Assembly: GCA_030715195.1 (NCBI GenBank)
Contig: JAUYVI010000003.1
Location: 338,960 to 402,959 of the forward strand
Direction: 5' to 3'
Source: Dongia sedimenti
GTDB lineage: Bacteria > Pseudomonadota > Alphaproteobacteria > Dongiales > Dongiaceae
Length of the DNA: 64,000 bases
This document shows, one piece after another, positions 1-64,000 of the stretch. The translations under genes and the position numbers were made by a program. The first letter of the stretch is position 1. Each line of letters opens with the position of its first letter. The notes beneath the pieces were generated by a model. It had not been told where the DNA came from. It ran no database searches and was given only the letters and a program-made list of their open reading frames with translations.

Positions 1-225
1 CCAGCGATGCAGGCAGTACCAGACCATCGGATAGACGAGGCCGGTCGCCACCCAGGCAACCGCCAGCGGCAGCGGGGACTCATACCAGCGATAGACGAAA
101 TAGAAACTCGCCGCCGCGACCGCGATATAGGCGAGCACCGAGGGATAGGTGAAAAAGGCGCGAAACAGGTCCGCCAGGGACATGCGTGCCAGGTTGTGGG
201 TCCGGTTCTTCCAGAAGCCGCTCAT
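1..225 (-). CDS. fatty acid/sterol hydroxylase-family membrane protein (5' part only)
   Basis: Only the first 75 codons are inside the window, and the gene continues beyond position 1. The N-terminus is basic and polar. It is followed by two hydrophobic segments (about residues 28-45 and 52-70), and the visible part ends in a Tyr-Cys-Leu-His-Arg-Trp stretch. This matches where diiron fatty-acid/sterol hydroxylases place their first histidine cluster after a transmembrane hairpin, but the remaining His boxes are not visible. The gene lies about 100 nt downstream of a CDP-alcohol phosphatidyltransferase on the same strand, at the end of the lptF-lptG operon. With sphingolipid genes nearby, a sphingoid or acyl-chain hydroxylase is a reasonable inference. 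Another small membrane protein family cannot be excluded from this fragment. Confidence 0.55.
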   Translation of the reverse strand, partial: MSGFWKNRTHNLARMSLADLFRAFFTYPSVLAYIAVAAASFYFVYRWYESPLPLAVAWVATGLVYPMVWYCLHRW

Positions 226-327
226 CGGGTCGCTTTTCTATGCTGAGAATTGGCGAGTAATCTAGGCGAATCAATGGATTGGAGCAAGCGGCAAAGGGTT
301 ACGGCTGCAACCCGTCAGCGCCCCGGA

Positions 328-1542
328 TCAGGAGACGTTCCCCTGCGGCCGGGCCCGCTCCACGAAGAAGATCCAGAACGTCCGCCCGCCGTGATAGAGG
401 CAGGTCAGGGCCTGCCAGGCCACGATCAGATAGAGGGTCGGAACCCCGAGCCCGAGGTAATAACCGACTGTGAATAAAGGAAGGTTGATGTTGCGCCGGG
501 AGATGAAGGTGCGCACGAAGGCGTCGATCGGAGCGTGGGTGTGGAGACCCTTGTGGAAACGCCGGGGATAGATCGCGAGGATCAGCCGGTCGAGCACGTA
601 CAGGCCCAGCATCACCAGCCCGGCCTGCCAGGCCGGCGACGTTGTGTCGCCCCCGGTCAGGCCCCAGGCCCAGGCGAGATACCAGAACGGCGGATGCACC
701 AGATCCAGTCCATGGTCGAGGATGTTGCCGAGCCAGGAATCGGTGAAGGTCAGCCGCGCCAGCTTGCCGTCGACCGAATCGAGCACGCTCATGCCGTAAG
801 CGCACAGGAAGCCGAGCAGGAACTGGCCCTCGGCGAAGAGCGGAACGGCGATCAGTGTCAGGAAGATGCTGACCGCCGTCACCAGGTTCGGATGCACGCG
901 TGCCCGCGCCAGCGGCGGCACCATCAGCCAGACCAACGGCGGGTAGACGTACTTGGTGAAGAAATCGGTCGAGCCCTTGTAGTTCGACCAGAACAGAAAG
1001 CGCTCGAGTTTGCGTGCCTGCTCCGCCGTCTCGACGCGAAAGAGGTAGTAGGGCGTGCTCCGCCGAAGCTTGCGGATGAAGGCCGGGAACTCCGCTTGGG
1101 TCAGCGGCGCCAAGCCCGCGACGGAGTTCGAGAGCCGCGTCGCATTGCGGTCGATCCGGGCGATGTCGCCGGGCTCGATGCGGGCCATGACCGCGTCGCT
1201 GTCCGGAGCGTCGCCGCGCGCGACTTTGCTGCCGGCATTCTGGCCGAGATAGCCGTAGAGGCGCGCATCGGCAAGCGTGGCCGCGTCGGTGGCGAGCACC
1301 GCCTCGTTGGCGGCGGCGGCCGCGAGCCGCTCGCCGCAAGTGCCGGTCGATTGCACGATGCGCACCGGCGCTTTCAGCCGCGGCTCGAGCACGAAGCGGG
1401 TTTCCGTCGCGCTGCCGCAATCGACGATGACTTCGCTGATCTCGATCTTCTGATGCCGTGCCGCCTTCAGGTGGCGTTCGATCAGGGACATGCCGAAGAC
1501 CCGCTGCGATGAGGCCTCCGCAGCGTCGATCCACAATTTCAT
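328..1542 (-). CDS. CDP-alcohol phosphatidyltransferase with N-terminal nucleotidyltransferase-like domain (paralogue 1)
   Basis: The protein has 404 residues. The C-terminal half carries the CDP-alcohol phosphotransferase signature D-x2-D-G-x2-A-R-x8-G-x3-D-x3-D (about residues 255-280, starting DSVDGKLAR) inside several membrane helices. The family attaches a phospho-lipid group from a CDP-activated donor to an alcohol. The first 180 residues look like a degraded sugar-nucleotide transferase domain (GMSLIERHLKAA) without the glycine-rich nucleotide loop. The start at 1542 (MKLWID) is chosen because the paralogue at 22051-23346 starts the same way (MIVWID) and because it leaves 4 nt after lptG; a longer start would overlap lptG. 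The gene is co-directional with lptF-lptG and the hydroxylase-like gene. The substrate is unknown. A ceramide-derived donor is inferred from the surrounding locus. Confidence 0.85.
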   Translation of the reverse strand: MKLWIDAAEASSQRVFGMSLIERHLKAARHQKIEISEVIVDCGSATETRFVLEPRLKAPVRIVQSTGTCGERLAAAAANEAVLATDAATLADARLYGYLGQNAGSKVARGDAPDSDAVMARIEPGDIARIDRNATRLSNSVAGLAPLTQAEFPAFIRKLRRSTPYYLFRVETAEQARKLERFLFWSNYKGSTDFFTKYVYPPLVWLMVPPLARARVHPNLVTAVSIFLTLIAVPLFAEGQFLLGFLCAYGMSVLDSVDGKLARLTFTDSWLGNILDHGLDLVHPPFWYLAWAWGLTGGDTTSPAWQAGLVMLGLYVLDRLILAIYPRRFHKGLHTHAPIDAFVRTFISRRNINLPLFTVGYYLGLGVPTLYLIVAWQALTCLYHGGRTFWIFFVERARPQGNVS

Positions 1543-1546
1543 GCTT

Positions 1547-2629
1547 TTAGTAACCTTCGAGACGAATGAGCCATGCGCCGCCGACACTGGCGAAGACCAG
1601 GATCGGCATCCAGGCGGCGACGACGGGCGGGACGGCGCCGGTCTCGCCCAGGGACATCACGAGACCGTCGGAGATGAAATAGAGGAAGCCGAGGCCGAAG
1701 CCGATCGCCATGCCGGCGGCGAGACCGCGGTCGCGGCGATAGAGGCTATGCGCAACCGGCGCCGCCAGCAGGATCATCAGGATCGAGCTCATCGGCAGGG
1801 AGAAGCGCTTCTGCAACCAGGCTTCGTAGAAATAGGTCGGTCGCACGCCGACATCGGCGGAGGTCGCGAATGACCAGATCTTCGCCAGGGTCATCGCCTG
1901 CGGCAACTCGATGAGATTGGAGAACTCGGCCGGAGTCAGGGTCGTCTCCCAGGTCATCTCGGCGCGGTGCTCGGCTTGCGAGGGCTGGTCGGGAATGATG
2001 GATGTGATCCAGACGTCCCTCAGGGTCCATTGACGCTGCTTGGTGTCATAGTGCGCTTCGGCCGCTTGGCGCACACGGTTGAGGATGCCGTTGTCGCCGC
2101 GCTCGTAGATCCGCGTCTGTTTCAGCGTCGCGCCGTACTTGCCCACGCTGGTGACCTCGATCACCGAGCGGCCATCCTGAATGAACACGGCTTCATCGTC
2201 GTCTTTCGAGGAGCGGTCGACATAGATATCGCGCTGGACCATGGCATTGATCGCCCGCGGCACGATCTGATCCGCCAGCGCAAAATGCGCCAGGCCGACC
2301 AGGATCACCGCCGGCAGGAACGAGAGCAATACGGCATTGTAGGGCGCCCCGGCCGCCTTGTAGGCCAGGATCTCGTTGTCGCGCTCCAGCCGTCCCAACG
2401 TCATCAGCGTCGCCAGCAGGACCGCGAACGGCGTCAGGAAGCTCACGATCTCCGGCAGGCGCAGCACGGCATAAAGCGCCAGGGCGCTGAAATGGCCGCC
2501 GCCGCGATTGAGCACCTCGATGCTGTTCGACAACAGGTCGAAGACCTGCAGCAGGGCGGTGAAGCTGATCAACAGCAGCGCCATCTGAAGGAAGAATACG
2601 CGGAGGATATAGCGGCTGAAGGTGCTCAT
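1547..2629 (-). CDS. lptG: LptG-type permease of lipopolysaccharide-export family (YjgP/YjgQ)
   Basis: The protein has 360 residues. It has two N-terminal transmembrane helices, a pair of helices around residues 60-120 with the typical E-I-L-A-Y-K-A-A-G coupling segment, a central periplasmic beta-jellyroll region (about 130-265) and three or four C-terminal helices. This is the architecture of LptG, which with LptF and the LptB ATPase extracts a lipid from the inner membrane. It starts 7 nt after the lptF-type gene. No lptB, lptA or lptC is next to it. The neighbours are sphingolipid and headgroup genes, so this may be the cell's ordinary LPS pair or a paralogue devoted to another lipid; the window alone cannot decide. 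Confidence 0.85.
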   Translation of the reverse strand: MSTFSRYILRVFFLQMALLLISFTALLQVFDLLSNSIEVLNRGGGHFSALALYAVLRLPEIVSFLTPFAVLLATLMTLGRLERDNEILAYKAAGAPYNAVLLSFLPAVILVGLAHFALADQIVPRAINAMVQRDIYVDRSSKDDDEAVFIQDGRSVIEVTSVGKYGATLKQTRIYERGDNGILNRVRQAAEAHYDTKQRQWTLRDVWITSIIPDQPSQAEHRAEMTWETTLTPAEFSNLIELPQAMTLAKIWSFATSADVGVRPTYFYEAWLQKRFSLPMSSILMILLAAPVAHSLYRRDRGLAAGMAIGFGLGFLYFISDGLVMSLGETGAVPPVVAAWMPILVFASVGGAWLIRLEGY

Positions 2630-2636
2630 GCGCGGC

Positions 2637-3827
2637 TCACTCCGCCACCTTGGGGAGGCGTCGCGGCAACAATCGGCGGAACCAGGTGCCGATCGTGCTC
2701 AAGCCGTCAAACAGATGCGCCAACGGATCCTGGCCTGGCTTTCGGTCCGCCACCCAGAACAGCCAGAGGCTGCAGGCCGCAAAAATGGCGCAGGGCACCC
2801 ACAGAGCCGGGATCGGACCGAGCGCCTGCCTCCGCACCATGGCCTCGCCGAACTGCAGGACTTCGTAATAGAAGATCAGGAACAGCACGCCGACGATCAT
2901 CCGCAGGCTCTTCGATGTGCGCCGCGACGAGATGCCGACCGGAAAGGCCAGGAACGGGAGGAAGAGGATCGAGACCGTGCGCACCAGGCGTTCATGCAGC
3001 TCCGCCGTGATATCCTCGATATCCAGGTAGGACGGCGTGTTGAAGTAAAAGCGCACGAGCTCGGTGAAGGTGAGCTCGGATTCCTTCTCACCGCGCGGAC
3101 GAAACGGGTCCGGCGCGATCGATTCCAGCGGCAGGTCGAGTTGATCGAACGTCATCGCGCGCGTGGCGTCGCCGTTGGCCGTGGTTTCGGACCGGATCCC
3201 GTTATGCAGCTGCAGCACCAGCGAGAAGTCGGATTGCTTGCGCAGATCGCCGCGCTCGGCGGTCAGGATGATGCTGCGCCCGGCATCGTCCTTCTCCTTG
3301 ACGAAGATCCTGGTGAGCGTTCGACCTCCGTCGGAGATGTCGCCGATCAGGATGGTCTTGCCGCCGAATCCGGAGAAGAAGGCGCCGCGCTCGATCGCGG
3401 AATCCCACTGGGTGTCGGTGACGAGATGCACCAGGGCGCGATAGCCGAAACGGGTGTAGGGCTGCAGCCAGCCGAGCAGATAGCTGCTGATCATCACCAG
3501 CACGACGGCGAGGGCGAGCACCGGCGCGATCAGGCGCAGCAGCGAGAGGCCACTGGCCCGCATGGCATCGAGCTCGCTCTCGCTGGAGAGTCGCGAGCCG
3601 GCATAGAGCACGCCGATGAAGAGTGCCGCCGGCAGGGCGATGCCGAGATAGAACGGCACCAGGTTGCCCAGCATCTTCAGGATGATCGAGAGCGGGCTGC
3701 CGCGATTGGCGAAGAGATCCAGCAGGTGGATCAGGCGCTGCATCAGCAGCGCCGCCATGGCGATCCCGACCGCGGCCAGCAGGGGCATCAGCACGCGGCG
3801 CAGGATGTAGGCATCGATCAGGCGCAT
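2637..3827 (-). CDS. lptF: LptF-type permease of lipopolysaccharide-export family
   Basis: The protein has 396 residues. The N-terminus MRLIDAYILRRVL leads into membrane helices, followed by the coupling segment (ESELDAMRASG, about residues 81-91), a periplasmic domain (about 130-280) and three C-terminal helices. This is the LptF partner of the adjacent LptG. The start at 3827 overlaps the end of the upstream metallophosphoesterase by 10 nt, which suggests translational coupling. Longer upstream reading in this frame has no membrane-protein character and lies inside the neighbour. The pair sits in an operon with a phosphoesterase and a CDP-alcohol phosphatidyltransferase, an unusual setting for the essential LPS exporter. 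Confidence 0.85.
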   Translation of the reverse strand: MRLIDAYILRRVLMPLLAAVGIAMAALLMQRLIHLLDLFANRGSPLSIILKMLGNLVPFYLGIALPAALFIGVLYAGSRLSSESELDAMRASGLSLLRLIAPVLALAVVLVMISSYLLGWLQPYTRFGYRALVHLVTDTQWDSAIERGAFFSGFGGKTILIGDISDGGRTLTRIFVKEKDDAGRSIILTAERGDLRKQSDFSLVLQLHNGIRSETTANGDATRAMTFDQLDLPLESIAPDPFRPRGEKESELTFTELVRFYFNTPSYLDIEDITAELHERLVRTVSILFLPFLAFPVGISSRRTSKSLRMIVGVLFLIFYYEVLQFGEAMVRRQALGPIPALWVPCAIFAACSLWLFWVADRKPGQDPLAHLFDGLSTIGTWFRRLLPRRLPKVAE

Positions 3828-4786
3828 TGCTGCAGCACCGGCGGGTTGGCGTCGCCCAGCAGCACGATCTCGCCGATCGGTGCGAAACCCGACCCGTCGG
3901 GCTTGAGCTCCCGCATCGACACGGTCAGCGTCCACGCCCCGTCGTTGCGCTCGGCGCGGGACAGGCGATAGAGGTGGTAGCGCGACGGGTCCCGATGATC
4001 GGTCGACACGGCGGAGGCGGACGGCACGCCGATCACCGGCACCGAAGTGCTCGGCCCCTTCATCCGGCCGAGCTGGGACATATGCGTATGGCCGTGCAGC
4101 ATCAGCTCGCATCCGCGCTTCCGGACGATTTCCGCCAGCGCTCCGGCGTCGCGCAGACTCTTGCGCTTATAGGCGCCGCCACCGAACGGTGGGTGATGGA
4201 TCAAGACGATGCGGAACGCGCCGGCCTCGCCGAGCGTCTCGAGCATGGCGTCGAGGCGCTGCAGTTGATCCGTGCCGAGCTCGCCGGCCGCGCTGAATGG
4301 CCGCGTGGGGAGGGCGGTCGAGACGCCGATCAGCGCCACGCCGCCCAGTCGCCGCATGAAGGGAAAATCACGGACGTCCCGCGGCGGCCGATCGTTATCG
4401 CCGCCGTCGAAATGGCGGCCCGTCATGTATTCGCTCCAGAGCCCGGCTGCTTTCGCCCAAGGCAGAGCGACATAGGCATCGTGATTGCCGGGCACCACCG
4501 TCACTTGGTCGCCGGCACCGATCCGCTGCAGGAAAGCATGCGCCTGGATGAACTCGGCGGGCAGGGCGATGTTGACCAGGTCGCCGGTGACGGCAATGTG
4601 ATCGGGCTTCTGCGCCGCCAGGTCCTTGGCGAGCACGTCCAGCACTTCCAAGCGATGGATCTTCGAGCGCTTCAGGCGCCAGGAGAGAAAGCCGGTGACC
4701 CGCTTGCCGGCAAGCGCCCGCAAACCGGGGCGCGGCAGCGGCCCGATGTGCAGATCGGAGATATGGGCGAGAGTCAGGCTGGGCAC
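3818..4786 (-). CDS. calcineurin-like metallophosphoesterase
   Basis: The protein has 322 residues. It carries the full metallophosphoesterase motif series: HISDLH (residues 8-13), GDLVN, GNHDA, LIHHPPF and HGHTH, which bind two metal ions. It is close in shape to the CpdA/Icc class of phosphodiesterases, but the substrate cannot be read from motifs. The start codon is GTG at 4786 with GAGG about 9 nt upstream; the nearby ATG is out of frame. It is the first gene of a minus-strand operon leading into lptF, lptG and a CDP-alcohol phosphatidyltransferase, so hydrolysis of a lipid-linked or nucleotide-linked phosphate (an LpxH-like role) is a plausible but unproven guess. Confidence 0.85.
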   Translation of the reverse strand: MPSLTLAHISDLHIGPLPRPGLRALAGKRVTGFLSWRLKRSKIHRLEVLDVLAKDLAAQKPDHIAVTGDLVNIALPAEFIQAHAFLQRIGAGDQVTVVPGNHDAYVALPWAKAAGLWSEYMTGRHFDGGDNDRPPRDVRDFPFMRRLGGVALIGVSTALPTRPFSAAGELGTDQLQRLDAMLETLGEAGAFRIVLIHHPPFGGGAYKRKSLRDAGALAEIVRKRGCELMLHGHTHMSQLGRMKGPSTSVPVIGVPSASAVSTDHRDPSRYHLYRLSRAERNDGAWTLTVSMRELKPDGSGFAPIGEIVLLGDANPPVLQQCA

Positions 4787-4973
4787 GCCATAGCCTCGGT
4801 TCCCCCTTGGGGTTCCTGTTGCGGTTCCTGGATCGTGAGCGGTACATGGTCCTGAACCCGGAAACCGGTCAAGCCTTGATTTTCCTGCGGTAATTCAGGT
4901 GGACGCTCGGCCGGGGATAGGGCTATTTCAGGCCGATGAGAACGCCCCAGCGGCAGATTCGTTAACGTTTTGA

Positions 4974-6140
4974 ATGAGCGACAGGATTTCCGAACGACCG
5001 AGCGTCCGGATCGTGGCAGGCCCGGCCGGCGGAAGCGCAGGCATCGGGGCCCAACCGCGCCGTTTTTGGGGCATGACGGCCCGAGAGAGACTGGAACGGG
5101 CGTTGGCCCGGGCCGGCGCCAAAACGGCTGACACCGGCCTGCTGCTGGTCCGGGACGACTTCATTTTCGATGAGATGCTGATCCCGGCTTTGCTGCGACA
5201 GCCGGGCCTGCTCTTGACCGGCACCGGCGGAGAGCCGGTCGCCGCGCATCTCTTCGACGCCAGTCAGGCCGCAGCAGTGGGCGCGGCGCTGGCATCGGGC
5301 AGCGACAAGACCATTCCGGCCGAGCTCCGGCGCGTCGACTCGGGCGGCCTGGCCAGCACGTACAACAAGACTTTGCGGCGGCGCGCCCCGCCGTACCTCA
5401 TGCGGGTCGACTCGATGCCGTCGGTCGCGATCGAGCGCCGGATGTTTAACGGCGCTTATAAGGGCGTTACCGATTTCGTGACCAAGCGGCTCTGGCCCTG
5501 GCCGGCCTTTCACGTCACGCGATTCTGCGCCCGCTTCGGCATTTCGCCCAATGTCGTGACCGCGGTCAGCCTGGTGCTGGTTCTGCTGGCGATGGCGCTG
5601 TTCTGGCAGGGCGCATTCGCGCTCGGCCTTGCCTGCGCCTGGGGCATGTGCTTCCTCGACACGGTCGACGGCAAGCTCGCACGGGTCACTCTGCGCTCGA
5701 CGCCGTTCGGCAATGTGTTCGACCACGGCATCGACCTCATCCATCCGCCGTTCTGGTACTGGGCCTGGTATCACGGCCTGTTCGCCGCCAATGACGGGTT
5801 TACCGACTCGCTGCTCAACCTGTCGCTGCTCGTGGTGATCGTCGGCTATGTGGCCGGCCGGCTGCAGGAAGGCCTCTTCACCTGGCTGCACGGGATCGAG
5901 ATCCACATCTGGCGGCCGGTCGATTCCTGGTTCCGCGAGATCACCGCGCGGCGCAACCCCAATCTGTTCATCCTGACCGTGGCAGTGATCCTCGGATCGC
6001 CGCGAGAGGGATTTGTGCTGGTCGCGATATGGACCCTGGTGTCTTTCGCCTTCCACACGATCCGGATCCTCCAGGCGTCCCTCACCAAGGCGATGGGGCG
6101 TCCGCCGGTCTCCTGGCTGAGCGAACCGATCAAACCATGA
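4974..6140 (+). CDS. CDP-alcohol phosphatidyltransferase family protein (paralogue 2)
   Basis: The protein has 388 residues. The CDP-alcohol phosphotransferase signature begins at about residue 229 (DTVDGKLAR, then G-x3-D-x3-D) within a multi-helix membrane domain. Ahead of it is the YKGVTDFVTK segment, which is also present in paralogues 1 and 3. The N-terminal 150 residues are soluble and more divergent than in the other two. The end overlaps the following lipid kinase by an ATGA junction (6137-6140), so the two are translationally coupled. The kinase is in turn followed directly by a Tam41-like nucleotidyltransferase. This suggests the enzyme uses a CDP-lipid made by its two partners. It diverges from the lptF operon across a 187-nt gap that must hold both promoters. 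Confidence 0.85.
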   Translation: MSDRISERPSVRIVAGPAGGSAGIGAQPRRFWGMTARERLERALARAGAKTADTGLLLVRDDFIFDEMLIPALLRQPGLLLTGTGGEPVAAHLFDASQAAAVGAALASGSDKTIPAELRRVDSGGLASTYNKTLRRRAPPYLMRVDSMPSVAIERRMFNGAYKGVTDFVTKRLWPWPAFHVTRFCARFGISPNVVTAVSLVLVLLAMALFWQGAFALGLACAWGMCFLDTVDGKLARVTLRSTPFGNVFDHGIDLIHPPFWYWAWYHGLFAANDGFTDSLLNLSLLVVIVGYVAGRLQEGLFTWLHGIEIHIWRPVDSWFREITARRNPNLFILTVAVILGSPREGFVLVAIWTLVSFAFHTIRILQASLTKAMGRPPVSWLSEPIKP

Positions 6141-7099
6141 GCGCCAAGATCGGCGTCCTCAGCAACGCCCACAGCAAGCGGAACCGGGAGGCGCTGGGTG
6201 CATTCTCCGCGCTGCTGCACGATCATCCGCAGGTGAAGCACCTCGCCTTCCACGACATTTCCGACCTCGTCGAATGTCTGCGGGAGATGGCCGCCGCAGG
6301 GGTCACGCATCTCTGCATCAGCGGCGGCGATGGGACGGTTCAGGCCACGATCAGCGCGCTCATCAATGACAAGCCGTTCCCCACGCTGCCGAAGCTGAGC
6401 CTGCTCTCGGCCGGCATGACCAACGTCATCGCCCGCGATCTCGGCGAGACCGAGCTGCCGGCGCCGCACTTGAAGCGGCTGATCGAACGGGTCGAAGCGG
6501 GTGATCCCGGGGAGACGGTCGAGCGCGCGGTGATGACTCTCGAACTCGGCGATGATGGCCCGCCGATCCACGGCTTTCTGCTCGGCGCGATCGCCTTCTA
6601 CCAGGGTACGATTCTCGGCCGGCGCAAGGTGCACGGCATGGGCTTCACCCAGAGTCTCGCCAGCAAGATCGGCATCCTGCTCTCGGTGCTGCGCGTCCTC
6701 TGGTACGGGCCGGGGGCGAAATCCGGCTTCACCGGCGAGCGCGTCGCCATGGCGCTCGACGGCCGGGCGGACGCGCCGCAGGAGCTGTTCCTGCTGGTCT
6801 GCACGACGCTCACGCAGATCCTGCCCGGCATCAAGCCGTTCTGGGGCCAGGGGCCGGGGCGAATGCAGATCACCACCATCAGTCATCCGCCGCGCCGCTT
6901 CGCCTGGGCCGCTTTGCCGGCCCTGCGCGGCAAGCCGCGGCCATGGATGGAGGCCTATGGCTATTGCAGCCGGCGCGCGGAACAGCTTGAGTGCGACCTG
7001 GTGACGCCGGTTGTGTTCGACGGTGAGTTCCTGGAGACCGATGGCGGACCAGGGTTCAAGCTCTCGGTCGGCCCGACCATCACCTTCACGCGCTATTGA
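6137..7099 (+). CDS. diacylglycerol-kinase-family lipid kinase, candidate ceramide kinase
   Basis: The protein has 320 residues. It has the diacylglycerol/sphingosine-kinase catalytic fold, with the nucleotide loop GGDGT at residues 63-67 and an S-x-G-M-T-N segment near residue 92 that fits the second conserved region of the family (usually G-T-x-N). These enzymes phosphorylate the free hydroxyl of diacylglycerol, sphingosine or ceramide using ATP. The start overlaps the upstream phosphatidyltransferase stop (ATGA). The next gene begins 7 nt after the stop. Ceramide is inferred as substrate because the gene lies between headgroup enzymes and a complete sphingolipid backbone operon, as with the Caulobacter ceramide kinase locus as I remember it. 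Diacylglycerol or another lipid alcohol remains possible. Confidence 0.8.
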   Translation: MSAKIGVLSNAHSKRNREALGAFSALLHDHPQVKHLAFHDISDLVECLREMAAAGVTHLCISGGDGTVQATISALINDKPFPTLPKLSLLSAGMTNVIARDLGETELPAPHLKRLIERVEAGDPGETVERAVMTLELGDDGPPIHGFLLGAIAFYQGTILGRRKVHGMGFTQSLASKIGILLSVLRVLWYGPGAKSGFTGERVAMALDGRADAPQELFLLVCTTLTQILPGIKPFWGQGPGRMQITTISHPPRRFAWAALPALRGKPRPWMEAYGYCSRRAEQLECDLVTPVVFDGEFLETDGGPGFKLSVGPTITFTRY

Positions 7100-7106
7100 G
7101 GAACGT

Positions 7107-8009
7107 TTGGCGGACGCGCTGCGCGAAACCTTGAGCGAGGAATTGAACCGGCCGGTCGCCGCGACGGTTCACGCCATCGCCGATGTCTTGCGCGCGCGCT
7201 ATGAGCGCGCCGCCGTGGCGGTGCTGTTCTACGGATCCTGCCTGCGCTCGCCCGAGGCCGAACTCGCCGACAATCTGCTCGACTTCTATGTCCTGGTGGA
7301 CGATTACCGCCGAGCCTACGACAAGACCTGGCTCGCGGTCGCCAACCGTCTCCTGCCGCCGAATGCCTTCTATTGCGAGACGGTGTGGCAGGGGGGTCAT
7401 ATCCGCGCCAAGTATGTCGTGATCTCGCTGGAGGATTTCGCGCGCTTCTGCCGGCCCGAGACGCAGAACGTCTCGGTCTGGGCGCGTTACGCGCAGCCGG
7501 CGCGCATCGTCTGGACCCGCGATGGCGCGACCGCCGAACGCATCGTGACCGCCTGCATGGACGCGGTGCGGACGATGCTGCGTCGGGCCTGGCCGTTGGA
7601 GCCGGCGAGCCGAGATGCGCGCAGGCTCTGGACCCGCGCGATGCGGGAGACCTACGCGGCGGAGCTGCGGCCGGAAGGGAGCGACCGCGCGGTCAAGATC
7701 TTCGAGAACGATCAGGCGCGCTACGAGCGCCTGACGCCGCTGGTGCTGGACGAGCTGGGGCAGCCGGAGATGTCGCCGGAGCAAGCTGCGGCCGGCTGGA
7801 AACGCCGCCGCCGGCTCGGCAAGACCTTGAACCTGCTGCGCATCATCAAAGGCATCTTCACCTTCGACGGTGGCCTCGACTACGCGCTGTGGAAGATCAA
7901 GCGCCATTCCGGCATGACCGTGCCGGTCACCGACTGGCAGCGCCGGCATCCGCTGCTGGCCGCACCGGGGCTGGCCTGGCGACTCTATCGGATGGGTGCG
8001 TTCCGCTAG
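7107..8009 (+). CDS. Tam41-like nucleotidyltransferase, candidate CDP-lipid (CDP-ceramide) synthase
   Basis: The protein has about 300 residues and is soluble. A nucleotidyltransferase-fold motif YGSC (residues 42-45) is followed by LLDFYVLVD (57-65). Further on, the segment AKYVVISLEDF and then a W-x-R-Y-A-Q-P-A-R-I stretch resemble the conserved IKYGVIS and GRLQKPV regions of Tam41/MMP37, the mitochondrial CDP-diacylglycerol synthase. That resemblance is from memory, not from an alignment. TTG at 7107 is the likely start because GAGG lies 5 nt before it; an ATG at 7041 would overlap the kinase by 59 nt. It is the last gene of the phosphatidyltransferase-kinase-nucleotidyltransferase operon and abuts the convergent desaturase. 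The proposed job is to convert a phospho-lipid to a CDP-lipid. Confidence 0.7.
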   Translation: MADALRETLSEELNRPVAATVHAIADVLRARYERAAVAVLFYGSCLRSPEAELADNLLDFYVLVDDYRRAYDKTWLAVANRLLPPNAFYCETVWQGGHIRAKYVVISLEDFARFCRPETQNVSVWARYAQPARIVWTRDGATAERIVTACMDAVRTMLRRAWPLEPASRDARRLWTRAMRETYAAELRPEGSDRAVKIFENDQARYERLTPLVLDELGQPEMSPEQAAAGWKRRRRLGKTLNLLRIIKGIFTFDGGLDYALWKIKRHSGMTVPVTDWQRRHPLLAAPGLAWRLYRMGAFR

Positions 8010-8984
8010 CTACTCAGCCGCCTGCTTGTTCGGCACCGACTGGTTGTGGATGACCCGGCTGTAGGCCGACATCTGCGGATTGAAGATGAAGCCCAGCACC
8101 ACCGCGACCCAGGACCGGTAGTAGAAACGGTTGTCGTAGAACTCGCCCGCGACCTTCTTGAGCTTGGGCAGGTTGTTCCAGGGCACGTTGGCGAAGTCGT
8201 GGTGCTCGACGTGGTAGCCCATGTTGAAGCAGAGCCGGTTCAGTGGGCCGTAATACGAATGCGTGTCCTGCTTGCGATCCACCGAGTAGTGCTCCTGGAT
8301 CCAGCGGCCGCCCATCGGGTGCAGGCCAAGTGCGAAGAAGGTCGAGAGCACCAGGTAGAGCAGGGCATACCAGCCGAAGAAATAGACCAGCGCCGCATCG
8401 ACCAGCACCTGGATCACCATGTTCGCCGTCATCCAGTTGTCGCCGATAGGCTTGCCGATCAGCATCTTCACTTTCAGCGGCCGCAACATCTGCGAGATCG
8501 AGAGGCCGGCGATCCAGAGCGCCTTGCGCACGGCCGAGTTGCCGACCAGCTTGGCTTCGCCATGCAGCACGATGTCCGGATCCCGCTCGTACTGGCCGAG
8601 ATACTTGTGGTGCATCAGATGGTACTTGCGGAACGCCATCGCGCTCGGCAGCGCCAGGGCGAAGTCGCAGACAATGCCCAATACCCGATTCCAGACCGCC
8701 TTTTCGAACACGGTGTCATGGGTGCATTCGTGCATCAGCACATAGAGCGCGTGGTTGATCACAGCCCCGACGAAATAGGCGACCAGCAGCATCGCCCACC
8801 AGGGCGCCTGCGTAATATTGGCGGCGATGATGAACTGCGCCGCGCCGAGCCCGATCACCCAGGCGGCGGTCCAGGGATTCTTGGCGATCAGCTGCCGCAC
8901 TTCGGGATGCGCCTTCAGGATGTCGCGCCGGCGCTGGAAGTGCTCGTTGACCGCGTCCGAGTATGTGAAGTCCAGGTTCTGCAT
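8010..8984 (-). CDS. DES/DEGS-type sphingolipid delta-4 desaturase
   Basis: The protein has 324 residues, with four or more membrane segments and the three histidine boxes of membrane diiron desaturases: HECTH (85-89), HLMHH (122-126) and HVEHH (258-262). Regions outside the boxes match eukaryotic dihydroceramide delta-4 desaturases as I recall them: an N-terminal RRRDIL segment, GLHPMGG near 220, SYYGPLN (243-249), GYHVEHHDF (256-264) and a C-terminal AYSR. The enzyme would place the 4,5 double bond in the sphingoid base of ceramide. ATG at 8984 is chosen because the alignable N-terminus begins there. It stands alone on the minus strand: a terminator lies between it and serine palmitoyltransferase, and its stop touches the stop of the convergent Tam41-like gene. 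Confidence 0.85.
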   Translation of the reverse strand: MQNLDFTYSDAVNEHFQRRRDILKAHPEVRQLIAKNPWTAAWVIGLGAAQFIIAANITQAPWWAMLLVAYFVGAVINHALYVLMHECTHDTVFEKAVWNRVLGIVCDFALALPSAMAFRKYHLMHHKYLGQYERDPDIVLHGEAKLVGNSAVRKALWIAGLSISQMLRPLKVKMLIGKPIGDNWMTANMVIQVLVDAALVYFFGWYALLYLVLSTFFALGLHPMGGRWIQEHYSVDRKQDTHSYYGPLNRLCFNMGYHVEHHDFANVPWNNLPKLKKVAGEFYDNRFYYRSWVAVVLGFIFNPQMSAYSRVIHNQSVPNKQAAE

Positions 8985-9135
8985 GTTCCAAATCTGCTGT
9001 CCGCGGCCGTCGCCGGGCCGCCTGTGCCACAGGTTCTTTACCAGAAGATGGGCGATTCCGACCACACATCATCCGGGACCCATCGTCGCGGCCGGAAACG
9101 TTAACGCAGGCGCGTTTCGGGTGAAGCGGGAGCCA

Positions 9136-9170
9136 GAAAAAAAGCCGGCCAGCGCGAGGCTGGCCGGCTT
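9136..9170 (-). terminator. rho-independent terminator of the sphingolipid backbone operon
   Basis: A perfect 12-bp stem (9142-9153 pairing with 9159-9170) encloses a 5-nt loop. On the minus strand it is followed at once by a run of Ts (complement of the A run at 9135-9143). It lies 25 nt after the serine palmitoyltransferase stop and before the desaturase, so it should separate the two transcripts. Confidence 0.85.
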
Positions 9171-9194
9171 CCCCCTAAGCTCGGCTGGTCCCGG

Positions 9195-10427
9195 CTATTC
9201 GGCAGCGGCCCTGACTTGGCCTGCGCCGTCCTCGGCCGGGATGATGCCGAGCTGACGTCCCACTTCACCCAAGGCTTCGATGACTTGCTCGAGCTGTTCC
9301 GTCGTGTGCGCCGCGCAGACCGAGCAGCGCAACAGGGCGGTGCCGCTCGGCGTCGCGGGCGGCAGAGCGAGGTTCACGTAGACGCCGTTCGAAAGCAGGC
9401 CGTGCCACGCCATGGCGGCGAGCTCGGGGCCGTTGATATGGACGGCGACGACCGGGCCGCGCTGCTTGCCGAGGCGGAAGCCCTTGGCCTGAAGCCCGTC
9501 ATAGAGAGTGTCCACGTTCTGCCAGAGGCGGGTCATCATCTCCGGCTCGGCGCGCAGGCGCGCCAGCGAAGCGCGCACCGAGGCGACGATCGAAGGCGGC
9601 AGCGAAGCGGTGAACATGTAAGGCCGGCAGGCGACGCGCAGGATGTCGAAGTCCGGATGATCGGAGATCAGGAAGCCGCCGATCGCGCCCATGCTCTTCG
9701 AGAAGGTGCCGGTGATGAAATCGACATCGGCATCGACGCCGTCATGCTCCAGGCAGCCGCGGCCGGTCTTGCCCATGACGCCCATCGAATGGGCCTCATC
9801 GACCAGCAGGTAGGCGCCGTGCTTCTTCTTGACCGCGACGAACTCCTTGAGCGGCGCGTGGTCGCCCAGCATCGAATAGATGCCTTCGACCACGACGATC
9901 TTGTTGCCGGGCTCCTTGGCAAGGCGCGCCAAGCGCTTGTCGAGATCGGCCGGGTCGTTGTGCTTGAAGCGGATCACCGTGGCATGGCCGAGGCGACACG
10001 CGTCATAGATCGAGGCATGGCTGTCGGCATCGACCAGCAGATAGTCGCCCGGGCCGGCCAGGGTCGAAATCGCGCCCAGATTCGCCTGGTAGCCGGTGGT
10101 GAAGACCATGCAGTGCTGCTTGCCGTAGAAATCGGCGAGATCCTGCTCCAGCGCCTTGTGGTCGTCGTAGGACCCGTTGGCAATGCGCGAGCCGGTCGTG
10201 CCGGTGCCATACTTGTCGAGCGAGGCCTTGGCGGCGGCGAGGCTATCGGCGTCGAAGGTCAGACCGAGATAGTTGTTGCTGCCGCAGAGAATCGTGTGAC
10301 GACCCTCGATCTCGGCTTCGGTCGACGAGAGAATGCGATCCATCTTCACGCCGAACGGATCAGCGCCACACGCCTTGATCTGGCCGTGTGCGGCGCGCAA
10401 TTCCTGGAACCGATCAAACAAACCCAT
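9195..10427 (-). CDS. spt: serine palmitoyltransferase
   Basis: The protein has 410 residues and is a soluble PLP-dependent alpha-oxoamine synthase. The PLP lysine is in GTFSKS (Lys244). Asp210 and His213 are in VDEAHS, and the cofactor-stacking His137 is in DSHASIYD. The family also includes AONS (BioF) and KBL. The serine palmitoyltransferase call rests on the immediately upstream dedicated acyl carrier protein (2 nt between genes), the ceramide-reductase-like and acyl-ACP synthetase genes in the same operon, and the desaturase next door. It condenses L-serine with an acyl thioester to give 3-oxo-sphinganine, the committed step. Lack of a membrane anchor is normal for the bacterial enzyme. 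Confidence 0.88.
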   Translation of the reverse strand: MGLFDRFQELRAAHGQIKACGADPFGVKMDRILSSTEAEIEGRHTILCGSNNYLGLTFDADSLAAAKASLDKYGTGTTGSRIANGSYDDHKALEQDLADFYGKQHCMVFTTGYQANLGAISTLAGPGDYLLVDADSHASIYDACRLGHATVIRFKHNDPADLDKRLARLAKEPGNKIVVVEGIYSMLGDHAPLKEFVAVKKKHGAYLLVDEAHSMGVMGKTGRGCLEHDGVDADVDFITGTFSKSMGAIGGFLISDHPDFDILRVACRPYMFTASLPPSIVASVRASLARLRAEPEMMTRLWQNVDTLYDGLQAKGFRLGKQRGPVVAVHINGPELAAMAWHGLLSNGVYVNLALPPATPSGTALLRCSVCAAHTTEQLEQVIEALGEVGRQLGIIPAEDGAGQVRAAAE

Positions 10428-10429
10428 CG

Positions 10430-10690
10430 TTATGCCCCCGCCTTCTGGTCGCGGACGGCCTTCGCCAGCTGCCCGACCGTCGTGATCTCCGCCACCATGT
10501 TCAGCGGAATCGACACGTCGAATTTGTCTTCGAGCACCATCAGAAGATCCATCACCGCAAGCGAATCCAGTTTGAGGTCGCGGGCGATCTCGGTCTCGGC
10601 GGTGATTGGCTCATCCGACTTCTTGAAGGGCAGGAGCGCATTGATGATCTCGGCGAGGACTGAATCCTCGGTCGGTGCGTCCATGCCCAT
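10430..10690 (-). CDS. dedicated acyl carrier protein for sphingolipid synthesis
   Basis: The protein has about 86 residues and is acidic and helical. The phosphopantetheine attachment serine is Ser43 in the LDSLAVMD motif. It ends 2 nt before serine palmitoyltransferase, so it likely delivers the acyl group to that enzyme, as described for the special sphingolipid ACP of Caulobacter. ATG at 10690 and ATG at 10684 are both possible starts, and neither has a strong ribosome binding site. An inverted repeat at 10827-10845 lies upstream in the promoter region. Confidence 0.88.
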   Translation of the reverse strand: MGMDAPTEDSVLAEIINALLPFKKSDEPITAETEIARDLKLDSLAVMDLLMVLEDKFDVSIPLNMVAEITTVGQLAKAVRDQKAGA

Positions 10691-10826
10691 GATTGCGACT
10701 GCAGCCAAAATGCCTTACCGAATTCTCTATTGCCCCGGGACCCTGAACTGCCCCTTCCGCGTCGACTTACGTGACGCTTGCGGGGTCACTTGTCACCCGA
10801 TTGCGGCGATTTGGTGAAATGACATT

Positions 10827-10845
10827 TTGTTACCGAATGTAACAA
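10827..10845. promoter_or_regulatory. perfect inverted repeat upstream of acp-spt, possible operator
   Basis: TTGTTAC and GTAACAA are perfectly inverted around a 5-nt spacer in an otherwise GC-rich gap between the ceramide-reductase gene and acp. The symmetry and spacing fit a dimeric repressor site, and the location about 137 nt before acp fits a promoter region. No factor can be named, and chance occurrence is possible. Confidence 0.35.
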
Positions 10846-10892
10846 TTGGGCCGAATCAATGGGTTGCGGGCCGCATTTCGTTGGTCGCTTGG

Positions 10893-11837
10893 TTAACGAA
10901 GCCAACCTATAGCGCGATACCAAGCCAGCGTATCCGCGAAACCTCTTGTGACGTCGAAGGCCGGTTTCCATCCGGTCCGGGCCTCCAGCCGGGGCCCTCG
11001 GGCCACCCAGTCCGCGTGGTAAAGCTCCGGCACCTTGGCCAGCGAAAGCGCGGTGAGCGACCCCGCGACCCGGCGGTGCGCCTCGACGCCCAGGGCGATC
11101 GCGGTGAGAACCGGGCGAGGCACCCGGATCATCCGCACCGGCCGAGCCAGCGCAGCGGACAGTCCGGCGCCGATCTCGGTCCAGGCGTAGCCGCCGGCAT
11201 GCCCGTCGTCCAACTCGTAGACCGGATCCGGAAGGATGGTTTCCGCCGCGGCGACGATGGCTGCGGCGAGATCGGCGCCGTGAATCAGCGAAACCCGACC
11301 TTGCGGCGCCGCCGGATACGCGCAAATGCCCAGCGCTGCGGCCTTGAACATCGGGTAGATCTCGGTGTCCCCCGGGCCGTAGACCGCGGGTGGGCGGAGG
11401 ATCGTCAGCCGCGCCGGATTGGCGAGCGCCTGGATCGCCTCCTCGCCGCCGCGTTTGCTGGCGCAATAGGGCGAAAGGCTCGGTTCGCGCGCGGCCAGCG
11501 ACGAGACATGGATGACGCGGAGGTCCGGCGACGCGTTCGAGAGTGCCGTCGCCAAATGCCGGGTACCTTCGACATTGACCTTGTGAAACACGGCGGCGTG
11601 GCGGGCCTTGATGACGCCCGCCACATGGATGACCACATCGACCCCGCCGACCAGGCGGTGCAGCGCCGGCTCATCGTCGAGGTCACCGAGCACAACCTCG
11701 AGCGGCCTGTCGGGTGTCAATGCCGTGATCGGCATGCGGCGCGCGAGGATGCGGACCTGATGTCCCGCGGCGATCAGCCTGCGGATGACATGGGAGCCGA
11801 CAAAACCGGTCGCCCCGGTGACGGCGACCCGCAACAT
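10893..11837 (-). CDS. cerR: NAD(P)-dependent epimerase/dehydratase-family reductase, candidate ceramide reductase
   Basis: The protein has 314 residues. It is an extended short-chain dehydrogenase with the Rossmann loop GATGFVG (residues 8-14), the catalytic YCASK tetrad segment near residue 130 and a downstream RPPAVYGPGD substrate-loop segment. In Caulobacter a protein of this family reduces the 3-oxo group of the sphingolipid intermediate. Here it lies between the acyl-ACP synthetase (5 nt gap) and acp-spt (about 200 nt), all on one strand. That context is the main reason for the call, since the family itself is broad and mostly acts on sugar nucleotides. Confidence 0.75.
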   Translation of the reverse strand: MLRVAVTGATGFVGSHVIRRLIAAGHQVRILARRMPITALTPDRPLEVVLGDLDDEPALHRLVGGVDVVIHVAGVIKARHAAVFHKVNVEGTRHLATALSNASPDLRVIHVSSLAAREPSLSPYCASKRGGEEAIQALANPARLTILRPPAVYGPGDTEIYPMFKAAALGICAYPAAPQGRVSLIHGADLAAAIVAAAETILPDPVYELDDGHAGGYAWTEIGAGLSAALARPVRMIRVPRPVLTAIALGVEAHRRVAGSLTALSLAKVPELYHADWVARGPRLEARTGWKPAFDVTRGFADTLAWYRAIGWLR

Positions 11838-11842
11838 GGGCG

Positions 11843-13585
11843 TTAAGCGGAAGCAGCCTCGGCGCGGGCGTAAGCCCCACCGAGGAAATTGGCCTTGGCC
11901 TTGGCGCGGCTGAGCTTGCCGGAGGAAGTCTGCGGCAGGCCGTGCGGCGGAACCAGCACGACGCTGGCCTCGACCGCCATCGCCTTCTGCAGGACCGCGG
12001 CGACCTCACGCTCCAGCCTGGCGCGCGCGTCAGGATCGCTGCTGCGGCATTGCACCAGGACGACGATGCGCTCGGCGTCTTCCTCGTCCGGATTCTCGAC
12101 CGAAATCGCGGCCACATCGCCGCGGCGCAGCTCGTCTATGCCGTCCTCCGCCGCCCATTCGAGGTCCTGCGGCCAGATGTTGCGGCCGTTGAGGATGATG
12201 AGGTCCTTGGCCCGGCCGGTGATCACGATCTGGCCGTTCAACAGATAGCCGAGGTCGCCGGTATCCAGCCAACCCTCCGGTGAGAGCGTCTCGCGTGTCA
12301 GTTCCGGCTGGTTGAAGTAGCCTTTCATCACGCTGGGGCCGCGGAAGAAGATGCGGCCGATGCGCCGCTCCGGCAGCGGCTTCCCGGCGGCGTCACGCAC
12401 CTGCAATTCATGACCCGGCAGAGCGGGGCCGCAGGCGATGAAGCCACGCGAGTCCGGCCCTGCTTCGGCCGGCTCGGCGCGGTCGCGCTCCAGCGCGGCG
12501 CGCGAGACGGTGTCGAGCGTGTAGACCTCTTCCAGCGGCGCGAAGCTCATGGCGAGCGTGGTTTCCGCCATGCCGTAGCTCGGGCAGAAGGCGGTCTCCC
12601 GGAAGCCGAACGGGCCGAAGGCATCGACGAAGCGCTTCAGCACCGCCGGCTGCACCATGTCGCCGCCGATTCCGGCCGCGCGCCAGGAGGAGAGGTCGCC
12701 TTTGAACTCGGTGCCGTCGCGGAGACGTCGGACGCAGAGATCGTAGCCGAAGCTCGGACTGTAGGCGAGCGTGCCGCCGTATTCGGAGATCAGGTTCAGC
12801 CAGGTCAGCGAACGGCGCGCGAAGTCGCGGGTCGCGAGGTAGTCGACCGAAAGCTGGTTCAGGATCGGCGTGAGCATGAACCCAACCAGGCCCATGTCGT
12901 GATAGAAGGGCAGCCACGAGGCGCAGCGATCGCCGGCGCGCACCTGGAGCCCGTGATTGCCGATCCCAAACGCATTGGCCAGCAGCACGCTTTGCGGGAT
13001 GTCGATGCCCTTCGGAAAGCGCGTGCTGCCCGAGGAATATTGCAGGTAGCTGGGCTCGTCCTTGGCGAAAGGCTTCAAGTCGCCGCCGCCGGTCGGCAGC
13101 GCGGCCAGATCGGCGCTGCCGCCGACCAGCTTCAGCGCGAGGCCTTCCGCCGCCTCCCGCAGGAAAGGCAATAGATCGCCCGGAGCCCACGCCAACTTGG
13201 CGCCGCAGCCGTCGATCTGATGGCGCAGCTGCTGGACATAGGCGGCTCGGCCACCGAGGCTGGTCGGAATTGCGACCGGCACGGGCACCAGGCCGGCATA
13301 CTGGGTCGCCATGAAGGTGATGCAGAACTCGGGAGTCGTATCGGCGATCATCACCATGCGATCGCCGCGTGCCAGGCCAAGCGCTGCCAACCGCTGCGCG
13401 AGGTCGCGGGCCTGCTCGCGGAGCGCGCGAAAGGAAAGAACCTGCTTCAACTCACCGCGCGCGGTGAAAAAGTTGAATCCGGCGTCACCGCGGGCCGCGT
13501 AATCCAGCCCTTCCCAAAGCGTTTCAAAATCAGCCCGCCGCAGCGCCAAACTGGCGCTGGTCGTCGGCGTCGCGGTCAGTGTCAT
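11843..13585 (-). CDS. aasR: fatty acyl-AMP ligase/acyl-ACP synthetase of the sphingolipid operon
   Basis: The protein has about 580 residues and is an adenylate-forming enzyme. The ATP-binding loop YSSGSTRFPKG sits near residue 170. YGMAE and the GWLDTGD motif follow, and the C-terminal TSSGKLSR segment holds the catalytic lysine. The sequence resembles FAAL-type enzymes, which hand the acyl group to a carrier protein rather than to CoA. As first gene of the operon with acp and spt, it most likely loads the dedicated ACP. ATG at 13585 is preferred; an upstream TTG would add 13 residues of no family character. It is divergent from the large unknown gene at 13769. Confidence 0.8.
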   Translation of the reverse strand: MTLTATPTTSASLALRRADFETLWEGLDYAARGDAGFNFFTARGELKQVLSFRALREQARDLAQRLAALGLARGDRMVMIADTTPEFCITFMATQYAGLVPVPVAIPTSLGGRAAYVQQLRHQIDGCGAKLAWAPGDLLPFLREAAEGLALKLVGGSADLAALPTGGGDLKPFAKDEPSYLQYSSGSTRFPKGIDIPQSVLLANAFGIGNHGLQVRAGDRCASWLPFYHDMGLVGFMLTPILNQLSVDYLATRDFARRSLTWLNLISEYGGTLAYSPSFGYDLCVRRLRDGTEFKGDLSSWRAAGIGGDMVQPAVLKRFVDAFGPFGFRETAFCPSYGMAETTLAMSFAPLEEVYTLDTVSRAALERDRAEPAEAGPDSRGFIACGPALPGHELQVRDAAGKPLPERRIGRIFFRGPSVMKGYFNQPELTRETLSPEGWLDTGDLGYLLNGQIVITGRAKDLIILNGRNIWPQDLEWAAEDGIDELRRGDVAAISVENPDEEDAERIVVLVQCRSSDPDARARLEREVAAVLQKAMAVEASVVLVPPHGLPQTSSGKLSRAKAKANFLGGAYARAEAASA

Positions 13586-13768
13586 TGGGACCTTCGGTCG
13601 CACCGATGATAATATGCCGCACAAATGATAGATTGCGGAGGGGCGGCACGGCCCCTAGGATTTGTGTGTGCATAGCAAATGTCCGGTGCGATCTCAAGGC
13701 GCGCGAGTAGCCTTGGATCATGCCCGACGCCTGGGGAGGGCCGGGCGGCGCCGCGGCCGAAATCGATC

Positions 13769-15778
13769 ATGAAGACTTCCGATCTGCAAATCGCCGAAAG
13801 TGGTGGCAACGGTGCGGGCAGTGCGCTCCGCGCGCTGTTCAATCTCGACTGGCTGAGCGGCTCCAAGACAAGCAAGAAGAGCAAGTTCAAGGCGGGAACC
13901 CATCCTTCGGCCGGCGGCCAGCCCGATTCCAAGACCAAGGTCAGCCAGTCGGCCGCCGACGTGCTGAAATTGCTGCGGGCCGACGGCGCACGCCGGATCG
14001 GCGTATTCGGGGATCGCGGCTTTGCCGATCTGATGGCGGCACAGGCCGGCGACATGAGCCAAGTCTGGCTCTCCACCGACTTCGTCTCCGACATTCCGGC
14101 TGGCGCCCGTCGCTTCAGCAAGGACGCGCTCGGCGGATTGGACGCGATCGTGGTCGGCGGCGGTGACATCGCGACCCGCTTCCGCTTCGCGGTCCGCGAG
14201 GTCGGGACGCATGCGCCGGAGTTGCCGGTGCATTGGGTCGCCGACAATTGGGAGTTCTGCGGCGGCACCGCCGCCGTTCCGGTCGAGATCGACGATGTCG
14301 ACGCGCTGGTCTTCAACCACTTCGAAGAGTTCTTCGGGATCAAGGACGACCTGCAGTTCCGCTTCGAGGTGATCGCCGAGAGCGGCATCAAGCGCCACTA
14401 TCGCATCCTCGGACCGAACCAGTCCGTGGCGCTCAACCTGAACACGCTGGCCGGTGTCGGTCCGGATGGCCGGCGCGAAGGCCCGGTCTGCCTGAAGATC
14501 TATGTCGCGCATCCATTCCTGACGCGCGGGCGCCATTACCGCTTCAGGATTTGCGGCGACGTGTTCTGGAAGGACTCCTTCACGATCATCCACGGCTCGC
14601 ATCAGTTCTTCAAGAATCCGAACCGGCTGCAGGAGTTCCGCCTGATTGACTCGGTCGTCCGGGAAAAGGGCCATGTGCTGATCACCGTGCCGAACTACGA
14701 TCTCGACATGGGCACGAACGACGTCGTCTGGGTCGGCTCCGGCGCGAACAAGGCGCAGCAGCGCCGATCGCGCAAGCGCCCGGTCGAAGTCGTGGATTTC
14801 GAGCGCAAGCCGGCTCCTGACAATGCTCGGCACTATTTTGCCGCGGCCTATCACGGCTACGGCACCTCGTTCTGGTACGCGCTCGAGGAAGGCCTGCCGG
14901 GCCGGCAGGGCAGCATCGCGGCCAACCATCTCTGCCGGGTCGGAGTCGATGACCGCGGCGATATCGCCTTCAAGCCGGAAGAGCGCGCCATCGTCGAAAA
15001 GGCGATCGAGGCCGGCTTCTTGATCAACCCGGTGACCCTGCCGGTGCGCTGGGGCAAGGACGATCTCAGCTTCGGCTTCAATTTCGATGCGTCCAACCCG
15101 CCGTTCGAGGATTACCTGGTCCGCTTCTACGACGCGAGCGGCAAGGCGCTGGGTGACTACGCCTATCACAAGGATTTCACCGGCGCGGTCCTGATCGAGG
15201 ACGTGGTGCGGCGGTGGAACGGTCCGGACGCCGCCAAGGTCGCGGCCGCCCTGGTGGCACCGGATCATCTGAAGATCGGCCTCGCGCCACAGCGTCTGGT
15301 GACGACCGCCGACATGCTGGTGCGGCACCTGAAGACCGGCGACCAGGACTACACCGAGTTCCAGAATTCCTGGCGCAATCTCGGCGCCGTCGTTCCGACT
15401 CTGCCGCACTGGCTGCATCCCTCGATCGGCGTGATCGGCCGGACCAACATCATCGGCCGGGTGCGCACCAAGGACGGATACCGGACCGGCGTCTATGTCA
15501 CCAATGCCAGCGGCAATCTGGCCTATGACATGCCGGCCGAGGTCGAGATCAGCGCCATCAACAATGCCGGAAGGCGGCTTTCGCACTTCCTGACTTTGCC
15601 TGCCTTCGGCGCGCGGGTCGTGTGGCTCGACGACGAGCTGCCGGGACTGGCGCAGCATGTCGGCCCGAGCGGCATCGCGACGCTCCAGGTGAAATCGGCG
15701 GATGCCGATCTCAACGCCCATGTGATCGGCGTGTCGCCGCAGGGGGCGGTTGGCTTGCAGCATCTTTGGGGCTACTGA
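13769..15778 (+). CDS. large protein of unknown function
   Basis: The protein has 669 residues and I do not recognise the family. There is no signal peptide or membrane segment. Residues about 1-55 are polar and low in order. Residues about 60-150 look Rossmann-like (RRIGVFGDRGF, then DAIVVGGGD). From about 200 on it is rich in beta strands and aromatic residues, with a lysine/arginine patch near residue 330 (QQRRSRKR). His, Asp and Trp clusters (HPFLTRGRHYRF, GSHQFF) could be binding sites. It starts the plus-strand run of unknown protein, ParB-like protein and ABC exporter, with 7 nt to the next gene. A cytoplasmic role in making or modifying an exported product is only a guess from context. 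Confidence 0.8.
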   Translation: MKTSDLQIAESGGNGAGSALRALFNLDWLSGSKTSKKSKFKAGTHPSAGGQPDSKTKVSQSAADVLKLLRADGARRIGVFGDRGFADLMAAQAGDMSQVWLSTDFVSDIPAGARRFSKDALGGLDAIVVGGGDIATRFRFAVREVGTHAPELPVHWVADNWEFCGGTAAVPVEIDDVDALVFNHFEEFFGIKDDLQFRFEVIAESGIKRHYRILGPNQSVALNLNTLAGVGPDGRREGPVCLKIYVAHPFLTRGRHYRFRICGDVFWKDSFTIIHGSHQFFKNPNRLQEFRLIDSVVREKGHVLITVPNYDLDMGTNDVVWVGSGANKAQQRRSRKRPVEVVDFERKPAPDNARHYFAAAYHGYGTSFWYALEEGLPGRQGSIAANHLCRVGVDDRGDIAFKPEERAIVEKAIEAGFLINPVTLPVRWGKDDLSFGFNFDASNPPFEDYLVRFYDASGKALGDYAYHKDFTGAVLIEDVVRRWNGPDAAKVAAALVAPDHLKIGLAPQRLVTTADMLVRHLKTGDQDYTEFQNSWRNLGAVVPTLPHWLHPSIGVIGRTNIIGRVRTKDGYRTGVYVTNASGNLAYDMPAEVEISAINNAGRRLSHFLTLPAFGARVVWLDDELPGLAQHVGPSGIATLQVKSADADLNAHVIGVSPQGAVGLQHLWGY

Positions 15779-15785
15779 TCGCGGG

Positions 15786-16466
15786 ATGGGCGATCTCTTA
15801 GAAGACCTCCGGCGCCGTATGGCGCCGGTTTCGTTAAGGCTATGGCCGGGACTGGGTAACCCGGCCTGGAACTCGGCCGGCGCCCGCCATCTGTTCGGCG
15901 GCCGGCTGCAGATCGCGATTGATCCCGGTCGGGTGCTCCGGAAAGTCACCTCCGAAGCGGCCGGTCGCTTGCGGGGGGCCTTTCTGGTTTCCGGCCTCGA
16001 TGCCCTGCCGACCACGCCCGTTTCGGCGCTTTACACCTATCGCGACATGGAGGATATCGCTCGGTATGGAGCCGATTGGCGGTCGACTCGGCTGGGACAA
16101 TGGCTGATGGCCTGCCTGGCCGCCGGACGGCCGCCGCTCGTGCGCGGCGCGCTGGTTACCAATGAAGCCGAGATCGAGGCCTATTATCGGGGCTATCTGA
16201 CGATGTTCGAGAGCATGCGCGATCGCGGCTATCGCTATGACGGCACCGACCACATGTGCTTCGGCGTCGGGGCGGGCGGCGACTTTGTCCTGGTGCGGCG
16301 CGGCACCCATCGTCTCGCGGCGGCGCATATTCTGGGCTTGAAGCAAGTGAACGGCATCGTGACCAAGATCGACCGCCGCTTCGCCGAAGCCGCGCGGACC
16401 AAGGCGGCGAACCTCTCGGTTCCGGAAGCGATCCTGCGCGGCGTTCAAGACGCGGCGGCGGCATGA
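15786..16466 (+). CDS. ParB/sulfiredoxin-like-fold protein
   Basis: The protein has 226 residues. The segment from about 170 to 200 (VRRGTHRLAAAHILG) has the form of the ParB N-domain signature, a glycine followed by H-R-x-A-A-A and a helix. No HTH or centromere-binding domain is present, so it is not a chromosome-segregation ParB. Proteins like this occur in surface-glycan and exported-product loci. The start is 7 nt after the preceding gene. The stop overlaps the ABC exporter start in an ATGA junction, so it is part of the same transcript. Role unknown. Confidence 0.6.
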   Translation: MGDLLEDLRRRMAPVSLRLWPGLGNPAWNSAGARHLFGGRLQIAIDPGRVLRKVTSEAAGRLRGAFLVSGLDALPTTPVSALYTYRDMEDIARYGADWRSTRLGQWLMACLAAGRPPLVRGALVTNEAEIEAYYRGYLTMFESMRDRGYRYDGTDHMCFGVGAGGDFVLVRRGTHRLAAAHILGLKQVNGIVTKIDRRFAEAARTKAANLSVPEAILRGVQDAAAA

Positions 16467-18184
16467 AGAACGCCTTTCGGATCTTCTTCTACAACGGCTG
16501 GAAACGCGAGCTGCTGATCATCGGCATCGTCCTGCTGACCGGCGCCGTCGAGGGTGTCGGCATCGCCAGCCTCTGGCCGATCGTCAGCCTGATCTCCGGC
16601 GGCCCCGCCGAAACTTCCCATTCCATGGGCAATGCGATCGTGGTCGCGCTCGACGCCATCCGGCTGCCGCTGACCGTGGAAGTCCTGCTCGGCGTGATCG
16701 TGGTTGTCTCGTTGCTGCGCTTCGCCTTGACGACGACCGCCACGATCTTCATCGGGCGTTCGGTCGCGAACATCGCCACCGAGCTGCGCCTCCGCCTGAT
16801 CAAGGCCGCGGTCCGCGCCCGGTGGTCCTATTTCACCACGCAACCCAATGCCCGCTTCACCACGGCGATCGGTGCCGACGGGACGCGCGGCTCGGCGGCC
16901 TACCGCGCATCAGGGAGCGTGATCGCCGCCACGGCCAAAGCCATGGTCTATCTCTGCATGGCGTTCTGGGTGTCCTGGCAGTTCTTCCTGGCCGGCATCG
17001 CGGTCGCCGTGCTGCTCTGGCTCGGCGTGAGCCGGTTCATGAAGATGGCGCGCACGGCGGGGCGCGGCAAGACCAAGCAGACCCTGGCGCTCAACAAGAG
17101 CATCACCGACGCGCTGACCAACATCAAGGCGCTCAAGGCGATGAACCGCCACGGATTCATCCTGCAATCGTTCCGGCGCAACATCGAGTCGCTGCGCCAG
17201 GCGCTCGCTGCGGAGACATACAGCGAGTCCATGGTGCGGGCGATCCAGGAGCCTATCCTCATCGTCTTCATGATGGGCGGCATCTATGTCCAGCATACGC
17301 TGTTCGGCATGTCGATGCAGCAGATCCTGGGGTCGATCCTGGTTCTGGTCGGCCTGGCCGGAACGATTGGCGACGTTCGCGGGGCGATGCAGCGGGTGAT
17401 GGTCGACTCCTCGGCCTTCTGGTCGATGATCCGCCTGATCGAGGAGACCGAAGCGGAGGCCGAGGCGGTGCATGGCGGCAGCGAACCGCGCTTCGACACC
17501 GGCGTGCGACTCGACGGCGTCAGCTTCGGCTATGGCGACAAGCCGATCCTGACCGATGTCGACCTCGCGGTGCCGCCGCATGCGGTGACGACCGTGATCG
17601 GCGCGTCCGGCGCCGGCAAGACCACGATCGCCGATGTGCTGGTCGGGTTGAACCGCCCCGACAAGGGCAAGGTCATGGTCGGCGACGTCGAGCTGGACGA
17701 TATCGACACCATCGCCTGGCGCCGCCAGCTCGGCTACATCCCGCAGGAAACGGTTCTGTTCAACGACACGATCGCCAACAACGTGACCTTGAACGACGAG
17801 ACGATCAGCCGCGAAAGCGTCGTCGCGGCGCTCAAGGCGGCCGATGCCTGGGACTTCGTCTCCGCGCTGCCGGGCGGCATAGACTACGTGATCGGCGTAC
17901 GTGGCAGCCTGCTCTCCGGCGGCCAGCGCCAGCGCCTGTCGATCGCCCGCGCGCTCTGCAACAATCCGCAATTCCTGATCCTGGACGAGGCCACCAGCGC
18001 GCTCGATCGCGAGACGGCGGTCGAGATCGCCAAAGGCATCCGCAAGCTGATCGGCGAAAAGACCATCCTCGCGATCACCCACCAGCCGATCTGGGTCGAT
18101 GCCGCGGATCGCGTCTATGAGATCCGCGCGGGCGTGGTCAAGCCGGCGGAAGCTATGGCTTCGCCCAAGCCAAGGTCGGCGTGA
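16463..18184 (+). CDS. ABC exporter half-transporter (type IV/MsbA-like fold), plus-strand member
   Basis: The protein has 573 residues. Six membrane helices (about 1-310) are fused to an ATPase domain with Walker A GASGAGKT (about 380-387), signature LLSGGQRQR, Walker B FLILDEAT and an H-loop in AITHQP. All catalytic residues are present. The ITHQP-x-W-V-x2-ADRVY stretch is shared almost exactly with the convergent gene at 18153, so the two are paralogues. The start overlaps the ParB-like gene (ATGA). It likely exports a lipid, lipid-linked glycan or peptide, and the substrate cannot be deduced. Its 3' end overlaps the opposite gene by 32 nt. Confidence 0.88.
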   Translation: MKNAFRIFFYNGWKRELLIIGIVLLTGAVEGVGIASLWPIVSLISGGPAETSHSMGNAIVVALDAIRLPLTVEVLLGVIVVVSLLRFALTTTATIFIGRSVANIATELRLRLIKAAVRARWSYFTTQPNARFTTAIGADGTRGSAAYRASGSVIAATAKAMVYLCMAFWVSWQFFLAGIAVAVLLWLGVSRFMKMARTAGRGKTKQTLALNKSITDALTNIKALKAMNRHGFILQSFRRNIESLRQALAAETYSESMVRAIQEPILIVFMMGGIYVQHTLFGMSMQQILGSILVLVGLAGTIGDVRGAMQRVMVDSSAFWSMIRLIEETEAEAEAVHGGSEPRFDTGVRLDGVSFGYGDKPILTDVDLAVPPHAVTTVIGASGAGKTTIADVLVGLNRPDKGKVMVGDVELDDIDTIAWRRQLGYIPQETVLFNDTIANNVTLNDETISRESVVAALKAADAWDFVSALPGGIDYVIGVRGSLLSGGQRQRLSIARALCNNPQFLILDEATSALDRETAVEIAKGIRKLIGEKTILAITHQPIWVDAADRVYEIRAGVVKPAEAMASPKPRSA

Positions 18185-19952
18185 TCGCTGTGCCGTCGGT
18201 GGTTTCGACCGAACCTTCGATCACGCGATAGACCCGATCGGCGATCGTCACCCACGCAGGCTGGTGGGTGATCGCCAGCACCGTCAGCTTGCCGGCCTGC
18301 CGCTGGACGGTCTGGCAGATCTCGGCCTCGGTTTCCGGATCGAGAGCACTGGTCGCCTCGTCGAGAATGAGCAGGGCCGGACGATGAACCAGGGCGCGCG
18401 CCAGCGCGATGCGCTGGCGCTGGCCGCCGGACAGCATCGCGCCGTGCTCGCCGACCGGCGCATGAATGCCTTCGGGCAGCGCCTTCACGAAACCCAGGGC
18501 GCCGGCATCTTCCAGCGCCCGGTTCACATCCGGCTCGGAGATTGCCGGGTCGCCGAGCGCGATGTTGTCGTAGATCGTGCCGTTGAACAGGAGGACTTCC
18601 TGCGGCACATAGCCGACCATGCTGCGCCAGCGCAGCAGGTCGATCTCGTCGAGCGGCACGCCGTCCAGGGTGATGCGTCCGGAATCCACCACGAACAGGC
18701 CGAGCAGCAGGTCGGCGATGGTCGTCTTGCCGGAGCCGGATTCGCCGATCAAGGTGGTGATGCGTCCCGCGGGAATTTCCAGCGACACATCCTTCAGCAC
18801 CGGCTTGGCGCCGTAGGAGAAGGTGACGCGATCGAACCGGCAGGCATCGTTGAGCGCAGGCGCACTCTTGCCGGTGAAGATCTCGGCGGCTTCCCGCGCT
18901 TCATTGATCGTCGCTTGCAGCGACCAATAGAAGCTCTCCGAGGACGCGGTTTCCTGGATCGCCCGCTGCACGGTCGAGACGTTCGCCATCAGCCGGAGGA
19001 CGATGACGCCGGAGACCAGCATGGCGCTGAGATCCAGGCCGAGGATCTTGAAACAGACATAGGCCGCCGCGACCATGACCAGGTTGATGAGCAAATCGGG
19101 CAGAGCGTTGGCAAGCTGCTGGTAGAATACCAGGTCGTACATGCTGCGCCGGATGGCCTTGGTCTCCTTCGACAGGCCCTTGATCAGGGTTTCATGACGC
19201 GACATCGCCTTCAGCGGCTTGAAGCCGGTGATCACGTCGCCGAAATCGCTCAGGAGGCCGCGCATGGCGAGCTGCTGGTTGCGTCCCGCCCGCCGCCCGG
19301 CCCGGGTGAAGAAACGGTTGATCAGGCCGAGGCCGATGCCGAGCACGATGGCGATCACGGCCGCACGCCAATCGATCAACAGGCCGATGGCGCAATAGAT
19401 GATCGCCCGGATCAGGGCCGCGAGAACCGTCAACGAGGTGCGATAGACATAAGCGCCCCAGACCGCCTCGATCGATACGGCGGAGACGAAGCGCCCGACC
19501 GGATTGACCGTGAAATAGGACCAGCGCGCCTGCAACAGCCGGTCCAGCACTTCGTTGCGGAGCTCACTCGCGATCTCGGCCACGATCCGGCCGACAAAAC
19601 GGGAGGTCTGTTGCGAGATGGCCGCCCGCACCATCATGCAGAGCGAGAAGATCAGCACCAGGGCGCCGAGCGTGTGTGGCAGATGCAGGAAGTCCAGGAC
19701 GGAAAAGACGATCTGTTCCGGCTGCCCCAGCTTTCCCGGATTGGGATTGTCGATCACCCGCAGGATCGGAAGCAGGGTGGTGATGCCGAGCCCCTCGATG
19801 AATCCCGCCAGCACCAGCGCCAGGCTGAGCGGAACCTGGCGCCAAAGGCCGTGTTTCCGCAGCACCCGGAAGGCATTGGCAAGGGCCGAGGAACCGAGAA
19901 CTTCGTCTTCTGTCATTGGGCGGCGAATCGACGCCGTGGCCTTTCGGGACAT
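18153..19952 (-). CDS. ABC exporter half-transporter, minus-strand member
   Basis: The protein has 599 residues, or 587 if ATG at 19916 is used; neither start has a good ribosome binding site. An N-terminal six-helix membrane domain is joined to an ATPase with Walker A GESGSGKT, signature MLSGGQRQR, Walker B LLILDEAT and the H-loop in AITHQP. The motifs are intact and the protein is a paralogue of the exporter at 16463-18184, with which it lies tail to tail. Each could work as a homodimer, or the two as a heterodimer. The gene is divergent from the glycosyltransferase-like gene at 20159. Confidence 0.87.
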   Translation of the reverse strand: MSRKATASIRRPMTEDEVLGSSALANAFRVLRKHGLWRQVPLSLALVLAGFIEGLGITTLLPILRVIDNPNPGKLGQPEQIVFSVLDFLHLPHTLGALVLIFSLCMMVRAAISQQTSRFVGRIVAEIASELRNEVLDRLLQARWSYFTVNPVGRFVSAVSIEAVWGAYVYRTSLTVLAALIRAIIYCAIGLLIDWRAAVIAIVLGIGLGLINRFFTRAGRRAGRNQQLAMRGLLSDFGDVITGFKPLKAMSRHETLIKGLSKETKAIRRSMYDLVFYQQLANALPDLLINLVMVAAAYVCFKILGLDLSAMLVSGVIVLRLMANVSTVQRAIQETASSESFYWSLQATINEAREAAEIFTGKSAPALNDACRFDRVTFSYGAKPVLKDVSLEIPAGRITTLIGESGSGKTTIADLLLGLFVVDSGRITLDGVPLDEIDLLRWRSMVGYVPQEVLLFNGTIYDNIALGDPAISEPDVNRALEDAGALGFVKALPEGIHAPVGEHGAMLSGGQRQRIALARALVHRPALLILDEATSALDPETEAEICQTVQRQAGKLTVLAITHQPAWVTIADRVYRVIEGSVETTDGTAITPTLAWAKP

Positions 19953-20158
19953 GCCGGTTGGCGGGTGGGCTTACTTAACACCGGGTGTCGGCTTGTCAAC
20001 CGGGCCGGGGAGAACCTTGCTTCGGCGGCATTTTGCGGCAAAACCGCGCATTTTCCGTGGGTTGGATTGCGCTCCTCCCTCCCCGAACCTATCATGCGAA
20101 GCCAACAAGCCAGGCTGAGGGTGCCGGCCGGCGGCGATCGGAGAAAGGACGGTTGAGG

Positions 20159-21052
20159 GTGGAATACAAGGTCTTCATCCAATCCAACGAAGAGCAGTAT
20201 CTCGGCGCGCTGATCGCGGCCTACGCGCTCAAGCGGAACAGCCGGCATGCCGACAAGTTCGGCGTCGAGATCATGCACGTGCGCGACTACCCGTGGCTTT
20301 TCAGCCACGTCGGTGAGCGTTTTCTCCGCGGCGCCGAGCACCGGGTCTGGGAGAAGGAAGACCTGCAGTCCTTCACGCCGCTGCGGTTTACGCCGCCGAA
20401 GACCATGGGCTATCAGGGCCGCGCGGTGGTCATCGATCCCGATTGTTTCGCCTTGGGCGATGTCTGGGACTTGCTGACCCGCGACATGCAGGGCAAGGCC
20501 CTGATGTGCCGCTGGCGCCCGGCCTTCAAGGACCTCGAAGGCTACCGCGCCTCCAGCGTCATGCTGCTGGACAACGCCAAGCTGACCCACTGGGACGCCG
20601 AGCGGACTTTCCACGAGCTCTTCGCGTTCAAGACCGATTACATGAAGTGGATCAAGCTGGAATACGAGCCGGAGGAGACCGTCGGCTTCCTTGAGCCGGA
20701 ATGGAACGACTTCGACAAGCTGACGCCGGCCACCAAGATCCTGCACAACACCTATCGCCGCACCCAGCCGTGGAAGACCGGCCTGCCGGTCAGCTTCACC
20801 GTGCGGTTGAAGCCGAACAAGCCGAAACCCTTCCCGGCGAATATCGTGAAGGCGGTGAAGAATCTGGTGAAAGAGAAGAAGCCGGATGTCTACGAGCCGC
20901 ATCCAGACCCGAAGCAGGAGCAGCTGTTCTTCTCGCTGCTCGGCGAGTGCCTGGAAAAGGGCATCATCGACCTCGACCTGGTGAAGCGCGAGATGGCGGC
21001 CAATCACGTGCGGCACGATGCGCTGGAACAGGTCCAGCGCCGGGCGGCTTGA
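20159..21052 (+). CDS. putative GT-A-fold glycosyltransferase
   Basis: The protein has about 297 residues. The N-terminal segment (YKVFIQSNEEQYLGALIAAYALKR) and the DPD motif at residues 93-95 (VVIDPDCFALGD) fit a nucleotide-sugar transferase of the GT8-like kind, where D-x-D binds the metal and donor. GTG at 20159 is chosen because AAAGGA lies 9 nt upstream; a TTG at 20153 is too close to it. There is no signal or membrane helix. It is followed by a 2-oxoglutarate oxygenase on the same strand. The acceptor is unknown, and a glycosylated sphingolipid or surface glycan would fit the setting. Confidence 0.6.
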   Translation: MEYKVFIQSNEEQYLGALIAAYALKRNSRHADKFGVEIMHVRDYPWLFSHVGERFLRGAEHRVWEKEDLQSFTPLRFTPPKTMGYQGRAVVIDPDCFALGDVWDLLTRDMQGKALMCRWRPAFKDLEGYRASSVMLLDNAKLTHWDAERTFHELFAFKTDYMKWIKLEYEPEETVGFLEPEWNDFDKLTPATKILHNTYRRTQPWKTGLPVSFTVRLKPNKPKPFPANIVKAVKNLVKEKKPDVYEPHPDPKQEQLFFSLLGECLEKGIIDLDLVKREMAANHVRHDALEQVQRRAA

Positions 21053-21158
21053 TGCCACTCGGCCATGGGTGGCGACCGATTGACGCTGCGGCGGAGCGTG
21101 ATCTGGCGCCGTCGCGGACCGCGGGTCTAGCGTTCGGCACGGTCTGAAACGCGAGAGA

Positions 21159-22049
21159 ATGGGGACGAACATGTCGGCAATGGCGGCGAGTGCAGCGCAG
21201 GAAACGACCCAGGCCCAAATGCGGGCGCCGCATCTCCTGGCGGACCTGCGCAAGGAGGATATCCTCGACGAGCCCTATGCGCATTTCACCCGCGGCAACG
21301 TGGTCCCGGCGGATGTCTACGCCGCGCTGGAGGCGGACTTCCCCAGCCTCGATATGATCCTCAACGGCCGCACCGCCGGCAGCAATCAGGCCGTGCGGAT
21401 GACCGTCAAGCAGGTGCTGAACGACCGACGTATCTCGCCGCTGTGGCGCGAGTTCTTCGAGTACCACACCTCAGGCGAATACTGGCGCGACGTGGTGCGC
21501 CTGTTCGGTGACCGCTTCCGCCGCGCCTTTCCCAATCTCGAGGAGCGGATGGGACGGCGCTACGAGGATTGGCGCGTCGTGCCGCGCGGGTTCGCCGGCG
21601 AGGCCGATATCCATCTCGACTGCCAGTTCGTGATGAACACGCCGGTGACCGAGGTCGGCAGCGTGAAACCCGCGCATGTCGATCTTTGCGACAAGATCTT
21701 CAGCGCCCTGTTCTATTTTCGCGAGGCCGGGGACAACACGCCGGGCGGCGATTTCGAGGTCTATCGCTGGCGCCGCAGCCCGCGCTTCATCAAGCACCGC
21801 AGCATGGATCGCGACGTGGAAATGGTGAAGATCGTCAAGTACGAGGCCAACGCCTATGCCTGCTTCCTGAATTCGGAACAGGCGGTGCACGGCGTCAGCC
21901 CGCGCGGTATCACCAATATCCCGCGGCGCTACATCAATTTCATCGCCGAATTGCCGATGAAGGCTTTCGAGCCGAAGCAACTGACCGGCTGGCAGAAAGT
22001 CTGGTATCGGAACGACGTCCAGGCCGCATCGCAGGACGAGCGGTACTAG
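21159..22049 (+). CDS. 2-oxoglutarate/Fe(II)-dependent dioxygenase family protein
   Basis: The protein has 296 residues. The iron-binding facial triad is visible as H173-x-D175 (AHVDLCDK) and the distal His244 (AVHGVSPR). An arginine a few residues on (Arg249 or in RRYIN) would hold 2-oxoglutarate. The double-stranded beta-helix region spans about 140-265. ATG at 21171 is an alternative start. Such enzymes hydroxylate small molecules, sugars or lipids, and the target here is unknown. It follows a glycosyltransferase-like gene, and its stop is 1 nt from the stop of the convergent phosphatidyltransferase at 22051. Confidence 0.75.
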   Translation: MGTNMSAMAASAAQETTQAQMRAPHLLADLRKEDILDEPYAHFTRGNVVPADVYAALEADFPSLDMILNGRTAGSNQAVRMTVKQVLNDRRISPLWREFFEYHTSGEYWRDVVRLFGDRFRRAFPNLEERMGRRYEDWRVVPRGFAGEADIHLDCQFVMNTPVTEVGSVKPAHVDLCDKIFSALFYFREAGDNTPGGDFEVYRWRRSPRFIKHRSMDRDVEMVKIVKYEANAYACFLNSEQAVHGVSPRGITNIPRRYINFIAELPMKAFEPKQLTGWQKVWYRNDVQAASQDERY

Positions 22050-22050
22050 T

Positions 22051-23346
22051 CTAATCCAACTTCACCGTCTTCGCCGCGACTTCCACCGGCGCGCGATCCT
22101 TGTGCTGGGCTTTCTCGATGCACAGGATCCAGAACGTCCGGCCGGCGTGATAGAGCGTGGTGGCCGCCTGCCAGGCGACGATCAGGAAGAAGGCTTCGCG
22201 CCCGAACCCGATCAGATAGCCGACGGTGAACAGCGGCAGGCTGATGTTGCGCCGCGCGATGAAACTGCGCACCAGCCCGTCCATGCGCGAATGGGTATGG
22301 AACGCCCGCTTGAAGACGTAAGGATAGATCTTCAGCACCACACGATCGATCACGTAGAGCGCGAAGATCGCAATCGCGCCCTGCCCGAGCGGTGAGGCCC
22401 AGCCCTCCGTCGCAATACCCAGCCCATAGGCCCAGGAAAGATACCAGAGCGGCGGATGGACCATGTCGAGCCCGTGGTCCAGGTAATTGCCGCTGACACT
22501 GTCCGTGAAGGTCAGGCGCGCGAGCTTGCCGTCGACGGAGTCGAGCACGCTCATTCCATAGGCCATCATGAAGCCGGTGATGAAGTATCCGTCCGCCCAG
22601 CAAGGGATGGCGGCCAGGGCCAGGATGATGCTGACCAGCGTCACCCAGTTGGGATGCACCCGCCAGCGGGCCAGCGGCCGCACCGCCAGCCAGACTAGCG
22701 GCGGATAGACATAGCGCGTGAAAAGATCAGTCGAGCCCTTGTAGTTCGACCAGAACAGGAAGCGCTCCAGCTTGGCCGCGCGCCCGGCGCCGTCCACGGT
22801 GAAGAGGTAGTAGGGCAGGGTGCGGCGCAGCCGCCGCACGAACCCGCTGAACTCGTCGTCCTTTAAGCTGGGGATGCCGCCGGAATCCACCAGCCGCCTG
22901 GCGAGCGCCGCCGTGCTGCCGGGATTCGCGACCAGCTCGCCGGCAACGACCGCGCGATCCCCGGCGAGGAACAGAATGGCGGCGGGGTCTTGCGCTTCTC
23001 GGCTGAGCACGACGGTGGAAGCGGTGCGGGCCGCGAGCGCAGCCGGCAGTCGGCCGTCCGCCAAGGTCGTGGCATCGAGCACAAGCAGAGGCTCGCTGCC
23101 GGCCGAAGCAAGAATCTGGCCGAGGCGCGCGGCATAGGCCTCGCCGCTGCGCCGCCATTCCAACGGCAGCCGGTAGAGCCGCTTGTCGCCGAGCTTCGGC
23201 TCCGACCTACCGGCCGCGAGATCGATGATGATCCGCGACGGCAGCGGCTTCAGCCCGCGTAGACCGTGCAGGTGGCGCTCCAGCAGGCTCAGGCCAAATA
23301 TGGGTGGCGCGGAATCCGCGGCGAGCGCGTCGATCCAGACAATCAT
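22051..23346 (-). CDS. CDP-alcohol phosphatidyltransferase with N-terminal nucleotidyltransferase-like domain (paralogue 3)
   Basis: The protein has 431 residues and is clearly paralogous to the product of 328-1542 along its whole length: same MxxWIDA start, FGLSLLERHL segment, LERFLFWSNYKGSTD segment and the signature DSVDGKLAR (from residue 269) followed by G-x3-D-x3-D. The N-terminal domain again lacks a glycine-rich nucleotide loop, so it may bind rather than activate a nucleotide. It starts 3 nt after the ELM1-family gene ends and is probably co-transcribed with it. A role in attaching a phospho-headgroup to a membrane lipid is expected, and the alcohol and donor are unknown. Confidence 0.85.
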   Translation of the reverse strand: MIVWIDALAADSAPPIFGLSLLERHLHGLRGLKPLPSRIIIDLAAGRSEPKLGDKRLYRLPLEWRRSGEAYAARLGQILASAGSEPLLVLDATTLADGRLPAALAARTASTVVLSREAQDPAAILFLAGDRAVVAGELVANPGSTAALARRLVDSGGIPSLKDDEFSGFVRRLRRTLPYYLFTVDGAGRAAKLERFLFWSNYKGSTDLFTRYVYPPLVWLAVRPLARWRVHPNWVTLVSIILALAAIPCWADGYFITGFMMAYGMSVLDSVDGKLARLTFTDSVSGNYLDHGLDMVHPPLWYLSWAYGLGIATEGWASPLGQGAIAIFALYVIDRVVLKIYPYVFKRAFHTHSRMDGLVRSFIARRNISLPLFTVGYLIGFGREAFFLIVAWQAATTLYHAGRTFWILCIEKAQHKDRAPVEVAAKTVKLD

Positions 23347-23349
23347 CGA

Positions 23350-24561
23350 TCAAGCCTGCTGTTCGGCGCGCTTCGCAGCGAACTGATCGCGGATCCTGGC
23401 CACCACCATGTCGCGCTCTTCCTTCGGAACGCGACGCGGATTCCAGACGCGCGGACGCACCGTGGCTTCGACCGGGCCGAGCGGACGCGCAAGCCCGGCC
23501 TGATAGAGCCGGCGTTCGAAGGCATCGACGCTGCGCCGCGGCCGGGCATGCCCGAACCGGGTCATCGCGTCGTAGAAGCGATCGGAGAAGTCCGGCGTGA
23601 GGCCGGCCACGCGGCGGGTCTCGCGGCGGCTGCGGAAATAGTGCCTGATCGTCTGAATCAGCCCCATGTTGCGGCGCTTTTCCCGGCGCGGCACCTGGAA
23701 GACGTAAAGCGGCTTCATCAGGTCGACCGCCTCGGCGATCATCGAGACGCTGTCATTGGTGACGATGAAATCGTCCGCCAGCCGCAGGAAGGCCTGATAG
23801 GGGTTGGGCGCGTGCCGCGACCAGCGGTGCAGGAAATGCGCATGGCCGATCTCGTTTTCGAACAAATCGGCGACGTCCATCGTGGTGCGCGGGCTCGTCG
23901 TCACCAGCAAGGAACCATTTGCGCCGGCGACATGGGCCTTGGCCCGGATCAGAAGGTCGCTCCCGACCTCGCGATCGAAGCGCAGCTGCGATGTCGGCCC
24001 GCCGACGAACACCGCCGTCCAGGGGCGCGGCAGGTTGCGGAGCTGCGGCTCCCAATGCCGCGCCTCGGCATCCAGGGCCGCATCGTCGTGCATGATGATC
24101 GGCAGGGTCAGCGTGGTCACATTCGGCCCCGGCGGCAGGCCATATTGTGGCGTCGTCACGATCAGGTCGAAGTGGTGATAGGCGATCCGCGGTCGCCCGA
24201 GATGGACGTTCAGGAGACGCCCGCCGGTCTGTTCCTTGATCCAGCGCGAAACCGGTGCCAGGCGCCGGCCGACCGCCACGATGACATCGGGCCAGGGCGC
24301 GCTCAACGCATCGCTGAGGCCGACATCGACGCCGATCAGGGTCGCGCCGCGTTGATGAAAGGGAACCTCGCAGGTCGGGTCGAAGCGAATCTGCTTGACC
24401 GCGCAGTCCCAGCCCAGATCCAGCATCAGCGCCCGGCCGAGTGCCAGAACCTGGGCATTGTCGCCCTGACGCTCGCCGAGCAGCAGCCAGACCCGCGGTG
24501 CCGGGACCGCTTCCTCGACGGTGTTAATCACCCGCAGATGACGTCTCGGCGATTCGCTCAT
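23350..24561 (-). CDS. ELM1/GtrOC1-family protein (DUF1022)
   Basis: The protein has 403 residues and is soluble. The WLLLGERQGDNAQ opening, the central VGGPTS segment and the DDFIVTNDSVSMIAEA segment are characteristic of the ELM1 family. In plants this family affects mitochondrial fission. In bacteria it is uncharacterised and looks like a GT-B-type glycosyltransferase. The C-terminal 100 residues are rich in arginine. It is the first gene of a two-gene minus-strand unit with the CDP-alcohol phosphatidyltransferase (3 nt gap), and a functional link in lipid headgroup or glycan assembly is inferred from that alone. Confidence 0.75.
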   Translation of the reverse strand: MSESPRRHLRVINTVEEAVPAPRVWLLLGERQGDNAQVLALGRALMLDLGWDCAVKQIRFDPTCEVPFHQRGATLIGVDVGLSDALSAPWPDVIVAVGRRLAPVSRWIKEQTGGRLLNVHLGRPRIAYHHFDLIVTTPQYGLPPGPNVTTLTLPIIMHDDAALDAEARHWEPQLRNLPRPWTAVFVGGPTSQLRFDREVGSDLLIRAKAHVAGANGSLLVTTSPRTTMDVADLFENEIGHAHFLHRWSRHAPNPYQAFLRLADDFIVTNDSVSMIAEAVDLMKPLYVFQVPRREKRRNMGLIQTIRHYFRSRRETRRVAGLTPDFSDRFYDAMTRFGHARPRRSVDAFERRLYQAGLARPLGPVEATVRPRVWNPRRVPKEERDMVVARIRDQFAAKRAEQQA

Positions 24562-24834
24562 TCTTTAAGGACTCTGGGTCGCGATGGCGCGGAACCTATC
24601 AGAGCGCTCCCCAAGCGCCAAGAGCGGTCGGTCTCGGCCCTTGGGGCGGCAGCGGCGGCTGTGCGCGAGTTCACAAGACCCTCGGATTTCGGAATCGGCG
24701 TCGGCAAAACGGCCCTATAATCATAATTGCGGCCTTACAGCCGCCACCGTCTTCAGCGAACCTGAAGGCCGACTGCCGCGACAATGACTCGACCGATTGT
24801 AGTCAAAGCACTTAGCACCGGGGCCCCGACTTCC

Positions 24835-27800
24835 ATGAAATCCCTTCCACGCGTCTTGATTGCCGTCATCCTGCTGATGCTCGGTCAAGTAGTGTTCGAC
24901 CGGCCGGCTCTCGCCGCCGATCTCTCGGAGATTGAGAAAAGCGCCCAGGCCTATCGTGACCGGATCATCAACGCCGCGGCTGGGCTTGACCCGACGCTGA
25001 TCGAGTCCAGCGTGGCGGCGGCGGCCGAGGCGGAGCAGGCCGGCCGATTTGCCGAGGCGGCGGCCAAGTTGAAGCAGGCGATCGGTCTCGGCCGCGAGAA
25101 TGCCGCGGGCTGGTGGAGGCTCTCCGAGCTGGAGGAGAAGGCCGGCGCGCTCGAGGACGCCGCCAGTGCCGCCTTCCTCGGCGCCCAGTCTGCCTTCGGC
25201 GAACAGCGCGGGCAGGCTTTGCTGCGGGTGGCACAGCTGCTCGACAAGGCGAACCGCGTGGAGTTGGCCATCGTCGCCTATGAGCAGGGCCTGCGCGATT
25301 CCTGGGATTCCGACGCAAACACGCGGCTGGAACAGCTGCGCGATTCCCAGGCCTTCCATCCGGTCAACAGCCGGTTGGAAATGGCCGGCGATACACCGCG
25401 GGCCTGCATCGAGTTCAAGGGCGTGCTGCAGGAGCCGGACAAGCTTCACTATCAGGATTACGTGAAGGTCGAGCCCCAGGTCGATTCCAGCTTCGCGCTG
25501 TCCGATGGTGGCGTGACGCTGTGCATCTCCGGCCTTGCCTTCGGCACCGACTACCGGGTGAAGTTGCTGCCCGGCCTGCCTTCGGCGGAAGGCGAGACTC
25601 TGGCGCAGAGCGAGGATCTCAACTTCACCGTCGGCGATCGCGAGCCCAGCATCGGGTTCCGCGACAGCGCCTATGTTCTGCCGAAGGTCGGCAGTACCGG
25701 CGTACCGGTGATCACGGTCAACACCGAACGAGTGGCGCTGCGGCTGCTGCGCATCAACGATCGCAAGCTGGTGGACCAGTTGGTGGATCAGCGCTTCCTG
25801 GTGAATCTCTCGGGCTATGACGCCGAGGATGTCGCCGAACGTTCGGGCGAGTTGGTCTGGAAGGGCTCGATGGCGATCGAGAACCAGCGCAACAAGCGCG
25901 TGGTGACCGCCTTCCCGATCCAGGAGGTCGTGCCGGAGACCAAGCCCGGCATCTATGTGCTGATGGCCTCGCCCTATCGGCCTGGCGAGGAAGGCGGCAT
26001 CGCCGACGAGGACCGTTGGACCAACCAGGCCACGCAGTGGCTGGTCGTTTCCGACCTGGGACTGACGACATTCTCCGGCAGTGACGGCTTGACCGTCGCG
26101 GTCCATTCGCTGGAGAGCGGCACGCCGCTCAATCGGGTCGAGATTAAGCTGATCGCCCGCAACAACGAAGTGCTGGCGACAGCGACCAGCAGCCGATCCG
26201 GCCTTGCGAAGTTCGATCCCGGCCTGTTGCGAGGCGAGGGCGGGCGCGCCGCGACCGCGGTCATGGCCTTCCGCAAGGACGGCGATTTCAGCTTCCTGGA
26301 CCTTACCCGCGGTGCGTTTGACCTCTCCGATCGCGGCGTTGGCGGTCGTTCGATGCCGGGCGAAACCGATATGTTCTTCTACAGCGACCGCGGCGTCTAC
26401 CGGCCGGGCGAAACCGCGCATGTGGTCGGACTGTTGCGCGACCAGGGCGCCAAGGCCATCTCGGAGATGCCGGTCACGTTCAAGCTGCTGCGGCCCGACG
26501 GGGTCGAAAGCGCGCGCTTCACCGGCGTAAAGGACGAGGGCGGCGGCTATCAGCTCGATCTGCCGATCGCGGGCAGCGCCCGCACCGGCCATTGGACGGT
26601 CGAGGCCTATCTCGATCCCGAAGGCACGCCGATCGCCGATTTGAGCTTCCTGGTCGAGGATGTGGTGCCGGCCAGGATCGAGACTGAGATAAAGCCTTCG
26701 GTCGATGCGCTGGCGCCGGACACTGACGCCGTCGTCGATGTGAAGGCCAAGTTCCTCTATGGCGCGCCGGCGGCCGACCTGCCGGTCAAGGCCGACCTCA
26801 CTATCGCGCGGGACACCGATCCGTTCCCGCAGTTGAAGGGCTATCGCTTCGGCCTCGCCGACGAAGATGTCGAACCGGTGCGCAACCCGCTCGACGACAG
26901 CAAGACCGATGCCCAGGGCGCGGTCAGTCTGCCGCTCTCGCTGGGCGACTTGCCGGATACCGCGCAGCCGCTGGCCGCGACTCTGCGGGTCGAGGTCTAT
27001 GAATTCGGCGGGCGCCCGGTGATCAAGTCGCAGAAGCTGCCGATCCGCAACCGGCCCTTCAGCATCGGCATCAAGCCGGTCTTCGAGGGTGACGAGGCGC
27101 CGTCGGGAGGATCGGTCGATTTCGAGGTGATCGCCGTCGACGCGCAGGGTCAGCCGATCGAGCGCGCCGGGTTGTCTTATCGCTTCGTCCAGGAGGATTG
27201 GGACTACCAGTGGTTCTACGCCAACAGCGCCTGGGACTACGATGTCGTCGTGCGCGACAAAGGCGTTGCCAACGGCAATGTCGACGCGGCCGCGGCGGCG
27301 CCGGCGAAGCTCACGCTCAACGTCGATTGGGGCCATTACCGGCTCGAGGTCTATGACGCGGCGAGCGGCACCGCGAGCTCGGTGCGGTTCTACGCCGGCT
27401 GGTGGGCGAAACCAGGCACCTCGACCACGCCGGATCGTATGCAGGTCGTGGCCGACAAGGCGCTCTATCAGGTCGGCGATCAGGCGGAGGTGCGCCTGGC
27501 GGCGCCGTTAACCGGCCAGGCCCTGGTAACGATTGCGACCGATCGCGTGCTGGAAACGCGCGTGGTCGATGTGCCGGCCGCCGGCAGCAGCATCAGGGTG
27601 AAGGTCGATGCCGACTGGGGCGCCGGTGCCTATGTGCTGGTCAGTGCGTTCAGGCCGGGCCAGGCCGATCAGCACGGCCCCGGCCGCGCGATCGGCACCG
27701 CCTGGCTCGCGATCGATCCGAAGCCGCGCCAATTGCAGGTGACGATGACCGTGCCCGAGAAGGTGCTGCCACGCCAGAGCGTCAGCATTCCGGTCAGCAT

Positions 27801-30063
27801 CGCCAATCTCTCGGGCGGTGCGGCCTATCTCACCGTGGCGGCGGTCGACGAAGGCATCCTGCAGCTGACCGATTTCAAGACGCCGGATCCGCTCGATCAC
27901 TATTTCGGCAAGCGGCGGCTTGGCCTCGAGATTCGCGACCTCTATGGCCAGCTGATCGACGGCAAGGAAGGCAAGCGCGGCGACATCCGCGAGGGTGGTG
28001 ACGAAGAAGGCCTCGGCAACCGCGGTGCGCCGCCGGAGCTGAAGCTGGTCGCTTTGTTCTCCGGCATCGTGCAACTCGACGATGCCGGCAAGGCCGCCGT
28101 CAAGTTCGACATCCCCGACTATAACGGCCGTCTGCGCCTGATGGCGGTCGCCTGGGACGGCGCCAATGTCGGCGCGGCGGAGGCTGGGCTGGTGGTGCGC
28201 GATCCCGTGGTGGTGCTGAGTTCGACACCGCGCTTCCTCGCGCCGGGCGACCGCAGCGCGTTCTCGCTCTCGATCCAGAACCTCGATGCCGCGGCCGGAC
28301 TCTATCACGTCGTGCTCAGCGCCTCGGATGCGGTGCAGCTCGGCGACGGCGCGGTGTTCGATGCCGATCTCAAGGTGGGCGACACGGTGAACAAGGCGAT
28401 TCCGATGCTCGGCCGCACGCTCGGCACCGGCAAGGTGACGATGACCGTGACCGGGCCGGGCAACTTCACCCTGACCCATGATATCGAGGTCCCGGTGCGG
28501 CCGGCGCAGACGCCGATGTCGCAAACCCTCTCGCGCGTGCTGCAGCCGGGCGAGACGTTCACCCTGTCGAAATCCGCGCTGACCCAGTTCCTGCCGGAGA
28601 CCGCGTCCTTGCAGGCCAGCATGAGCGCGCGGCCCAATCTCGATGTGCCGCGGGTGCTCAGCGATCTCTCGCACTATCCTTATGGCTGCCTCGAGCAGAC
28701 CACCAGCATCGCCTTCCCGCTGCTTTACGTGAAGGAGCTGGCGGAGGTCTGGGGCGTCGATAACGCGACGGTTGCGGGCGACAAGGAGCGGATCCAGGCC
28801 GCGGTCGATCGCGCATTCGAGCACGAGCGGAGTGACGGCCAGTTCGGTCTCTGGAGTGGATCGGATCCGGCGGATCGCTGGCTCTCCGCCTATGCCATGG
28901 ACTTCCTCACGGAAGCCAAGGCGCAGGGCTACCAGGTGTCGGAGCTGGGCTACCGCAACGGCATCAAGGGGCTGCAATACATCATGGGCGGCTACAGCCA
29001 GGACGATCCGGAGACGCTGAACGCCCGGGCCTATGCGCTCTATGTGCTGGCCAAGGCCAAGGCGACCAACCTGAGCGACCTGCGCTACTTCAACGACACC
29101 TATCTGAACCGTCTGCCGACGCCGATCGCGGCGGCACAGATCGGCGCCGCCCTGGCGATGACCGGCGACATGGAGCGGGCCGGCAAGGCCTTCGCCAAGG
29201 CCAAGGTCGATTCCGAACGGGCGCTCCGCGGCTATTGGGACTACAGCTCCGAATGGTACGGCTCGGGCCTGCGCGACAGCGCGGCGATCATCGCGCTGAT
29301 GGTCGAGGCCAAGGCGCCGGGTGCCGATCTCGCCAACCTGCTCGATCGCGTGGCGGGCGAGATGAGCGGGCGGAGCTATCTCAGCACCCAGGAGGAGGCG
29401 TGGATCCTGCGCGCCGCCCATGCGACCGCGCGCGACCAGGCGAAGCTGAAGCTGGGCCTGAGCAACGGCCAGGCCGCGGATCAGGGCAAGCCCTATCTGG
29501 TGAAGGCGGGGCTGAACGATCTCGACCAGGACCTGACCGTCACCAACCAGGGCGACCAGGTGGTCTATCTGCGCGCCACGGCGAGCGGCGTGCCGACCGA
29601 GGCACAGCCCGCGGTGTCGCATGGCGCCGAAGTCGACCGGAAATTCTTCACCCTTGACGGCAAGCCGGCCGATCTCGCCAAGCTGAAGCAGAACGACATC
29701 GTCGTTGCGGTCATCACCGGCAATTTCAACGATGAGACCAACCACCGGGCGATGGTCATCGACCTGCTGCCGGCGGGCCTGGAGATCGAGAACGAGCGGC
29801 TCACCAACACCCGCCGCACCGGCGATCTGGCCTGGCTACCGGAACTGACCGAGGGCAATTACAGCGAATACCGCGACGACCGTTACATCGCGGCCTTCGA
29901 CACCCGGCCCGACAACGGCAACAAGTTCACGTTCGCTTACATCCTGCGCGCGGTAACGCCCGGCCAGTACAAGGCCCCCGCGGTCGAGCTCGAGGACATG
30001 TACAAGCCGGAGCTCCGTGCCCGTGGGCCGATGGGTACGGCAGCGGTGGCAGCGTATCAATGA
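24835..30063 (+). CDS. bacterial alpha-2-macroglobulin family protein with thioester
   Basis: The protein has 1742 residues. It begins with a signal peptide (MKSLPRVLIAVILLML, cleavage after about residue 28 at ALA), then a helical region that may be TPR-like. Macroglobulin-type beta domains follow, and the thioester motif C-L-E-Q sits at residues 1285-1288 in YPYGCLEQ. A complement-like helical thioester domain and a receptor-binding-like C-terminus complete the family layout. The protein is expected in the periplasm, where it traps proteases. The gene is coupled to penicillin-binding protein 1C through an ATGA overlap, the classic bacterial partnership. ATG at 24835 is chosen because the signal sequence begins there. 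The thioester cysteine is intact. Confidence 0.93.
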   Translation: MKSLPRVLIAVILLMLGQVVFDRPALAADLSEIEKSAQAYRDRIINAAAGLDPTLIESSVAAAAEAEQAGRFAEAAAKLKQAIGLGRENAAGWWRLSELEEKAGALEDAASAAFLGAQSAFGEQRGQALLRVAQLLDKANRVELAIVAYEQGLRDSWDSDANTRLEQLRDSQAFHPVNSRLEMAGDTPRACIEFKGVLQEPDKLHYQDYVKVEPQVDSSFALSDGGVTLCISGLAFGTDYRVKLLPGLPSAEGETLAQSEDLNFTVGDREPSIGFRDSAYVLPKVGSTGVPVITVNTERVALRLLRINDRKLVDQLVDQRFLVNLSGYDAEDVAERSGELVWKGSMAIENQRNKRVVTAFPIQEVVPETKPGIYVLMASPYRPGEEGGIADEDRWTNQATQWLVVSDLGLTTFSGSDGLTVAVHSLESGTPLNRVEIKLIARNNEVLATATSSRSGLAKFDPGLLRGEGGRAATAVMAFRKDGDFSFLDLTRGAFDLSDRGVGGRSMPGETDMFFYSDRGVYRPGETAHVVGLLRDQGAKAISEMPVTFKLLRPDGVESARFTGVKDEGGGYQLDLPIAGSARTGHWTVEAYLDPEGTPIADLSFLVEDVVPARIETEIKPSVDALAPDTDAVVDVKAKFLYGAPAADLPVKADLTIARDTDPFPQLKGYRFGLADEDVEPVRNPLDDSKTDAQGAVSLPLSLGDLPDTAQPLAATLRVEVYEFGGRPVIKSQKLPIRNRPFSIGIKPVFEGDEAPSGGSVDFEVIAVDAQGQPIERAGLSYRFVQEDWDYQWFYANSAWDYDVVVRDKGVANGNVDAAAAAPAKLTLNVDWGHYRLEVYDAASGTASSVRFYAGWWAKPGTSTTPDRMQVVADKALYQVGDQAEVRLAAPLTGQALVTIATDRVLETRVVDVPAAGSSIRVKVDADWGAGAYVLVSAFRPGQADQHGPGRAIGTAWLAIDPKPRQLQVTMTVPEKVLPRQSVSIPVSIANLSGGAAYLTVAAVDEGILQLTDFKTPDPLDHYFGKRRLGLEIRDLYGQLIDGKEGKRGDIREGGDEEGLGNRGAPPELKLVALFSGIVQLDDAGKAAVKFDIPDYNGRLRLMAVAWDGANVGAAEAGLVVRDPVVVLSSTPRFLAPGDRSAFSLSIQNLDAAAGLYHVVLSASDAVQLGDGAVFDADLKVGDTVNKAIPMLGRTLGTGKVTMTVTGPGNFTLTHDIEVPVRPAQTPMSQTLSRVLQPGETFTLSKSALTQFLPETASLQASMSARPNLDVPRVLSDLSHYPYGCLEQTTSIAFPLLYVKELAEVWGVDNATVAGDKERIQAAVDRAFEHERSDGQFGLWSGSDPADRWLSAYAMDFLTEAKAQGYQVSELGYRNGIKGLQYIMGGYSQDDPETLNARAYALYVLAKAKATNLSDLRYFNDTYLNRLPTPIAAAQIGAALAMTGDMERAGKAFAKAKVDSERALRGYWDYSSEWYGSGLRDSAAIIALMVEAKAPGADLANLLDRVAGEMSGRSYLSTQEEAWILRAAHATARDQAKLKLGLSNGQAADQGKPYLVKAGLNDLDQDLTVTNQGDQVVYLRATASGVPTEAQPAVSHGAEVDRKFFTLDGKPADLAKLKQNDIVVAVITGNFNDETNHRAMVIDLLPAGLEIENERLTNTRRTGDLAWLPELTEGNYSEYRDDRYIAAFDTRPDNGNKFTFAYILRAVTPGQYKAPAVELEDMYKPELRARGPMGTAAVAAYQ

Positions 30064-32135
30064 GGCACCTCCGCCGCATCGGCTTTGCGGCGGCGGCGCT
30101 GCTGATCGCGGCGCTGGGCGGCGGTGTCGTGCTCGATCGGGTCTATCCGCCCGATCTCGCGCGGCTGCAGTCGCATTCGGTGATGGTGCTAGCGCAGGAC
30201 GGGCAGATCCTGCGTGCCTTCTCGGCCTCGGGCGGCGCCTGGCGCTTTCCGGTGACGCCCGAGCAGGTCGATCCCAAGTACCTCCGCTTCCTGATCGCCT
30301 ATGAGGATCAGCGCTTCTATCACCATCCCGGCGTCGATCCCTTCGCCGTGGTGCGGGCCGCGGGGCAGGCGATCGCGGCGGGCGAGATCGTTTCCGGCGC
30401 CTCGACGCTCAGCATGCAGACCGCGCGCCTGCTGGAACCCCGGCCGCGCGTGCTGGCCTCGAAGCTGATCGAGATGGGACGCGCCGTGCAGCTCGAAGCG
30501 CGCATCGGCAAGCCGGGCATCCTCGGCGTTTATCTGACCCTGGCACCCTATGGCGGTAATCTCGAAGGGGTGCGCGCGGCGAGCCTGGCTTACTTCGGCA
30601 AGGAGCCGGGCCATCTGACCGAGGCGCAGGCGGCCCTGCTGGTCGCTCTGCCGCAGTCGCCGGAGACTTTGCGTCCCGATCGGTATCCCGCCGCGGCGAA
30701 GGCAGCACGGGACAAGGTGCTGGCGCGCATGCTCGGCGCCGGCGTGATCGATGCGGCGACCTATCGCAACGCCTTGACGGAACCGTCGCCCAGTACGCGG
30801 CTGCCGGCCCTGAACGAAGCGCCGCATCTCGCCTTGCGGCTGCGGCGGCAATCGCCGGGCGATCTCATGGTCAGGACCAACATCGACGCCGATCTGCAGC
30901 GGCGGACCGAGGTCATGGCCACGCGGGTGCAGGCGACGCTGGAGCCGGGCGCCGGCGTCGCGGCCCTGGTGGTCGACAATACCGAGCGGCGGGTGCTCGC
31001 CTATCTCGGTTCAGCGGATTTCTTCGACGACCGTCGCTTCGGGCAGAACGACATGGTCGATGCGGTGCGCTCGCCGGGCTCGGCGCTGAAGCCCTTCATC
31101 TACGGCATGGCCTTCGAGGATCTGGTCGTGCATCCGGAGACCGTGGTGAAGGACGTGCCGATGCGGTTCGGCGACTATGCGCCGTCCAACTTCGATCATC
31201 TCTATCGCGGCGAAGTGACGGCGCGGGAAGCGTTGCAGCTCTCGCTCAACCTTCCGGCGGTGGCCTTGCTGAACGAGATCGGGCCGGCGCGGTTTGCGCA
31301 GCGACTGGCTGATGCCGGCGCGCCGCTGATCCTGCCGGACAAACATGCGCAGCCGGGCCTGCCGATCGCACTCGGCGGCGTCGGCACCAGTCTCGAGCGG
31401 ATGGTGACGCTTTATTCTGCGCTGGCGGAAGGCGGTGTCGCGCGGCCGCTGCTCTATCGTGCCGGCGACAAGGCGGGGGAGGGGCACCAACTGATGTCGC
31501 CGCTCGCCGCCTGGTACGTGACGAAGATTCTCGACGAGACGCCGCCACCGGCGCGCTGGCTCGCGGCCGGCAATCGGCGCAACGCCAGCACCGTCGCCTA
31601 CAAGACCGGCACATCCTACGGATTCCGCGATGCCTGGGCGATCGGGGTCAACGCGCGCTACACCGTGGGCGTCTGGGTCGGCCGGCCGGACGGCGCCTTC
31701 TCGGCGGGCCGCATGGGCCGCGAGGCGGCGGCACCGATCCTGTTCCAGATCTTCGATCAACTGCCGCAAAGTGAAAGTGCCGCCGCGACGCCGCCGGCAG
31801 GCGCCATCATCGGCAGCACGAACGACCTGCCGGTCAATCTGCGGCGCTTCGACCCGCAGCCGGGATTGGAGAACGAGGCCGCGCCGCAAGTGTTGGCCGG
31901 CCCGGCGATTCAGAGTCCGGTCGATGGCGCCACCATCGACCTCGCCAGCGCCAGCCTGGTGCTGAACGCAAGGGGCGGGGTGCTGCCCCTGCGCTGGCTG
32001 GTGAACGGCAAGCCGATCGACTCCGCGGTGTTTAGGCGGCAGGCGGAGTGGCAGCCCGATGGGCGCGGCGCGGCGCGGGTAACGGTGGTTGACGGCCTGG
32101 GCCGCAGCGCCAGCGCGGAGGTCTGGCTCAAATGA
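30060..32135 (+). CDS. pbpC: penicillin-binding protein 1C
   Basis: The protein has 691 residues: one N-terminal membrane anchor, then a GT51 glycosyltransferase domain (EDQRFYHHPGVD near residue 81, GGSTLS-like GASTLSMQ near 117) and a transpeptidase domain. The active-site Ser341-x-x-Lys344 is in SPGSALKP, an S-L-N motif follows, and KTGTS starts near residue 515. The C-terminal 100 residues form the PBP1C-specific domain. It polymerises and cross-links peptidoglycan and accompanies alpha-2-macroglobulin, perhaps as a repair unit after wall attack. The ATG overlaps the upstream stop. A terminator follows 12 nt after the stop codon. Confidence 0.95.
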   Translation: MRHLRRIGFAAAALLIAALGGGVVLDRVYPPDLARLQSHSVMVLAQDGQILRAFSASGGAWRFPVTPEQVDPKYLRFLIAYEDQRFYHHPGVDPFAVVRAAGQAIAAGEIVSGASTLSMQTARLLEPRPRVLASKLIEMGRAVQLEARIGKPGILGVYLTLAPYGGNLEGVRAASLAYFGKEPGHLTEAQAALLVALPQSPETLRPDRYPAAAKAARDKVLARMLGAGVIDAATYRNALTEPSPSTRLPALNEAPHLALRLRRQSPGDLMVRTNIDADLQRRTEVMATRVQATLEPGAGVAALVVDNTERRVLAYLGSADFFDDRRFGQNDMVDAVRSPGSALKPFIYGMAFEDLVVHPETVVKDVPMRFGDYAPSNFDHLYRGEVTAREALQLSLNLPAVALLNEIGPARFAQRLADAGAPLILPDKHAQPGLPIALGGVGTSLERMVTLYSALAEGGVARPLLYRAGDKAGEGHQLMSPLAAWYVTKILDETPPPARWLAAGNRRNASTVAYKTGTSYGFRDAWAIGVNARYTVGVWVGRPDGAFSAGRMGREAAAPILFQIFDQLPQSESAAATPPAGAIIGSTNDLPVNLRRFDPQPGLENEAAPQVLAGPAIQSPVDGATIDLASASLVLNARGGVLPLRWLVNGKPIDSAVFRRQAEWQPDGRGAARVTVVDGLGRSASAEVWLK

Positions 32136-32146
32136 GGCCAAGCAAG

Positions 32147-32177
32147 AACCCCGTTAGATCGGAGACCTAACGGGGTT
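32147..32177. terminator. bidirectional terminator between pbpC and bioY
   Basis: A perfect 11-bp stem (32147-32157 with 32167-32177) has a 9-nt loop. It lies between two convergent genes that end at 32135 and 32216. A short T run follows on the plus side; on the minus side the run is only TTCTT, so termination is probably stronger for pbpC. Confidence 0.8.
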
Positions 32178-32215
32178 TGATGGCAGGGCCTTAGCGGCCT
32201 TCGGCGGAAGATCCG

Positions 32216-32788
32216 TTACTGCGCGGGCAGGGTCCGGCGGAACACCGTCAGCAGCGCCACCGCAAGCGCCGTCTTCACCAGATCCCCGACGATGAAGGGC
32301 ACCAGGCCGAACGCGACGGCCTTGTCGAACCCGATCACATGGGAGAGCCAGGCGACGCCGAGCGTGAAGCAGGTCACCTCGGCGACCAGCAGGGTCAACG
32401 CGGCCGGGATCGGGCGGGCGGTCCAGCCGCGCTCGGCCATGATGCCCACGAAGGCGGCCATGATCGGGAAGGCGGCCAGGTAGCCGTGGGTGGTGGCGAC
32501 CATCAGCAGGGTCTTGAACTCCGAGAGCAGCGGCAGCGGCACCGAGAGTGCCAGCCAGAGGAGTACGGTCGCCACGCCGAGCCGCCAACCGCAGAGCGCA
32601 CCCACCATCAGCACCGCGAAGGTCTGCATGGTCATCGGCACCGGCCACATCGGGACCTGGACCCAGGAGGCGGCGGTCAGGAAGGCGACGCCCAGCAACA
32701 CCACGACGGCCTTCAGGGCCAGGGGCCGACCGGCGAGCCGCAACGGCACGTACGCCTGGGCGGGGGCGATCGGGGTCTCGATGCTCAT
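32216..32788 (-). CDS. bioY: biotin transporter BioY
   Basis: The protein has 190 residues with six hydrophobic helices. It shows the BioY pattern of W-V-Q-V-P-M-x-P-V-P-M-T-x-Q-T near residue 45, which is the substrate-binding part of an energy-coupling-factor type vitamin transporter. ATG at 32788 is supported by GGAGAAG 5 nt upstream. No ECF ATPase (BioM) or BioN is next to it, which is common since BioY can work alone or with shared modules. It follows the aminotransferase gene by 28 nt and is likely on the same transcript. I see no obvious BioR-type palindrome. Confidence 0.92.
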   Translation of the reverse strand: MSIETPIAPAQAYVPLRLAGRPLALKAVVVLLGVAFLTAASWVQVPMWPVPMTMQTFAVLMVGALCGWRLGVATVLLWLALSVPLPLLSEFKTLLMVATTHGYLAAFPIMAAFVGIMAERGWTARPIPAALTLLVAEVTCFTLGVAWLSHVIGFDKAVAFGLVPFIVGDLVKTALAVALLTVFRRTLPAQ

Positions 32789-32816
32789 ATTGTCTTCTCC
32801 ATGCACAACGGATGGC

Positions 32817-34223
32817 TCAAGCCTTCGTCCGTAATCCTTCGCGTGTCAAGTCGTCGGCGACTTCCTGGATGCCCTGTTTCAGGACCTCGACGGTCTCGTC
32901 GATCTGCGCGCGCGTGATGACCAGCGGCGGCGAGAGGATGACCAGATGGCTGAGCGGCCGGACCATCAACCCCTTCGGCCGGCACTTTTCGAAGATGCGC
33001 CAGGCGTAATCCCAGTTGGTCGGCGGGACCGTCTTGTTCTTCTTGTCCGCGCTCAACTCGACGCAGACCATGAACTGGCTGCCGCGCACGTCGCCGACCA
33101 TGTCGAGTTCCAGGAGCTCCGCCATGCGCTGCTGGAAATAGGGGCCGTTCTCGCGCACCCGGCCGCAGATGTCCTCGCGCTCGATGATGTCGAGATTGGC
33201 CATGCCGGCGGCGCAGGCGACCGGGTGGGCCGAGTAGGTGTAGCCGTTGGCGAAGAACTGGCCCTTGCCGGCCGTCGCCGTCAAGTCGGCGAACAGGCGG
33301 TCGGAGACCAGCATGGCGCCAAGCGGCACATAGCCGGAGGTCAGGCCCTTGGCGCAGGTGATGATGTCGGGCTCGATGTCGAAAACCGGCTTCGAAGCGA
33401 AGACATGGCCCAGCCGGCCGAAGCCGGTGACGACCTCGTCGGAGATGTAGAGGACGTCGTGCTTGCGGCAGATCTCCCAGGTCCGCCTCTGGTAGCCGGG
33501 CGGCGGCACGATGACGCCGCCGGAGGCGAGCAGAGGTTCGGCGATGAAGCAGGCCACGTTCTCCGGCCCGAGCTCCAGAATCTTGTTTTCCAGGTCCGCG
33601 ACCTTCGCGTCGCAGAAGGCTTCGAGCGACATGCCCTCGGGACGGCGATAGGGATTGGGCACCGGCAGGTGATGGATATAGTCCGTGATCAGATCCATGT
33701 TGCCGCGATCGGCCGGCTTGCCGGAGACCGAAGCCGAGAGCAGCGTGCTGCCGTGATAGGCGTATTCGCGGGTGATGATGTGCTTCTTCTTCGGCTTGCC
33801 CAGGAAGTTGTTGCGGAAGGACACGAAGCGCAGCGCGGAATCCACCGCGGTCGAGCCGCCGGTGGTGAAGAAGACGTGCTTCAGGTCGCCCGGCGCGTAT
33901 GCGGCCAGACGCGCGGCGAAGTCGATCGAGGGCGGCGTCGCGATGATGCCGAAGGGCGAGAAGTAGCAGAGCCGCCGCGCCTGCTCGGCGATCGCCTCGG
34001 CGATCTCATTGCGGCCATAGCCGACATTGACGCACCACATGCCGCCGATTCCGTCGATCATGCGATGGCCCTTGGCGTCGGTGACGGTGGCGCCTTCGCC
34101 CTCGACCACGATCAGCGGCTCGCGCGTCCGGGTGAGACCGAGATCGACCCAGGGATGGATCATGTGATCGCGGTCCTTCTCGGCGAGCGCGTCGAAGTCG
34201 AAGCCGAAATTGTTGGTGTCCAT
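32817..34223 (-). CDS. class III aminotransferase (omega-amino acid or diamine:pyruvate type)
   Basis: The protein has 468 residues and is a PLP fold-type I class III aminotransferase. The GGMWCVNVGYGR segment near residue 55, TTGGSTAVDSALR (PLP phosphate site), DEVVTGFGR and the PLP lysine in CAKGLTSGY match omega-transaminases such as putrescine or beta-alanine:pyruvate aminotransferases. The WW pair typical of BioA is absent, so diaminopelargonate synthesis is unlikely even though bioY is downstream. ATG at 34223 is used, and upstream reading in frame has no family character. Substrate uncertain. Confidence 0.85.
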   Translation of the reverse strand: MDTNNFGFDFDALAEKDRDHMIHPWVDLGLTRTREPLIVVEGEGATVTDAKGHRMIDGIGGMWCVNVGYGRNEIAEAIAEQARRLCYFSPFGIIATPPSIDFAARLAAYAPGDLKHVFFTTGGSTAVDSALRFVSFRNNFLGKPKKKHIITREYAYHGSTLLSASVSGKPADRGNMDLITDYIHHLPVPNPYRRPEGMSLEAFCDAKVADLENKILELGPENVACFIAEPLLASGGVIVPPPGYQRRTWEICRKHDVLYISDEVVTGFGRLGHVFASKPVFDIEPDIITCAKGLTSGYVPLGAMLVSDRLFADLTATAGKGQFFANGYTYSAHPVACAAGMANLDIIEREDICGRVRENGPYFQQRMAELLELDMVGDVRGSQFMVCVELSADKKNKTVPPTNWDYAWRIFEKCRPKGLMVRPLSHLVILSPPLVITRAQIDETVEVLKQGIQEVADDLTREGLRTKA

Positions 34224-34314
34224 GATGGGCCTGTGGCGTTGAATGAGCGCGGCAAATGGTTGCGCGACGCTAGCAGCCGCCGCGTCAGCCTGTCGAGGCT
34301 TCAACCGTTGATCG

Positions 34315-37113
34315 TCAATCCGCGATCTTGTGCTGCTCGTTGTACTGCTTCACGAGCTGCGAGGCCCGGGTGACCTCTTCCTGGGACATCGCGCCTACGA
34401 TGTCGCTGAGCGCGTTCTCGATCTCCATCTTGCTGGCCTTGCCGGTCTTGCCGTCCTTCGCATTGGAGAGCGACTGCATGGCAACGGTCAGCCACTTATA
34501 GGCCTGCACGCGATCGATCGGAACGCCGGTGCCCCGCGTATAGGCACGGCCCATCTTGTACTGCGCATAGGAATCGCCCTGCTCGGCGGCGATCGTGTAC
34601 CACTCCGCGGCCTTGGCGTAATCCTGCGGCAGCTTCTGGCCGAACTCGTACATGCCGCCGATATTGACCGCAATGCCGGTATCGCCGGCCTTTGCCAGCG
34701 GCTCCCAAATCTCCAACGCCTTCGCGGTATTGCCGGAGGCCAAGGCTTCTTCGGCAAGCTCTTCCTGCGTGGTCGAGGGCTCCGGCGGTGGTGCCGTCAC
34801 CGCCGCTTGCTGGGTCGGCTCGGGCGTGGTCGGTTCCGTCGCGGTCGATTCCGGAGCAGGCGTTGCTTCTGCCGTGCTTTCGGCGGGCGGCATGGGTTCG
34901 GTGCTCGGCTCCGGCTCGGGTGTCACCATATCCGTGGTGCTGCTCGCGGTCGCCGGCTCGGATGGCATCGGCGCCGGTGTGATCGGTTCCGCGGCCGGAA
35001 CTTCAGCCGCGACGGCGGCAGCCGCCGCGCTCGCAGCCTCGGCCGCCTTCTCTTCCTCTGCCTTCTTTGCCTTGTCGGCGATGCTGGCGGGCGTGGTCGA
35101 CTTCGGCAGAGCGGGCGCAGTTGGTTCCGCAGCGGCTTCCGCAGGCGCGGGTTCAGGCGGCGTGGTTTCGGGCGCGGCCGCGGCGGGTTCCGCGACTGCG
35201 GGCGCCTCGGCCGTCTGTGCTGCGGCGGATTCATCCGGCCTCAGTTCGGGGATGATCGGTTCCGTGGTGGCGGCCGGTGCCGACGTCGCTTCGGGCTCCG
35301 GTGCTGGTGCGGGCGTCGCCTCAGGCTCCGGCGCGGATGCGGGCGTCGTCGTGGGCGGCAGGGCCGGAGCGGATTGACCCGCAGCCGGCGCACCGGCGAT
35401 CGGCGCGGTCGTTTCGGCGTACTGCTTCGCCGATTCCTTCGGCGACACCTGGTTGTCGGTCACCGGCGGCGTCGAGTCAGGATAGACCGCCACCGGCGCG
35501 GCGATGTTCGCCTGCTGCGTCTTGCTGGGCTCGGGGCCGCAGCGCCGATGTGCGGCACCCAGCAGGGTCCGCGGCATGTTCTGCGGCACGCCGACGATGA
35601 TCATGCTGTTCGCGCCGGTCTTCTGATAGACATAGTCTTGCGTGATGCCGTCGGGGCCGACCGTCGAGACGGTCACGGTGCCCGGCTCGACGCGATAGGC
35701 GACCGGCAGGGTCGCGTTGACCTTGCCCTTGTAGTAGATGACCGATTCACGCTCGGTGAACTTGATGCCGGCGCCCGGGGGACAGCCTTGGGTCGGCCCC
35801 TGCCATTCGCCGAGCAGCCAATTCTCCAGCTGAGGTTGAGGTGCGGGCGCGACGACAGCGGCGGTTTGCATCGGCGGTGTCGTGGCCGCGGGGCTGGTCG
35901 GTGCCGGCGTCGCTTCCGCCGCCGGAGGTGTGGTCGCGGGAAGAGTCTCCGCCGGCGCGGCCGGCTCTGCGGCAGGAGCCGGAGTGGGCGCCGGCACAAC
36001 CGCCGGTGCCGGTGCCGTCGCGACTTCGGTGTTCGCAGTAGGTTCGGCGCTCGGAGCGGGCGGTGTGGTCTCAGCGGCCTTCGCTGGCTCGGCCGGTGCG
36101 AGTTGCAAGGGCTCCGTCTTGGTCGTCATCGCCTCGGTCGCCGGCGAAGCGGGTGTCGTGGCCTCCGCAGGCGCCGTCGGCACACTGGGGGCGGGCGTCT
36201 CTGCGGCGACGTCAGGCGCGGGGGCGGTCACGGCCTCGGCCGACTTCTTGCCTTTGGAGGATTCCGGTTGCGGCGGCGTCGATTTCGGCAGGCCGCTCTC
36301 GTTGGTCGCCGGTGCCGGCACAGGCGACGGCGCGACCTCGGTCGCCGCTGGCGTCGGCGCGCTGGCTTCCACCATCGGTTCCGGCGTCGGCGCCGCATTC
36401 GATTCCGGCGTCGGTGCTTCCGTCGCCGGGGCTTCCGTCGATGTCGCCGCGCTCGCCGAATCCGCAGGCGAAACGGCCGGCGGGACTTCCGTCAGACCGT
36501 CGAAGGTTCCGGTCACGCCCGAAGGCGGCGGCGCATTCGATTCCGTCACCGGCGCCGCGGTCCCGGATCCCGGTTCCGGTGTTGGATTGGGCTGAATAGC
36601 CGCCTGTTGCGGCGGCTCGGTGGGAAAGCTGGTCGCGGCGCCGGCATCGGCTGCGGGCTGCGGCGGAACCGCGCGGGTCAGTGCGGCGAGGCGCTTGGCC
36701 GCCTGCTCATCTCCGGCATCGGCCGCCTTCTGCAACCAGAATTGCGCCTGCTCGAAGTCGAGGGGCACGCCATGACCATTGGCATAGAGGGTGCCGAGAT
36801 TACGCATGGCCAGCGGGAAGCTTTGCTTCGCGGCCTTCTCGTACCAGTAGGCCGCCTTGACGTGGTCTTCCGGCACGCCGAGGCCATGATCGTAAAGAGC
36901 ACCGAGGCTGTTCTGGGCGGTAGCATCGCCTTCCTGGGCCAGAGGCTGCCAGGCCTCATAGGCGGCGCGGAAGTCACCCTGCTGATAGGCGGTGACACCG
37001 GCCTCGTAATCCGCCCGTGCCGGCGCCATGTCGAGTCGGATTGCTCCAACCATCACGGTCAGCAATAATGCCGACGCGCACACATGCTTGCGCAAGTTTC
37101 TCCCCGAACCCAT
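34315..37113 (-). CDS. secreted Sel1-repeat protein with very long low-complexity linkers
   Basis: The protein has 932 residues. A signal peptide (residues 1-34, ending PARA) precedes two or three Sel1 repeats (about 35-150). A Pro/Ala/Thr/Glu-rich stretch (about 150-425) leads to a compact domain (about 428-530, LENWLLGEWQGPTQG onward, beta-rich, with two cysteines). A second Pro/Ala/Glu-rich stretch (about 535-780) leads to a C-terminal block of Sel1 repeats (about 781-915). Start at 37113 has AGGGA upstream. Sel1 repeats mediate protein contacts, and the linkers could span the periplasm or the wall. The compact middle domain is not recognised. The gene is divergent from the carboxypeptidase at 37174 across only 60 nt. 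Confidence 0.8.
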   Translation of the reverse strand: MGSGRNLRKHVCASALLLTVMVGAIRLDMAPARADYEAGVTAYQQGDFRAAYEAWQPLAQEGDATAQNSLGALYDHGLGVPEDHVKAAYWYEKAAKQSFPLAMRNLGTLYANGHGVPLDFEQAQFWLQKAADAGDEQAAKRLAALTRAVPPQPAADAGAATSFPTEPPQQAAIQPNPTPEPGSGTAAPVTESNAPPPSGVTGTFDGLTEVPPAVSPADSASAATSTEAPATEAPTPESNAAPTPEPMVEASAPTPAATEVAPSPVPAPATNESGLPKSTPPQPESSKGKKSAEAVTAPAPDVAAETPAPSVPTAPAEATTPASPATEAMTTKTEPLQLAPAEPAKAAETTPPAPSAEPTANTEVATAPAPAVVPAPTPAPAAEPAAPAETLPATTPPAAEATPAPTSPAATTPPMQTAAVVAPAPQPQLENWLLGEWQGPTQGCPPGAGIKFTERESVIYYKGKVNATLPVAYRVEPGTVTVSTVGPDGITQDYVYQKTGANSMIIVGVPQNMPRTLLGAAHRRCGPEPSKTQQANIAAPVAVYPDSTPPVTDNQVSPKESAKQYAETTAPIAGAPAAGQSAPALPPTTTPASAPEPEATPAPAPEPEATSAPAATTEPIIPELRPDESAAAQTAEAPAVAEPAAAAPETTPPEPAPAEAAAEPTAPALPKSTTPASIADKAKKAEEEKAAEAASAAAAAVAAEVPAAEPITPAPMPSEPATASSTTDMVTPEPEPSTEPMPPAESTAEATPAPESTATEPTTPEPTQQAAVTAPPPEPSTTQEELAEEALASGNTAKALEIWEPLAKAGDTGIAVNIGGMYEFGQKLPQDYAKAAEWYTIAAEQGDSYAQYKMGRAYTRGTGVPIDRVQAYKWLTVAMQSLSNAKDGKTGKASKMEIENALSDIVGAMSQEEVTRASQLVKQYNEQHKIAD

Positions 37114-37173
37114 AAGACATCCCTGCGGCGTTCTTTTAGTCTCTAAGCCGGGAGTTTGACCACCGAAGGGCCC

Positions 37174-38400
37174 ATGCGCAAAGCGATTTCTGCATTTATT
37201 CTCGCAGTTTGCGGGGCGGTCGGCCTGATTGCGGCCGCTACCTGTGCGCAAGCTGACGGGACCAAACCGGCGGGCCTGGTGGTCGATGCCGAGAGCGGCC
37301 AGATTCTGGTCGCCAATCGGGCCAATGCGGCCTGGTATCCGGCGTCCTTAACCAAGTTGATGACCGCCTACCTTGTCTTCAGCGAACTCAAGGCCGGCCG
37401 TCTCTCCCTGGATACGCAAATCACCGTCTCCGCCACGGCCGCCGGCCAGCCGCCGACCAAGTTCGGCCTGAAGAAGGGCCAGAAGCTGACGGTAAAGCAG
37501 GCGGTCACGGCGATGCTGGTGACCTCGGCCAATGACGCGGCGGTGGCCCTGGCCGAGCAGATCGGCGGCAGCGAATCGGGCTTCGTGCAGCGGATGAACG
37601 CGGCGGCCCAGTCGCTCGGCCTGATCGGCACCCGCTACCGGAACGCGACCGGCCTGCCCGATGACGGCCAGGTCACGACGGCGCGCGACATGGCGGTGCT
37701 GGCGCTCCATGTGATCCATGACTTCCCCGATCGCTATCCGCTGTTCAGCCAGCGCGAGGCGAGGGTGGCGGGGCGCAGCCTGCCCACGGTGAACGGATTC
37801 CTGGTCAACTATCCGGGCGCGGAAGGGATGAAGACCGGCTTCACCTGCGGGTCCGGCTACAACATCATCGGCACGGCAACGCATGGCGGCCGACGTCTGG
37901 TCGCGGTGCTGCTGGGCGCCCATGACCGGAACGATCGCGCGGCCAAGATCAAGAAGCTGCTCGACAGCGGCTTCGCCGGCGGCGAGACGGTACCCTCGAC
38001 CTTCTCCAACATCGCCATGCTGCCGGCGGCGCTCGACGCCGGCACCCCGCCGGTGGTGCTGAGCGGCTCCGAATGCGCGGCCACGGATTCCTCCGACAGC
38101 GACGCCTCGGGTGCGCCGAGCAAGCTGCCGGGCTGGGGCATCATCTTTGGTGCCTTCGCCGATCCGGGTAAGGCCCAGCAGACCATCGGCACCATGAAGC
38201 AGAAGCTGAAGGGCGATCTCAAGGGCCGGCCCACGATCGTGCAGCGCCAGGTCGAAGGCACCAAGCGCTATGCCGCGCTGATGGTCGGGTTGAGCGCGGA
38301 CGATGCCGGGAAGACCTGCCGGATGGTCTGGCATCGCGGCCAATACTGTCTCGCCCTGAACCCGGTGGTGCTGAACGACCCGACCGCCTTGTGGCGTTGA
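37174..38400 (+). CDS. D-alanyl-D-alanine carboxypeptidase (S11) with C-terminal SPOR-like domain
   Basis: The protein has 408 residues. A signal peptide (about 1-27) is followed by the S11 peptidase with Ser58-x-x-Lys61 (SLTK), Ser118-x-Asn120 (SAN) and Lys220-Thr-Gly. All three active motifs are present, so it should trim the terminal D-Ala of peptidoglycan stem peptides. Residues about 320-400 (WGIIFGAFADPGKAQ onward) look like a SPOR-type domain that binds denuded glycan. There is no obvious C-terminal amphipathic helix. ATG at 37174 is preferred to an upstream start because it begins the signal sequence directly after GAAGGG. Confidence 0.9.
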   Translation: MRKAISAFILAVCGAVGLIAAATCAQADGTKPAGLVVDAESGQILVANRANAAWYPASLTKLMTAYLVFSELKAGRLSLDTQITVSATAAGQPPTKFGLKKGQKLTVKQAVTAMLVTSANDAAVALAEQIGGSESGFVQRMNAAAQSLGLIGTRYRNATGLPDDGQVTTARDMAVLALHVIHDFPDRYPLFSQREARVAGRSLPTVNGFLVNYPGAEGMKTGFTCGSGYNIIGTATHGGRRLVAVLLGAHDRNDRAAKIKKLLDSGFAGGETVPSTFSNIAMLPAALDAGTPPVVLSGSECAATDSSDSDASGAPSKLPGWGIIFGAFADPGKAQQTIGTMKQKLKGDLKGRPTIVQRQVEGTKRYAALMVGLSADDAGKTCRMVWHRGQYCLALNPVVLNDPTALWR

Positions 38401-38481
38401 TCACCCGGAGCGAACGCGGCTCTGGCGACTTGGGTTCAGGATGCCTAACTATCAGGCATCGAAGCATCAGGACCTGAAACC

Positions 38482-39087
38482 ATGCTGCGCGTTCTTGCCG
38501 CAGTTCTGCTGATCTCGCTGGCCGCCTGCGCGACGCCGGCGCCGCCGAAGCCCGCCATGGTCGCGCTCGGAACCGGCGGCGGCGATTTCGGCTACACCTC
38601 CCGGGATCTCGATTCCGATCGCATCGAGGTGCGCTATCGCGGCGACGCCGTGTCGGTTTCCGCTTCAAATCCGCGTGAGGACAGCCGGACCAAGGCGGAG
38701 CAGGACAAGGCGCATGACCTGGCCCTGTGGCGCGCCGCACAGATTGCGCAGGAGCGCGGCAAGGCCGGACTGAAGGTCGAAAGCGAGAACCGCGACAGCG
38801 ATATCGAGGTGCAGCGCCGCTCCACCTATCGTCCGAGCCCGTTCTACGATCCGTTCTGGGGTCCCTATAACGACCCGTTCTGGCCCCGTCATAGCTATTA
38901 CCGCCGGCCGTTCCTCTATGACGATTGGCCCTATTCCTACCAGCAGGTGCAGACCGCAACGGCACGGGCCGAGATCAAGCTCACCGTGCGGCTCTATCCG
39001 GAATACGACCCGAAGGTCGATGGCATGTTGTCGACGGCGGAGACATTGTCGAAGCTGCAGGCGGCGCGGAGCGGGGCGGTTTATTAG
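38482..39087 (+). CDS. lipoprotein, CC0125/CC1285-like
   Basis: The protein has 201 residues. The signal peptide ends in the lipobox L-A-A-C (Cys16), so the mature protein is lipid-anchored. The middle is rich in Tyr, Pro, Phe and Trp (residues about 112-155, repeated YDPFW/YNDPFW). The end carries a predicted beta strand region. The general form recalls the small alphaproteobacterial lipoprotein family named after Caulobacter CC0125/CC1285, whose function is unknown. It is convergent with the Sel1 gene at 39100, 12 nt away. Confidence 0.75.
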   Translation: MLRVLAAVLLISLAACATPAPPKPAMVALGTGGGDFGYTSRDLDSDRIEVRYRGDAVSVSASNPREDSRTKAEQDKAHDLALWRAAQIAQERGKAGLKVESENRDSDIEVQRRSTYRPSPFYDPFWGPYNDPFWPRHSYYRRPFLYDDWPYSYQQVQTATARAEIKLTVRLYPEYDPKVDGMLSTAETLSKLQAARSGAVY

Positions 39088-39099
39088 GCGTTCGTGCGA

Positions 39100-39948
39100 T
39101 CAGTCCGTCGTGTCGTCGCCGCCATCCGCGTCCTTCTTTCTCTTCGGATTGACGGCCATCAGCTCGATCTCGGCGGCCTTGATCTGGTCGCCGTTCATGC
39201 CGGACTTGATGTCGTCGTAGAGTGAGTCGGCTTTCTTCTTGTCCTGATTCTTGGCGATCTCGCGCGCCTGCGCCGCCCAGACATAGGCTTCGATTTGGTT
39301 CTTGGCAACGCCGCGGCCCTTCCAATAGCAGTGGGCGATCAGGATCTGCGCCTTGGCGTATTTCTGCTCGGCGGCCTTGAGGACCAAGTCGGTGCCCTTG
39401 GTCGGATCGGGCGTCACGTCGTCGCCGAAGATCAACCGGCGGCCGAGCTCGTGCTCCGCTTCGGGCATGCCCTTGTCCGAGGCCTTCTGCAACCAGGACA
39501 AACCGGTCTCCTTGTTCTCATCGACGCCGTCGCCGTCCATGTACATCTGCGCCAGATAGAACTGCGACTTGGCATGGCCGCCCTGGGCCGCGGCGGTGTA
39601 CCAGCGCGCAGCCTGCATCTTGTCGCGCGAGACCCCGCGTCCGTCGTAATAGAGATTGGCCAGATTGTACTGGGCGATGACGAATCCGAGTTGCGCCGCC
39701 TTTTCGTACCATTCGGCGGCCTTGCTGAAGTCGCGCTTCGTGCCGTAGCCGATCTCATAAAGCGTCCCAAGCTTGGTCATGGCATCGGGATCGCCTTGTG
39801 CGGCCTGGCCTTCCCAGGCCTGGAACGCCGCGGCGTAATCGCCGTTGTTGAAGGCGTCGGTGCCGGGATCGCCGTCTTCCTGGGCATAAGCGACGTGGGC
39901 GCCGCAGAGCAGCGCCGCGGCGCAAAGGGCCGCGCGAATCAAACGCAT
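39100..39948 (-). CDS. secreted Sel1-repeat protein
   Basis: The protein has 282 residues, with a signal peptide (about 1-22, ending AYA). Five or so Sel1/TPR-like repeats follow, with the repeated pattern A-x-x-W-Y-x-x-A-A-x-x-G (about residues 32-235). The C-terminus is acidic and lysine-rich (KRKKDADGGDD). It is a probable periplasmic scaffold. It resembles the repeat parts of the protein at 34315 but has no low-complexity linker. Confidence 0.85.
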   Translation of the reverse strand: MRLIRAALCAAALLCGAHVAYAQEDGDPGTDAFNNGDYAAAFQAWEGQAAQGDPDAMTKLGTLYEIGYGTKRDFSKAAEWYEKAAQLGFVIAQYNLANLYYDGRGVSRDKMQAARWYTAAAQGGHAKSQFYLAQMYMDGDGVDENKETGLSWLQKASDKGMPEAEHELGRRLIFGDDVTPDPTKGTDLVLKAAEQKYAKAQILIAHCYWKGRGVAKNQIEAYVWAAQAREIAKNQDKKKADSLYDDIKSGMNGDQIKAAEIELMAVNPKRKKDADGGDDTTD

Positions 39949-40111
39949 CGTGATCCTCTCGAGAGTTCCGCCCGGTTTCCGGTCATGGCCATCAGATAGC
40001 GGAAACAGACCCCATTCGGAACCGGATTCTGCCGGTACCCGGGGGTCAAGTTGCGCAGAATCGCCCCATCATGCTTGATTGCCGGACGTCGCTGCAAATG
40101 CAGGAGACCCA

Positions 40112-40849
40112 ATGCCAAGCCCCACCGCTCCCGAGTCTTCGCGGCCAGAGTCCGCTCGTTCGGGCAGCGGCCGGATCGGCCTAGGTGCCCGGTTCCGGAC
40201 CTATTTCCTGGCCGGCATCCTGGCGACGGCGCCGGTCTGCCTGACGGTCTACATCGCCTGGCGCTTCATCACCTGGGTCGATGAAGGCGTGTTCGCACTG
40301 CTGCCGCCGGAATACAACCCGGAGACTTATCTCCCGTTCAGCATCCCCGGGATCGGGCTGATCATCGCGCTGGTCGGCGTCACGCTGATCGGGGCGATCA
40401 CCGCCGGGTTGCTCGGGCGATTGCTGCGGCAGTTGATGGAGGCGGTGGTCAACCGGCTGCCGATCATCCGCACCATCTACAACCTGATCAAGCAGGTGAC
40501 CGAGACGGCACTCGCCAACCGCGCCCAGGCGTTCCGCGAATGCGCCCTGGTCGAGTATCCGCGCAAGGGGAGCTGGACCGTCGGGTTTATCACCGGAAAG
40601 ACCGCCCCCGAGTTCGACACCTTGACCGGCGAAGAGATGGTCAACGTCTTCGTCCCGACGACGCCGAATCCGACCTCGGGGTTTCTCATGTTCATCCCGC
40701 GGCGCGAGGTGCATATCCTCGACATGTCGGTCGAAGACGCGCTCAAACTGGTGATCTCGCTGGGTCTGGTGCTGCCGCCGGCACCATTGCCGAAGCCGGA
40801 TCAGCCGGAACGCAGCGTCCTCACCACGGAATCCCGCTCGAACAAGTAG
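40112..40849 (+). CDS. DUF502 family membrane protein
   Basis: The protein has 245 residues. Two membrane helices (about 35-57 and 80-105) enclose a short loop. The conserved P-I-I-R-T-I-Y-N-x-I-K-Q segment follows near 125, then a soluble beta domain with G-F-x-T and VFVPTTPNPTSGF, which is the DUF502 signature. Function is unknown. ATG at 40112 has AGGAG 5 nt upstream. The last 49 nt overlap the end of the convergent recG gene. Confidence 0.9.
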   Translation: MPSPTAPESSRPESARSGSGRIGLGARFRTYFLAGILATAPVCLTVYIAWRFITWVDEGVFALLPPEYNPETYLPFSIPGIGLIIALVGVTLIGAITAGLLGRLLRQLMEAVVNRLPIIRTIYNLIKQVTETALANRAQAFRECALVEYPRKGSWTVGFITGKTAPEFDTLTGEEMVNVFVPTTPNPTSGFLMFIPRREVHILDMSVEDALKLVISLGLVLPPAPLPKPDQPERSVLTTESRSNK

Positions 40850-42882
40850 AGCAGGACGCGGAGCGCACGGCCGCGATCGCCGACCAGTTCGGGATCCTGC
40901 TCGAGCGCCAGCTTGGCATCGTCGCGAGCGACCGGGATGAGATCGCCATGGGCGGCGAGATCGACCAGGCGGAAATCGGGCAGGCCGCTTTGCCGCGTGC
41001 CCAGGGCTTCGCCGCCGCCCCGCAGCTTCAGATCCTCCTCGGCGATGCGGAAGCCGTCCTCGGTGTCGCGCATGATCTGCAGGCGGGCCTTCGCGGTCTC
41101 GCTCAGCGGGCCCTGGTAGAGCAGGAGGCAGCTCGACTTGCCCTTGCCACGGCCGACCCGGCCGCGCAGCTGATGCAACTGCGCGAGGCCGAAGCGTTCG
41201 GCATGCTCGATTACCATGACAGTGGCTTCCGGCACATCGACGCCCACTTCGACGACAACGGTGGCGACCAGGATGTCGATGCGGCCGGCGGCGAAATCCG
41301 CCATGGCCTGGTCGCGGTCCTGGGCCTTCTGCTTGCCATGGGCGAGGCCGACGCGCTTGCCGAAGATCTCCGACAGCGCGCGATGCCGCGCGGTCGCGGC
41401 GGCGAGATCGGATTGCTCGGATTCATCGACCAGCGGGCAGATCCAGTAGATGCGGGCGCCTTTGTCGATGGCGCGCTTCAGCGCGGGGATGATCTCCTCC
41501 TGGCGTTCGACCGGCAGCACGCGGGTGTCGATCGGCTGGCGGCCGGCCGGCTTTTCGGTGAGCCGCGAGACGTCGATGTCGCCATACGCCGTCAGCATCA
41601 GGGTCCGCGGGATCGGCGTCGCGGTCATCACCAGGAGATCGACGCCCTTGCCCTTCTCGGCGAGGGCGATGCGCTGCTGCACGCCGAAGCGATGCTGCTC
41701 ATCGACCACGGCCAGGCGGAGGTCGTCGAAGGCGATGTCGGATTGCACCAGCGCATGGGTCCCGACCACCATCTTCAACGTGCCGTCGGCAAGATCCTTC
41801 AGGATCACATCGCGGCTCTTGCCCTTCTCGCGCCCGGTCAGGAGCACGATGTTGACGCCCGCGGCAGCGCAGAGCGGCCGCAGGGTGGCGAGATGCTGGC
41901 GGGCGAGAATGTCGGTCGGCGCCAGCAAGGCCGCCTGGCCGCCGGCCTCGACCGCGATCAGCATGGCCATCAGGGCCACCACGGTCTTGCCGCTGCCGAC
42001 ATCGCCCTGCAACAGGCGGAGCATGCGGTGAGAGCCCGCCATGTCGCCTTCGATCTCGGCGACGGCCATGGTCTGCGCGCCGGTCAGGCGATAGGGCAGG
42101 GCTTTCAGCACCTTGTCGCGCAAGGACCCGCTGCCGATGCTGGGGCGACCGGGAAGGCGACGGTTGTGCTGGCGGGTAAGCGCGAGGGCGAGCTGGTTGG
42201 CCAGGAGCTCGTCATAAGCGATGCGCTGGCGCGCCGGCGATGCGGGATCGAGATCGGCGTGGCTTTTCGGATTGTGCACGGCGCGGACGGCGTCGTCCCA
42301 ATCCGGCCAGTCGTGGCGCTTGACCAGATGCGCGTCCGCCCATTCCGCCGGATCGGGCAGGTGCTCCAGCGCGGCGCGGACGGCTTTCACCACCACCTTC
42401 GGCGGCAGGCCGGCGGTCAGCGGATAGACCGGCTCGAAGCGGGGGATCTCGTCGCGGCGGCTGACCGGGAGGATGTAGTCCGGATGGACCATGTTCGGTG
42501 TCCGGCCGTACCGCTCGATCCGGCCGCTGACCACGCGGAGCTCGCCGACCGGCAGGATCTTCTTCAGGTAGTCCGCCTGGGCCTTGAAGAAGACCAGGTC
42601 GAGAGCGCCGGTGTCGTTGACGCAGGAGACGCGGTAGGGCTGGCGCGGGTTGTTGGGCGGCATATGGGCGAGAGGCTTCACCACGGCGGTGATGATCGTC
42701 CCCTCGACGGCGTCGTCCAGGTCCGGCTCGGCGCTGCGGTCCACCAGGCCGGTCGGCAGGTGCCAGAGCAGCGAAACGACGCTCGGGCCGCACAGCTTCT
42801 CCAGCAGCTTGCCGAATCGGGGACCGATTCCGGGCAGGCTGGTCACCGCGGCGAACAGCGGAAAGAGAATCTGCGGCCGCAA
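40801..42882 (-). CDS. recG: ATP-dependent DNA helicase RecG
   Basis: The protein has 693 residues. An N-terminal wedge/OB-fold domain (about 50-190) precedes two helicase domains with Walker A GDVGSGKT (near 290), the DEQH box (VVDEQHRFG), ATPIPRT and the C-terminal GRGKGKSSC and IMRDTEDGFRIAEEDL motifs. It remodels stalled replication forks and branched DNA. The gene is divergent from sdhE (47 nt). Its 3' end overlaps the DUF502 gene on the opposite strand by 49 nt. Confidence 0.96.
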   Translation of the reverse strand: MRPQILFPLFAAVTSLPGIGPRFGKLLEKLCGPSVVSLLWHLPTGLVDRSAEPDLDDAVEGTIITAVVKPLAHMPPNNPRQPYRVSCVNDTGALDLVFFKAQADYLKKILPVGELRVVSGRIERYGRTPNMVHPDYILPVSRRDEIPRFEPVYPLTAGLPPKVVVKAVRAALEHLPDPAEWADAHLVKRHDWPDWDDAVRAVHNPKSHADLDPASPARQRIAYDELLANQLALALTRQHNRRLPGRPSIGSGSLRDKVLKALPYRLTGAQTMAVAEIEGDMAGSHRMLRLLQGDVGSGKTVVALMAMLIAVEAGGQAALLAPTDILARQHLATLRPLCAAAGVNIVLLTGREKGKSRDVILKDLADGTLKMVVGTHALVQSDIAFDDLRLAVVDEQHRFGVQQRIALAEKGKGVDLLVMTATPIPRTLMLTAYGDIDVSRLTEKPAGRQPIDTRVLPVERQEEIIPALKRAIDKGARIYWICPLVDESEQSDLAAATARHRALSEIFGKRVGLAHGKQKAQDRDQAMADFAAGRIDILVATVVVEVGVDVPEATVMVIEHAERFGLAQLHQLRGRVGRGKGKSSCLLLYQGPLSETAKARLQIMRDTEDGFRIAEEDLKLRGGGEALGTRQSGLPDFRLVDLAAHGDLIPVARDDAKLALEQDPELVGDRGRALRVLLYLFERDSVVRTLRSG

Positions 42883-42929
42883 GGGCTTCTCCGGTGGTTT
42901 AAGCGGGTGGGCAAGGTATAACGAAGACG

Positions 42930-43220
42930 ATGACCGGAGACCAGATTTCGGGAGATGAGGCGGGGCTGCGGCGCCGGCTGCTGTTCCAGAGCCGGCACCG
43001 CGGGGTGAAGGAGCTCGACCTGATCCTGGGGCGGTTCGCCGAGGCCCATCTCGCCGGTTTCGGCATGGCGGAACTGCAGCAATTCGCCGTGTTGCTGGGG
43101 GAGCCCGACCCCGATATATACGACTGGCTCGTCGGGCGCGTCCCCCTGCCGACCCGGCTCCAGAACCCTCTAATGCAACGGCTCCTCGACTTCACCAACC
43201 GTGAAAAAACTTCCCTTTGA
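42930..43220 (+). CDS. sdhE: succinate dehydrogenase flavin-assembly factor SdhE
   Basis: The protein has 96 residues and a five-helix bundle pattern. The essential R-G-x-x-E motif is at residues 24-28 (RGVKE), followed by the usual P-D-x-x-I-Y-D-W segment near 60. It helps attach FAD to the SdhA subunit. The end overlaps the start of mfd by 20 nt, so the two are probably co-translated. Confidence 0.93.
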   Translation: MTGDQISGDEAGLRRRLLFQSRHRGVKELDLILGRFAEAHLAGFGMAELQQFAVLLGEPDPDIYDWLVGRVPLPTRLQNPLMQRLLDFTNREKTSL

Positions 43221-46200
43221 TCTGCCGGCTTTCGGCCGCCTCGACGTCGGAGGTGTCCCGGAAGGCCGCGATGCCCAGCTGATTGCCGCACTCGCCGAGG
43301 CGCATCCGGGAGGGGTGCTGCATGTCGCCGTCGATGACGTGCGGCTGCAGCGCCTGGTCGATGCGCTGGAGTTCTTCGCGCCCCGGCAGCGGGTCGTGGC
43401 CTTTCCGGCCTGGGACTGCCTGCCCTATGACCGGGTCTCACCCCACCGCGACATCCTGGCGCGGCGGGTCGACGCACTGACCGATCTGGCTTACGCGCCG
43501 GCCGAGGCACCGAAGCCGATCGTGGTGACGACGGTATCCGCGATCCTGCAACGGGTGCCGGCACCGGGGACATTCGCCGCGGCAGCGCAGGAACTGAAGC
43601 GCGGCCAGACCTTGAGCCAGCAGCAGTTGATCGAGTACTTGCTCGGCAATGGCTACACGCGCTCCGGCACCGTGGGCGAGCCAGGCGAGTTCGCGGTCCG
43701 GGGCGGAATCGTCGATCTTTATGCGCCGGGTGCGGCCAACCCGCTGCGGGTCGATTTCTTCGGCGATGAGGTCGAGGACATTCGCCTGTTCGATGCGCTC
43801 AGCCAGCGCAGCCTGGAGAAGCTCGAGCGCTTCGTGCTCAAGCCCGTGAACGAGGTGACGCTCAATCCAGCGGCGATCGAGCGGTTCCGCACCAACTATC
43901 GCAACGAGTTCGGCAATGTCAGCGAGGATCCGCTCTACGAGGCGATCAGCGCCGGCCGGCAGTATCCCGGCATGGAACACTGGCTGCCGCTGTTCCTGCC
44001 TGACCTGGTGCCGCTGACGCGGTATCTGCCGGAGGCGGTGCTGACCCTCGACCATCAGTTCGAGGAGGCGAAGACCGCGCGCCTCGAGACGATCGCCGAT
44101 TTCTATCAGGCTCGCACCGACCTGCAGCGGGCCGAGCGGGAGAGCGGAGCGGCGCCGTACAAGCCGCTGCAGCCGGGCAAGCTCTATCTGAACGAGAACG
44201 GCTGGCACCAGATGCTGAAGAGCCGGCCGGTGCTGGCCTTCAACCACCACCGCCACCCGGAGAGCGCCGGCTGGGCCGATGCCGGCGGACGGGCCGGCCT
44301 GAGCTTTGCCGAGGCGCGCACCAATCCGGATATCAATCTCTACGACGCCGTCGCGCAGAAGCTCCGGCCGGAACTCGCATCCGGGCGGCGCGTGCTGCTG
44401 ACGGCGAGCAGCGCCGGCGCGATCGAGCGGCTCTCGGGCCTGCTCAAGGATCACGGCCTGCCGGCGCCGCGGCCGGTCGAGCACGCGGATGATCTGGCCG
44501 GACTGGAGAGCGGTGTCGTCGCCCGTTCGGTGCTGAACTTCCCGACCGGATTCTCGGCCGACGATCTGCTGGTGGTGACCGAGCAGGACATCCTCGGCGA
44601 CCGCATGACCCGGGCGATCAGCCGCAAGAAGAAGAGCGAGACCTTCCTCGCCGAGCTCTCGAACTTCCATGCCGGCGACTATGTCGTGCACAACGACCAC
44701 GGCATCGGGCGCTATGAGCGTCTGGAGACGCTCGATGTCGGCGGCGCGCCGCATGACTGCCTCCGGGTGGTCTACGAGGGCAATGACAAGCTGTTCGTGC
44801 CGGTCGAGAACATCGAGGTGCTTTCCCGCTACGGCGGCGAGGATGCGATCGTCGCGCTCGACAAGCTCGGCTCCGCCGCGTGGCAGAATCGCAAGGCGCG
44901 GGTCAAGCAGCGGATCCGGGATATCGCCCAACAGCTCATGAAGATCGCAGCGCAGCGCGCGATCCGCGAGACCGAGCCGATGCTGCGGCCGGAAGGCCTC
45001 TATGACGAGTTCTGCGCCCGCTTCCCCTATGCCGAGACCGAGGATCAGCTGCGCGCCATCGACGAGGTGCTGGGCGATCTCGGCTCGGGCAAGCCGATGG
45101 ATCGGCTGGTGTGCGGCGATGTCGGCTTCGGCAAGACCGAGGTCGCGTTACGCGCGGCCTTCACCGTGGCCATGGGCGGGCGGCAGGTCGCGGTCGTAAC
45201 GCCGACCACGTTGCTCTGCCGGCAGCATTTCCGGAATTTCAGCGAGCGGTTCAAGGGCTTCCCGGTCCAGGTGCGCCAGTTGTCACGCCTGGTCGGCACC
45301 AAGGAAGCGGCCGAGACCAAGGCGGCGCTGAAGGAGGGCAAGGTCGATATCGTGATCGGCACTCATGCAGTGCTGGCCAAGTCGGTCGAGTTCTCCGATC
45401 TCGGCCTGGTCATCGTCGACGAGGAACAGCATTTCGGCGTGACCCAGAAGGAGCGTCTGAAGGAGCTGCGCGGCGACATCCATGTGCTGACCCTGACCGC
45501 GACACCGATCCCGCGCACCCTGCAGCTGGCGCTGACCGGCATCCGCGAGATGAGCCTGATCACCACGCCGCCGGTCGACCGCCTCGCCATCCGAACCTTC
45601 GTGCTGCCCTACGATCCAGTGATCGTGCGCGAAGCAATCCTGCGCGAGCAGTTTCGCGGCGGCCAGATCTTCTATGTCTGCCCGCGGATCGAGGACCTCG
45701 ACATGCTGGCGGAGCGGATTCGCAGGCTGGTGCCGGAGATCAAGCTGGTGGTGGCCCACGGACGGATGTCGCCGACGCAGCTCGAAGCGGCGATGACGGC
45801 GTTCTACGACCGGCAGTACGACATCCTGCTCTCGACCAACATCATCGAATCCGGCCTCGACATTCCGAACGCCAACACGATGATCATGCACCGCGCCGAC
45901 ATGTTCGGCCTGGCGCAGCTCTACCAGCTGCGCGGCCGCATCGGCCGGGCGAAGCTGCGCGGCTATGCCTATCTGACGACGCCGCCGGGCAAGGCATTGA
46001 CCGCCGATGCCGAGCGGCGGCTGGAAGTCATGCAGACGCTCGATCAGTTGGGCGCGGGCTTCACCCTGGCCAGCCACGATCTCGACATCCGCGGCGCCGG
46101 CAACCTCTTGGGCGACGAGCAGTCGGGCCATGTGCGCGAGGTCGGCATCGAGCTCTATCAGCAATTGCTGGAAGAGGCGGTGCGCGAGGCACGCGGCGAT

Positions 46201-46668
46201 CGCCAGGCGGCGCAGCGCGACTGGCAGCCGCAGATCAACATCGGCACCTCGGTGCTGATCCCGGAGAATTACGTCACCGATCTCTCGGTGCGGCTGGGAC
46301 TTTATCGCCGCATCGCCGTGCTGGAGAGCGACGAGGAGGCGGAGGCCTTTGCGGCCGAGCTCATCGACCGCTTCGGCCCGCTCCCCGTCGAGGTCGAGAA
46401 CCTGCTCGGCATCGTCGCGATCAAGCGGCTCTGCCGGAAGGCCGGTGTCGAGAAGGTGGAGGCGGGGCCGAAAGGCGCCGTGCTGCAGTTCCGCCACAAC
46501 AAGTTCGCCCGGCCGGAGAAGCTGGTCGGCTTCATCACCAAGCATGCGCGGCTGTTCAGCATCCGTCCGGATCAGCGCCTGGTCTGCAAGCAGGACTGGC
46601 CGGAACCGAAGTCCCGTGTCTCAGGCGTCGAGAAGCTGATGAAAAATCTGGCCGCGCTGGCCGCCTAG
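43201..46668 (+). CDS. mfd: transcription-repair coupling factor Mfd
   Basis: The protein has 1155 residues: UvrB-like N-terminal domains (about 1-420), the RNA-polymerase-interacting domain (GDYVVHNDHGIGRY near 495), then translocase motifs Walker A GDVGFGKT (near 640), DEEQHFG and TATPIPRT, and a C-terminal TRCF domain. It displaces stalled RNA polymerase and recruits UvrA. The start codon is GTG at 43201, inside the end of sdhE. A palindromic repeat follows the stop at 46679. Confidence 0.96.
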   Translation: MKKLPFDLPAFGRLDVGGVPEGRDAQLIAALAEAHPGGVLHVAVDDVRLQRLVDALEFFAPRQRVVAFPAWDCLPYDRVSPHRDILARRVDALTDLAYAPAEAPKPIVVTTVSAILQRVPAPGTFAAAAQELKRGQTLSQQQLIEYLLGNGYTRSGTVGEPGEFAVRGGIVDLYAPGAANPLRVDFFGDEVEDIRLFDALSQRSLEKLERFVLKPVNEVTLNPAAIERFRTNYRNEFGNVSEDPLYEAISAGRQYPGMEHWLPLFLPDLVPLTRYLPEAVLTLDHQFEEAKTARLETIADFYQARTDLQRAERESGAAPYKPLQPGKLYLNENGWHQMLKSRPVLAFNHHRHPESAGWADAGGRAGLSFAEARTNPDINLYDAVAQKLRPELASGRRVLLTASSAGAIERLSGLLKDHGLPAPRPVEHADDLAGLESGVVARSVLNFPTGFSADDLLVVTEQDILGDRMTRAISRKKKSETFLAELSNFHAGDYVVHNDHGIGRYERLETLDVGGAPHDCLRVVYEGNDKLFVPVENIEVLSRYGGEDAIVALDKLGSAAWQNRKARVKQRIRDIAQQLMKIAAQRAIRETEPMLRPEGLYDEFCARFPYAETEDQLRAIDEVLGDLGSGKPMDRLVCGDVGFGKTEVALRAAFTVAMGGRQVAVVTPTTLLCRQHFRNFSERFKGFPVQVRQLSRLVGTKEAAETKAALKEGKVDIVIGTHAVLAKSVEFSDLGLVIVDEEQHFGVTQKERLKELRGDIHVLTLTATPIPRTLQLALTGIREMSLITTPPVDRLAIRTFVLPYDPVIVREAILREQFRGGQIFYVCPRIEDLDMLAERIRRLVPEIKLVVAHGRMSPTQLEAAMTAFYDRQYDILLSTNIIESGLDIPNANTMIMHRADMFGLAQLYQLRGRIGRAKLRGYAYLTTPPGKALTADAERRLEVMQTLDQLGAGFTLASHDLDIRGAGNLLGDEQSGHVREVGIELYQQLLEEAVREARGDRQAAQRDWQPQINIGTSVLIPENYVTDLSVRLGLYRRIAVLESDEEAEAFAAELIDRFGPLPVEVENLLGIVAIKRLCRKAGVEKVEAGPKGAVLQFRHNKFARPEKLVGFITKHARLFSIRPDQRLVCKQDWPEPKSRVSGVEKLMKNLAALAA

Positions 46669-46678
46669 TATACTCAGT

Positions 46679-46770
46679 CGTCATGCCCGGGCTTGGCCCG
46701 GGCATCCCTGATGTCCAGTTCTTCTAAGAGCGAATTCAGGGGTCCCCGGGACAAGCCCGGGGATGACGAT
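46679..46770. repeat. REP-like intergenic palindromic repeat, copy A
   Basis: Two units in opposite orientation (46679-46706 and 46741-46770) are each a hairpin: a GCCCGGG arm, a short loop containing CTT, and the matching CCCGGGC arm, bordered by GTCATG or ATGACG. The two units are complements of each other with about 34 nt between them. The same arrangement recurs at 58745-58820. It lies between mfd and the dsbA-like gene, in a convergent gap. Confidence 0.8.
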
Positions 46771-46775
46771 CGCAC

Positions 46776-47420
46776 CTAGACCCGCACCAGCGCGTCGTCT
46801 TCCCGCGCAAGATCGAACATGTGGTAGAGCGCCTCCGGCTCCTGCGCGCCAGACAAGCCGAAGCGGCCGTTGAAGACGAAGTAGGGGACGCCATTGATAC
46901 CCTGACGGCGTGCCAGAAAATCCTCCGCCAGAGTCGTCCCGATCGGGCTGTCCTCGGCAAGGGCGGATTCGATCTCCGGTCGTGGGAGACCCGCCGAAAG
47001 CCCGATTTCGAGCAGCACCTCGGCTGTGCCGGTGTCGCGGCCCTCGGTGAAATAGGCGGCGAACAGGCGGTCGAGCAGGGCGCTTTGCATGCCATGCTGG
47101 CCCGCCAGCGCCAGCAGGCGGTGCGAGCGCATCGTGTTCGGCGTGCGGGTGATGCGGTCGAAGCGGAAGCGGATGCCTTCTTCGGCGCCGACCCGGGTCA
47201 CCGTGTCATAGAGCCGGCCGGCCCGTTCGGCGCTGCCGAATTTCGCGGCGAGATATTGCTGCCGGTCCATGCCGCCGTTCGGCATCCCGGGATTGAGCTG
47301 GAACGCCCGCCAGCGCAGCGAGAGGCCGGGCATCGGCCGTGCCTTCAAGGCACGCTCCAACCGGCGCTTGCCGATGTAGCACCAGGGGCAGATCGTGTCG
47401 GAGAAGATTTCCAGATGCAT
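46776..47420 (-). CDS. DsbA-family oxidoreductase (FrnE-like)
   Basis: The protein has 214 residues. A thioredoxin-fold opening MHLEIFSDTICPWCYIG with C11-P-W-C14 is followed by a helical insertion, and NGVPYFVFN near residue 175 gives the cis-proline loop. There is no signal peptide, so it is a cytoplasmic FrnE/2-hydroxychromene-isomerase-like member rather than periplasmic DsbA. ATG at 47420 is where the thioredoxin strand begins. It probably has thiol-oxidoreductase activity, and the partner is unknown. Confidence 0.88.
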   Translation of the reverse strand: MHLEIFSDTICPWCYIGKRRLERALKARPMPGLSLRWRAFQLNPGMPNGGMDRQQYLAAKFGSAERAGRLYDTVTRVGAEEGIRFRFDRITRTPNTMRSHRLLALAGQHGMQSALLDRLFAAYFTEGRDTGTAEVLLEIGLSAGLPRPEIESALAEDSPIGTTLAEDFLARRQGINGVPYFVFNGRFGLSGAQEPEALYHMFDLAREDDALVRV

Positions 47421-47488
47421 GCAACGATTCTGCGCTCTGTCCCGAGAGCGCGCAAGATCGAAATCGGCCGGCGCCGAGACCGCCGGCG

Positions 47489-49663
47489 TCAAAGGGGTTT
47501 GGGATCGATGAAGCGACGGAGCACATTCCCGGTTATGCGGGCGACGTTGTTCTGATAGCCGTCATGGCTGAGCGAGGCGGCCCAGGTGATCGAGCCGGTC
47601 GAGAACACGCCGCCGCCCTTCGCCGTCTCGAAATAGACCAGCTCGGCCCGCACCCTCGGATTCTCGATCGCGTCAGTGCCCGGAAACCCGGCGAGCATCT
47701 CCTCCGGGGTCAGCAGATAGACATTGGAGTGTTCGACCGAGCGCGCGAGCACCAGCGCATGCGGCGGCGTGCCGAGCTCCGGATCGGCGGCGTCGAGCTC
47801 GTAGCCGGCGGCACCGCCGAGCACGCCGAAATCGCCGATCCGCTCCTCGGGCCCGATCCCTTCGAAGATGAATTTCGCCCGCGGCTCGAAGCTGCCTTCG
47901 GTTCGGACGAAGTGGGAGTTCTCATCGAAGCCCTCGGCGACGAAACCGACGCCGACCAGCGCCTGCGGCGCGCGGCCGTTCGAGCGCCAGAGGCCGCCCC
48001 ACTCGCCGGAGAAGCTGTGGAAACGCTCGCCGGCCGGCAGCTCGAAGCAGCGCGTGCCGGCCTCGCCGCGACGCACTTCGATCACGCCGGGCAAATCGGC
48101 ATGGGTCGCGACCCGCCAGTAGAAGCCGTTGCCGCCGAGATACATCAGCCGGCCGCCGGCCTGCAGATAGGCGTCGAAGGCATCCAGCATCGCGGTCGAG
48201 TGGTACTCCGGATGGCTGCCGGTGACGATGCAGCGGTAGTCGCTGAGCAAAGCGAGGCCTTCCTCGTGAATGCGGTCGTCCGTGATGACGTCGAATGCCT
48301 GGTCGGTCTCGGTCAGCCAATCGACCACATGGAGGTCGGCGTTGAAGTTCCAGAGCGCGCGCTTCGGTCGCGTGTTGAGGATCGGCCGATGCCAGGAACT
48401 GTAGACTCCGCCGCTGCCGTCGCGGTGACGGTCATACAGGGATATGCCGAAGTCGCGGCGTTCCTTCAAGAACTGCTCGGTCGGGCCAAGTTCCAGCAGC
48501 GCGCCGTAGCAGACCTCCGAAAGCGAGTCCTCGTAGCCGTGATGGCTGTTCGCATACGCGAGGAAGGTGAAGGTCGAGGCAAGGAAGGCGACCGGCGCCT
48601 TCTTCGCGGTCTTGGCCGGCAGCACGAAGAACGGCAGGTAATCTTCTCCGCCGCCGGCGCAGCTCACGCGCGCGGCATAGACCCCGCTGGGGAGATTGGG
48701 CGGAATGGTCCAGCTGAAATCGGTCTCCCATTGCATGTCGTGGAGATCGTCGCTGTGGAAATGGATGGCGCCGTAGAGATCGGGACGCTCCGACCAGCGC
48801 AGCGTCTGGCCTTTCCAATTGGCTCCGGTGACGGCCCGGGTCGGCAGGTTCACCAAGCGGCCATGGCGGCCGTGGCGGCTGATATCCGTAATCGTCTGCG
48901 TGTCGATGCCGATCGAGAAGTCCCAGTGTCCGACCTCAAGTTCCCCGGGTGGGAGGATGACCGGCGCTTCGATCCTGCCGTCGAAATGCCGGGTCGTCAA
49001 AAGCCGCGGGCCATCGATCGCGGCAAGCTCCGCGGCGATCGTCACCGGAATGCCGTGAAAGGGGGGCGGCGGGAAGGTGAGATCGGCGATCACCTTCAGC
49101 TCCACATCCTCTCCGGGAAGCGGGCTGACCAGCCGGTGCACCAGCGTGATCCGTTGCTGCACCGACGGATCGGCCACCAGCAAGAGCTGGGACCATCGCC
49201 GCTCCGGCAGAGCGCGGTCGAGGGTGACGGCGACATGCCGCTCGCCGTCGGTGAGCTCGAAGCGCGGCCGCCCGGTCTCGTCGAGCAGCAGGGTCCAGCC
49301 GGGCCGGCCTTGTGTCGGCGTCCGGCAGGCCATCACCGCCTGCTCGGCGCGCTTGGCGAGCCAGGTCGGCTGCACGAAGACCGTGACCGCGAACCGCGCA
49401 CCCGCAGCCATCTCGACGCCGGCGTCGATAATGCCGAACGAGCCGGCATTGATCCGTTGCTTGCGGCCGGGATACCGGCCGTTCACCGAAGCCGCGACCG
49501 GTTCGGCCTTGAATCCCGGACCGTGCGGGCTGTCGTCGCCGCAGATCAGCCGCTGGATCTCCGCCTCGAACTCGGTCGCGCCGGCTTCGCAACTGACCTT
49601 GAAGGCGAGACTCTCGCCGGGACGGACGGAGGGCCGATCGGTGTATCCGACAATTTTCAGCAC
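47489..49663 (-). CDS. N,N-dimethylformamidase-type amidohydrolase, large (beta) subunit
   Basis: The protein has 724 residues. The beta-rich N-terminal half includes a lectin-like domain (about 90-300) and the C-terminal half has a glutamine-amidotransferase-like fold. The segment GSHPEYHS (near residue 475) gives H-x-E spacing, the same as the histidine and glutamate that hold the single iron in characterised dimethylformamidase as I recall it. A tyrosine upstream (in GGVYSSW) could be the third ligand. The start is GTG at 49663, 4 nt after the small subunit. The natural substrate could be another small amide. Confidence 0.82.
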   Translation of the reverse strand: MLKIVGYTDRPSVRPGESLAFKVSCEAGATEFEAEIQRLICGDDSPHGPGFKAEPVAASVNGRYPGRKQRINAGSFGIIDAGVEMAAGARFAVTVFVQPTWLAKRAEQAVMACRTPTQGRPGWTLLLDETGRPRFELTDGERHVAVTLDRALPERRWSQLLLVADPSVQQRITLVHRLVSPLPGEDVELKVIADLTFPPPPFHGIPVTIAAELAAIDGPRLLTTRHFDGRIEAPVILPPGELEVGHWDFSIGIDTQTITDISRHGRHGRLVNLPTRAVTGANWKGQTLRWSERPDLYGAIHFHSDDLHDMQWETDFSWTIPPNLPSGVYAARVSCAGGGEDYLPFFVLPAKTAKKAPVAFLASTFTFLAYANSHHGYEDSLSEVCYGALLELGPTEQFLKERRDFGISLYDRHRDGSGGVYSSWHRPILNTRPKRALWNFNADLHVVDWLTETDQAFDVITDDRIHEEGLALLSDYRCIVTGSHPEYHSTAMLDAFDAYLQAGGRLMYLGGNGFYWRVATHADLPGVIEVRRGEAGTRCFELPAGERFHSFSGEWGGLWRSNGRAPQALVGVGFVAEGFDENSHFVRTEGSFEPRAKFIFEGIGPEERIGDFGVLGGAAGYELDAADPELGTPPHALVLARSVEHSNVYLLTPEEMLAGFPGTDAIENPRVRAELVYFETAKGGGVFSTGSITWAASLSHDGYQNNVARITGNVLRRFIDPKPL

Positions 49664-49667
49664 GGGT

Positions 49668-49970
49668 TCAATCCAACGCCAGGTCTTGGCCGGTCAAGCG
49701 CTTCCAACGCATCTTGAAGACGATCCATTCGGCTTCGCGCAGACTTTGGAACACGTGGCCCGTCGGGGTGATCGGATCGGCCGGCGTCGCGCCGAACCGG
49801 CCGAGGCGATAGGGACCGAAGCGCCCATCGCGCAGCAGGACATAGTGGCCGTCAAAGGGTTCGGTGCGCATGCGGTTGAGGACGCGTTGCAGCTCGGCGC
49901 TGTGGCGGCCATAGGGTTTCCGGCGAAACTCCTCGGCCAGGTCCAGGCGTGTCGGATCGATCTCGTACAT
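49668..49970 (-). CDS. N,N-dimethylformamidase-type small (alpha) subunit
   Basis: The protein has 100 residues: a basic, soluble and mostly helical N-terminal part, then FGPYRLGRFGATPAD and a C-terminal FKMRWKRLTG. It lies immediately upstream of the large subunit with a 4-nt gap, the dmfA1-dmfA2 order known for dimethylformamidase. The protein is somewhat shorter than the usual small subunit. ATG at 49970 follows a GGGGG sequence. The pairing with the large subunit is the strongest argument for the call. Confidence 0.7.
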   Translation of the reverse strand: MYEIDPTRLDLAEEFRRKPYGRHSAELQRVLNRMRTEPFDGHYVLLRDGRFGPYRLGRFGATPADPITPTGHVFQSLREAEWIVFKMRWKRLTGQDLALD

Positions 49971-50006
49971 GAAGCCCCCAGGCAATCCCCGGGCACGACG
50001 TTAGCA

Positions 50007-50036
50007 AAGAAAAACCCCGCCGGTAAGCCGGCGGGG
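50007..50036 (-). terminator. rho-independent terminator downstream of the BON lipoprotein gene
   Basis: A perfect 9-bp GC stem (50015-50023 with 50028-50036) with a 4-nt loop is followed on the minus strand by TTTTTCTTT. It lies 25 nt after the BON gene stop at 50062 and before the dimethylformamidase genes. Confidence 0.85.
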
Positions 50037-50061
50037 CTGTTCCAGAAAGTGCGAGGCGCGC

Positions 50062-50385
50062 TTACGGCTGGATGACGATGTCGTTCTGCACGCTTTCCAC
50101 GCCTTCGACGCCTCGGGCGACGCTTTCGGCCTGCGCCTTATGCGCCGCGGAGTCGACGAAGCCGCTGAGTTGCACCACGCGCTTCGAGGTCTCCACATGG
50201 ATCTGGTTGGCCGGCGTCAATCCAACGTCGGAAGCCAGCTGCGTCTTCACCTTGGTGGTGATGGTGGCGTCGTCCACATACTCGCTGCCGCTCTCGCGCC
50301 CCGAAGTCACCGAACATGCCGACAGGGCGCCCGCCAGCAAAGCTGCGCTCGCGATACGCCAGAAGTGGTTCCGATTCCGCAACAC
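50062..50385 (-). CDS. BON-domain lipoprotein
   Basis: The protein has 107 residues. The signal peptide ends in the lipobox L-S-A-C (Cys24). A single BON domain follows (about 36-105, with KVKTQLASDVGL and VVQLSGFVDSAAHKAQA), of the OsmY type, which binds phospholipid surfaces. The start is GTG at 50385, with AGGAGG 6 nt upstream. A GGAAC-N16-TGTT sequence about 45 nt further upstream suggests control by the EcfG general stress sigma factor, which suits an OsmY-like envelope stress protein. Confidence 0.85.
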   Translation of the reverse strand: MLRNRNHFWRIASAALLAGALSACSVTSGRESGSEYVDDATITTKVKTQLASDVGLTPANQIHVETSKRVVQLSGFVDSAAHKAQAESVARGVEGVESVQNDIVIQP

Positions 50386-50430
50386 GTTGTCCTCCTGCAA
50401 AGCCCGAATCCGTCTCGACCTTGGGGAGGA

Positions 50431-50455
50431 AACATTTCGCGCTGGGCAAGGTTCC
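50431..50455 (-). promoter_or_regulatory. candidate EcfG (general stress response) promoter of the BON gene
   Basis: Read on the minus strand: GGAAC (complement of 50451-50455), 16 nt, then TGTTT with GTT at 50431-50433. The alphaproteobacterial EcfG consensus is GGAAC-N16/17-CGTT. Distance to the GTG start at 50385 is about 46 nt. One of the four -10 bases differs. Confidence 0.5.
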
Positions 50456-50552
50456 GAGCGCCGACCGGTTGTCGCGCGCTTGAATTGGCGGAACCAACCC
50501 GGCGGGACATGCATTTGCACCCGTCGCTCGTCCAGGTCTCGGAGATTCCCGC

Positions 50553-50849
50553 ATGTCTCTTCGGTTCGTGCGCGATACCGTCTACCTACCGGACCACCAC
50601 GCCGTGAAGACCACGGCACTCGACGGAAACAACGTCGTGCCCTGCGTCACGACGCGATCCGCCCTGATGCTCCTCGGCTGCGGCCATCGCGACGATCCCG
50701 GGCGCATGGTCGAGAAGTTCGAGCATCACCGGCCGATGATCGAAAGCGCGGCGGCATTCAAGCATCGGAATGGCCAGCACTGGCAGTCCGGCGCCGTCAT
50801 CATCGATGAAGGGGATCTCTGCGCCTTGTTCGGTTTCAGCGGGGTGTGA
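50553..50849 (+). CDS. small DUF1488-like protein
   Basis: The protein has 98 residues and no signal or membrane helix. The pattern of an N-terminal strand (LRFVRDTVYL), a hydrophobic V-x-C-V-T-T-R-S-A-L strand-helix, a central helix with F-E-H-H-R-P-M-I-E-S-A-A and a final strand resembles DUF1488 proteins, which are small and of unknown function. The family assignment is weak. The gene is divergent from the BON lipoprotein across 167 nt. Confidence 0.55.
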   Translation: MSLRFVRDTVYLPDHHAVKTTALDGNNVVPCVTTRSALMLLGCGHRDDPGRMVEKFEHHRPMIESAAAFKHRNGQHWQSGAVIIDEGDLCALFGFSGV

Positions 50850-50981
50850 AACTTGTCGTTTGCTTCGCGCGGAACAAAGCCGAAACATTTTTATTCTTGG
50901 TAGGAGAACGGACTCATCCCGTATAACGCCGCGCACCGGACGATTTCGATTCGGCAGATCTGATTTCGACAAGGGCGGGAC

Positions 50982-51290
50982 ATGGCCGGCGAGAGCGACG
51001 ACTACGTTTACGACGAAGCGACCGGCGAATGGCGCCCGGCCTCGGAAATGGCCGCTGCCGCGGCTGCCGATCAGACCGTGGTGTGCGATTCCGCGGGAAA
51101 TGCCCTCGCGGACGGCGATTCGGTCACGCTCATCAAGGATCTGAAGGTCAAAGGCGCCAATCAGACCCTGAAGCAGGGCACGGTCATCAAATCGATCCGC
51201 CTCACGAGCAACCCCGAAGAGATCGACTGTCGGCACGACAGCATCAAGGGCCTGGTCTTGCGAACCGAGTTCGTCCGCAAGCGCAAGTAG
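50982..51290 (+). CDS. PhnA/YjdM-like protein without zinc ribbon
   Basis: The protein has 102 residues. The second half (DSAGNALADGDSVTLIKDLKVKG, then the LKQGTVIKSIRL and GLVLRTEFVRK segments) matches the PhnA/YjdM C-terminal domain. Full-length family members carry an N-terminal four-cysteine zinc ribbon, and here the first 35 residues have no cysteine and are acidic. The name comes from an old link to phosphonate genes, but no phosphonate genes are near and the function is unknown. Confidence 0.8.
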   Translation: MAGESDDYVYDEATGEWRPASEMAAAAAADQTVVCDSAGNALADGDSVTLIKDLKVKGANQTLKQGTVIKSIRLTSNPEEIDCRHDSIKGLVLRTEFVRKRK

Positions 51291-51308
51291 GCGCGCGGCA
51301 GGTCGGTT

Positions 51309-51449
51309 CTACTCGAAGAGCATTCGCGGCATCCACTGATCCGGCGCGTGGTACTGGTTCAGAATGCGGTTGTTCTCGTCATGCGACGGCATGGGGGCGA
51401 CGCAGCCGGTTAGGGCCAGCAGCAGCACCGCGACAGCAATCTTGATCAT
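51309..51449 (-). CDS. very small lipoprotein
   Basis: The protein has 46 residues. MIKIAVAVLLLALTGC is a compact lipoprotein signal with Cys16 as the lipidated residue, leaving a 31-residue polar tail. GGAGGAAC sits just before the ATG at 51449, a strong ribosome binding site. It lies between the PhnA-like gene (convergent, 18 nt) and the serine tRNA. Function is unknown, and it could be an entericidin-like or structural peptide. Confidence 0.65.
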   Translation of the reverse strand: MIKIAVAVLLLALTGCVAPMPSHDENNRILNQYHAPDQWMPRMLFE

Positions 51450-51547
51450 TGTTCCTCCGACCGGGCCCGATGGGGCTGATTCAACGCACAGGACCGGGCG
51501 TCGTGCCAAGGGGGAAAGCTCCGGCCGAACTCCAAGGAGAGCAGCCT

Positions 51548-51637
51548 TGGCGGATGGGGTGAGATTCGAACTCACGGTGAGCTTGCACCCACGCCGGTTT
51601 TCAAGACCGGTGCCTTAAACCACTCGGCCACCCATCC
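51548..51637 (-). tRNA. tRNA-Ser (UGA anticodon)
   Basis: The gene is 90 nt on the minus strand with the long variable arm of class II serine tRNAs. The acceptor stem GGATGGG pairs with CCCATCC. The anticodon TGA is the complement of 51601-51603 and sits in a CTTGAAA loop. The T-arm contains GTTCGAATC. The discriminator G and an encoded CCA are at the 3' end (51548-51551). Confidence 0.96.
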
Positions 51638-51736
51638 TCGCCGGGCATTTCCTATCGGAGTGCGGCGGCTGCGCCAACCGCCATTTGGCCCGCCCGGCAC
51701 AAGCGAACTCACGACAACTTGAATCTAATCGAATCA

Positions 51737-51756
51737 AAGAGATTCTTGCATCTCTT
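51737..51756. promoter_or_regulatory. inverted repeat in the leader of the glycine-zipper lipoprotein gene
   Basis: AAGAGAT (51737-51743) and ATCTCTT (51750-51756) are perfect inverted arms with a 6-nt spacer. They lie in the AT-rich gap 67 nt before the ATG. It could be an operator or a leader hairpin. It may be chance. Confidence 0.25.
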
Positions 51757-51823
51757 GAGTCCCGGCCTTTATGTTTCGCGCAAAGTTTTTGTGCATCCGA
51801 GTCGACCGTTAACGGAGTTAAAC

Positions 51824-52078
51824 ATGGCATCGCGCGTCCAAGCACGTTCGACCCCCTTTGGATTGGCCGTCGTGGCGGCGGCCGGACTGCTGCTGGCGGG
51901 TTGCGCCGGGATGGATAACACCGAGCAGCGGGTGCTCAGCGGAGCCGCGATCGGCGCGGGCGCGGGCGCTGGGCTCGGCGCCGTCACCGGCGGCTTGAGC
52001 ATTCCGGCGGGCGCCATCATTGGCGCGGGTGCCGGTGCCGTCACCGGATTGGCCGTCGACGTGCTGAAGAAGCGATAG
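51824..52078 (+). CDS. glycine-zipper lipoprotein
   Basis: The protein has 84 residues. A signal peptide ends in the lipobox L-A-G-C (about residues 25-28). Two membrane-like glycine-zipper segments follow (GAAIGAGAGAGLGAVTGG and PAGAIIGAGAGAVTG), with a basic end (LKKR). It resembles small outer-membrane or stress lipoproteins of the 17-kDa/YMGG type. ATG at 51824 has GGAG 7 nt upstream. A hairpin terminator begins inside the stop region. Confidence 0.85.
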   Translation: MASRVQARSTPFGLAVVAAAGLLLAGCAGMDNTEQRVLSGAAIGAGAGAGLGAVTGGLSIPAGAIIGAGAGAVTGLAVDVLKKR

Positions 52079-52098
52079 CGGTACCGCTATCGGTTTTT
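52074..52098 (+). terminator. terminator overlapping the stop codon of the glycine-zipper gene
   Basis: An 18-nt perfect palindrome (52074-52091) includes the TAG stop and is followed by GGTTTTTG. As a hairpin it gives a 7-bp stem with a 4-nt loop and a T run, a compact intrinsic terminator. Confidence 0.65.
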
Positions 52099-52215
52099 GA
52101 TCCCGTTGGGGTCCTTGGGGAGAGCGGTGGGCATGCCGCGGCAGAATCGTTTGATGCCGCCATGCCTATTGGCTAGCCTGCCACGGCTTGAAATCGGGGG
52201 CCGAGTCACAACACG

Positions 52216-53244
52216 ATGAAGCGCACAAGCCAGGCATCGCTGGGCCGTGGGCGGATCCTCCCCGGATGGATTCTCTGGAGCGGAGTCCTTCTCGCTTCCG
52301 TCAGCCTGGCCGGCTGCGCGGAGACGACGCTGGTCACCAACGGGTCGAAGATCGCGACCGAGGACCAGAACAACGTTCCCCCCTATAAGCTCGGCAAGCC
52401 CTATCAGATCGACGGTGCCTGGTACTATCCGAAGGTCGATTACGACTACAACGAGACCGGTATTGCCTCGTGGTACGGGCCGGATTTCCACGGCAAGAGC
52501 ACGGCCAACGGCGAAATCTTCGATCAGAACGGGCTGACTGCCGCGCACAAGACCCTGCCGATGCCGACCATCGTGCGGGTCACCAATCTCGAGAATGGCC
52601 GCTCGATTGAAGTCCGCATCAACGATCGCGGTCCCTTCAAGAACAACCGCGTCATCGACCTCACGCGGCGCGGCGCGCAGCTGCTCGGGTTCGAAGGTCA
52701 AGGCACGGCGCGGGTGCGGGTCCAGGTCATGAAAGAGGACAGCATCCTGCTCGCCAACAAGGTCGGCGGCGCGCAGCTCGCCTATGCCGGCGAGCCCGAA
52801 CCGCAGGCCGCCGGGCCGAAGCCCCAGGCTGCGCCGGCCGGCACCGTGGTGACCCAGAAGCTGCCGCCCGGACAATCGACGCCCATGCCGACGGCGGCTC
52901 CCGTTCAGCCGCAGGCGTCGAGCTCGGTGGTCGGCTTGCCCAAGCCGTCCGCAGCGCAAGCCGCGGCGACGATTCCGTCGCTTAACGGCTCCATCTCATA
53001 CACGCCAGTGAAGCCGACCAGCATCTTCATCCAGGCCGGCGCCTTCCTGCAGCAGAGCAACGCGCTGAAGCTCACGCAACAGCTCGCTTCGCTGGGTCAA
53101 ACGCGCGTGACCCAGGCGCGGGTTGGCACCCAAACTTTTTATCGGGTCCGACTCGGGCCGATCCAGCGGATCGAGGACGCCGACGCGTTGTTGCAGAAAG
53201 TCATTGGAACCGGCCAGCCCGACGCCCGGATCGTCGTCGAATAG
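52216..53244 (+). CDS. rlpA: septal ring lytic transglycosylase RlpA
   Basis: The protein has 342 residues. The lipoprotein signal ends at LAGC (Cys34). The double-psi beta-barrel domain (about 75-175) has GIASWYGPDFHGKSTANGE, with the catalytic Asp/Glu region, and INDRGPF. A proline-rich linker (about 195-255) leads to a C-terminal SPOR domain (about 262-340). RlpA cleaves denuded glycan strands at the division site. It is followed by a D,D-carboxypeptidase that would generate substrates for the same process. Confidence 0.94.
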   Translation: MKRTSQASLGRGRILPGWILWSGVLLASVSLAGCAETTLVTNGSKIATEDQNNVPPYKLGKPYQIDGAWYYPKVDYDYNETGIASWYGPDFHGKSTANGEIFDQNGLTAAHKTLPMPTIVRVTNLENGRSIEVRINDRGPFKNNRVIDLTRRGAQLLGFEGQGTARVRVQVMKEDSILLANKVGGAQLAYAGEPEPQAAGPKPQAAPAGTVVTQKLPPGQSTPMPTAAPVQPQASSSVVGLPKPSAAQAAATIPSLNGSISYTPVKPTSIFIQAGAFLQQSNALKLTQQLASLGQTRVTQARVGTQTFYRVRLGPIQRIEDADALLQKVIGTGQPDARIVVE

Positions 53245-53362
53245 GCCGTAAATCGCGGCTTTTTGTGACATCCTGTTCGGTGCAGCACGGTGCTTGACGG
53301 CTTCGCGTCTTTGCCGCAAAGGTCCTCCCATGACTCACACGAATTGGCGGCGAGGAAGGTTC

Positions 53363-54535
53363 ATGTCGCGTCGGTGGCTGGCTTGCGGCTTGGTTGTGGC
53401 CCTTGAGATCACAGGGGCAATGGCAGCTACGACGGCCCAGGCCGTCGAGCCGCCAAACGTCGAAGCGCAGCATGTGTTTATCGTGGACTACAACACCGGT
53501 TCGGTGCTGTTCGACAAGGCCGGGCAGGAGAAGCTGCACCCGGCCTCGATGAGCAAGCTGATGACGCTTTACATGCTCTTCGATGCGCTGAAGCGGGGTG
53601 ACGTCAAGCTGACCGACAGCTTCCATGTCAGCAAGAAGGCATGGTCGACCCAGGGCTCGAAGATGTTCGTGCCGATCGACGGCGACATCGTCGTCGAGGA
53701 CTTGATCCGGGGCATCATCGTGCAATCGGGCAATGACGCCTGCGTCGTCGTCGCCGAGGGGCTCGCCGGCAGCGAAGAAGCCTTCGCCGATCGCATGAAC
53801 AAGAAGGGCGCCGAGATCGGCCTGAAGAACAGTCATTTCGTCAACGCGTCCGGCCTGCCGGACCCGAACCATCTGATGACGGCGCAGGATCTGTATCTGC
53901 TGGCACACCATCTGTTCGTCGATTTTCCTGAGTTTTACCACTACTTCAGTGAAAAAGAGTTCGTCTTCAACAAGATCAAGCAGGGCAACCGCAATCCGCT
54001 GCTCTATCGCCCCAATACGGGTGTCGATGGGTTGAAGACCGGGCACACCGAGGAGGCGGGCTTCGGCCTGACCGCCTCCGCGAGCCGCGACGGAAGGCGG
54101 ATCTTCATGGTGGTGCACGGGATGACCTCGATGCAGGACCGCGCTGACGAGACCGGGCAGCTGCTCGACTGGGCGTACCGCACTTTCGGCGATTACACCG
54201 TCGCCAAGAAGGGCACGATCCTGGCCCAGGCGAATGTCTGGATGGGGCAGCAGAAGACCGTGCCGTTGACCGTCGACAAGGACCTGCTTGTAACGCTGCC
54301 GGTCTCCGAGCGCGAGAAAGTTCAAGTGAAGGCGATTTACGACGGACCGGTCGCGGCGCCGGTCGCCGCCGGCCAGCCGGTCGGCGAGCTGGTGATGACG
54401 ATACCGGGGATGCCGGAGTTTCGCGCGCCGCTGGTCGCGGCATCCGATGTGCCGCAGCTCGGGTTCGGCGGCCGCGTCGTCGCTATGCTGCAACAGATGA
54501 TCTTCGGCGCCGAGCAGCAGCCGCAACAGAACTGA
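53363..54535 (+). CDS. dacC: D-alanyl-D-alanine carboxypeptidase (DacC/PBP5-6 type)
   Basis: The protein has 390 residues. A signal peptide (about 1-27) is followed by the peptidase with Ser62-x-x-Lys65 (SMSK), Ser122-Gly-Asn124 and Lys225-Thr-Gly. A PBP5-type beta domain (about 285-360) and a C-terminal amphipathic helix (VVAMLQQMIFG) for membrane attachment follow. ATG at 53363 has GAGGAAGG close upstream and starts the signal sequence; ATG at 53330 is possible. It lies between rlpA and tmk on the same strand. Confidence 0.93.
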   Translation: MSRRWLACGLVVALEITGAMAATTAQAVEPPNVEAQHVFIVDYNTGSVLFDKAGQEKLHPASMSKLMTLYMLFDALKRGDVKLTDSFHVSKKAWSTQGSKMFVPIDGDIVVEDLIRGIIVQSGNDACVVVAEGLAGSEEAFADRMNKKGAEIGLKNSHFVNASGLPDPNHLMTAQDLYLLAHHLFVDFPEFYHYFSEKEFVFNKIKQGNRNPLLYRPNTGVDGLKTGHTEEAGFGLTASASRDGRRIFMVVHGMTSMQDRADETGQLLDWAYRTFGDYTVAKKGTILAQANVWMGQQKTVPLTVDKDLLVTLPVSEREKVQVKAIYDGPVAAPVAAGQPVGELVMTIPGMPEFRAPLVAASDVPQLGFGGRVVAMLQQMIFGAEQQPQQN

Positions 54536-54548
54536 AGCGGCGGCGGCA

Positions 54549-55187
54549 ATGTCGACTCCCGTTCGGCCACCGCTGAAATTCGTCACATTCGAAGGCGGGG
54601 AGGGCGGCGGGAAGTCGACCCAGCTCCGCCTGCTTGCTGACGCATTGCGCCGGGGCGGCGAGCCCGTGGTCACCACCCGCGAGCCGGGCGGCGCGCCGGG
54701 CGCCGAGGAAATCCGCCGTCTGCTGGTCGAAGGCGAGCCGGGGCGCTGGCCGCCGGATGCCGAGGCGCTGCTGCATTTCGCGGCGCGGGCAGAGCACCTG
54801 GCCAAGGTGATCCGGCCGGCGCTGGATGCCGGGCAATGGGTGCTGTGCGACCGCTTTGCGGATTCGACCTTGGCCTATCAAGGTTACGGCCAGGGACAGG
54901 ATCTCAGCTGGCTGCAGCAGTTGCGTTCGCAGATCGTCGGCAAGACCGAGCCCGGGCTGACGCTGATCCTCGACCTGCCGGTGGAGGTGGGTCTCGGCCG
55001 GGCCCGCGAGCAGCAGCGCTATGAACGGATGGGGCGCGCCTTCCACGAGCGACTGCATGCCGGGTTCCTGGCGATCGCCCAGGCGGAGCCGGAACGCTGC
55101 TTCGTGATCGACGCAACGCGGCCGATCGATGCCGTTTCGGCGGACGTGCGGCTGGCGGTTGCCAAGCGGTTCCGCGTGAAGCTCTGA
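54549..55187 (+). CDS. tmk: thymidylate kinase
   Basis: The protein has 212 residues. The P-loop GGEGGGKST (residues 15-23), the D-R-F/Y-x-D-S-T-x-A-Y-Q-G motif near 95 and the LID region RxxQxRYER are all present. It converts dTMP to dTDP. The stop overlaps the holB start by one base. The tmk-holB-metG-tatD order is conserved in many bacteria. Confidence 0.96.
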   Translation: MSTPVRPPLKFVTFEGGEGGGKSTQLRLLADALRRGGEPVVTTREPGGAPGAEEIRRLLVEGEPGRWPPDAEALLHFAARAEHLAKVIRPALDAGQWVLCDRFADSTLAYQGYGQGQDLSWLQQLRSQIVGKTEPGLTLILDLPVEVGLGRAREQQRYERMGRAFHERLHAGFLAIAQAEPERCFVIDATRPIDAVSADVRLAVAKRFRVKL

Positions 55188-56329
55188 TGGCGCGCCGTCC
55201 CGCCGTCGATGCCGATGCCCGCGTCCTGCCGCCTCCGGCTGCCGCCTCGGCGATCCGCCTGATCGGGCACGGCGCGGCGGAGAAGGCGTTTCTCAACGCG
55301 CTCGAGGCCGGGCGCATGCCCCATGCCTGGCTGATCACCGGCCCGAGAGGCGTAGGCAAGGCGACCCTCGCCTTCCGCATGGCCCGGGCGTTGCTGGCGG
55401 CGCCCGCGGAGGCGCCAGCTGTCGAGGGTGGACTGTTCGGTGACACGCCCGAAGCGACGCTCGACATGGAGCCGAGCCATCCGGTCTTCCGTCGCTTGGC
55501 CGAGCTGGCGCATTCGGACGTGCGGCTGCTGCGGCGCTCGCTGAACGACAAAGGCAAGCTGCGGAGCGAGATCGTCATCGAGGACGTGCGGGCGGCGATC
55601 GATTTCCTACGCCTGACGCCGGCGGAAGGTGCCTGGCGGGTGCTGATCGTCGATGCCGCCGACGATCTCAACCGCAATGCCGCGAATGCCTTGCTGAAGA
55701 TCCTGGAGGAGCCGCGGCCGCGCACCGTCTTGATCCTGGTCAGCCACGCGCCGGGCCGGCTGCTGGCGACCATCCGCTCGCGTTGCCGGCGGCTGACGCT
55801 GGCGCCGCTGCCTGAGGACGTGATGTCCGCTGAGATCAAGGCCCGCGCCCCGGATTTGGGCGACGCGGATTTGCACCTCGTCGCCACATTGGCCGAGGGC
55901 AGTCTCGGCCATGCGCTGACCCTGATCGAGACCGACGCCCTGGCCTTGTTCCGGGAGATCGCCGGGCTGCTGGTGCAATGGCCGCGCGCCGACACCGCTG
56001 CGCTCCACAAGCTCGCCGATCGCCTCGGTGGGCGCGGGGCGGAGCGCGAGTTCGAGCAGGGCGCGGAGCTGCTGGAATGGATCGGGGCGCGGTTCCTGCG
56101 GAACGCGGCTTTGGGCGGAAATGTGACGCCGGAGCGATTTCCCGGCGAGGCCGACCTCACCCGCAAATGGCTGGGGGCGGCCGGGCTTGATCGCTGGCTG
56201 GAGCTGTGGGAGAAAGTCGAGCGGCTGTTCGCCCGGGTGCTGAGCGTCAATCTTGACCGCCGGCAGGCTTGGCTGACGGCCTGGCTCGCCCTCCAGACCG
56301 TGGAGGCGGGCGGTCTCGGCGAAGGATAA
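55187..56329 (+). CDS. holB: DNA polymerase III delta prime subunit
   Basis: The protein has 380 residues. It is an AAA+ clamp-loader fold with a Walker A-like GPRGVGKAT (near residue 50), which is followed directly by A-T rather than S/T-T as usual for the inactive delta prime subunit. NAANALLKILEEP comes next, and the SRC motif is in IRSRC. It is a stator of the clamp loader. It shares one base with the tmk stop. Confidence 0.94.
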   Translation: MARRPAVDADARVLPPPAAASAIRLIGHGAAEKAFLNALEAGRMPHAWLITGPRGVGKATLAFRMARALLAAPAEAPAVEGGLFGDTPEATLDMEPSHPVFRRLAELAHSDVRLLRRSLNDKGKLRSEIVIEDVRAAIDFLRLTPAEGAWRVLIVDAADDLNRNAANALLKILEEPRPRTVLILVSHAPGRLLATIRSRCRRLTLAPLPEDVMSAEIKARAPDLGDADLHLVATLAEGSLGHALTLIETDALALFREIAGLLVQWPRADTAALHKLADRLGGRGAEREFEQGAELLEWIGARFLRNAALGGNVTPERFPGEADLTRKWLGAAGLDRWLELWEKVERLFARVLSVNLDRRQAWLTAWLALQTVEAGGLGEG

Positions 56330-56391
56330 GCTGGGGCCGAGAGAGCCGGATTGGCGAACCTCGCCACTCTCCACATAACCTCAGGAAACAG

Positions 56392-57948
56392 ATGGCCGAT
56401 CGCAAGAGCTACTACGTCACCACGCCGATCTACTATGTGAACGATTCACCGCATATCGGGCACGCCTACACGTCGCTCGCCTGCGATGCCTTGGCGCGGT
56501 TCATGCGGCTCGACGGCTATGACGTCCATTTCCTGACCGGCACCGACGAGCACGGGCAGAAGGTCGAGAAATCGGCTGAGCTCGCGGGCAAGGACCCGCT
56601 GGCCTTCACCGATGAGGTCTCGCAGCGCTTCCGCCTGCTGGCCGAAGCGATGAATTTCTCCAACGACGACTTCATCCGCACCACCGAGCGCCGGCACATC
56701 GAATCCTGCCAGGAGCTGTGGCGCCGGCTGAAGGAGCGCGGGCAGATCTATCTGGGCTCCTATTCCGGCTGGTATGCGGTGCGCGACGAGGCTTTCTACC
56801 AGGAAGACGAACTCGAGACGCGGCCGGACGGCAAGAAGGTGTCGAAGGCTTCCGGCGCTGAAGTCGCCTGGGTCGAAGAGCCGAGCTATTTCTTCCAGCT
56901 CTCGGAATGGCAGCAGCCCTTGCTTGATCACTATGCGCGCAACCCGGACTTCATCGGCCCGGATTCGCGCCGAAATGAGGTGATCAGCTTCGTGAAGTCG
57001 GGGCTGAAGGATCTCTCGGTCTCGCGCACCACCTTCAAGTGGGGAGTCCCGGTTCCGGACGATGCCGACCACATCATGTACGTCTGGCTGGACGCGCTGA
57101 CCAACTACATCACCGCGGTCGGCTTCCCGGACACCGAGCAGGAAAAGTACATCAAGTTCTGGCCGGCCGATCTGCACATGGTCGGCAAGGACATCCTGCG
57201 CTTCCACGCGGTCTACTGGCCGGCCTTCCTGATGGCGGCCGGTCTCGAGCCGCCGCGCCGGGTCTTCGCCCACGGCTGGTGGACCAACGAGGGGCAGAAG
57301 ATCTCGAAGTCGCTCGGCAACGTGATCGATCCGCACGACCTGATCGCCCGCTATGGCCGCGACCAGGTGCGCTATTTCCTGCTGCGCGAAGTGCCGTTCG
57401 GCAATGACGGCGACTTCTCGCACCGGGGCATGGTGCAGCGGATGAACGGCGATCTCGCCAACGGCATCGGCAACTTGGCCCAGCGCGTGCTGTCGATGAT
57501 CAACAAGAACTGCGACGCCAAGGTGCCGGTGCATGGCGTGCTCACCGAGGCCGACCTGAAGCTGCTGGGCTCGGCCCATGGGCTGCTGCCGGCGGTGCGG
57601 CCGCTGATGACCGCACAGCAGTTTCATAAGGCCCTGGAGACGATCTGGCAGGTGGTTACCGAGGCCGACCGCTATGTGGACGAGCAGGCGCCCTGGGCGC
57701 TGAAGAAGACCGACCCGGCGCGGATGGGCACGGTGCTCTATGTGCTCGCCGAGACGATCCGGCACGTCGCCCTGCTGGTGCAGCCCTTCATGCCGGAATC
57801 CGGTGCGAAGATCCTGGACCAGCTCGAAGTCCACGGCGATGACCGCAGCTTCGCTGCGTTCGGTCCGGAGCACGCCTTGGAGAGCGGCACCTATCTGCCG
57901 AAGCCCGAGGGCGTCTTCCCGCGCTTCCTGGAAGAGCCGGCGGCATGA
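56392..57948 (+). CDS. metG: methionyl-tRNA synthetase
   Basis: The protein has 518 residues and is class I. The HIGH motif is PHIGHAY (near residue 22) and the KMSKS loop reads KISKS (near 303). It is the short form without the C-terminal dimerisation domain and without zinc-knuckle cysteines. ATG at 56392 has AGGAAAC upstream. The stop overlaps the tatD start (ATGA). Confidence 0.96.
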   Translation: MADRKSYYVTTPIYYVNDSPHIGHAYTSLACDALARFMRLDGYDVHFLTGTDEHGQKVEKSAELAGKDPLAFTDEVSQRFRLLAEAMNFSNDDFIRTTERRHIESCQELWRRLKERGQIYLGSYSGWYAVRDEAFYQEDELETRPDGKKVSKASGAEVAWVEEPSYFFQLSEWQQPLLDHYARNPDFIGPDSRRNEVISFVKSGLKDLSVSRTTFKWGVPVPDDADHIMYVWLDALTNYITAVGFPDTEQEKYIKFWPADLHMVGKDILRFHAVYWPAFLMAAGLEPPRRVFAHGWWTNEGQKISKSLGNVIDPHDLIARYGRDQVRYFLLREVPFGNDGDFSHRGMVQRMNGDLANGIGNLAQRVLSMINKNCDAKVPVHGVLTEADLKLLGSAHGLLPAVRPLMTAQQFHKALETIWQVVTEADRYVDEQAPWALKKTDPARMGTVLYVLAETIRHVALLVQPFMPESGAKILDQLEVHGDDRSFAAFGPEHALESGTYLPKPEGVFPRFLEEPAA

Positions 57949-58730
57949 GTGCTCGGCTGATCGACAGCCACTGCCATCTCGATTTTCCGGACTTCACAGG
58001 GCAGGTGCCGGAGGTGCTGGCGCGCGCCGAGGCCAACGGCGTCGCCCATCTGGTCACCATTTGCACCAAGGTGTCGGAGTTCGACAAGGTTCTGGCCATC
58101 GCCGAGAGCGATCCCAGGATCAGCTGCTCGGTCGGCATCCATCCGCATGAGGCGGCCGAGGAACCGGAAGTCGACGCTGCGCGCCTGGTGGAACTGGCCA
58201 AGCATCCAAAGGTCGTTGGGATCGGCGAGGCCGGGCTCGATTACTTCTACGACAAGAGCCCGCGGGAACGGCAGCGCCAGGTCTTCGCGACGCATATCGA
58301 AGCCGCGCGCCGCTCCGGCCTGCCGCTGATCGTGCACAGCCGCGATGCCGACGACGACACGATCGAGGAGCTGAAGATCGGAGCGGGGAAGGGCGGCCTC
58401 ACGGGGGTGATCCACTGCTTCACTTCGACCCAGAAGCTGGCCGATGCCGCGCTGGAGATCGGCTTCTACATCTCGCTCTCTGGCATCGTGACCTTCAAGA
58501 ATGCGGAAGAGCTGCGTTCGGTGATCAGGACCGTGCCGCTGGACAGGTTGCTGGTCGAAACGGATTCGCCGTACCTTGCGCCGGTGCCGAAGCGCGGCAA
58601 GAAGAATGAGCCATCCTTCGTGAAGCACACGGCGGAGTTCGCGGCGGATCTGTTTGGAATGTCGCACGAGGATTTCGCCGCGAAGACCACGGAGAATTTC
58701 CAGCGGTTGTTTTCGAAAGCGCATGTTTAG
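57945..58730 (+). CDS. tatD: TatD family metal-dependent deoxyribonuclease
   Basis: The protein has 261 residues. It is a TIM-barrel amidohydrolase with SHCHLDF (residues 7-13), GIHPHEA, GEAGLDY, HSRDAD, HCF and TDSPYLAP, all the metal ligands of the family. It acts as a 3'-5' nuclease in repair or degradation. It is translationally coupled to metG. A REP-like repeat follows within 15 nt of the stop. Confidence 0.95.
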   Translation: MSARLIDSHCHLDFPDFTGQVPEVLARAEANGVAHLVTICTKVSEFDKVLAIAESDPRISCSVGIHPHEAAEEPEVDAARLVELAKHPKVVGIGEAGLDYFYDKSPRERQRQVFATHIEAARRSGLPLIVHSRDADDDTIEELKIGAGKGGLTGVIHCFTSTQKLADAALEIGFYISLSGIVTFKNAEELRSVIRTVPLDRLLVETDSPYLAPVPKRGKKNEPSFVKHTAEFAADLFGMSHEDFAAKTTENFQRLFSKAHV

Positions 58731-58744
58731 GCATAACCCTTTCA

Positions 58745-58820
58745 CGTCATGCCCGGGCTTGACCCGGGCATCTGGTGCCGACGCGGATACAGACCCCCGG
58801 GTCAAGCCCGGGGGTGACGA
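58745..58820. repeat. REP-like intergenic palindromic repeat, copy B
   Basis: It has the same two-unit inverted arrangement as at 46679-46770: 58745-58772 and 58792-58820. Each unit is a hairpin with CCCGGG arms and a CTTGA-type loop, bordered by GTCATG and GTGACGA. The spacer between units differs in length (about 19 nt) and sequence from copy A. It lies only 10 nt before the next start codon. Confidence 0.8.
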
Positions 58821-58829
58821 GAAGATGTT

Positions 58830-59603
58830 ATGAAGGTGACCGTATTGGGCTGTGGCGGCTCCGGCGGGGTGCCGCTGATCGGCAATCAATGGGGCTCCTG
58901 CAATCCCGATCAGCCGAAGAACCGGCGGCGCCGGGTTTCGGTCCTGGTGCAGCATGACGACGCCAACATCGTGCTCGACACCTCGCCGGATTTCCGGATG
59001 CAGATGCTCGATGCCGATGTCGGCAAGCTCGACGCCATCCTCTACACCCATGATCACGCCGATCATACGCAGGGCATCGACGATGTGCGTTTCATGCGTT
59101 CCTACGATAAGAGCCAGCGCATTCCGGCCTATGGATCGGAAGAGACGCTGCGCACCTTGACCGAGCGGTTCGCGTATATTTTCAACCAGAGCACCGACGG
59201 GTCCGGGCATCTCTACAAGCCCTTCCTCGAAGCGAAGACCGTGAACGGCCCGTTCGAGCTCTGCGGCCTCACCGTGACGCCGTTCGAGCAGGATCACGGC
59301 TTTGGATCAAAGACGCTCGGCTATCGCGTCGGGCCCATGGCCTATTCGACCGACGCGGTCGATCTGCCGGAGGAAGCCTTTGAGATCCTGCAGGGGCTCG
59401 ATCTCTGGATCGTCGATTGCCTGCGCTTCGAGCCGCACATGACCCATGCGCATTTCGACAAGGCGATCGGCTGGATCGAGCGCCTGAAGCCGAAGCACGC
59501 GATCCTGACCCATCTCAACCACCAGACCGACTACGATGCGGTGAAGGCCAAATGCCCGCCGGGCGTCGAGCCCGGCTATGACGGCTTGAGCATCGAGCTA
59601 TGA
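58830..59603 (+). CDS. MBL-fold metallohydrolase (PhnP-like)
   Basis: The protein has 257 residues. It opens MKVTVLGCGGSGGVP and carries the metal motif THDHADH (residues about 70-76), a distal D (STDAV) and H (THLNH). The layout matches the PhnP/cyclic-phosphodiesterase branch of the metallo-beta-lactamase fold. This gene commonly follows tatD in Alphaproteobacteria, and its true substrate is unclear. The stop overlaps the MOSC gene (ATGA). Confidence 0.9.
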   Translation: MKVTVLGCGGSGGVPLIGNQWGSCNPDQPKNRRRRVSVLVQHDDANIVLDTSPDFRMQMLDADVGKLDAILYTHDHADHTQGIDDVRFMRSYDKSQRIPAYGSEETLRTLTERFAYIFNQSTDGSGHLYKPFLEAKTVNGPFELCGLTVTPFEQDHGFGSKTLGYRVGPMAYSTDAVDLPEEAFEILQGLDLWIVDCLRFEPHMTHAHFDKAIGWIERLKPKHAILTHLNHQTDYDAVKAKCPPGVEPGYDGLSIEL

Positions 59604-60142
59604 CAGGCAGCGTCGTCGCAGTGAGCCGCGGCCCGCGGCACAAGTTCAGCAAGTCGCCGGAAATGCGCATCCGCCTGCTGGCGGGGCTCGGCGTCGAGGG
59701 AGATGCGCATATGGGCGAGACGGTGAAGCACCGCTCGCGCGTGCGGGTGGATCCGACCCAGCCGAATCTGCGGCAAGTGCACCTGGTCCATGCCGAGCTG
59801 CATGCCGAGCTGAAGGCCGCGGGGTTCAAAGTTCATCCCGGAGATATCGGCGAAAACATCACCACGCGCGGCATCGACCTGCTCGGCCTGCCGACCGGAA
59901 CGGTGCTGCGGATCGGCGCGACCGCCGTGCTTCGGATCACCGGGTTGCGCAATCCCTGCACGCAGCTTGACGGATTCCAGCAGGGCCTGACCGCCGCGGT
60001 GCTGGATCGCGATGCCGAGGGGCGGATCGTGCGCAAGGCCGGCGTGATGTCGGTCGTGCTGGAGGGTGGCGAGGTCATTCCCGGCGACCCGATCAAGGTC
60101 GAGCTGCCGCTAGAGCCGCATCTGCCGCTGGCGCCGGTTTGA
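59600..60142 (+). CDS. MOSC domain-containing protein
   Basis: The protein has 180 residues. It is a beta-rich MOSC fold with GDIGENITTRGIDL and a conserved cysteine in RNPCTQL (near residue 120), the site expected to bind a sulfur or metal ligand. MOSC proteins relate to molybdenum-cofactor sulfuration or N-hydroxylated compound reduction. Coupled to the MBL gene by ATGA. Confidence 0.88.
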   Translation: MTGSVVAVSRGPRHKFSKSPEMRIRLLAGLGVEGDAHMGETVKHRSRVRVDPTQPNLRQVHLVHAELHAELKAAGFKVHPGDIGENITTRGIDLLGLPTGTVLRIGATAVLRITGLRNPCTQLDGFQQGLTAAVLDRDAEGRIVRKAGVMSVVLEGGEVIPGDPIKVELPLEPHLPLAPV

Positions 60143-60182
60143 TGCTAGAACGCCGACCATCACTCGACGGGAGCCCTGCCTG

Positions 60183-60953
60183 ATGGCCAAGACACGCAAG
60201 ATCCTGCTCGCCGGAGAATCCTGGGCGAGCGCCGCGACCCATTACAAGGGCTTCGACCAGTTCTCCTCAGTGACCTTTCACCTGGGCGCCGAGCCGCTGG
60301 TGGCCGCGCTGAAGGGGACGAGCTTCAATCTGCGTTACATGCCGGCGCATGAGGCGCAGGAAGCCTTTCCGCAAACCCTGGCCGAGCTCTCGGCCTATGA
60401 CGCGGTCATCCTCTCCGATATCGGCGCCAACACGCTGCTGCTGCATCCGGACACCTGGCTCCGCAGCAAGCGCACGCCCAATCGGCTGAAGCTGCTGAAA
60501 TCCTATGTCGAGGCCGGTGGCGGCCTCATCATGGTCGGCGGCTATCTCAGCTTCCAGGGCATCAACGGCAGCGCCCGCTATCACGGCACGCCGGTCGAGG
60601 AGATCCTGCCGGTCGAAATCCACCCCTATGATGACCGGGTCGAGGTGCCGGAGGGTTTCACGCCGGCGATTCGCAAGAAAGGCCATGCCATTCTCGAAGG
60701 CCTGGGCGGTCGCTGGCCCCAGCTGCTGGGTTTCAACGAGGTGCGGGCCAAGCCCGAGGCCGAAGTGCTGGCCGCGGTCTCGCCAGAGTATGGCGGCAAG
60801 CCGCTGCTCGTCGCCGGCCGCCACGGCAAGGGGCGAACCCTAGCCTGGACCTCGGATATCGGCCCGCATTGGCTGCCGCCGGAGTTCGTCGCCTGGAAGG
60901 GCTACGCCCGGCTCTGGACCCAGTCCTTGGCCTGGTTGTGCGGCGATCGCTGA
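60183..60953 (+). CDS. glutamine amidotransferase-like protein
   Basis: The protein has 256 residues and is soluble. The ILLAGESWASAATHYKGFDQF opening, AYDAVILSDIGANT and GGGLIMVGGYLSFQG match the class I amidotransferase-like family of cytoplasmic proteins (DUF1355-like). No clear nucleophile-elbow cysteine is visible, since the G-G-Y-L position has no Cys, so amidase activity is doubtful. GKGRTLAWTSDIGPHW near the end is typical of the family. Function unknown. Confidence 0.82.
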   Translation: MAKTRKILLAGESWASAATHYKGFDQFSSVTFHLGAEPLVAALKGTSFNLRYMPAHEAQEAFPQTLAELSAYDAVILSDIGANTLLLHPDTWLRSKRTPNRLKLLKSYVEAGGGLIMVGGYLSFQGINGSARYHGTPVEEILPVEIHPYDDRVEVPEGFTPAIRKKGHAILEGLGGRWPQLLGFNEVRAKPEAEVLAAVSPEYGGKPLLVAGRHGKGRTLAWTSDIGPHWLPPEFVAWKGYARLWTQSLAWLCGDR

Positions 60954-61083
60954 GCGGCTTGCAGAGGCGACAGGGCCGTGCCGGAAGGTCACACCCTGGC
61001 CGTGGAAGTTGCCCGCCGCGACCCTTTGGCTTACACCAATGTCAGAAATCAAGGCGGGCAGGGCCCGTTGCGGGGTAGGAAGC

Positions 61084-61902
61084 GTGGCGGCTGAAACCGA
61101 GGCTGTGGATAAAAAGAAGCCGTTGCTGCGCCGGATGCGGAAGGCGCGGCGGCGCTTCGTCAAACGGACCGGGCGGCGGTTCATCCTCGGCGTCGCGAAT
61201 TTCATCGGTCGCCAGGGCTTGGTGCCCGACCGGCCGGTGCATGACCGGGCGCTCTACCCGTTCCTGACCCCAATCGAGGCGAACTGGACCACGATCCGGG
61301 CCGAACTCGACGAACTCCTCAAGGATCGCGACCGGCTGCCGGCCTTCCACCAGATCTCGCCCGACCAGAAGAAGATCTCGAAGGCGGATCGCTGGAAGGT
61401 CTTCATCCTCTATGGCTTCGGCGTACCGAGCCAGCGCAACTGCGCGCGCTGCCCGGAGACGGCGCGGCTGCTGCAGCAGATCCCGAACCTGCAATCCGCC
61501 TGGTTCTCCATCCTCTCGCCGCGCTATCACATCGCGCGGCACCGGGGCGTCACCAAGACCGTCCTGCGTTCGCATCTCGGCCTCAAGATCCCTCAGGAGC
61601 GCGAGCGCTGCCGGATGGAGGTCGGCGAAGACATGGTGGTCTGGGAGACCGGCAAGTGCGTCGTGTTCGACGACTTCTTCCCGCATGAGGTCTGGAACGA
61701 CACCGAAGAGGAGCGGGTGGTCCTGATCTTCGACTTCGATCGCCCAATGCATCTGCCGGGCCGGCTGGTCGGCAAGTTCCTGACCTGGGGCATCAAGCGC
61801 ACCGCCTATTTCAAGGATGCCGAGCGCAACCTGAAGAACTGGGACGAGCGTCTCGAGACCGCGGTCTCCACCGCCAACGAGATGCTGGACGCGAAGAAGT
61901 AA
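61084..61902 (+). CDS. aspartyl/asparaginyl beta-hydroxylase-family enzyme (LpxO-like)
   Basis: The protein has about 272 residues. SILSPRYHIARHRG, the downstream LRSHLGL and VVFDDFFPHEVWND carry the His, Asp and His expected for iron binding, and EERVVLIFDFDRP holds the 2-oxoglutarate arginine. The family includes LpxO, which 2-hydroxylates a lipid A acyl chain, and peptide hydroxylases. GTG at 61084 has GGTAGGAAG just upstream; ATG at 61039 is an alternative. The N-terminus is very basic (KKKPLLRRMRKARRRF), which suits membrane-surface binding. Target unproven. Confidence 0.8.
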   Translation: MAAETEAVDKKKPLLRRMRKARRRFVKRTGRRFILGVANFIGRQGLVPDRPVHDRALYPFLTPIEANWTTIRAELDELLKDRDRLPAFHQISPDQKKISKADRWKVFILYGFGVPSQRNCARCPETARLLQQIPNLQSAWFSILSPRYHIARHRGVTKTVLRSHLGLKIPQERERCRMEVGEDMVVWETGKCVVFDDFFPHEVWNDTEEERVVLIFDFDRPMHLPGRLVGKFLTWGIKRTAYFKDAERNLKNWDERLETAVSTANEMLDAKK

Positions 61903-62173
61903 GCGGGTCTGTTTCCGCGCTGGACGCGTCGCTGCGGCTCCGGATGGACCGGAACCAGGCCGCTTAACTATATCCGTTCATTGTGATATTCAAATCCGTG
62001 GTTCGCATAATGTATATTATGGAAAATACTGGATAACCAATTGGAGCTGGTTCGAGGAACCTTGCTCCGACGCCGCGGTTAACGTCGAGTGTTGTTGCGC
62101 CCTTTAAGGCTCCTATGAGCCGTGTTTGCTTGATTTCGTCGCTGAGGCGCAGCGCCGGGTACGGGGATGCGCC
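61903..62173. other. intergenic promoter region, no gene seen
   Basis: A 271-nt gap with an unusually AT-rich core (about 61968-62060) lies ahead of the histidine kinase. No reading frame with coding character and no hairpin followed by a T run is visible. It is the likely location of the kinase promoter. Confidence 0.4.
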
Positions 62174-64000
62174 ATGAGTGTCGAGGACGTTGCTGCCAGA
62201 TTGCAGGGGGCGTTGGCCCAGCCTGGCGAAGAGCTCGCGACTTTGCACCTGCCCCGCATTGAAATCCTGGGCGAAACCGCTCAGACGCAGAAGAGCCAGC
62301 GCCTGTCCTCCACGCTGGACCATGCCGGCGTCGGCATCGTCGAAGTCGATGCGGAAGGCCGGCTGCTCCGGGTGAACCGCCATCTCTGCGCGCTCATGGG
62401 CTGCGGCCCTGAGGACCTCGTCGGCCGCTCGATCTTCGACGAGAGCTTTGCCGAGGACGGCGGCACTGATCGGGCGCGGTTCCAACGTCAGGTGGCCGGC
62501 GAGATCGATCGCTACACCATCGAAAAACAGATCCGGCGCAAGGACGGCAGTTCCTTCTGGGCCTCTGTCGATTCCTGCAGTGTGCTCGATCCGGCCGGGC
62601 ATTTCCTCTACGCCGTGCGCGTTCAGCATGACATCACCGACCGCAAGCGCGCCGAAGCCGCACTGGCACGGCGGGCGGAGGAGCAAAGCGCCCTCTTCGA
62701 TTTCACCGACGCGATGCAGCAGGCGCATGCGCCGGAACAGGTGCACGAGGCGGCATTGGACGCGATCCTGCGGGCGCTCCGCTGCGACCGAGCCTCGATC
62801 CTGCTGGCAGACGATGCCCAGGTGATGCGGTTTGTCACCGCCCGCGGCCTCTCGGACACGTACAAGCGCGCCGTGGAAGGCCATTCACCGTGGTCACCGG
62901 ACGAGCAACAGCCCCAGCCGGTCACGATCCCGGACCTCAGACGCTCTGATCTCCCGGAGGATCTCAGGGCCAGCATCGAGGCGGAAGGCATTGCCGCCGT
63001 CGCCTTCATTCCGCTGCGTCAAAACCGGCGGCTGCTGGGCAAGTTCATGGCGTATTACGACACGCCCCATGCCTTTACGGAGCCCGAGATCAATATCGCG
63101 CTCACCCTCGCCCGCCAGCTCGGCTTCGGTCTGGAGCGGATGCAGGCCGAACGCGCCGCCCAGCGCCTGGCCGCGATCGTCGCGTCCTCCGACGATGCGA
63201 TCATCAGCAAGAGCCTGGACGGGATCATCCAGACCTGGAACGGCGGCGCCGAGAGAATTTTCGGCTACACGGCGCAGGAAGCGATCGGCCAGCCGGTCAG
63301 TATCCTGATCCCGCAGGATCGCCAGAACGAGGAACCGCAGATCCTGGCGCGAATCCGCGCCGGTGAACGGGTCGATCATTTCGAGACCATTCGCCAACGC
63401 GAGGACGGGCGTCTCATCGACATCTCGCTCTCGATCTCGCCAATCCGGGACGAATGGGGCCGGATCATGGGCGCCTCGAAGATCGCCCGCGACATCACCG
63501 AAAAGAAGGAAGCGGAGGCCAAGCTTCGCCATAACGAGCAGCAGTTGAAGGACCTATTGGCGGCGATCCCGGCGGCGATCTATACGACAGACGCTGAAGG
63601 ACGGGTGACGTACTACAACGAAAAGGCCGTGGAACTGGCCGGCCGCGTACCGGTGATCGGCAGCGACGAATGGTGCGTCACCTGGAAGCTCTTTTGGCCG
63701 GACGGCACGCCGCTGCCCCACGATCAATGTCCGATGGCGGTTGCGCTCAAGGAAGGCCGCGCCATCCGAGATGCCGAGGCCGTCGCCGAGCGCCCGGACG
63801 GGACGCGCGTCCCCTTCATCCCCTACCCCACGCCGCTCCGCGACGAGAATGGCCGGGTGATCGGCGCGATCAACATGCTGGTCGATATCAGTGAGCGCAA
63901 GCAGGCGGAGACGCAGCAGCGCATCCTGCTGAACGAGCTCAACCACCGCGTCAAGAACAACATGCAGATGCTGCAGTCGCTGCTGGCCAATGCGGCACGC
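62174..64000 (+). CDS. multi-PAS/GAF sensor histidine kinase, HWE/HisKA_2 type (3' end outside window)
   Basis: 609 codons are visible and the frame is still open at the window edge. The order is a short helical N-terminus, PAS (about 43-160, ending DITDRKRAE), GAF (about 170-320), PAS (about 335-455, NGGAERIFGY, ending DITEKKEAE), PAS (about 465-580, ending DISERKQAE) and the start of the phosphoacceptor helix NELNHRVKNNMQ with His591. H-R-x-K-N-N marks the HWE/HisKA_2 class, whose ATPase domain should lie just beyond. No membrane segment is present, so it senses cytoplasmic signals. Such kinases often feed the PhyR-EcfG stress system, but no partner is in the window. Confidence 0.9.
   Translation, partial: MSVEDVAARLQGALAQPGEELATLHLPRIEILGETAQTQKSQRLSSTLDHAGVGIVEVDAEGRLLRVNRHLCALMGCGPEDLVGRSIFDESFAEDGGTDRARFQRQVAGEIDRYTIEKQIRRKDGSSFWASVDSCSVLDPAGHFLYAVRVQHDITDRKRAEAALARRAEEQSALFDFTDAMQQAHAPEQVHEAALDAILRALRCDRASILLADDAQVMRFVTARGLSDTYKRAVEGHSPWSPDEQQPQPVTIPDLRRSDLPEDLRASIEAEGIAAVAFIPLRQNRRLLGKFMAYYDTPHAFTEPEINIALTLARQLGFGLERMQAERAAQRLAAIVASSDDAIISKSLDGIIQTWNGGAERIFGYTAQEAIGQPVSILIPQDRQNEEPQILARIRAGERVDHFETIRQREDGRLIDISLSISPIRDEWGRIMGASKIARDITEKKEAEAKLRHNEQQLKDLLAAIPAAIYTTDAEGRVTYYNEKAVELAGRVPVIGSDEWCVTWKLFWPDGTPLPHDQCPMAVALKEGRAIRDAEAVAERPDGTRVPFIPYPTPLRDENGRVIGAINMLVDISERKQAETQQRILLNELNHRVKNNMQMLQSLLANAAR

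Follow-up and report, generated by a model that had tools for sequence, protein, structure and literature searches.

By its gene families and their order, the locus analyzed here is a Caulobacter-type CPG/CPG2 cluster, a cluster of known kind that here turns up in a different lineage, and the third gene of its central operon, cpgC, encodes what a predicted structure supports well as a Tam41-like nucleotidyltransferase, whose product is likely to be CDP-ceramide. The cluster lies in a window of 64,000 nucleotides (G000:C20:338960-402959) of a Dongia genome of 6.13 Mb. The pathway that we regard as fairly probable begins with CpgB, which would convert ceramide to ceramide-1-phosphate. CpgC, whose cationic tail would serve at the membrane, would transfer CMP from CTP to ceramide-1-phosphate to give CDP-ceramide; a further enzyme would displace CMP with glycerate or a similar alcohol to give CPG; and a CpgD-like protein would make the CDP-glycerate that CpgA would use for the second phosphoglycerate. 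The reactions of CpgB and CpgD and the gene order are the work of others, in Caulobacter, while the cluster, the predicted CpgC fold and the co-occurrence come from the present analysis. We infer CTP as the donor, ceramide-1-phosphate as the acceptor and a consumer for CDP-ceramide.

In Caulobacter crescentus, the CPG/CPG2 cluster is described as running from CC_1152 to CC_1168 and as containing cpgA-D, spt, cerS, cerR, acpR, aasR and lpt genes, with eleven genes required for CPG2 (PMC11324152). The same source reports that CPG needs CC_1160 and CC_1161, that CPG2 needs CC_1159, CC_1153 and CC_1152, and that CC_1158 contributes; it also credits Zymomonas mobilis with genes for CPG. We equate CC_1152 with CCNA_01210 (CpgD) and CC_1159-1161 with CCNA_01217-01219 through the matching descriptions in the papers. 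The families of the ceramide genes (SPT, ACP, CerR, AasR, CerS) and of cpgA, cpgB and cpgC were all found in the window together with locus L115 just before it. Gene names were assigned from family and gene order; orthology to the Caulobacter genes is drawn from these and from the Zymomonas mobilis locus (L099) as a bridge, and not from comparison with Caulobacter sequences.

The features of the cluster are collected in Table 1. The earlier note had described three coupled genes, and all three ORFs are present as it had them: cpgA and cpgB overlap in an ATGA (6137-6140) and cpgB is followed by cpgC after a 7-nt gap, GGAACGT. The cpgC frame was read from a TTG; the ORF lister starts it at 7011, within the kinase gene. 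Pfam matches agree with the assignment of the first two genes to the phosphatidyltransferase and lipid kinase families, and CpgB carries a GGDG motif (CISGGDGTVQ) with its DAGK_cat domain. Genes for the ceramide backbone had been placed next to the operon, and SPT, ACP, the protein in the CerR place and the acyl-AMP ligase do lie there, all on the minus strand.

Table 1. Genes of the cluster in the window and in locus L115 just before it, with the matches that define them.
Feature	Position	Strand	Match or remark
CpgA2, second CDP-alcohol phosphotransferase, clade other than CpgA	328..1587	-	PF01066 2.2e-8
LptF/LptG-type permease	1547..2629	-	PF03739 1e-69
LptF/LptG-type permease	2637..3845	-	PF03739 1.9e-75; ORF lister end 4112
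Calcineurin-like phosphoesterase, CC_1158 place	3818..4786	-	PF00149 4.9e-14
CpgA	4974..6140	+	388 aa; CDP-alcohol phosphotransferase behind an N-terminal domain of about 150 aa; PF01066 (CDP-OH_P_transf) 3.1e-9; phmmer match to AF2299-type chains over residues 30-282
CpgB, DAGK_cat superfamily, putative ceramide kinase by analogy	6137..7099	+	320 aa; PF00781 (DAGK_cat) 1.3e-10
CpgC, Tam41-like nucleotidyltransferase, proposed CDP-ceramide synthase	7107..8009	+	300 aa; TTG start at 7107
Fatty acid desaturase	8010..9065	-	PF00487 1.6e-32; PF08557 (sphingolipid Delta4-desaturase N-terminal domain) 9.1e-8
Serine palmitoyltransferase (SPT)	9195..10427	-	NF047599 662.7 bits, cut-off 500
Acyl carrier protein, AcpR place	10430..10708	-	PF00550 1.6e-11
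NAD-dependent epimerase/dehydratase-family protein, CerR place	10893..11837	-	PF01370 2e-26
Fatty acyl-AMP ligase, AasR place	11843..13624	-	NF006624 785 bits, cut-off 600
Third CpgA-like CDP-alcohol phosphotransferase	22054-23346	-	Clade apart from CpgA
Fatty acid hydroxylase	L115		Just before the window
GNAT protein, CerS place	L115		Just before the window
MobA-like nucleotidyltransferase	L115		Just before the window
CpgD-like cytidylyltransferase-superfamily protein	L115:10584-11312		Best PDB match CTP:phosphocholine cytidylyltransferase, 2e-13

Several other genes of the region deserve mention. The desaturase between cpgC and SPT suggests that a sphingosine-type double bond may be possible in a bacterium. 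The segment 13679-22046 (+) holds five ORFs (at 13679, 15750, 16822, 18099 and 21159) with no Pfam match at E 0.001, the first of which shows 63-67% identity across Dongia-type loci. An ELM1-family gene (23353-24561, -, PF06258 7e-53) is separated by 6 nt from the third CpgA-like gene; ELM1 relatives occur in 15 of 80 CpgC loci (L109 being the one typed with Pfam), and in L093, L094, L098, L101, L109 and L112 they stand on the same strand directly 3' of cpgC. Further along the window, a bacterial alpha-2-macroglobulin (24784-30063, +) precedes a BiPBP_C-containing bifunctional penicillin-binding protein (30060-32135, +). At another locus, L048, a DUF2141 gene (8325-8891, +, 1.4e-23) is found just upstream of cpgB.

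The likeness of CpgC to Tam41, which had been read from motifs, is borne out by structure prediction and structural search, which gave the Tam41 fold: the predicted structure has a nucleotidyltransferase domain and a winged-helix domain arranged as in Tam41, and its nearest neighbours among solved structures are CDP-DAG synthases, which transfer CMP to a lipid phosphate. No Pfam model, PF09139 included, matches the window protein at E values up to 5; among 81 relatives, PF09139 matches 18 when E up to 1 is allowed, and passes its cut-off in 2 of 10 that were rescanned. One relative had fission-yeast Tam41 chains as its top PDB matches (E 0.0023); Tam41 was not reached in searches of PDB sequences with a second relative or with family profiles A1 and A3. 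CpgC is thus Tam41-like rather than Tam41 proper, since the window protein lacks a PF09139 match and few relatives exceed the cut-off. No canonical Tam41 passed the PF09139 cut-off in the genome itself (best E 0.286), and 398 genomes of the phylum gave a single match, below the cut-off, at E 2.2e-4. Residue D59 is kept in all 81 sequences, with L, V, M or I at position 57. Residues 223-300 carry a net charge of +12 (family mean +12.5, range 8-18), with modest hydrophobic moments of 0.17-0.26. A Tam41 fold in common does not by itself fix the substrate.

The company that cpgC keeps bears on this question. Among 289 genomes of the class (thresholds E 0.001 for CpgC and 1e-8 for CpgB and CpgA; SPT by cut-off), CpgC and CpgB each occur in 34, and the two sets are identical. 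SPT exceeds its cut-off in 39 genomes, including all of these 34; the other five (G012, G066, G079, G145, G280) have neither CpgB nor CpgC. Fisher values for this co-occurrence ignore shared ancestry. By a strict rule, cpgB lies directly upstream of cpgC in 43 of the 70 loci with more than 1 kb of upstream sequence; nine further loci have it there with over-long ORFs, making 52 of 70, and 18 do not show it there, and co-occurrence per genome is the better measure than adjacency. The nearest relatives of CpgC in named records (52-57% identity for the first nine loci) are from Dongia species and from MAGs labelled Rhodospirillaceae or Proteobacteria; the Zymomonas mobilis protein is 42% identical to it, and there is no named Caulobacter record among the 80 CpgC loci. 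Because the operon and its neighbours recur in named genomes, and CpgC relatives in these 34 genomes of the class, the arrangement is more than chance.

The earlier note had ceramide as the likely substrate of the pathway and expected CdsA elsewhere in the cell for diacylglycerol. The genome does hold CdsA-type genes (PF01148), at two other sites, so that a Tam41 is not required for diacylglycerol. Caulobacter CpgB is reported to convert ceramide to ceramide-1-phosphate in vitro, and also to phosphorylate diacylglycerol comparably, with phosphatidic acid unchanged on its deletion (PMC10331486). The CC_1161 mutant is described as having neither CPG nor CPG2 and moderately raised ceramide (PMC11324152). 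The claim for ceramide therefore stands as to the association of CpgC with CpgB and SPT and the Caulobacter results, and not as to ceramide being the sole substrate, given the activity of CpgB on diacylglycerol. That CDP-DAG synthases lead the structural matches could, with this same activity, make CpgC a second CDP-diacylglycerol synthase with the true Tam41 function and an indirect link to sphingolipids; we consider this highly improbable, in view of the separate CdsA, the restriction of CpgC to genomes with CpgB and SPT (34 of 34) and the phenotype of the CC_1161 mutant. The co-occurrence, the separate CdsA and the Caulobacter mutants together favour ceramide-1-phosphate as the acceptor of CpgC. 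CDP-ceramide and variants of the name were absent from the literature searched, with subscription journals mostly outside it. The idea had been put forward as new; in fact PMC11324152 already notes that an InterPro domain of CC_1161 suggests a CDP-diacylglycerol synthase and that the protein might form NDP-activated ceramide.

The published schemes are drawn differently. In the Fig. 5 legend of PMC12275187, as in PMC11324152, CpgC takes ceramide-1-phosphate to CPG with no additional enzyme. The same legend, in 2025, calls the way in which CpgC does so unidentified, and the conclusions of PMC11324152 allow that the condensation might require a so-far unknown enzyme. CpgC could use a nucleotide without activating ceramide-1-phosphate: it might activate phosphoglycerate or another small phosphate, or might itself couple glycerate to ceramide-1-phosphate, a scheme credited to Zik et al. 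These drawings speak for such an activity, as does the fact that the surroundings of cpgC in 80 loci showed no enzyme dedicated to consuming CDP-ceramide. We nevertheless find it rather unlikely: CpgD is reported to make CDP-glycerate already, and its mutant to retain CPG (PMC12275187), while the folds nearest to CpgC transfer CMP to a lipid phosphate and its cationic tail fits a lipid substrate.

If CpgC makes CDP-ceramide, the question becomes which enzyme uses it. The earlier note gave this step to the phosphatidyltransferase of the operon, CpgA, which would attach the head group directly. CpgA is in one operon with the other two genes, coupled by ATGA, its CDP-alcohol motif DTVDGKLARVTLRSTPFGNVFDHGID is intact, and its weak NCBIfam matches are led by users of CDP-lipids (archaetidylinositol phosphate synthase, 46.7 bits, below the cut-off of 180). 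Against this, CC_1160 alone is reported to restore CPG in a CC_1159/CC_1160 double mutant (PMC11324152), so CC_1159 is dispensable for CPG; at E 1e-8 no CpgA is matched in 14 of the 34 genomes that carry CpgB and CpgC (the 20 genomes of 289 with CpgA are all among the 34); and the cluster has, in its CpgD-like gene, a putative maker of CDP-glycerate of its own, the CDP-glycerate from CpgD being what CpgA (CC_1159) is proposed to consume in Caulobacter (PMC12275187). Direct use of CDP-ceramide by CpgA is thus distinctly improbable, and the last step as first drawn is probably wrong; by analogy with Caulobacter genetics, CpgA would be the enzyme for the second phosphoglycerate. A tree places it in the CpgA clade with support 100/100, separate from both CpgA2 and the third paralog, with a warning for long branches that meet. 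CpgA2 (331-1587) and the third paralog share 52% identity, and three genomes of the same genus have three CpgA-type matches each.

Two other sources of a consumer were examined. CpgA2 was ruled out as a general one, since BLAST finds it in only 13 of 80 loci (L035-L040, L042, L043, L045, L054, L071, L086, L106). Across the 80 loci, 1895 unannotated ORFs were clustered, and none of the resulting families is present in most loci; the largest cluster covers 25 loci and may consist of shadow ORFs.

The genomes without CpgA narrow the choice. Exactly two PF01066 genes are found in 6 of these 14 genomes (G026, G158, G159, G167, G256, G264), and likewise in Zymomonas mobilis. NCBIfam typing of G026, G158, G167, G256 and Zymomonas identified one gene as PgsA, over cut-off in all five; the other has PssA as its best match, over cut-off in four. 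With only these two genes, any CDP-alcohol phosphotransferase that uses CDP-ceramide there would be of the PssA or PgsA type; the reasoning covers this superfamily, with phospholipase-D-type and other enzymes outside it. Phosphoglycerate corresponds to phosphoserine in which a hydroxyl has replaced the amino group, and this resemblance makes PssA chemically attractive as the consumer. Tentatively, we suggest as one possibility that CpgC is the first CDP-ceramide synthase to be recognized, that its product enters the general machinery of glycerophospholipid synthesis, that where CpgB and CpgC occur without a CpgA-type enzyme it replaces CDP-diacylglycerol as a substrate of PssA (with glycerate or serine) or of PgsA, and that CpgA and CpgD are a later addition that lengthens the head group.

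In Caulobacter, CPG and CPG2 help life without lipopolysaccharide and set polymyxin sensitivity. The Tam41-type fold and the strict company of CpgB reduce the CpgC step to a one-tube assay. If the proposal is true, CDP-ceramide joins the CDP-activated lipids and the Tam41 fold gains a sphingolipid branch in Proteobacteria.

Compared with Tam41/TAMM41 (PF09139), a CDP-diacylglycerol synthase, CpgC falls outside the Pfam model but shares the family trait of keeping only one of the three nucleotidyltransferase acidic residues, and its cationic C-terminal tail may correspond to the positively charged C-terminal membrane helix of Tam41. Tam41 goes with cardiolipin synthesis, whereas CpgC sits with a putative ceramide kinase and SPT. 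The reaction proposed for CpgC is of the CdsA type, from CTP and a lipid phosphate to a CDP-lipid; CdsA is described as an integral membrane protein of a fold unrelated to the Tam41 type (PMC7018664). In gene families and neighbourhood, the Caulobacter and Dongia clusters have in common CpgA, CpgB, CpgC, SPT, ACP, CerR-like and AasR-like proteins, CpgD-like and CofC-like nucleotidyltransferases, a CerS-like GNAT protein, an LptF/LptG pair and a phosphoesterase. CpgB has the same DAGK_cat fold and place in the operon in both, and accompanies CpgC without exception among the 289 genomes. Dongia differs in its extra genes: two CDP-alcohol phosphotransferases that belong to a second clade (331-1587 and 22054-23346), the DES-domain desaturase beside SPT and the fatty acid hydroxylase.
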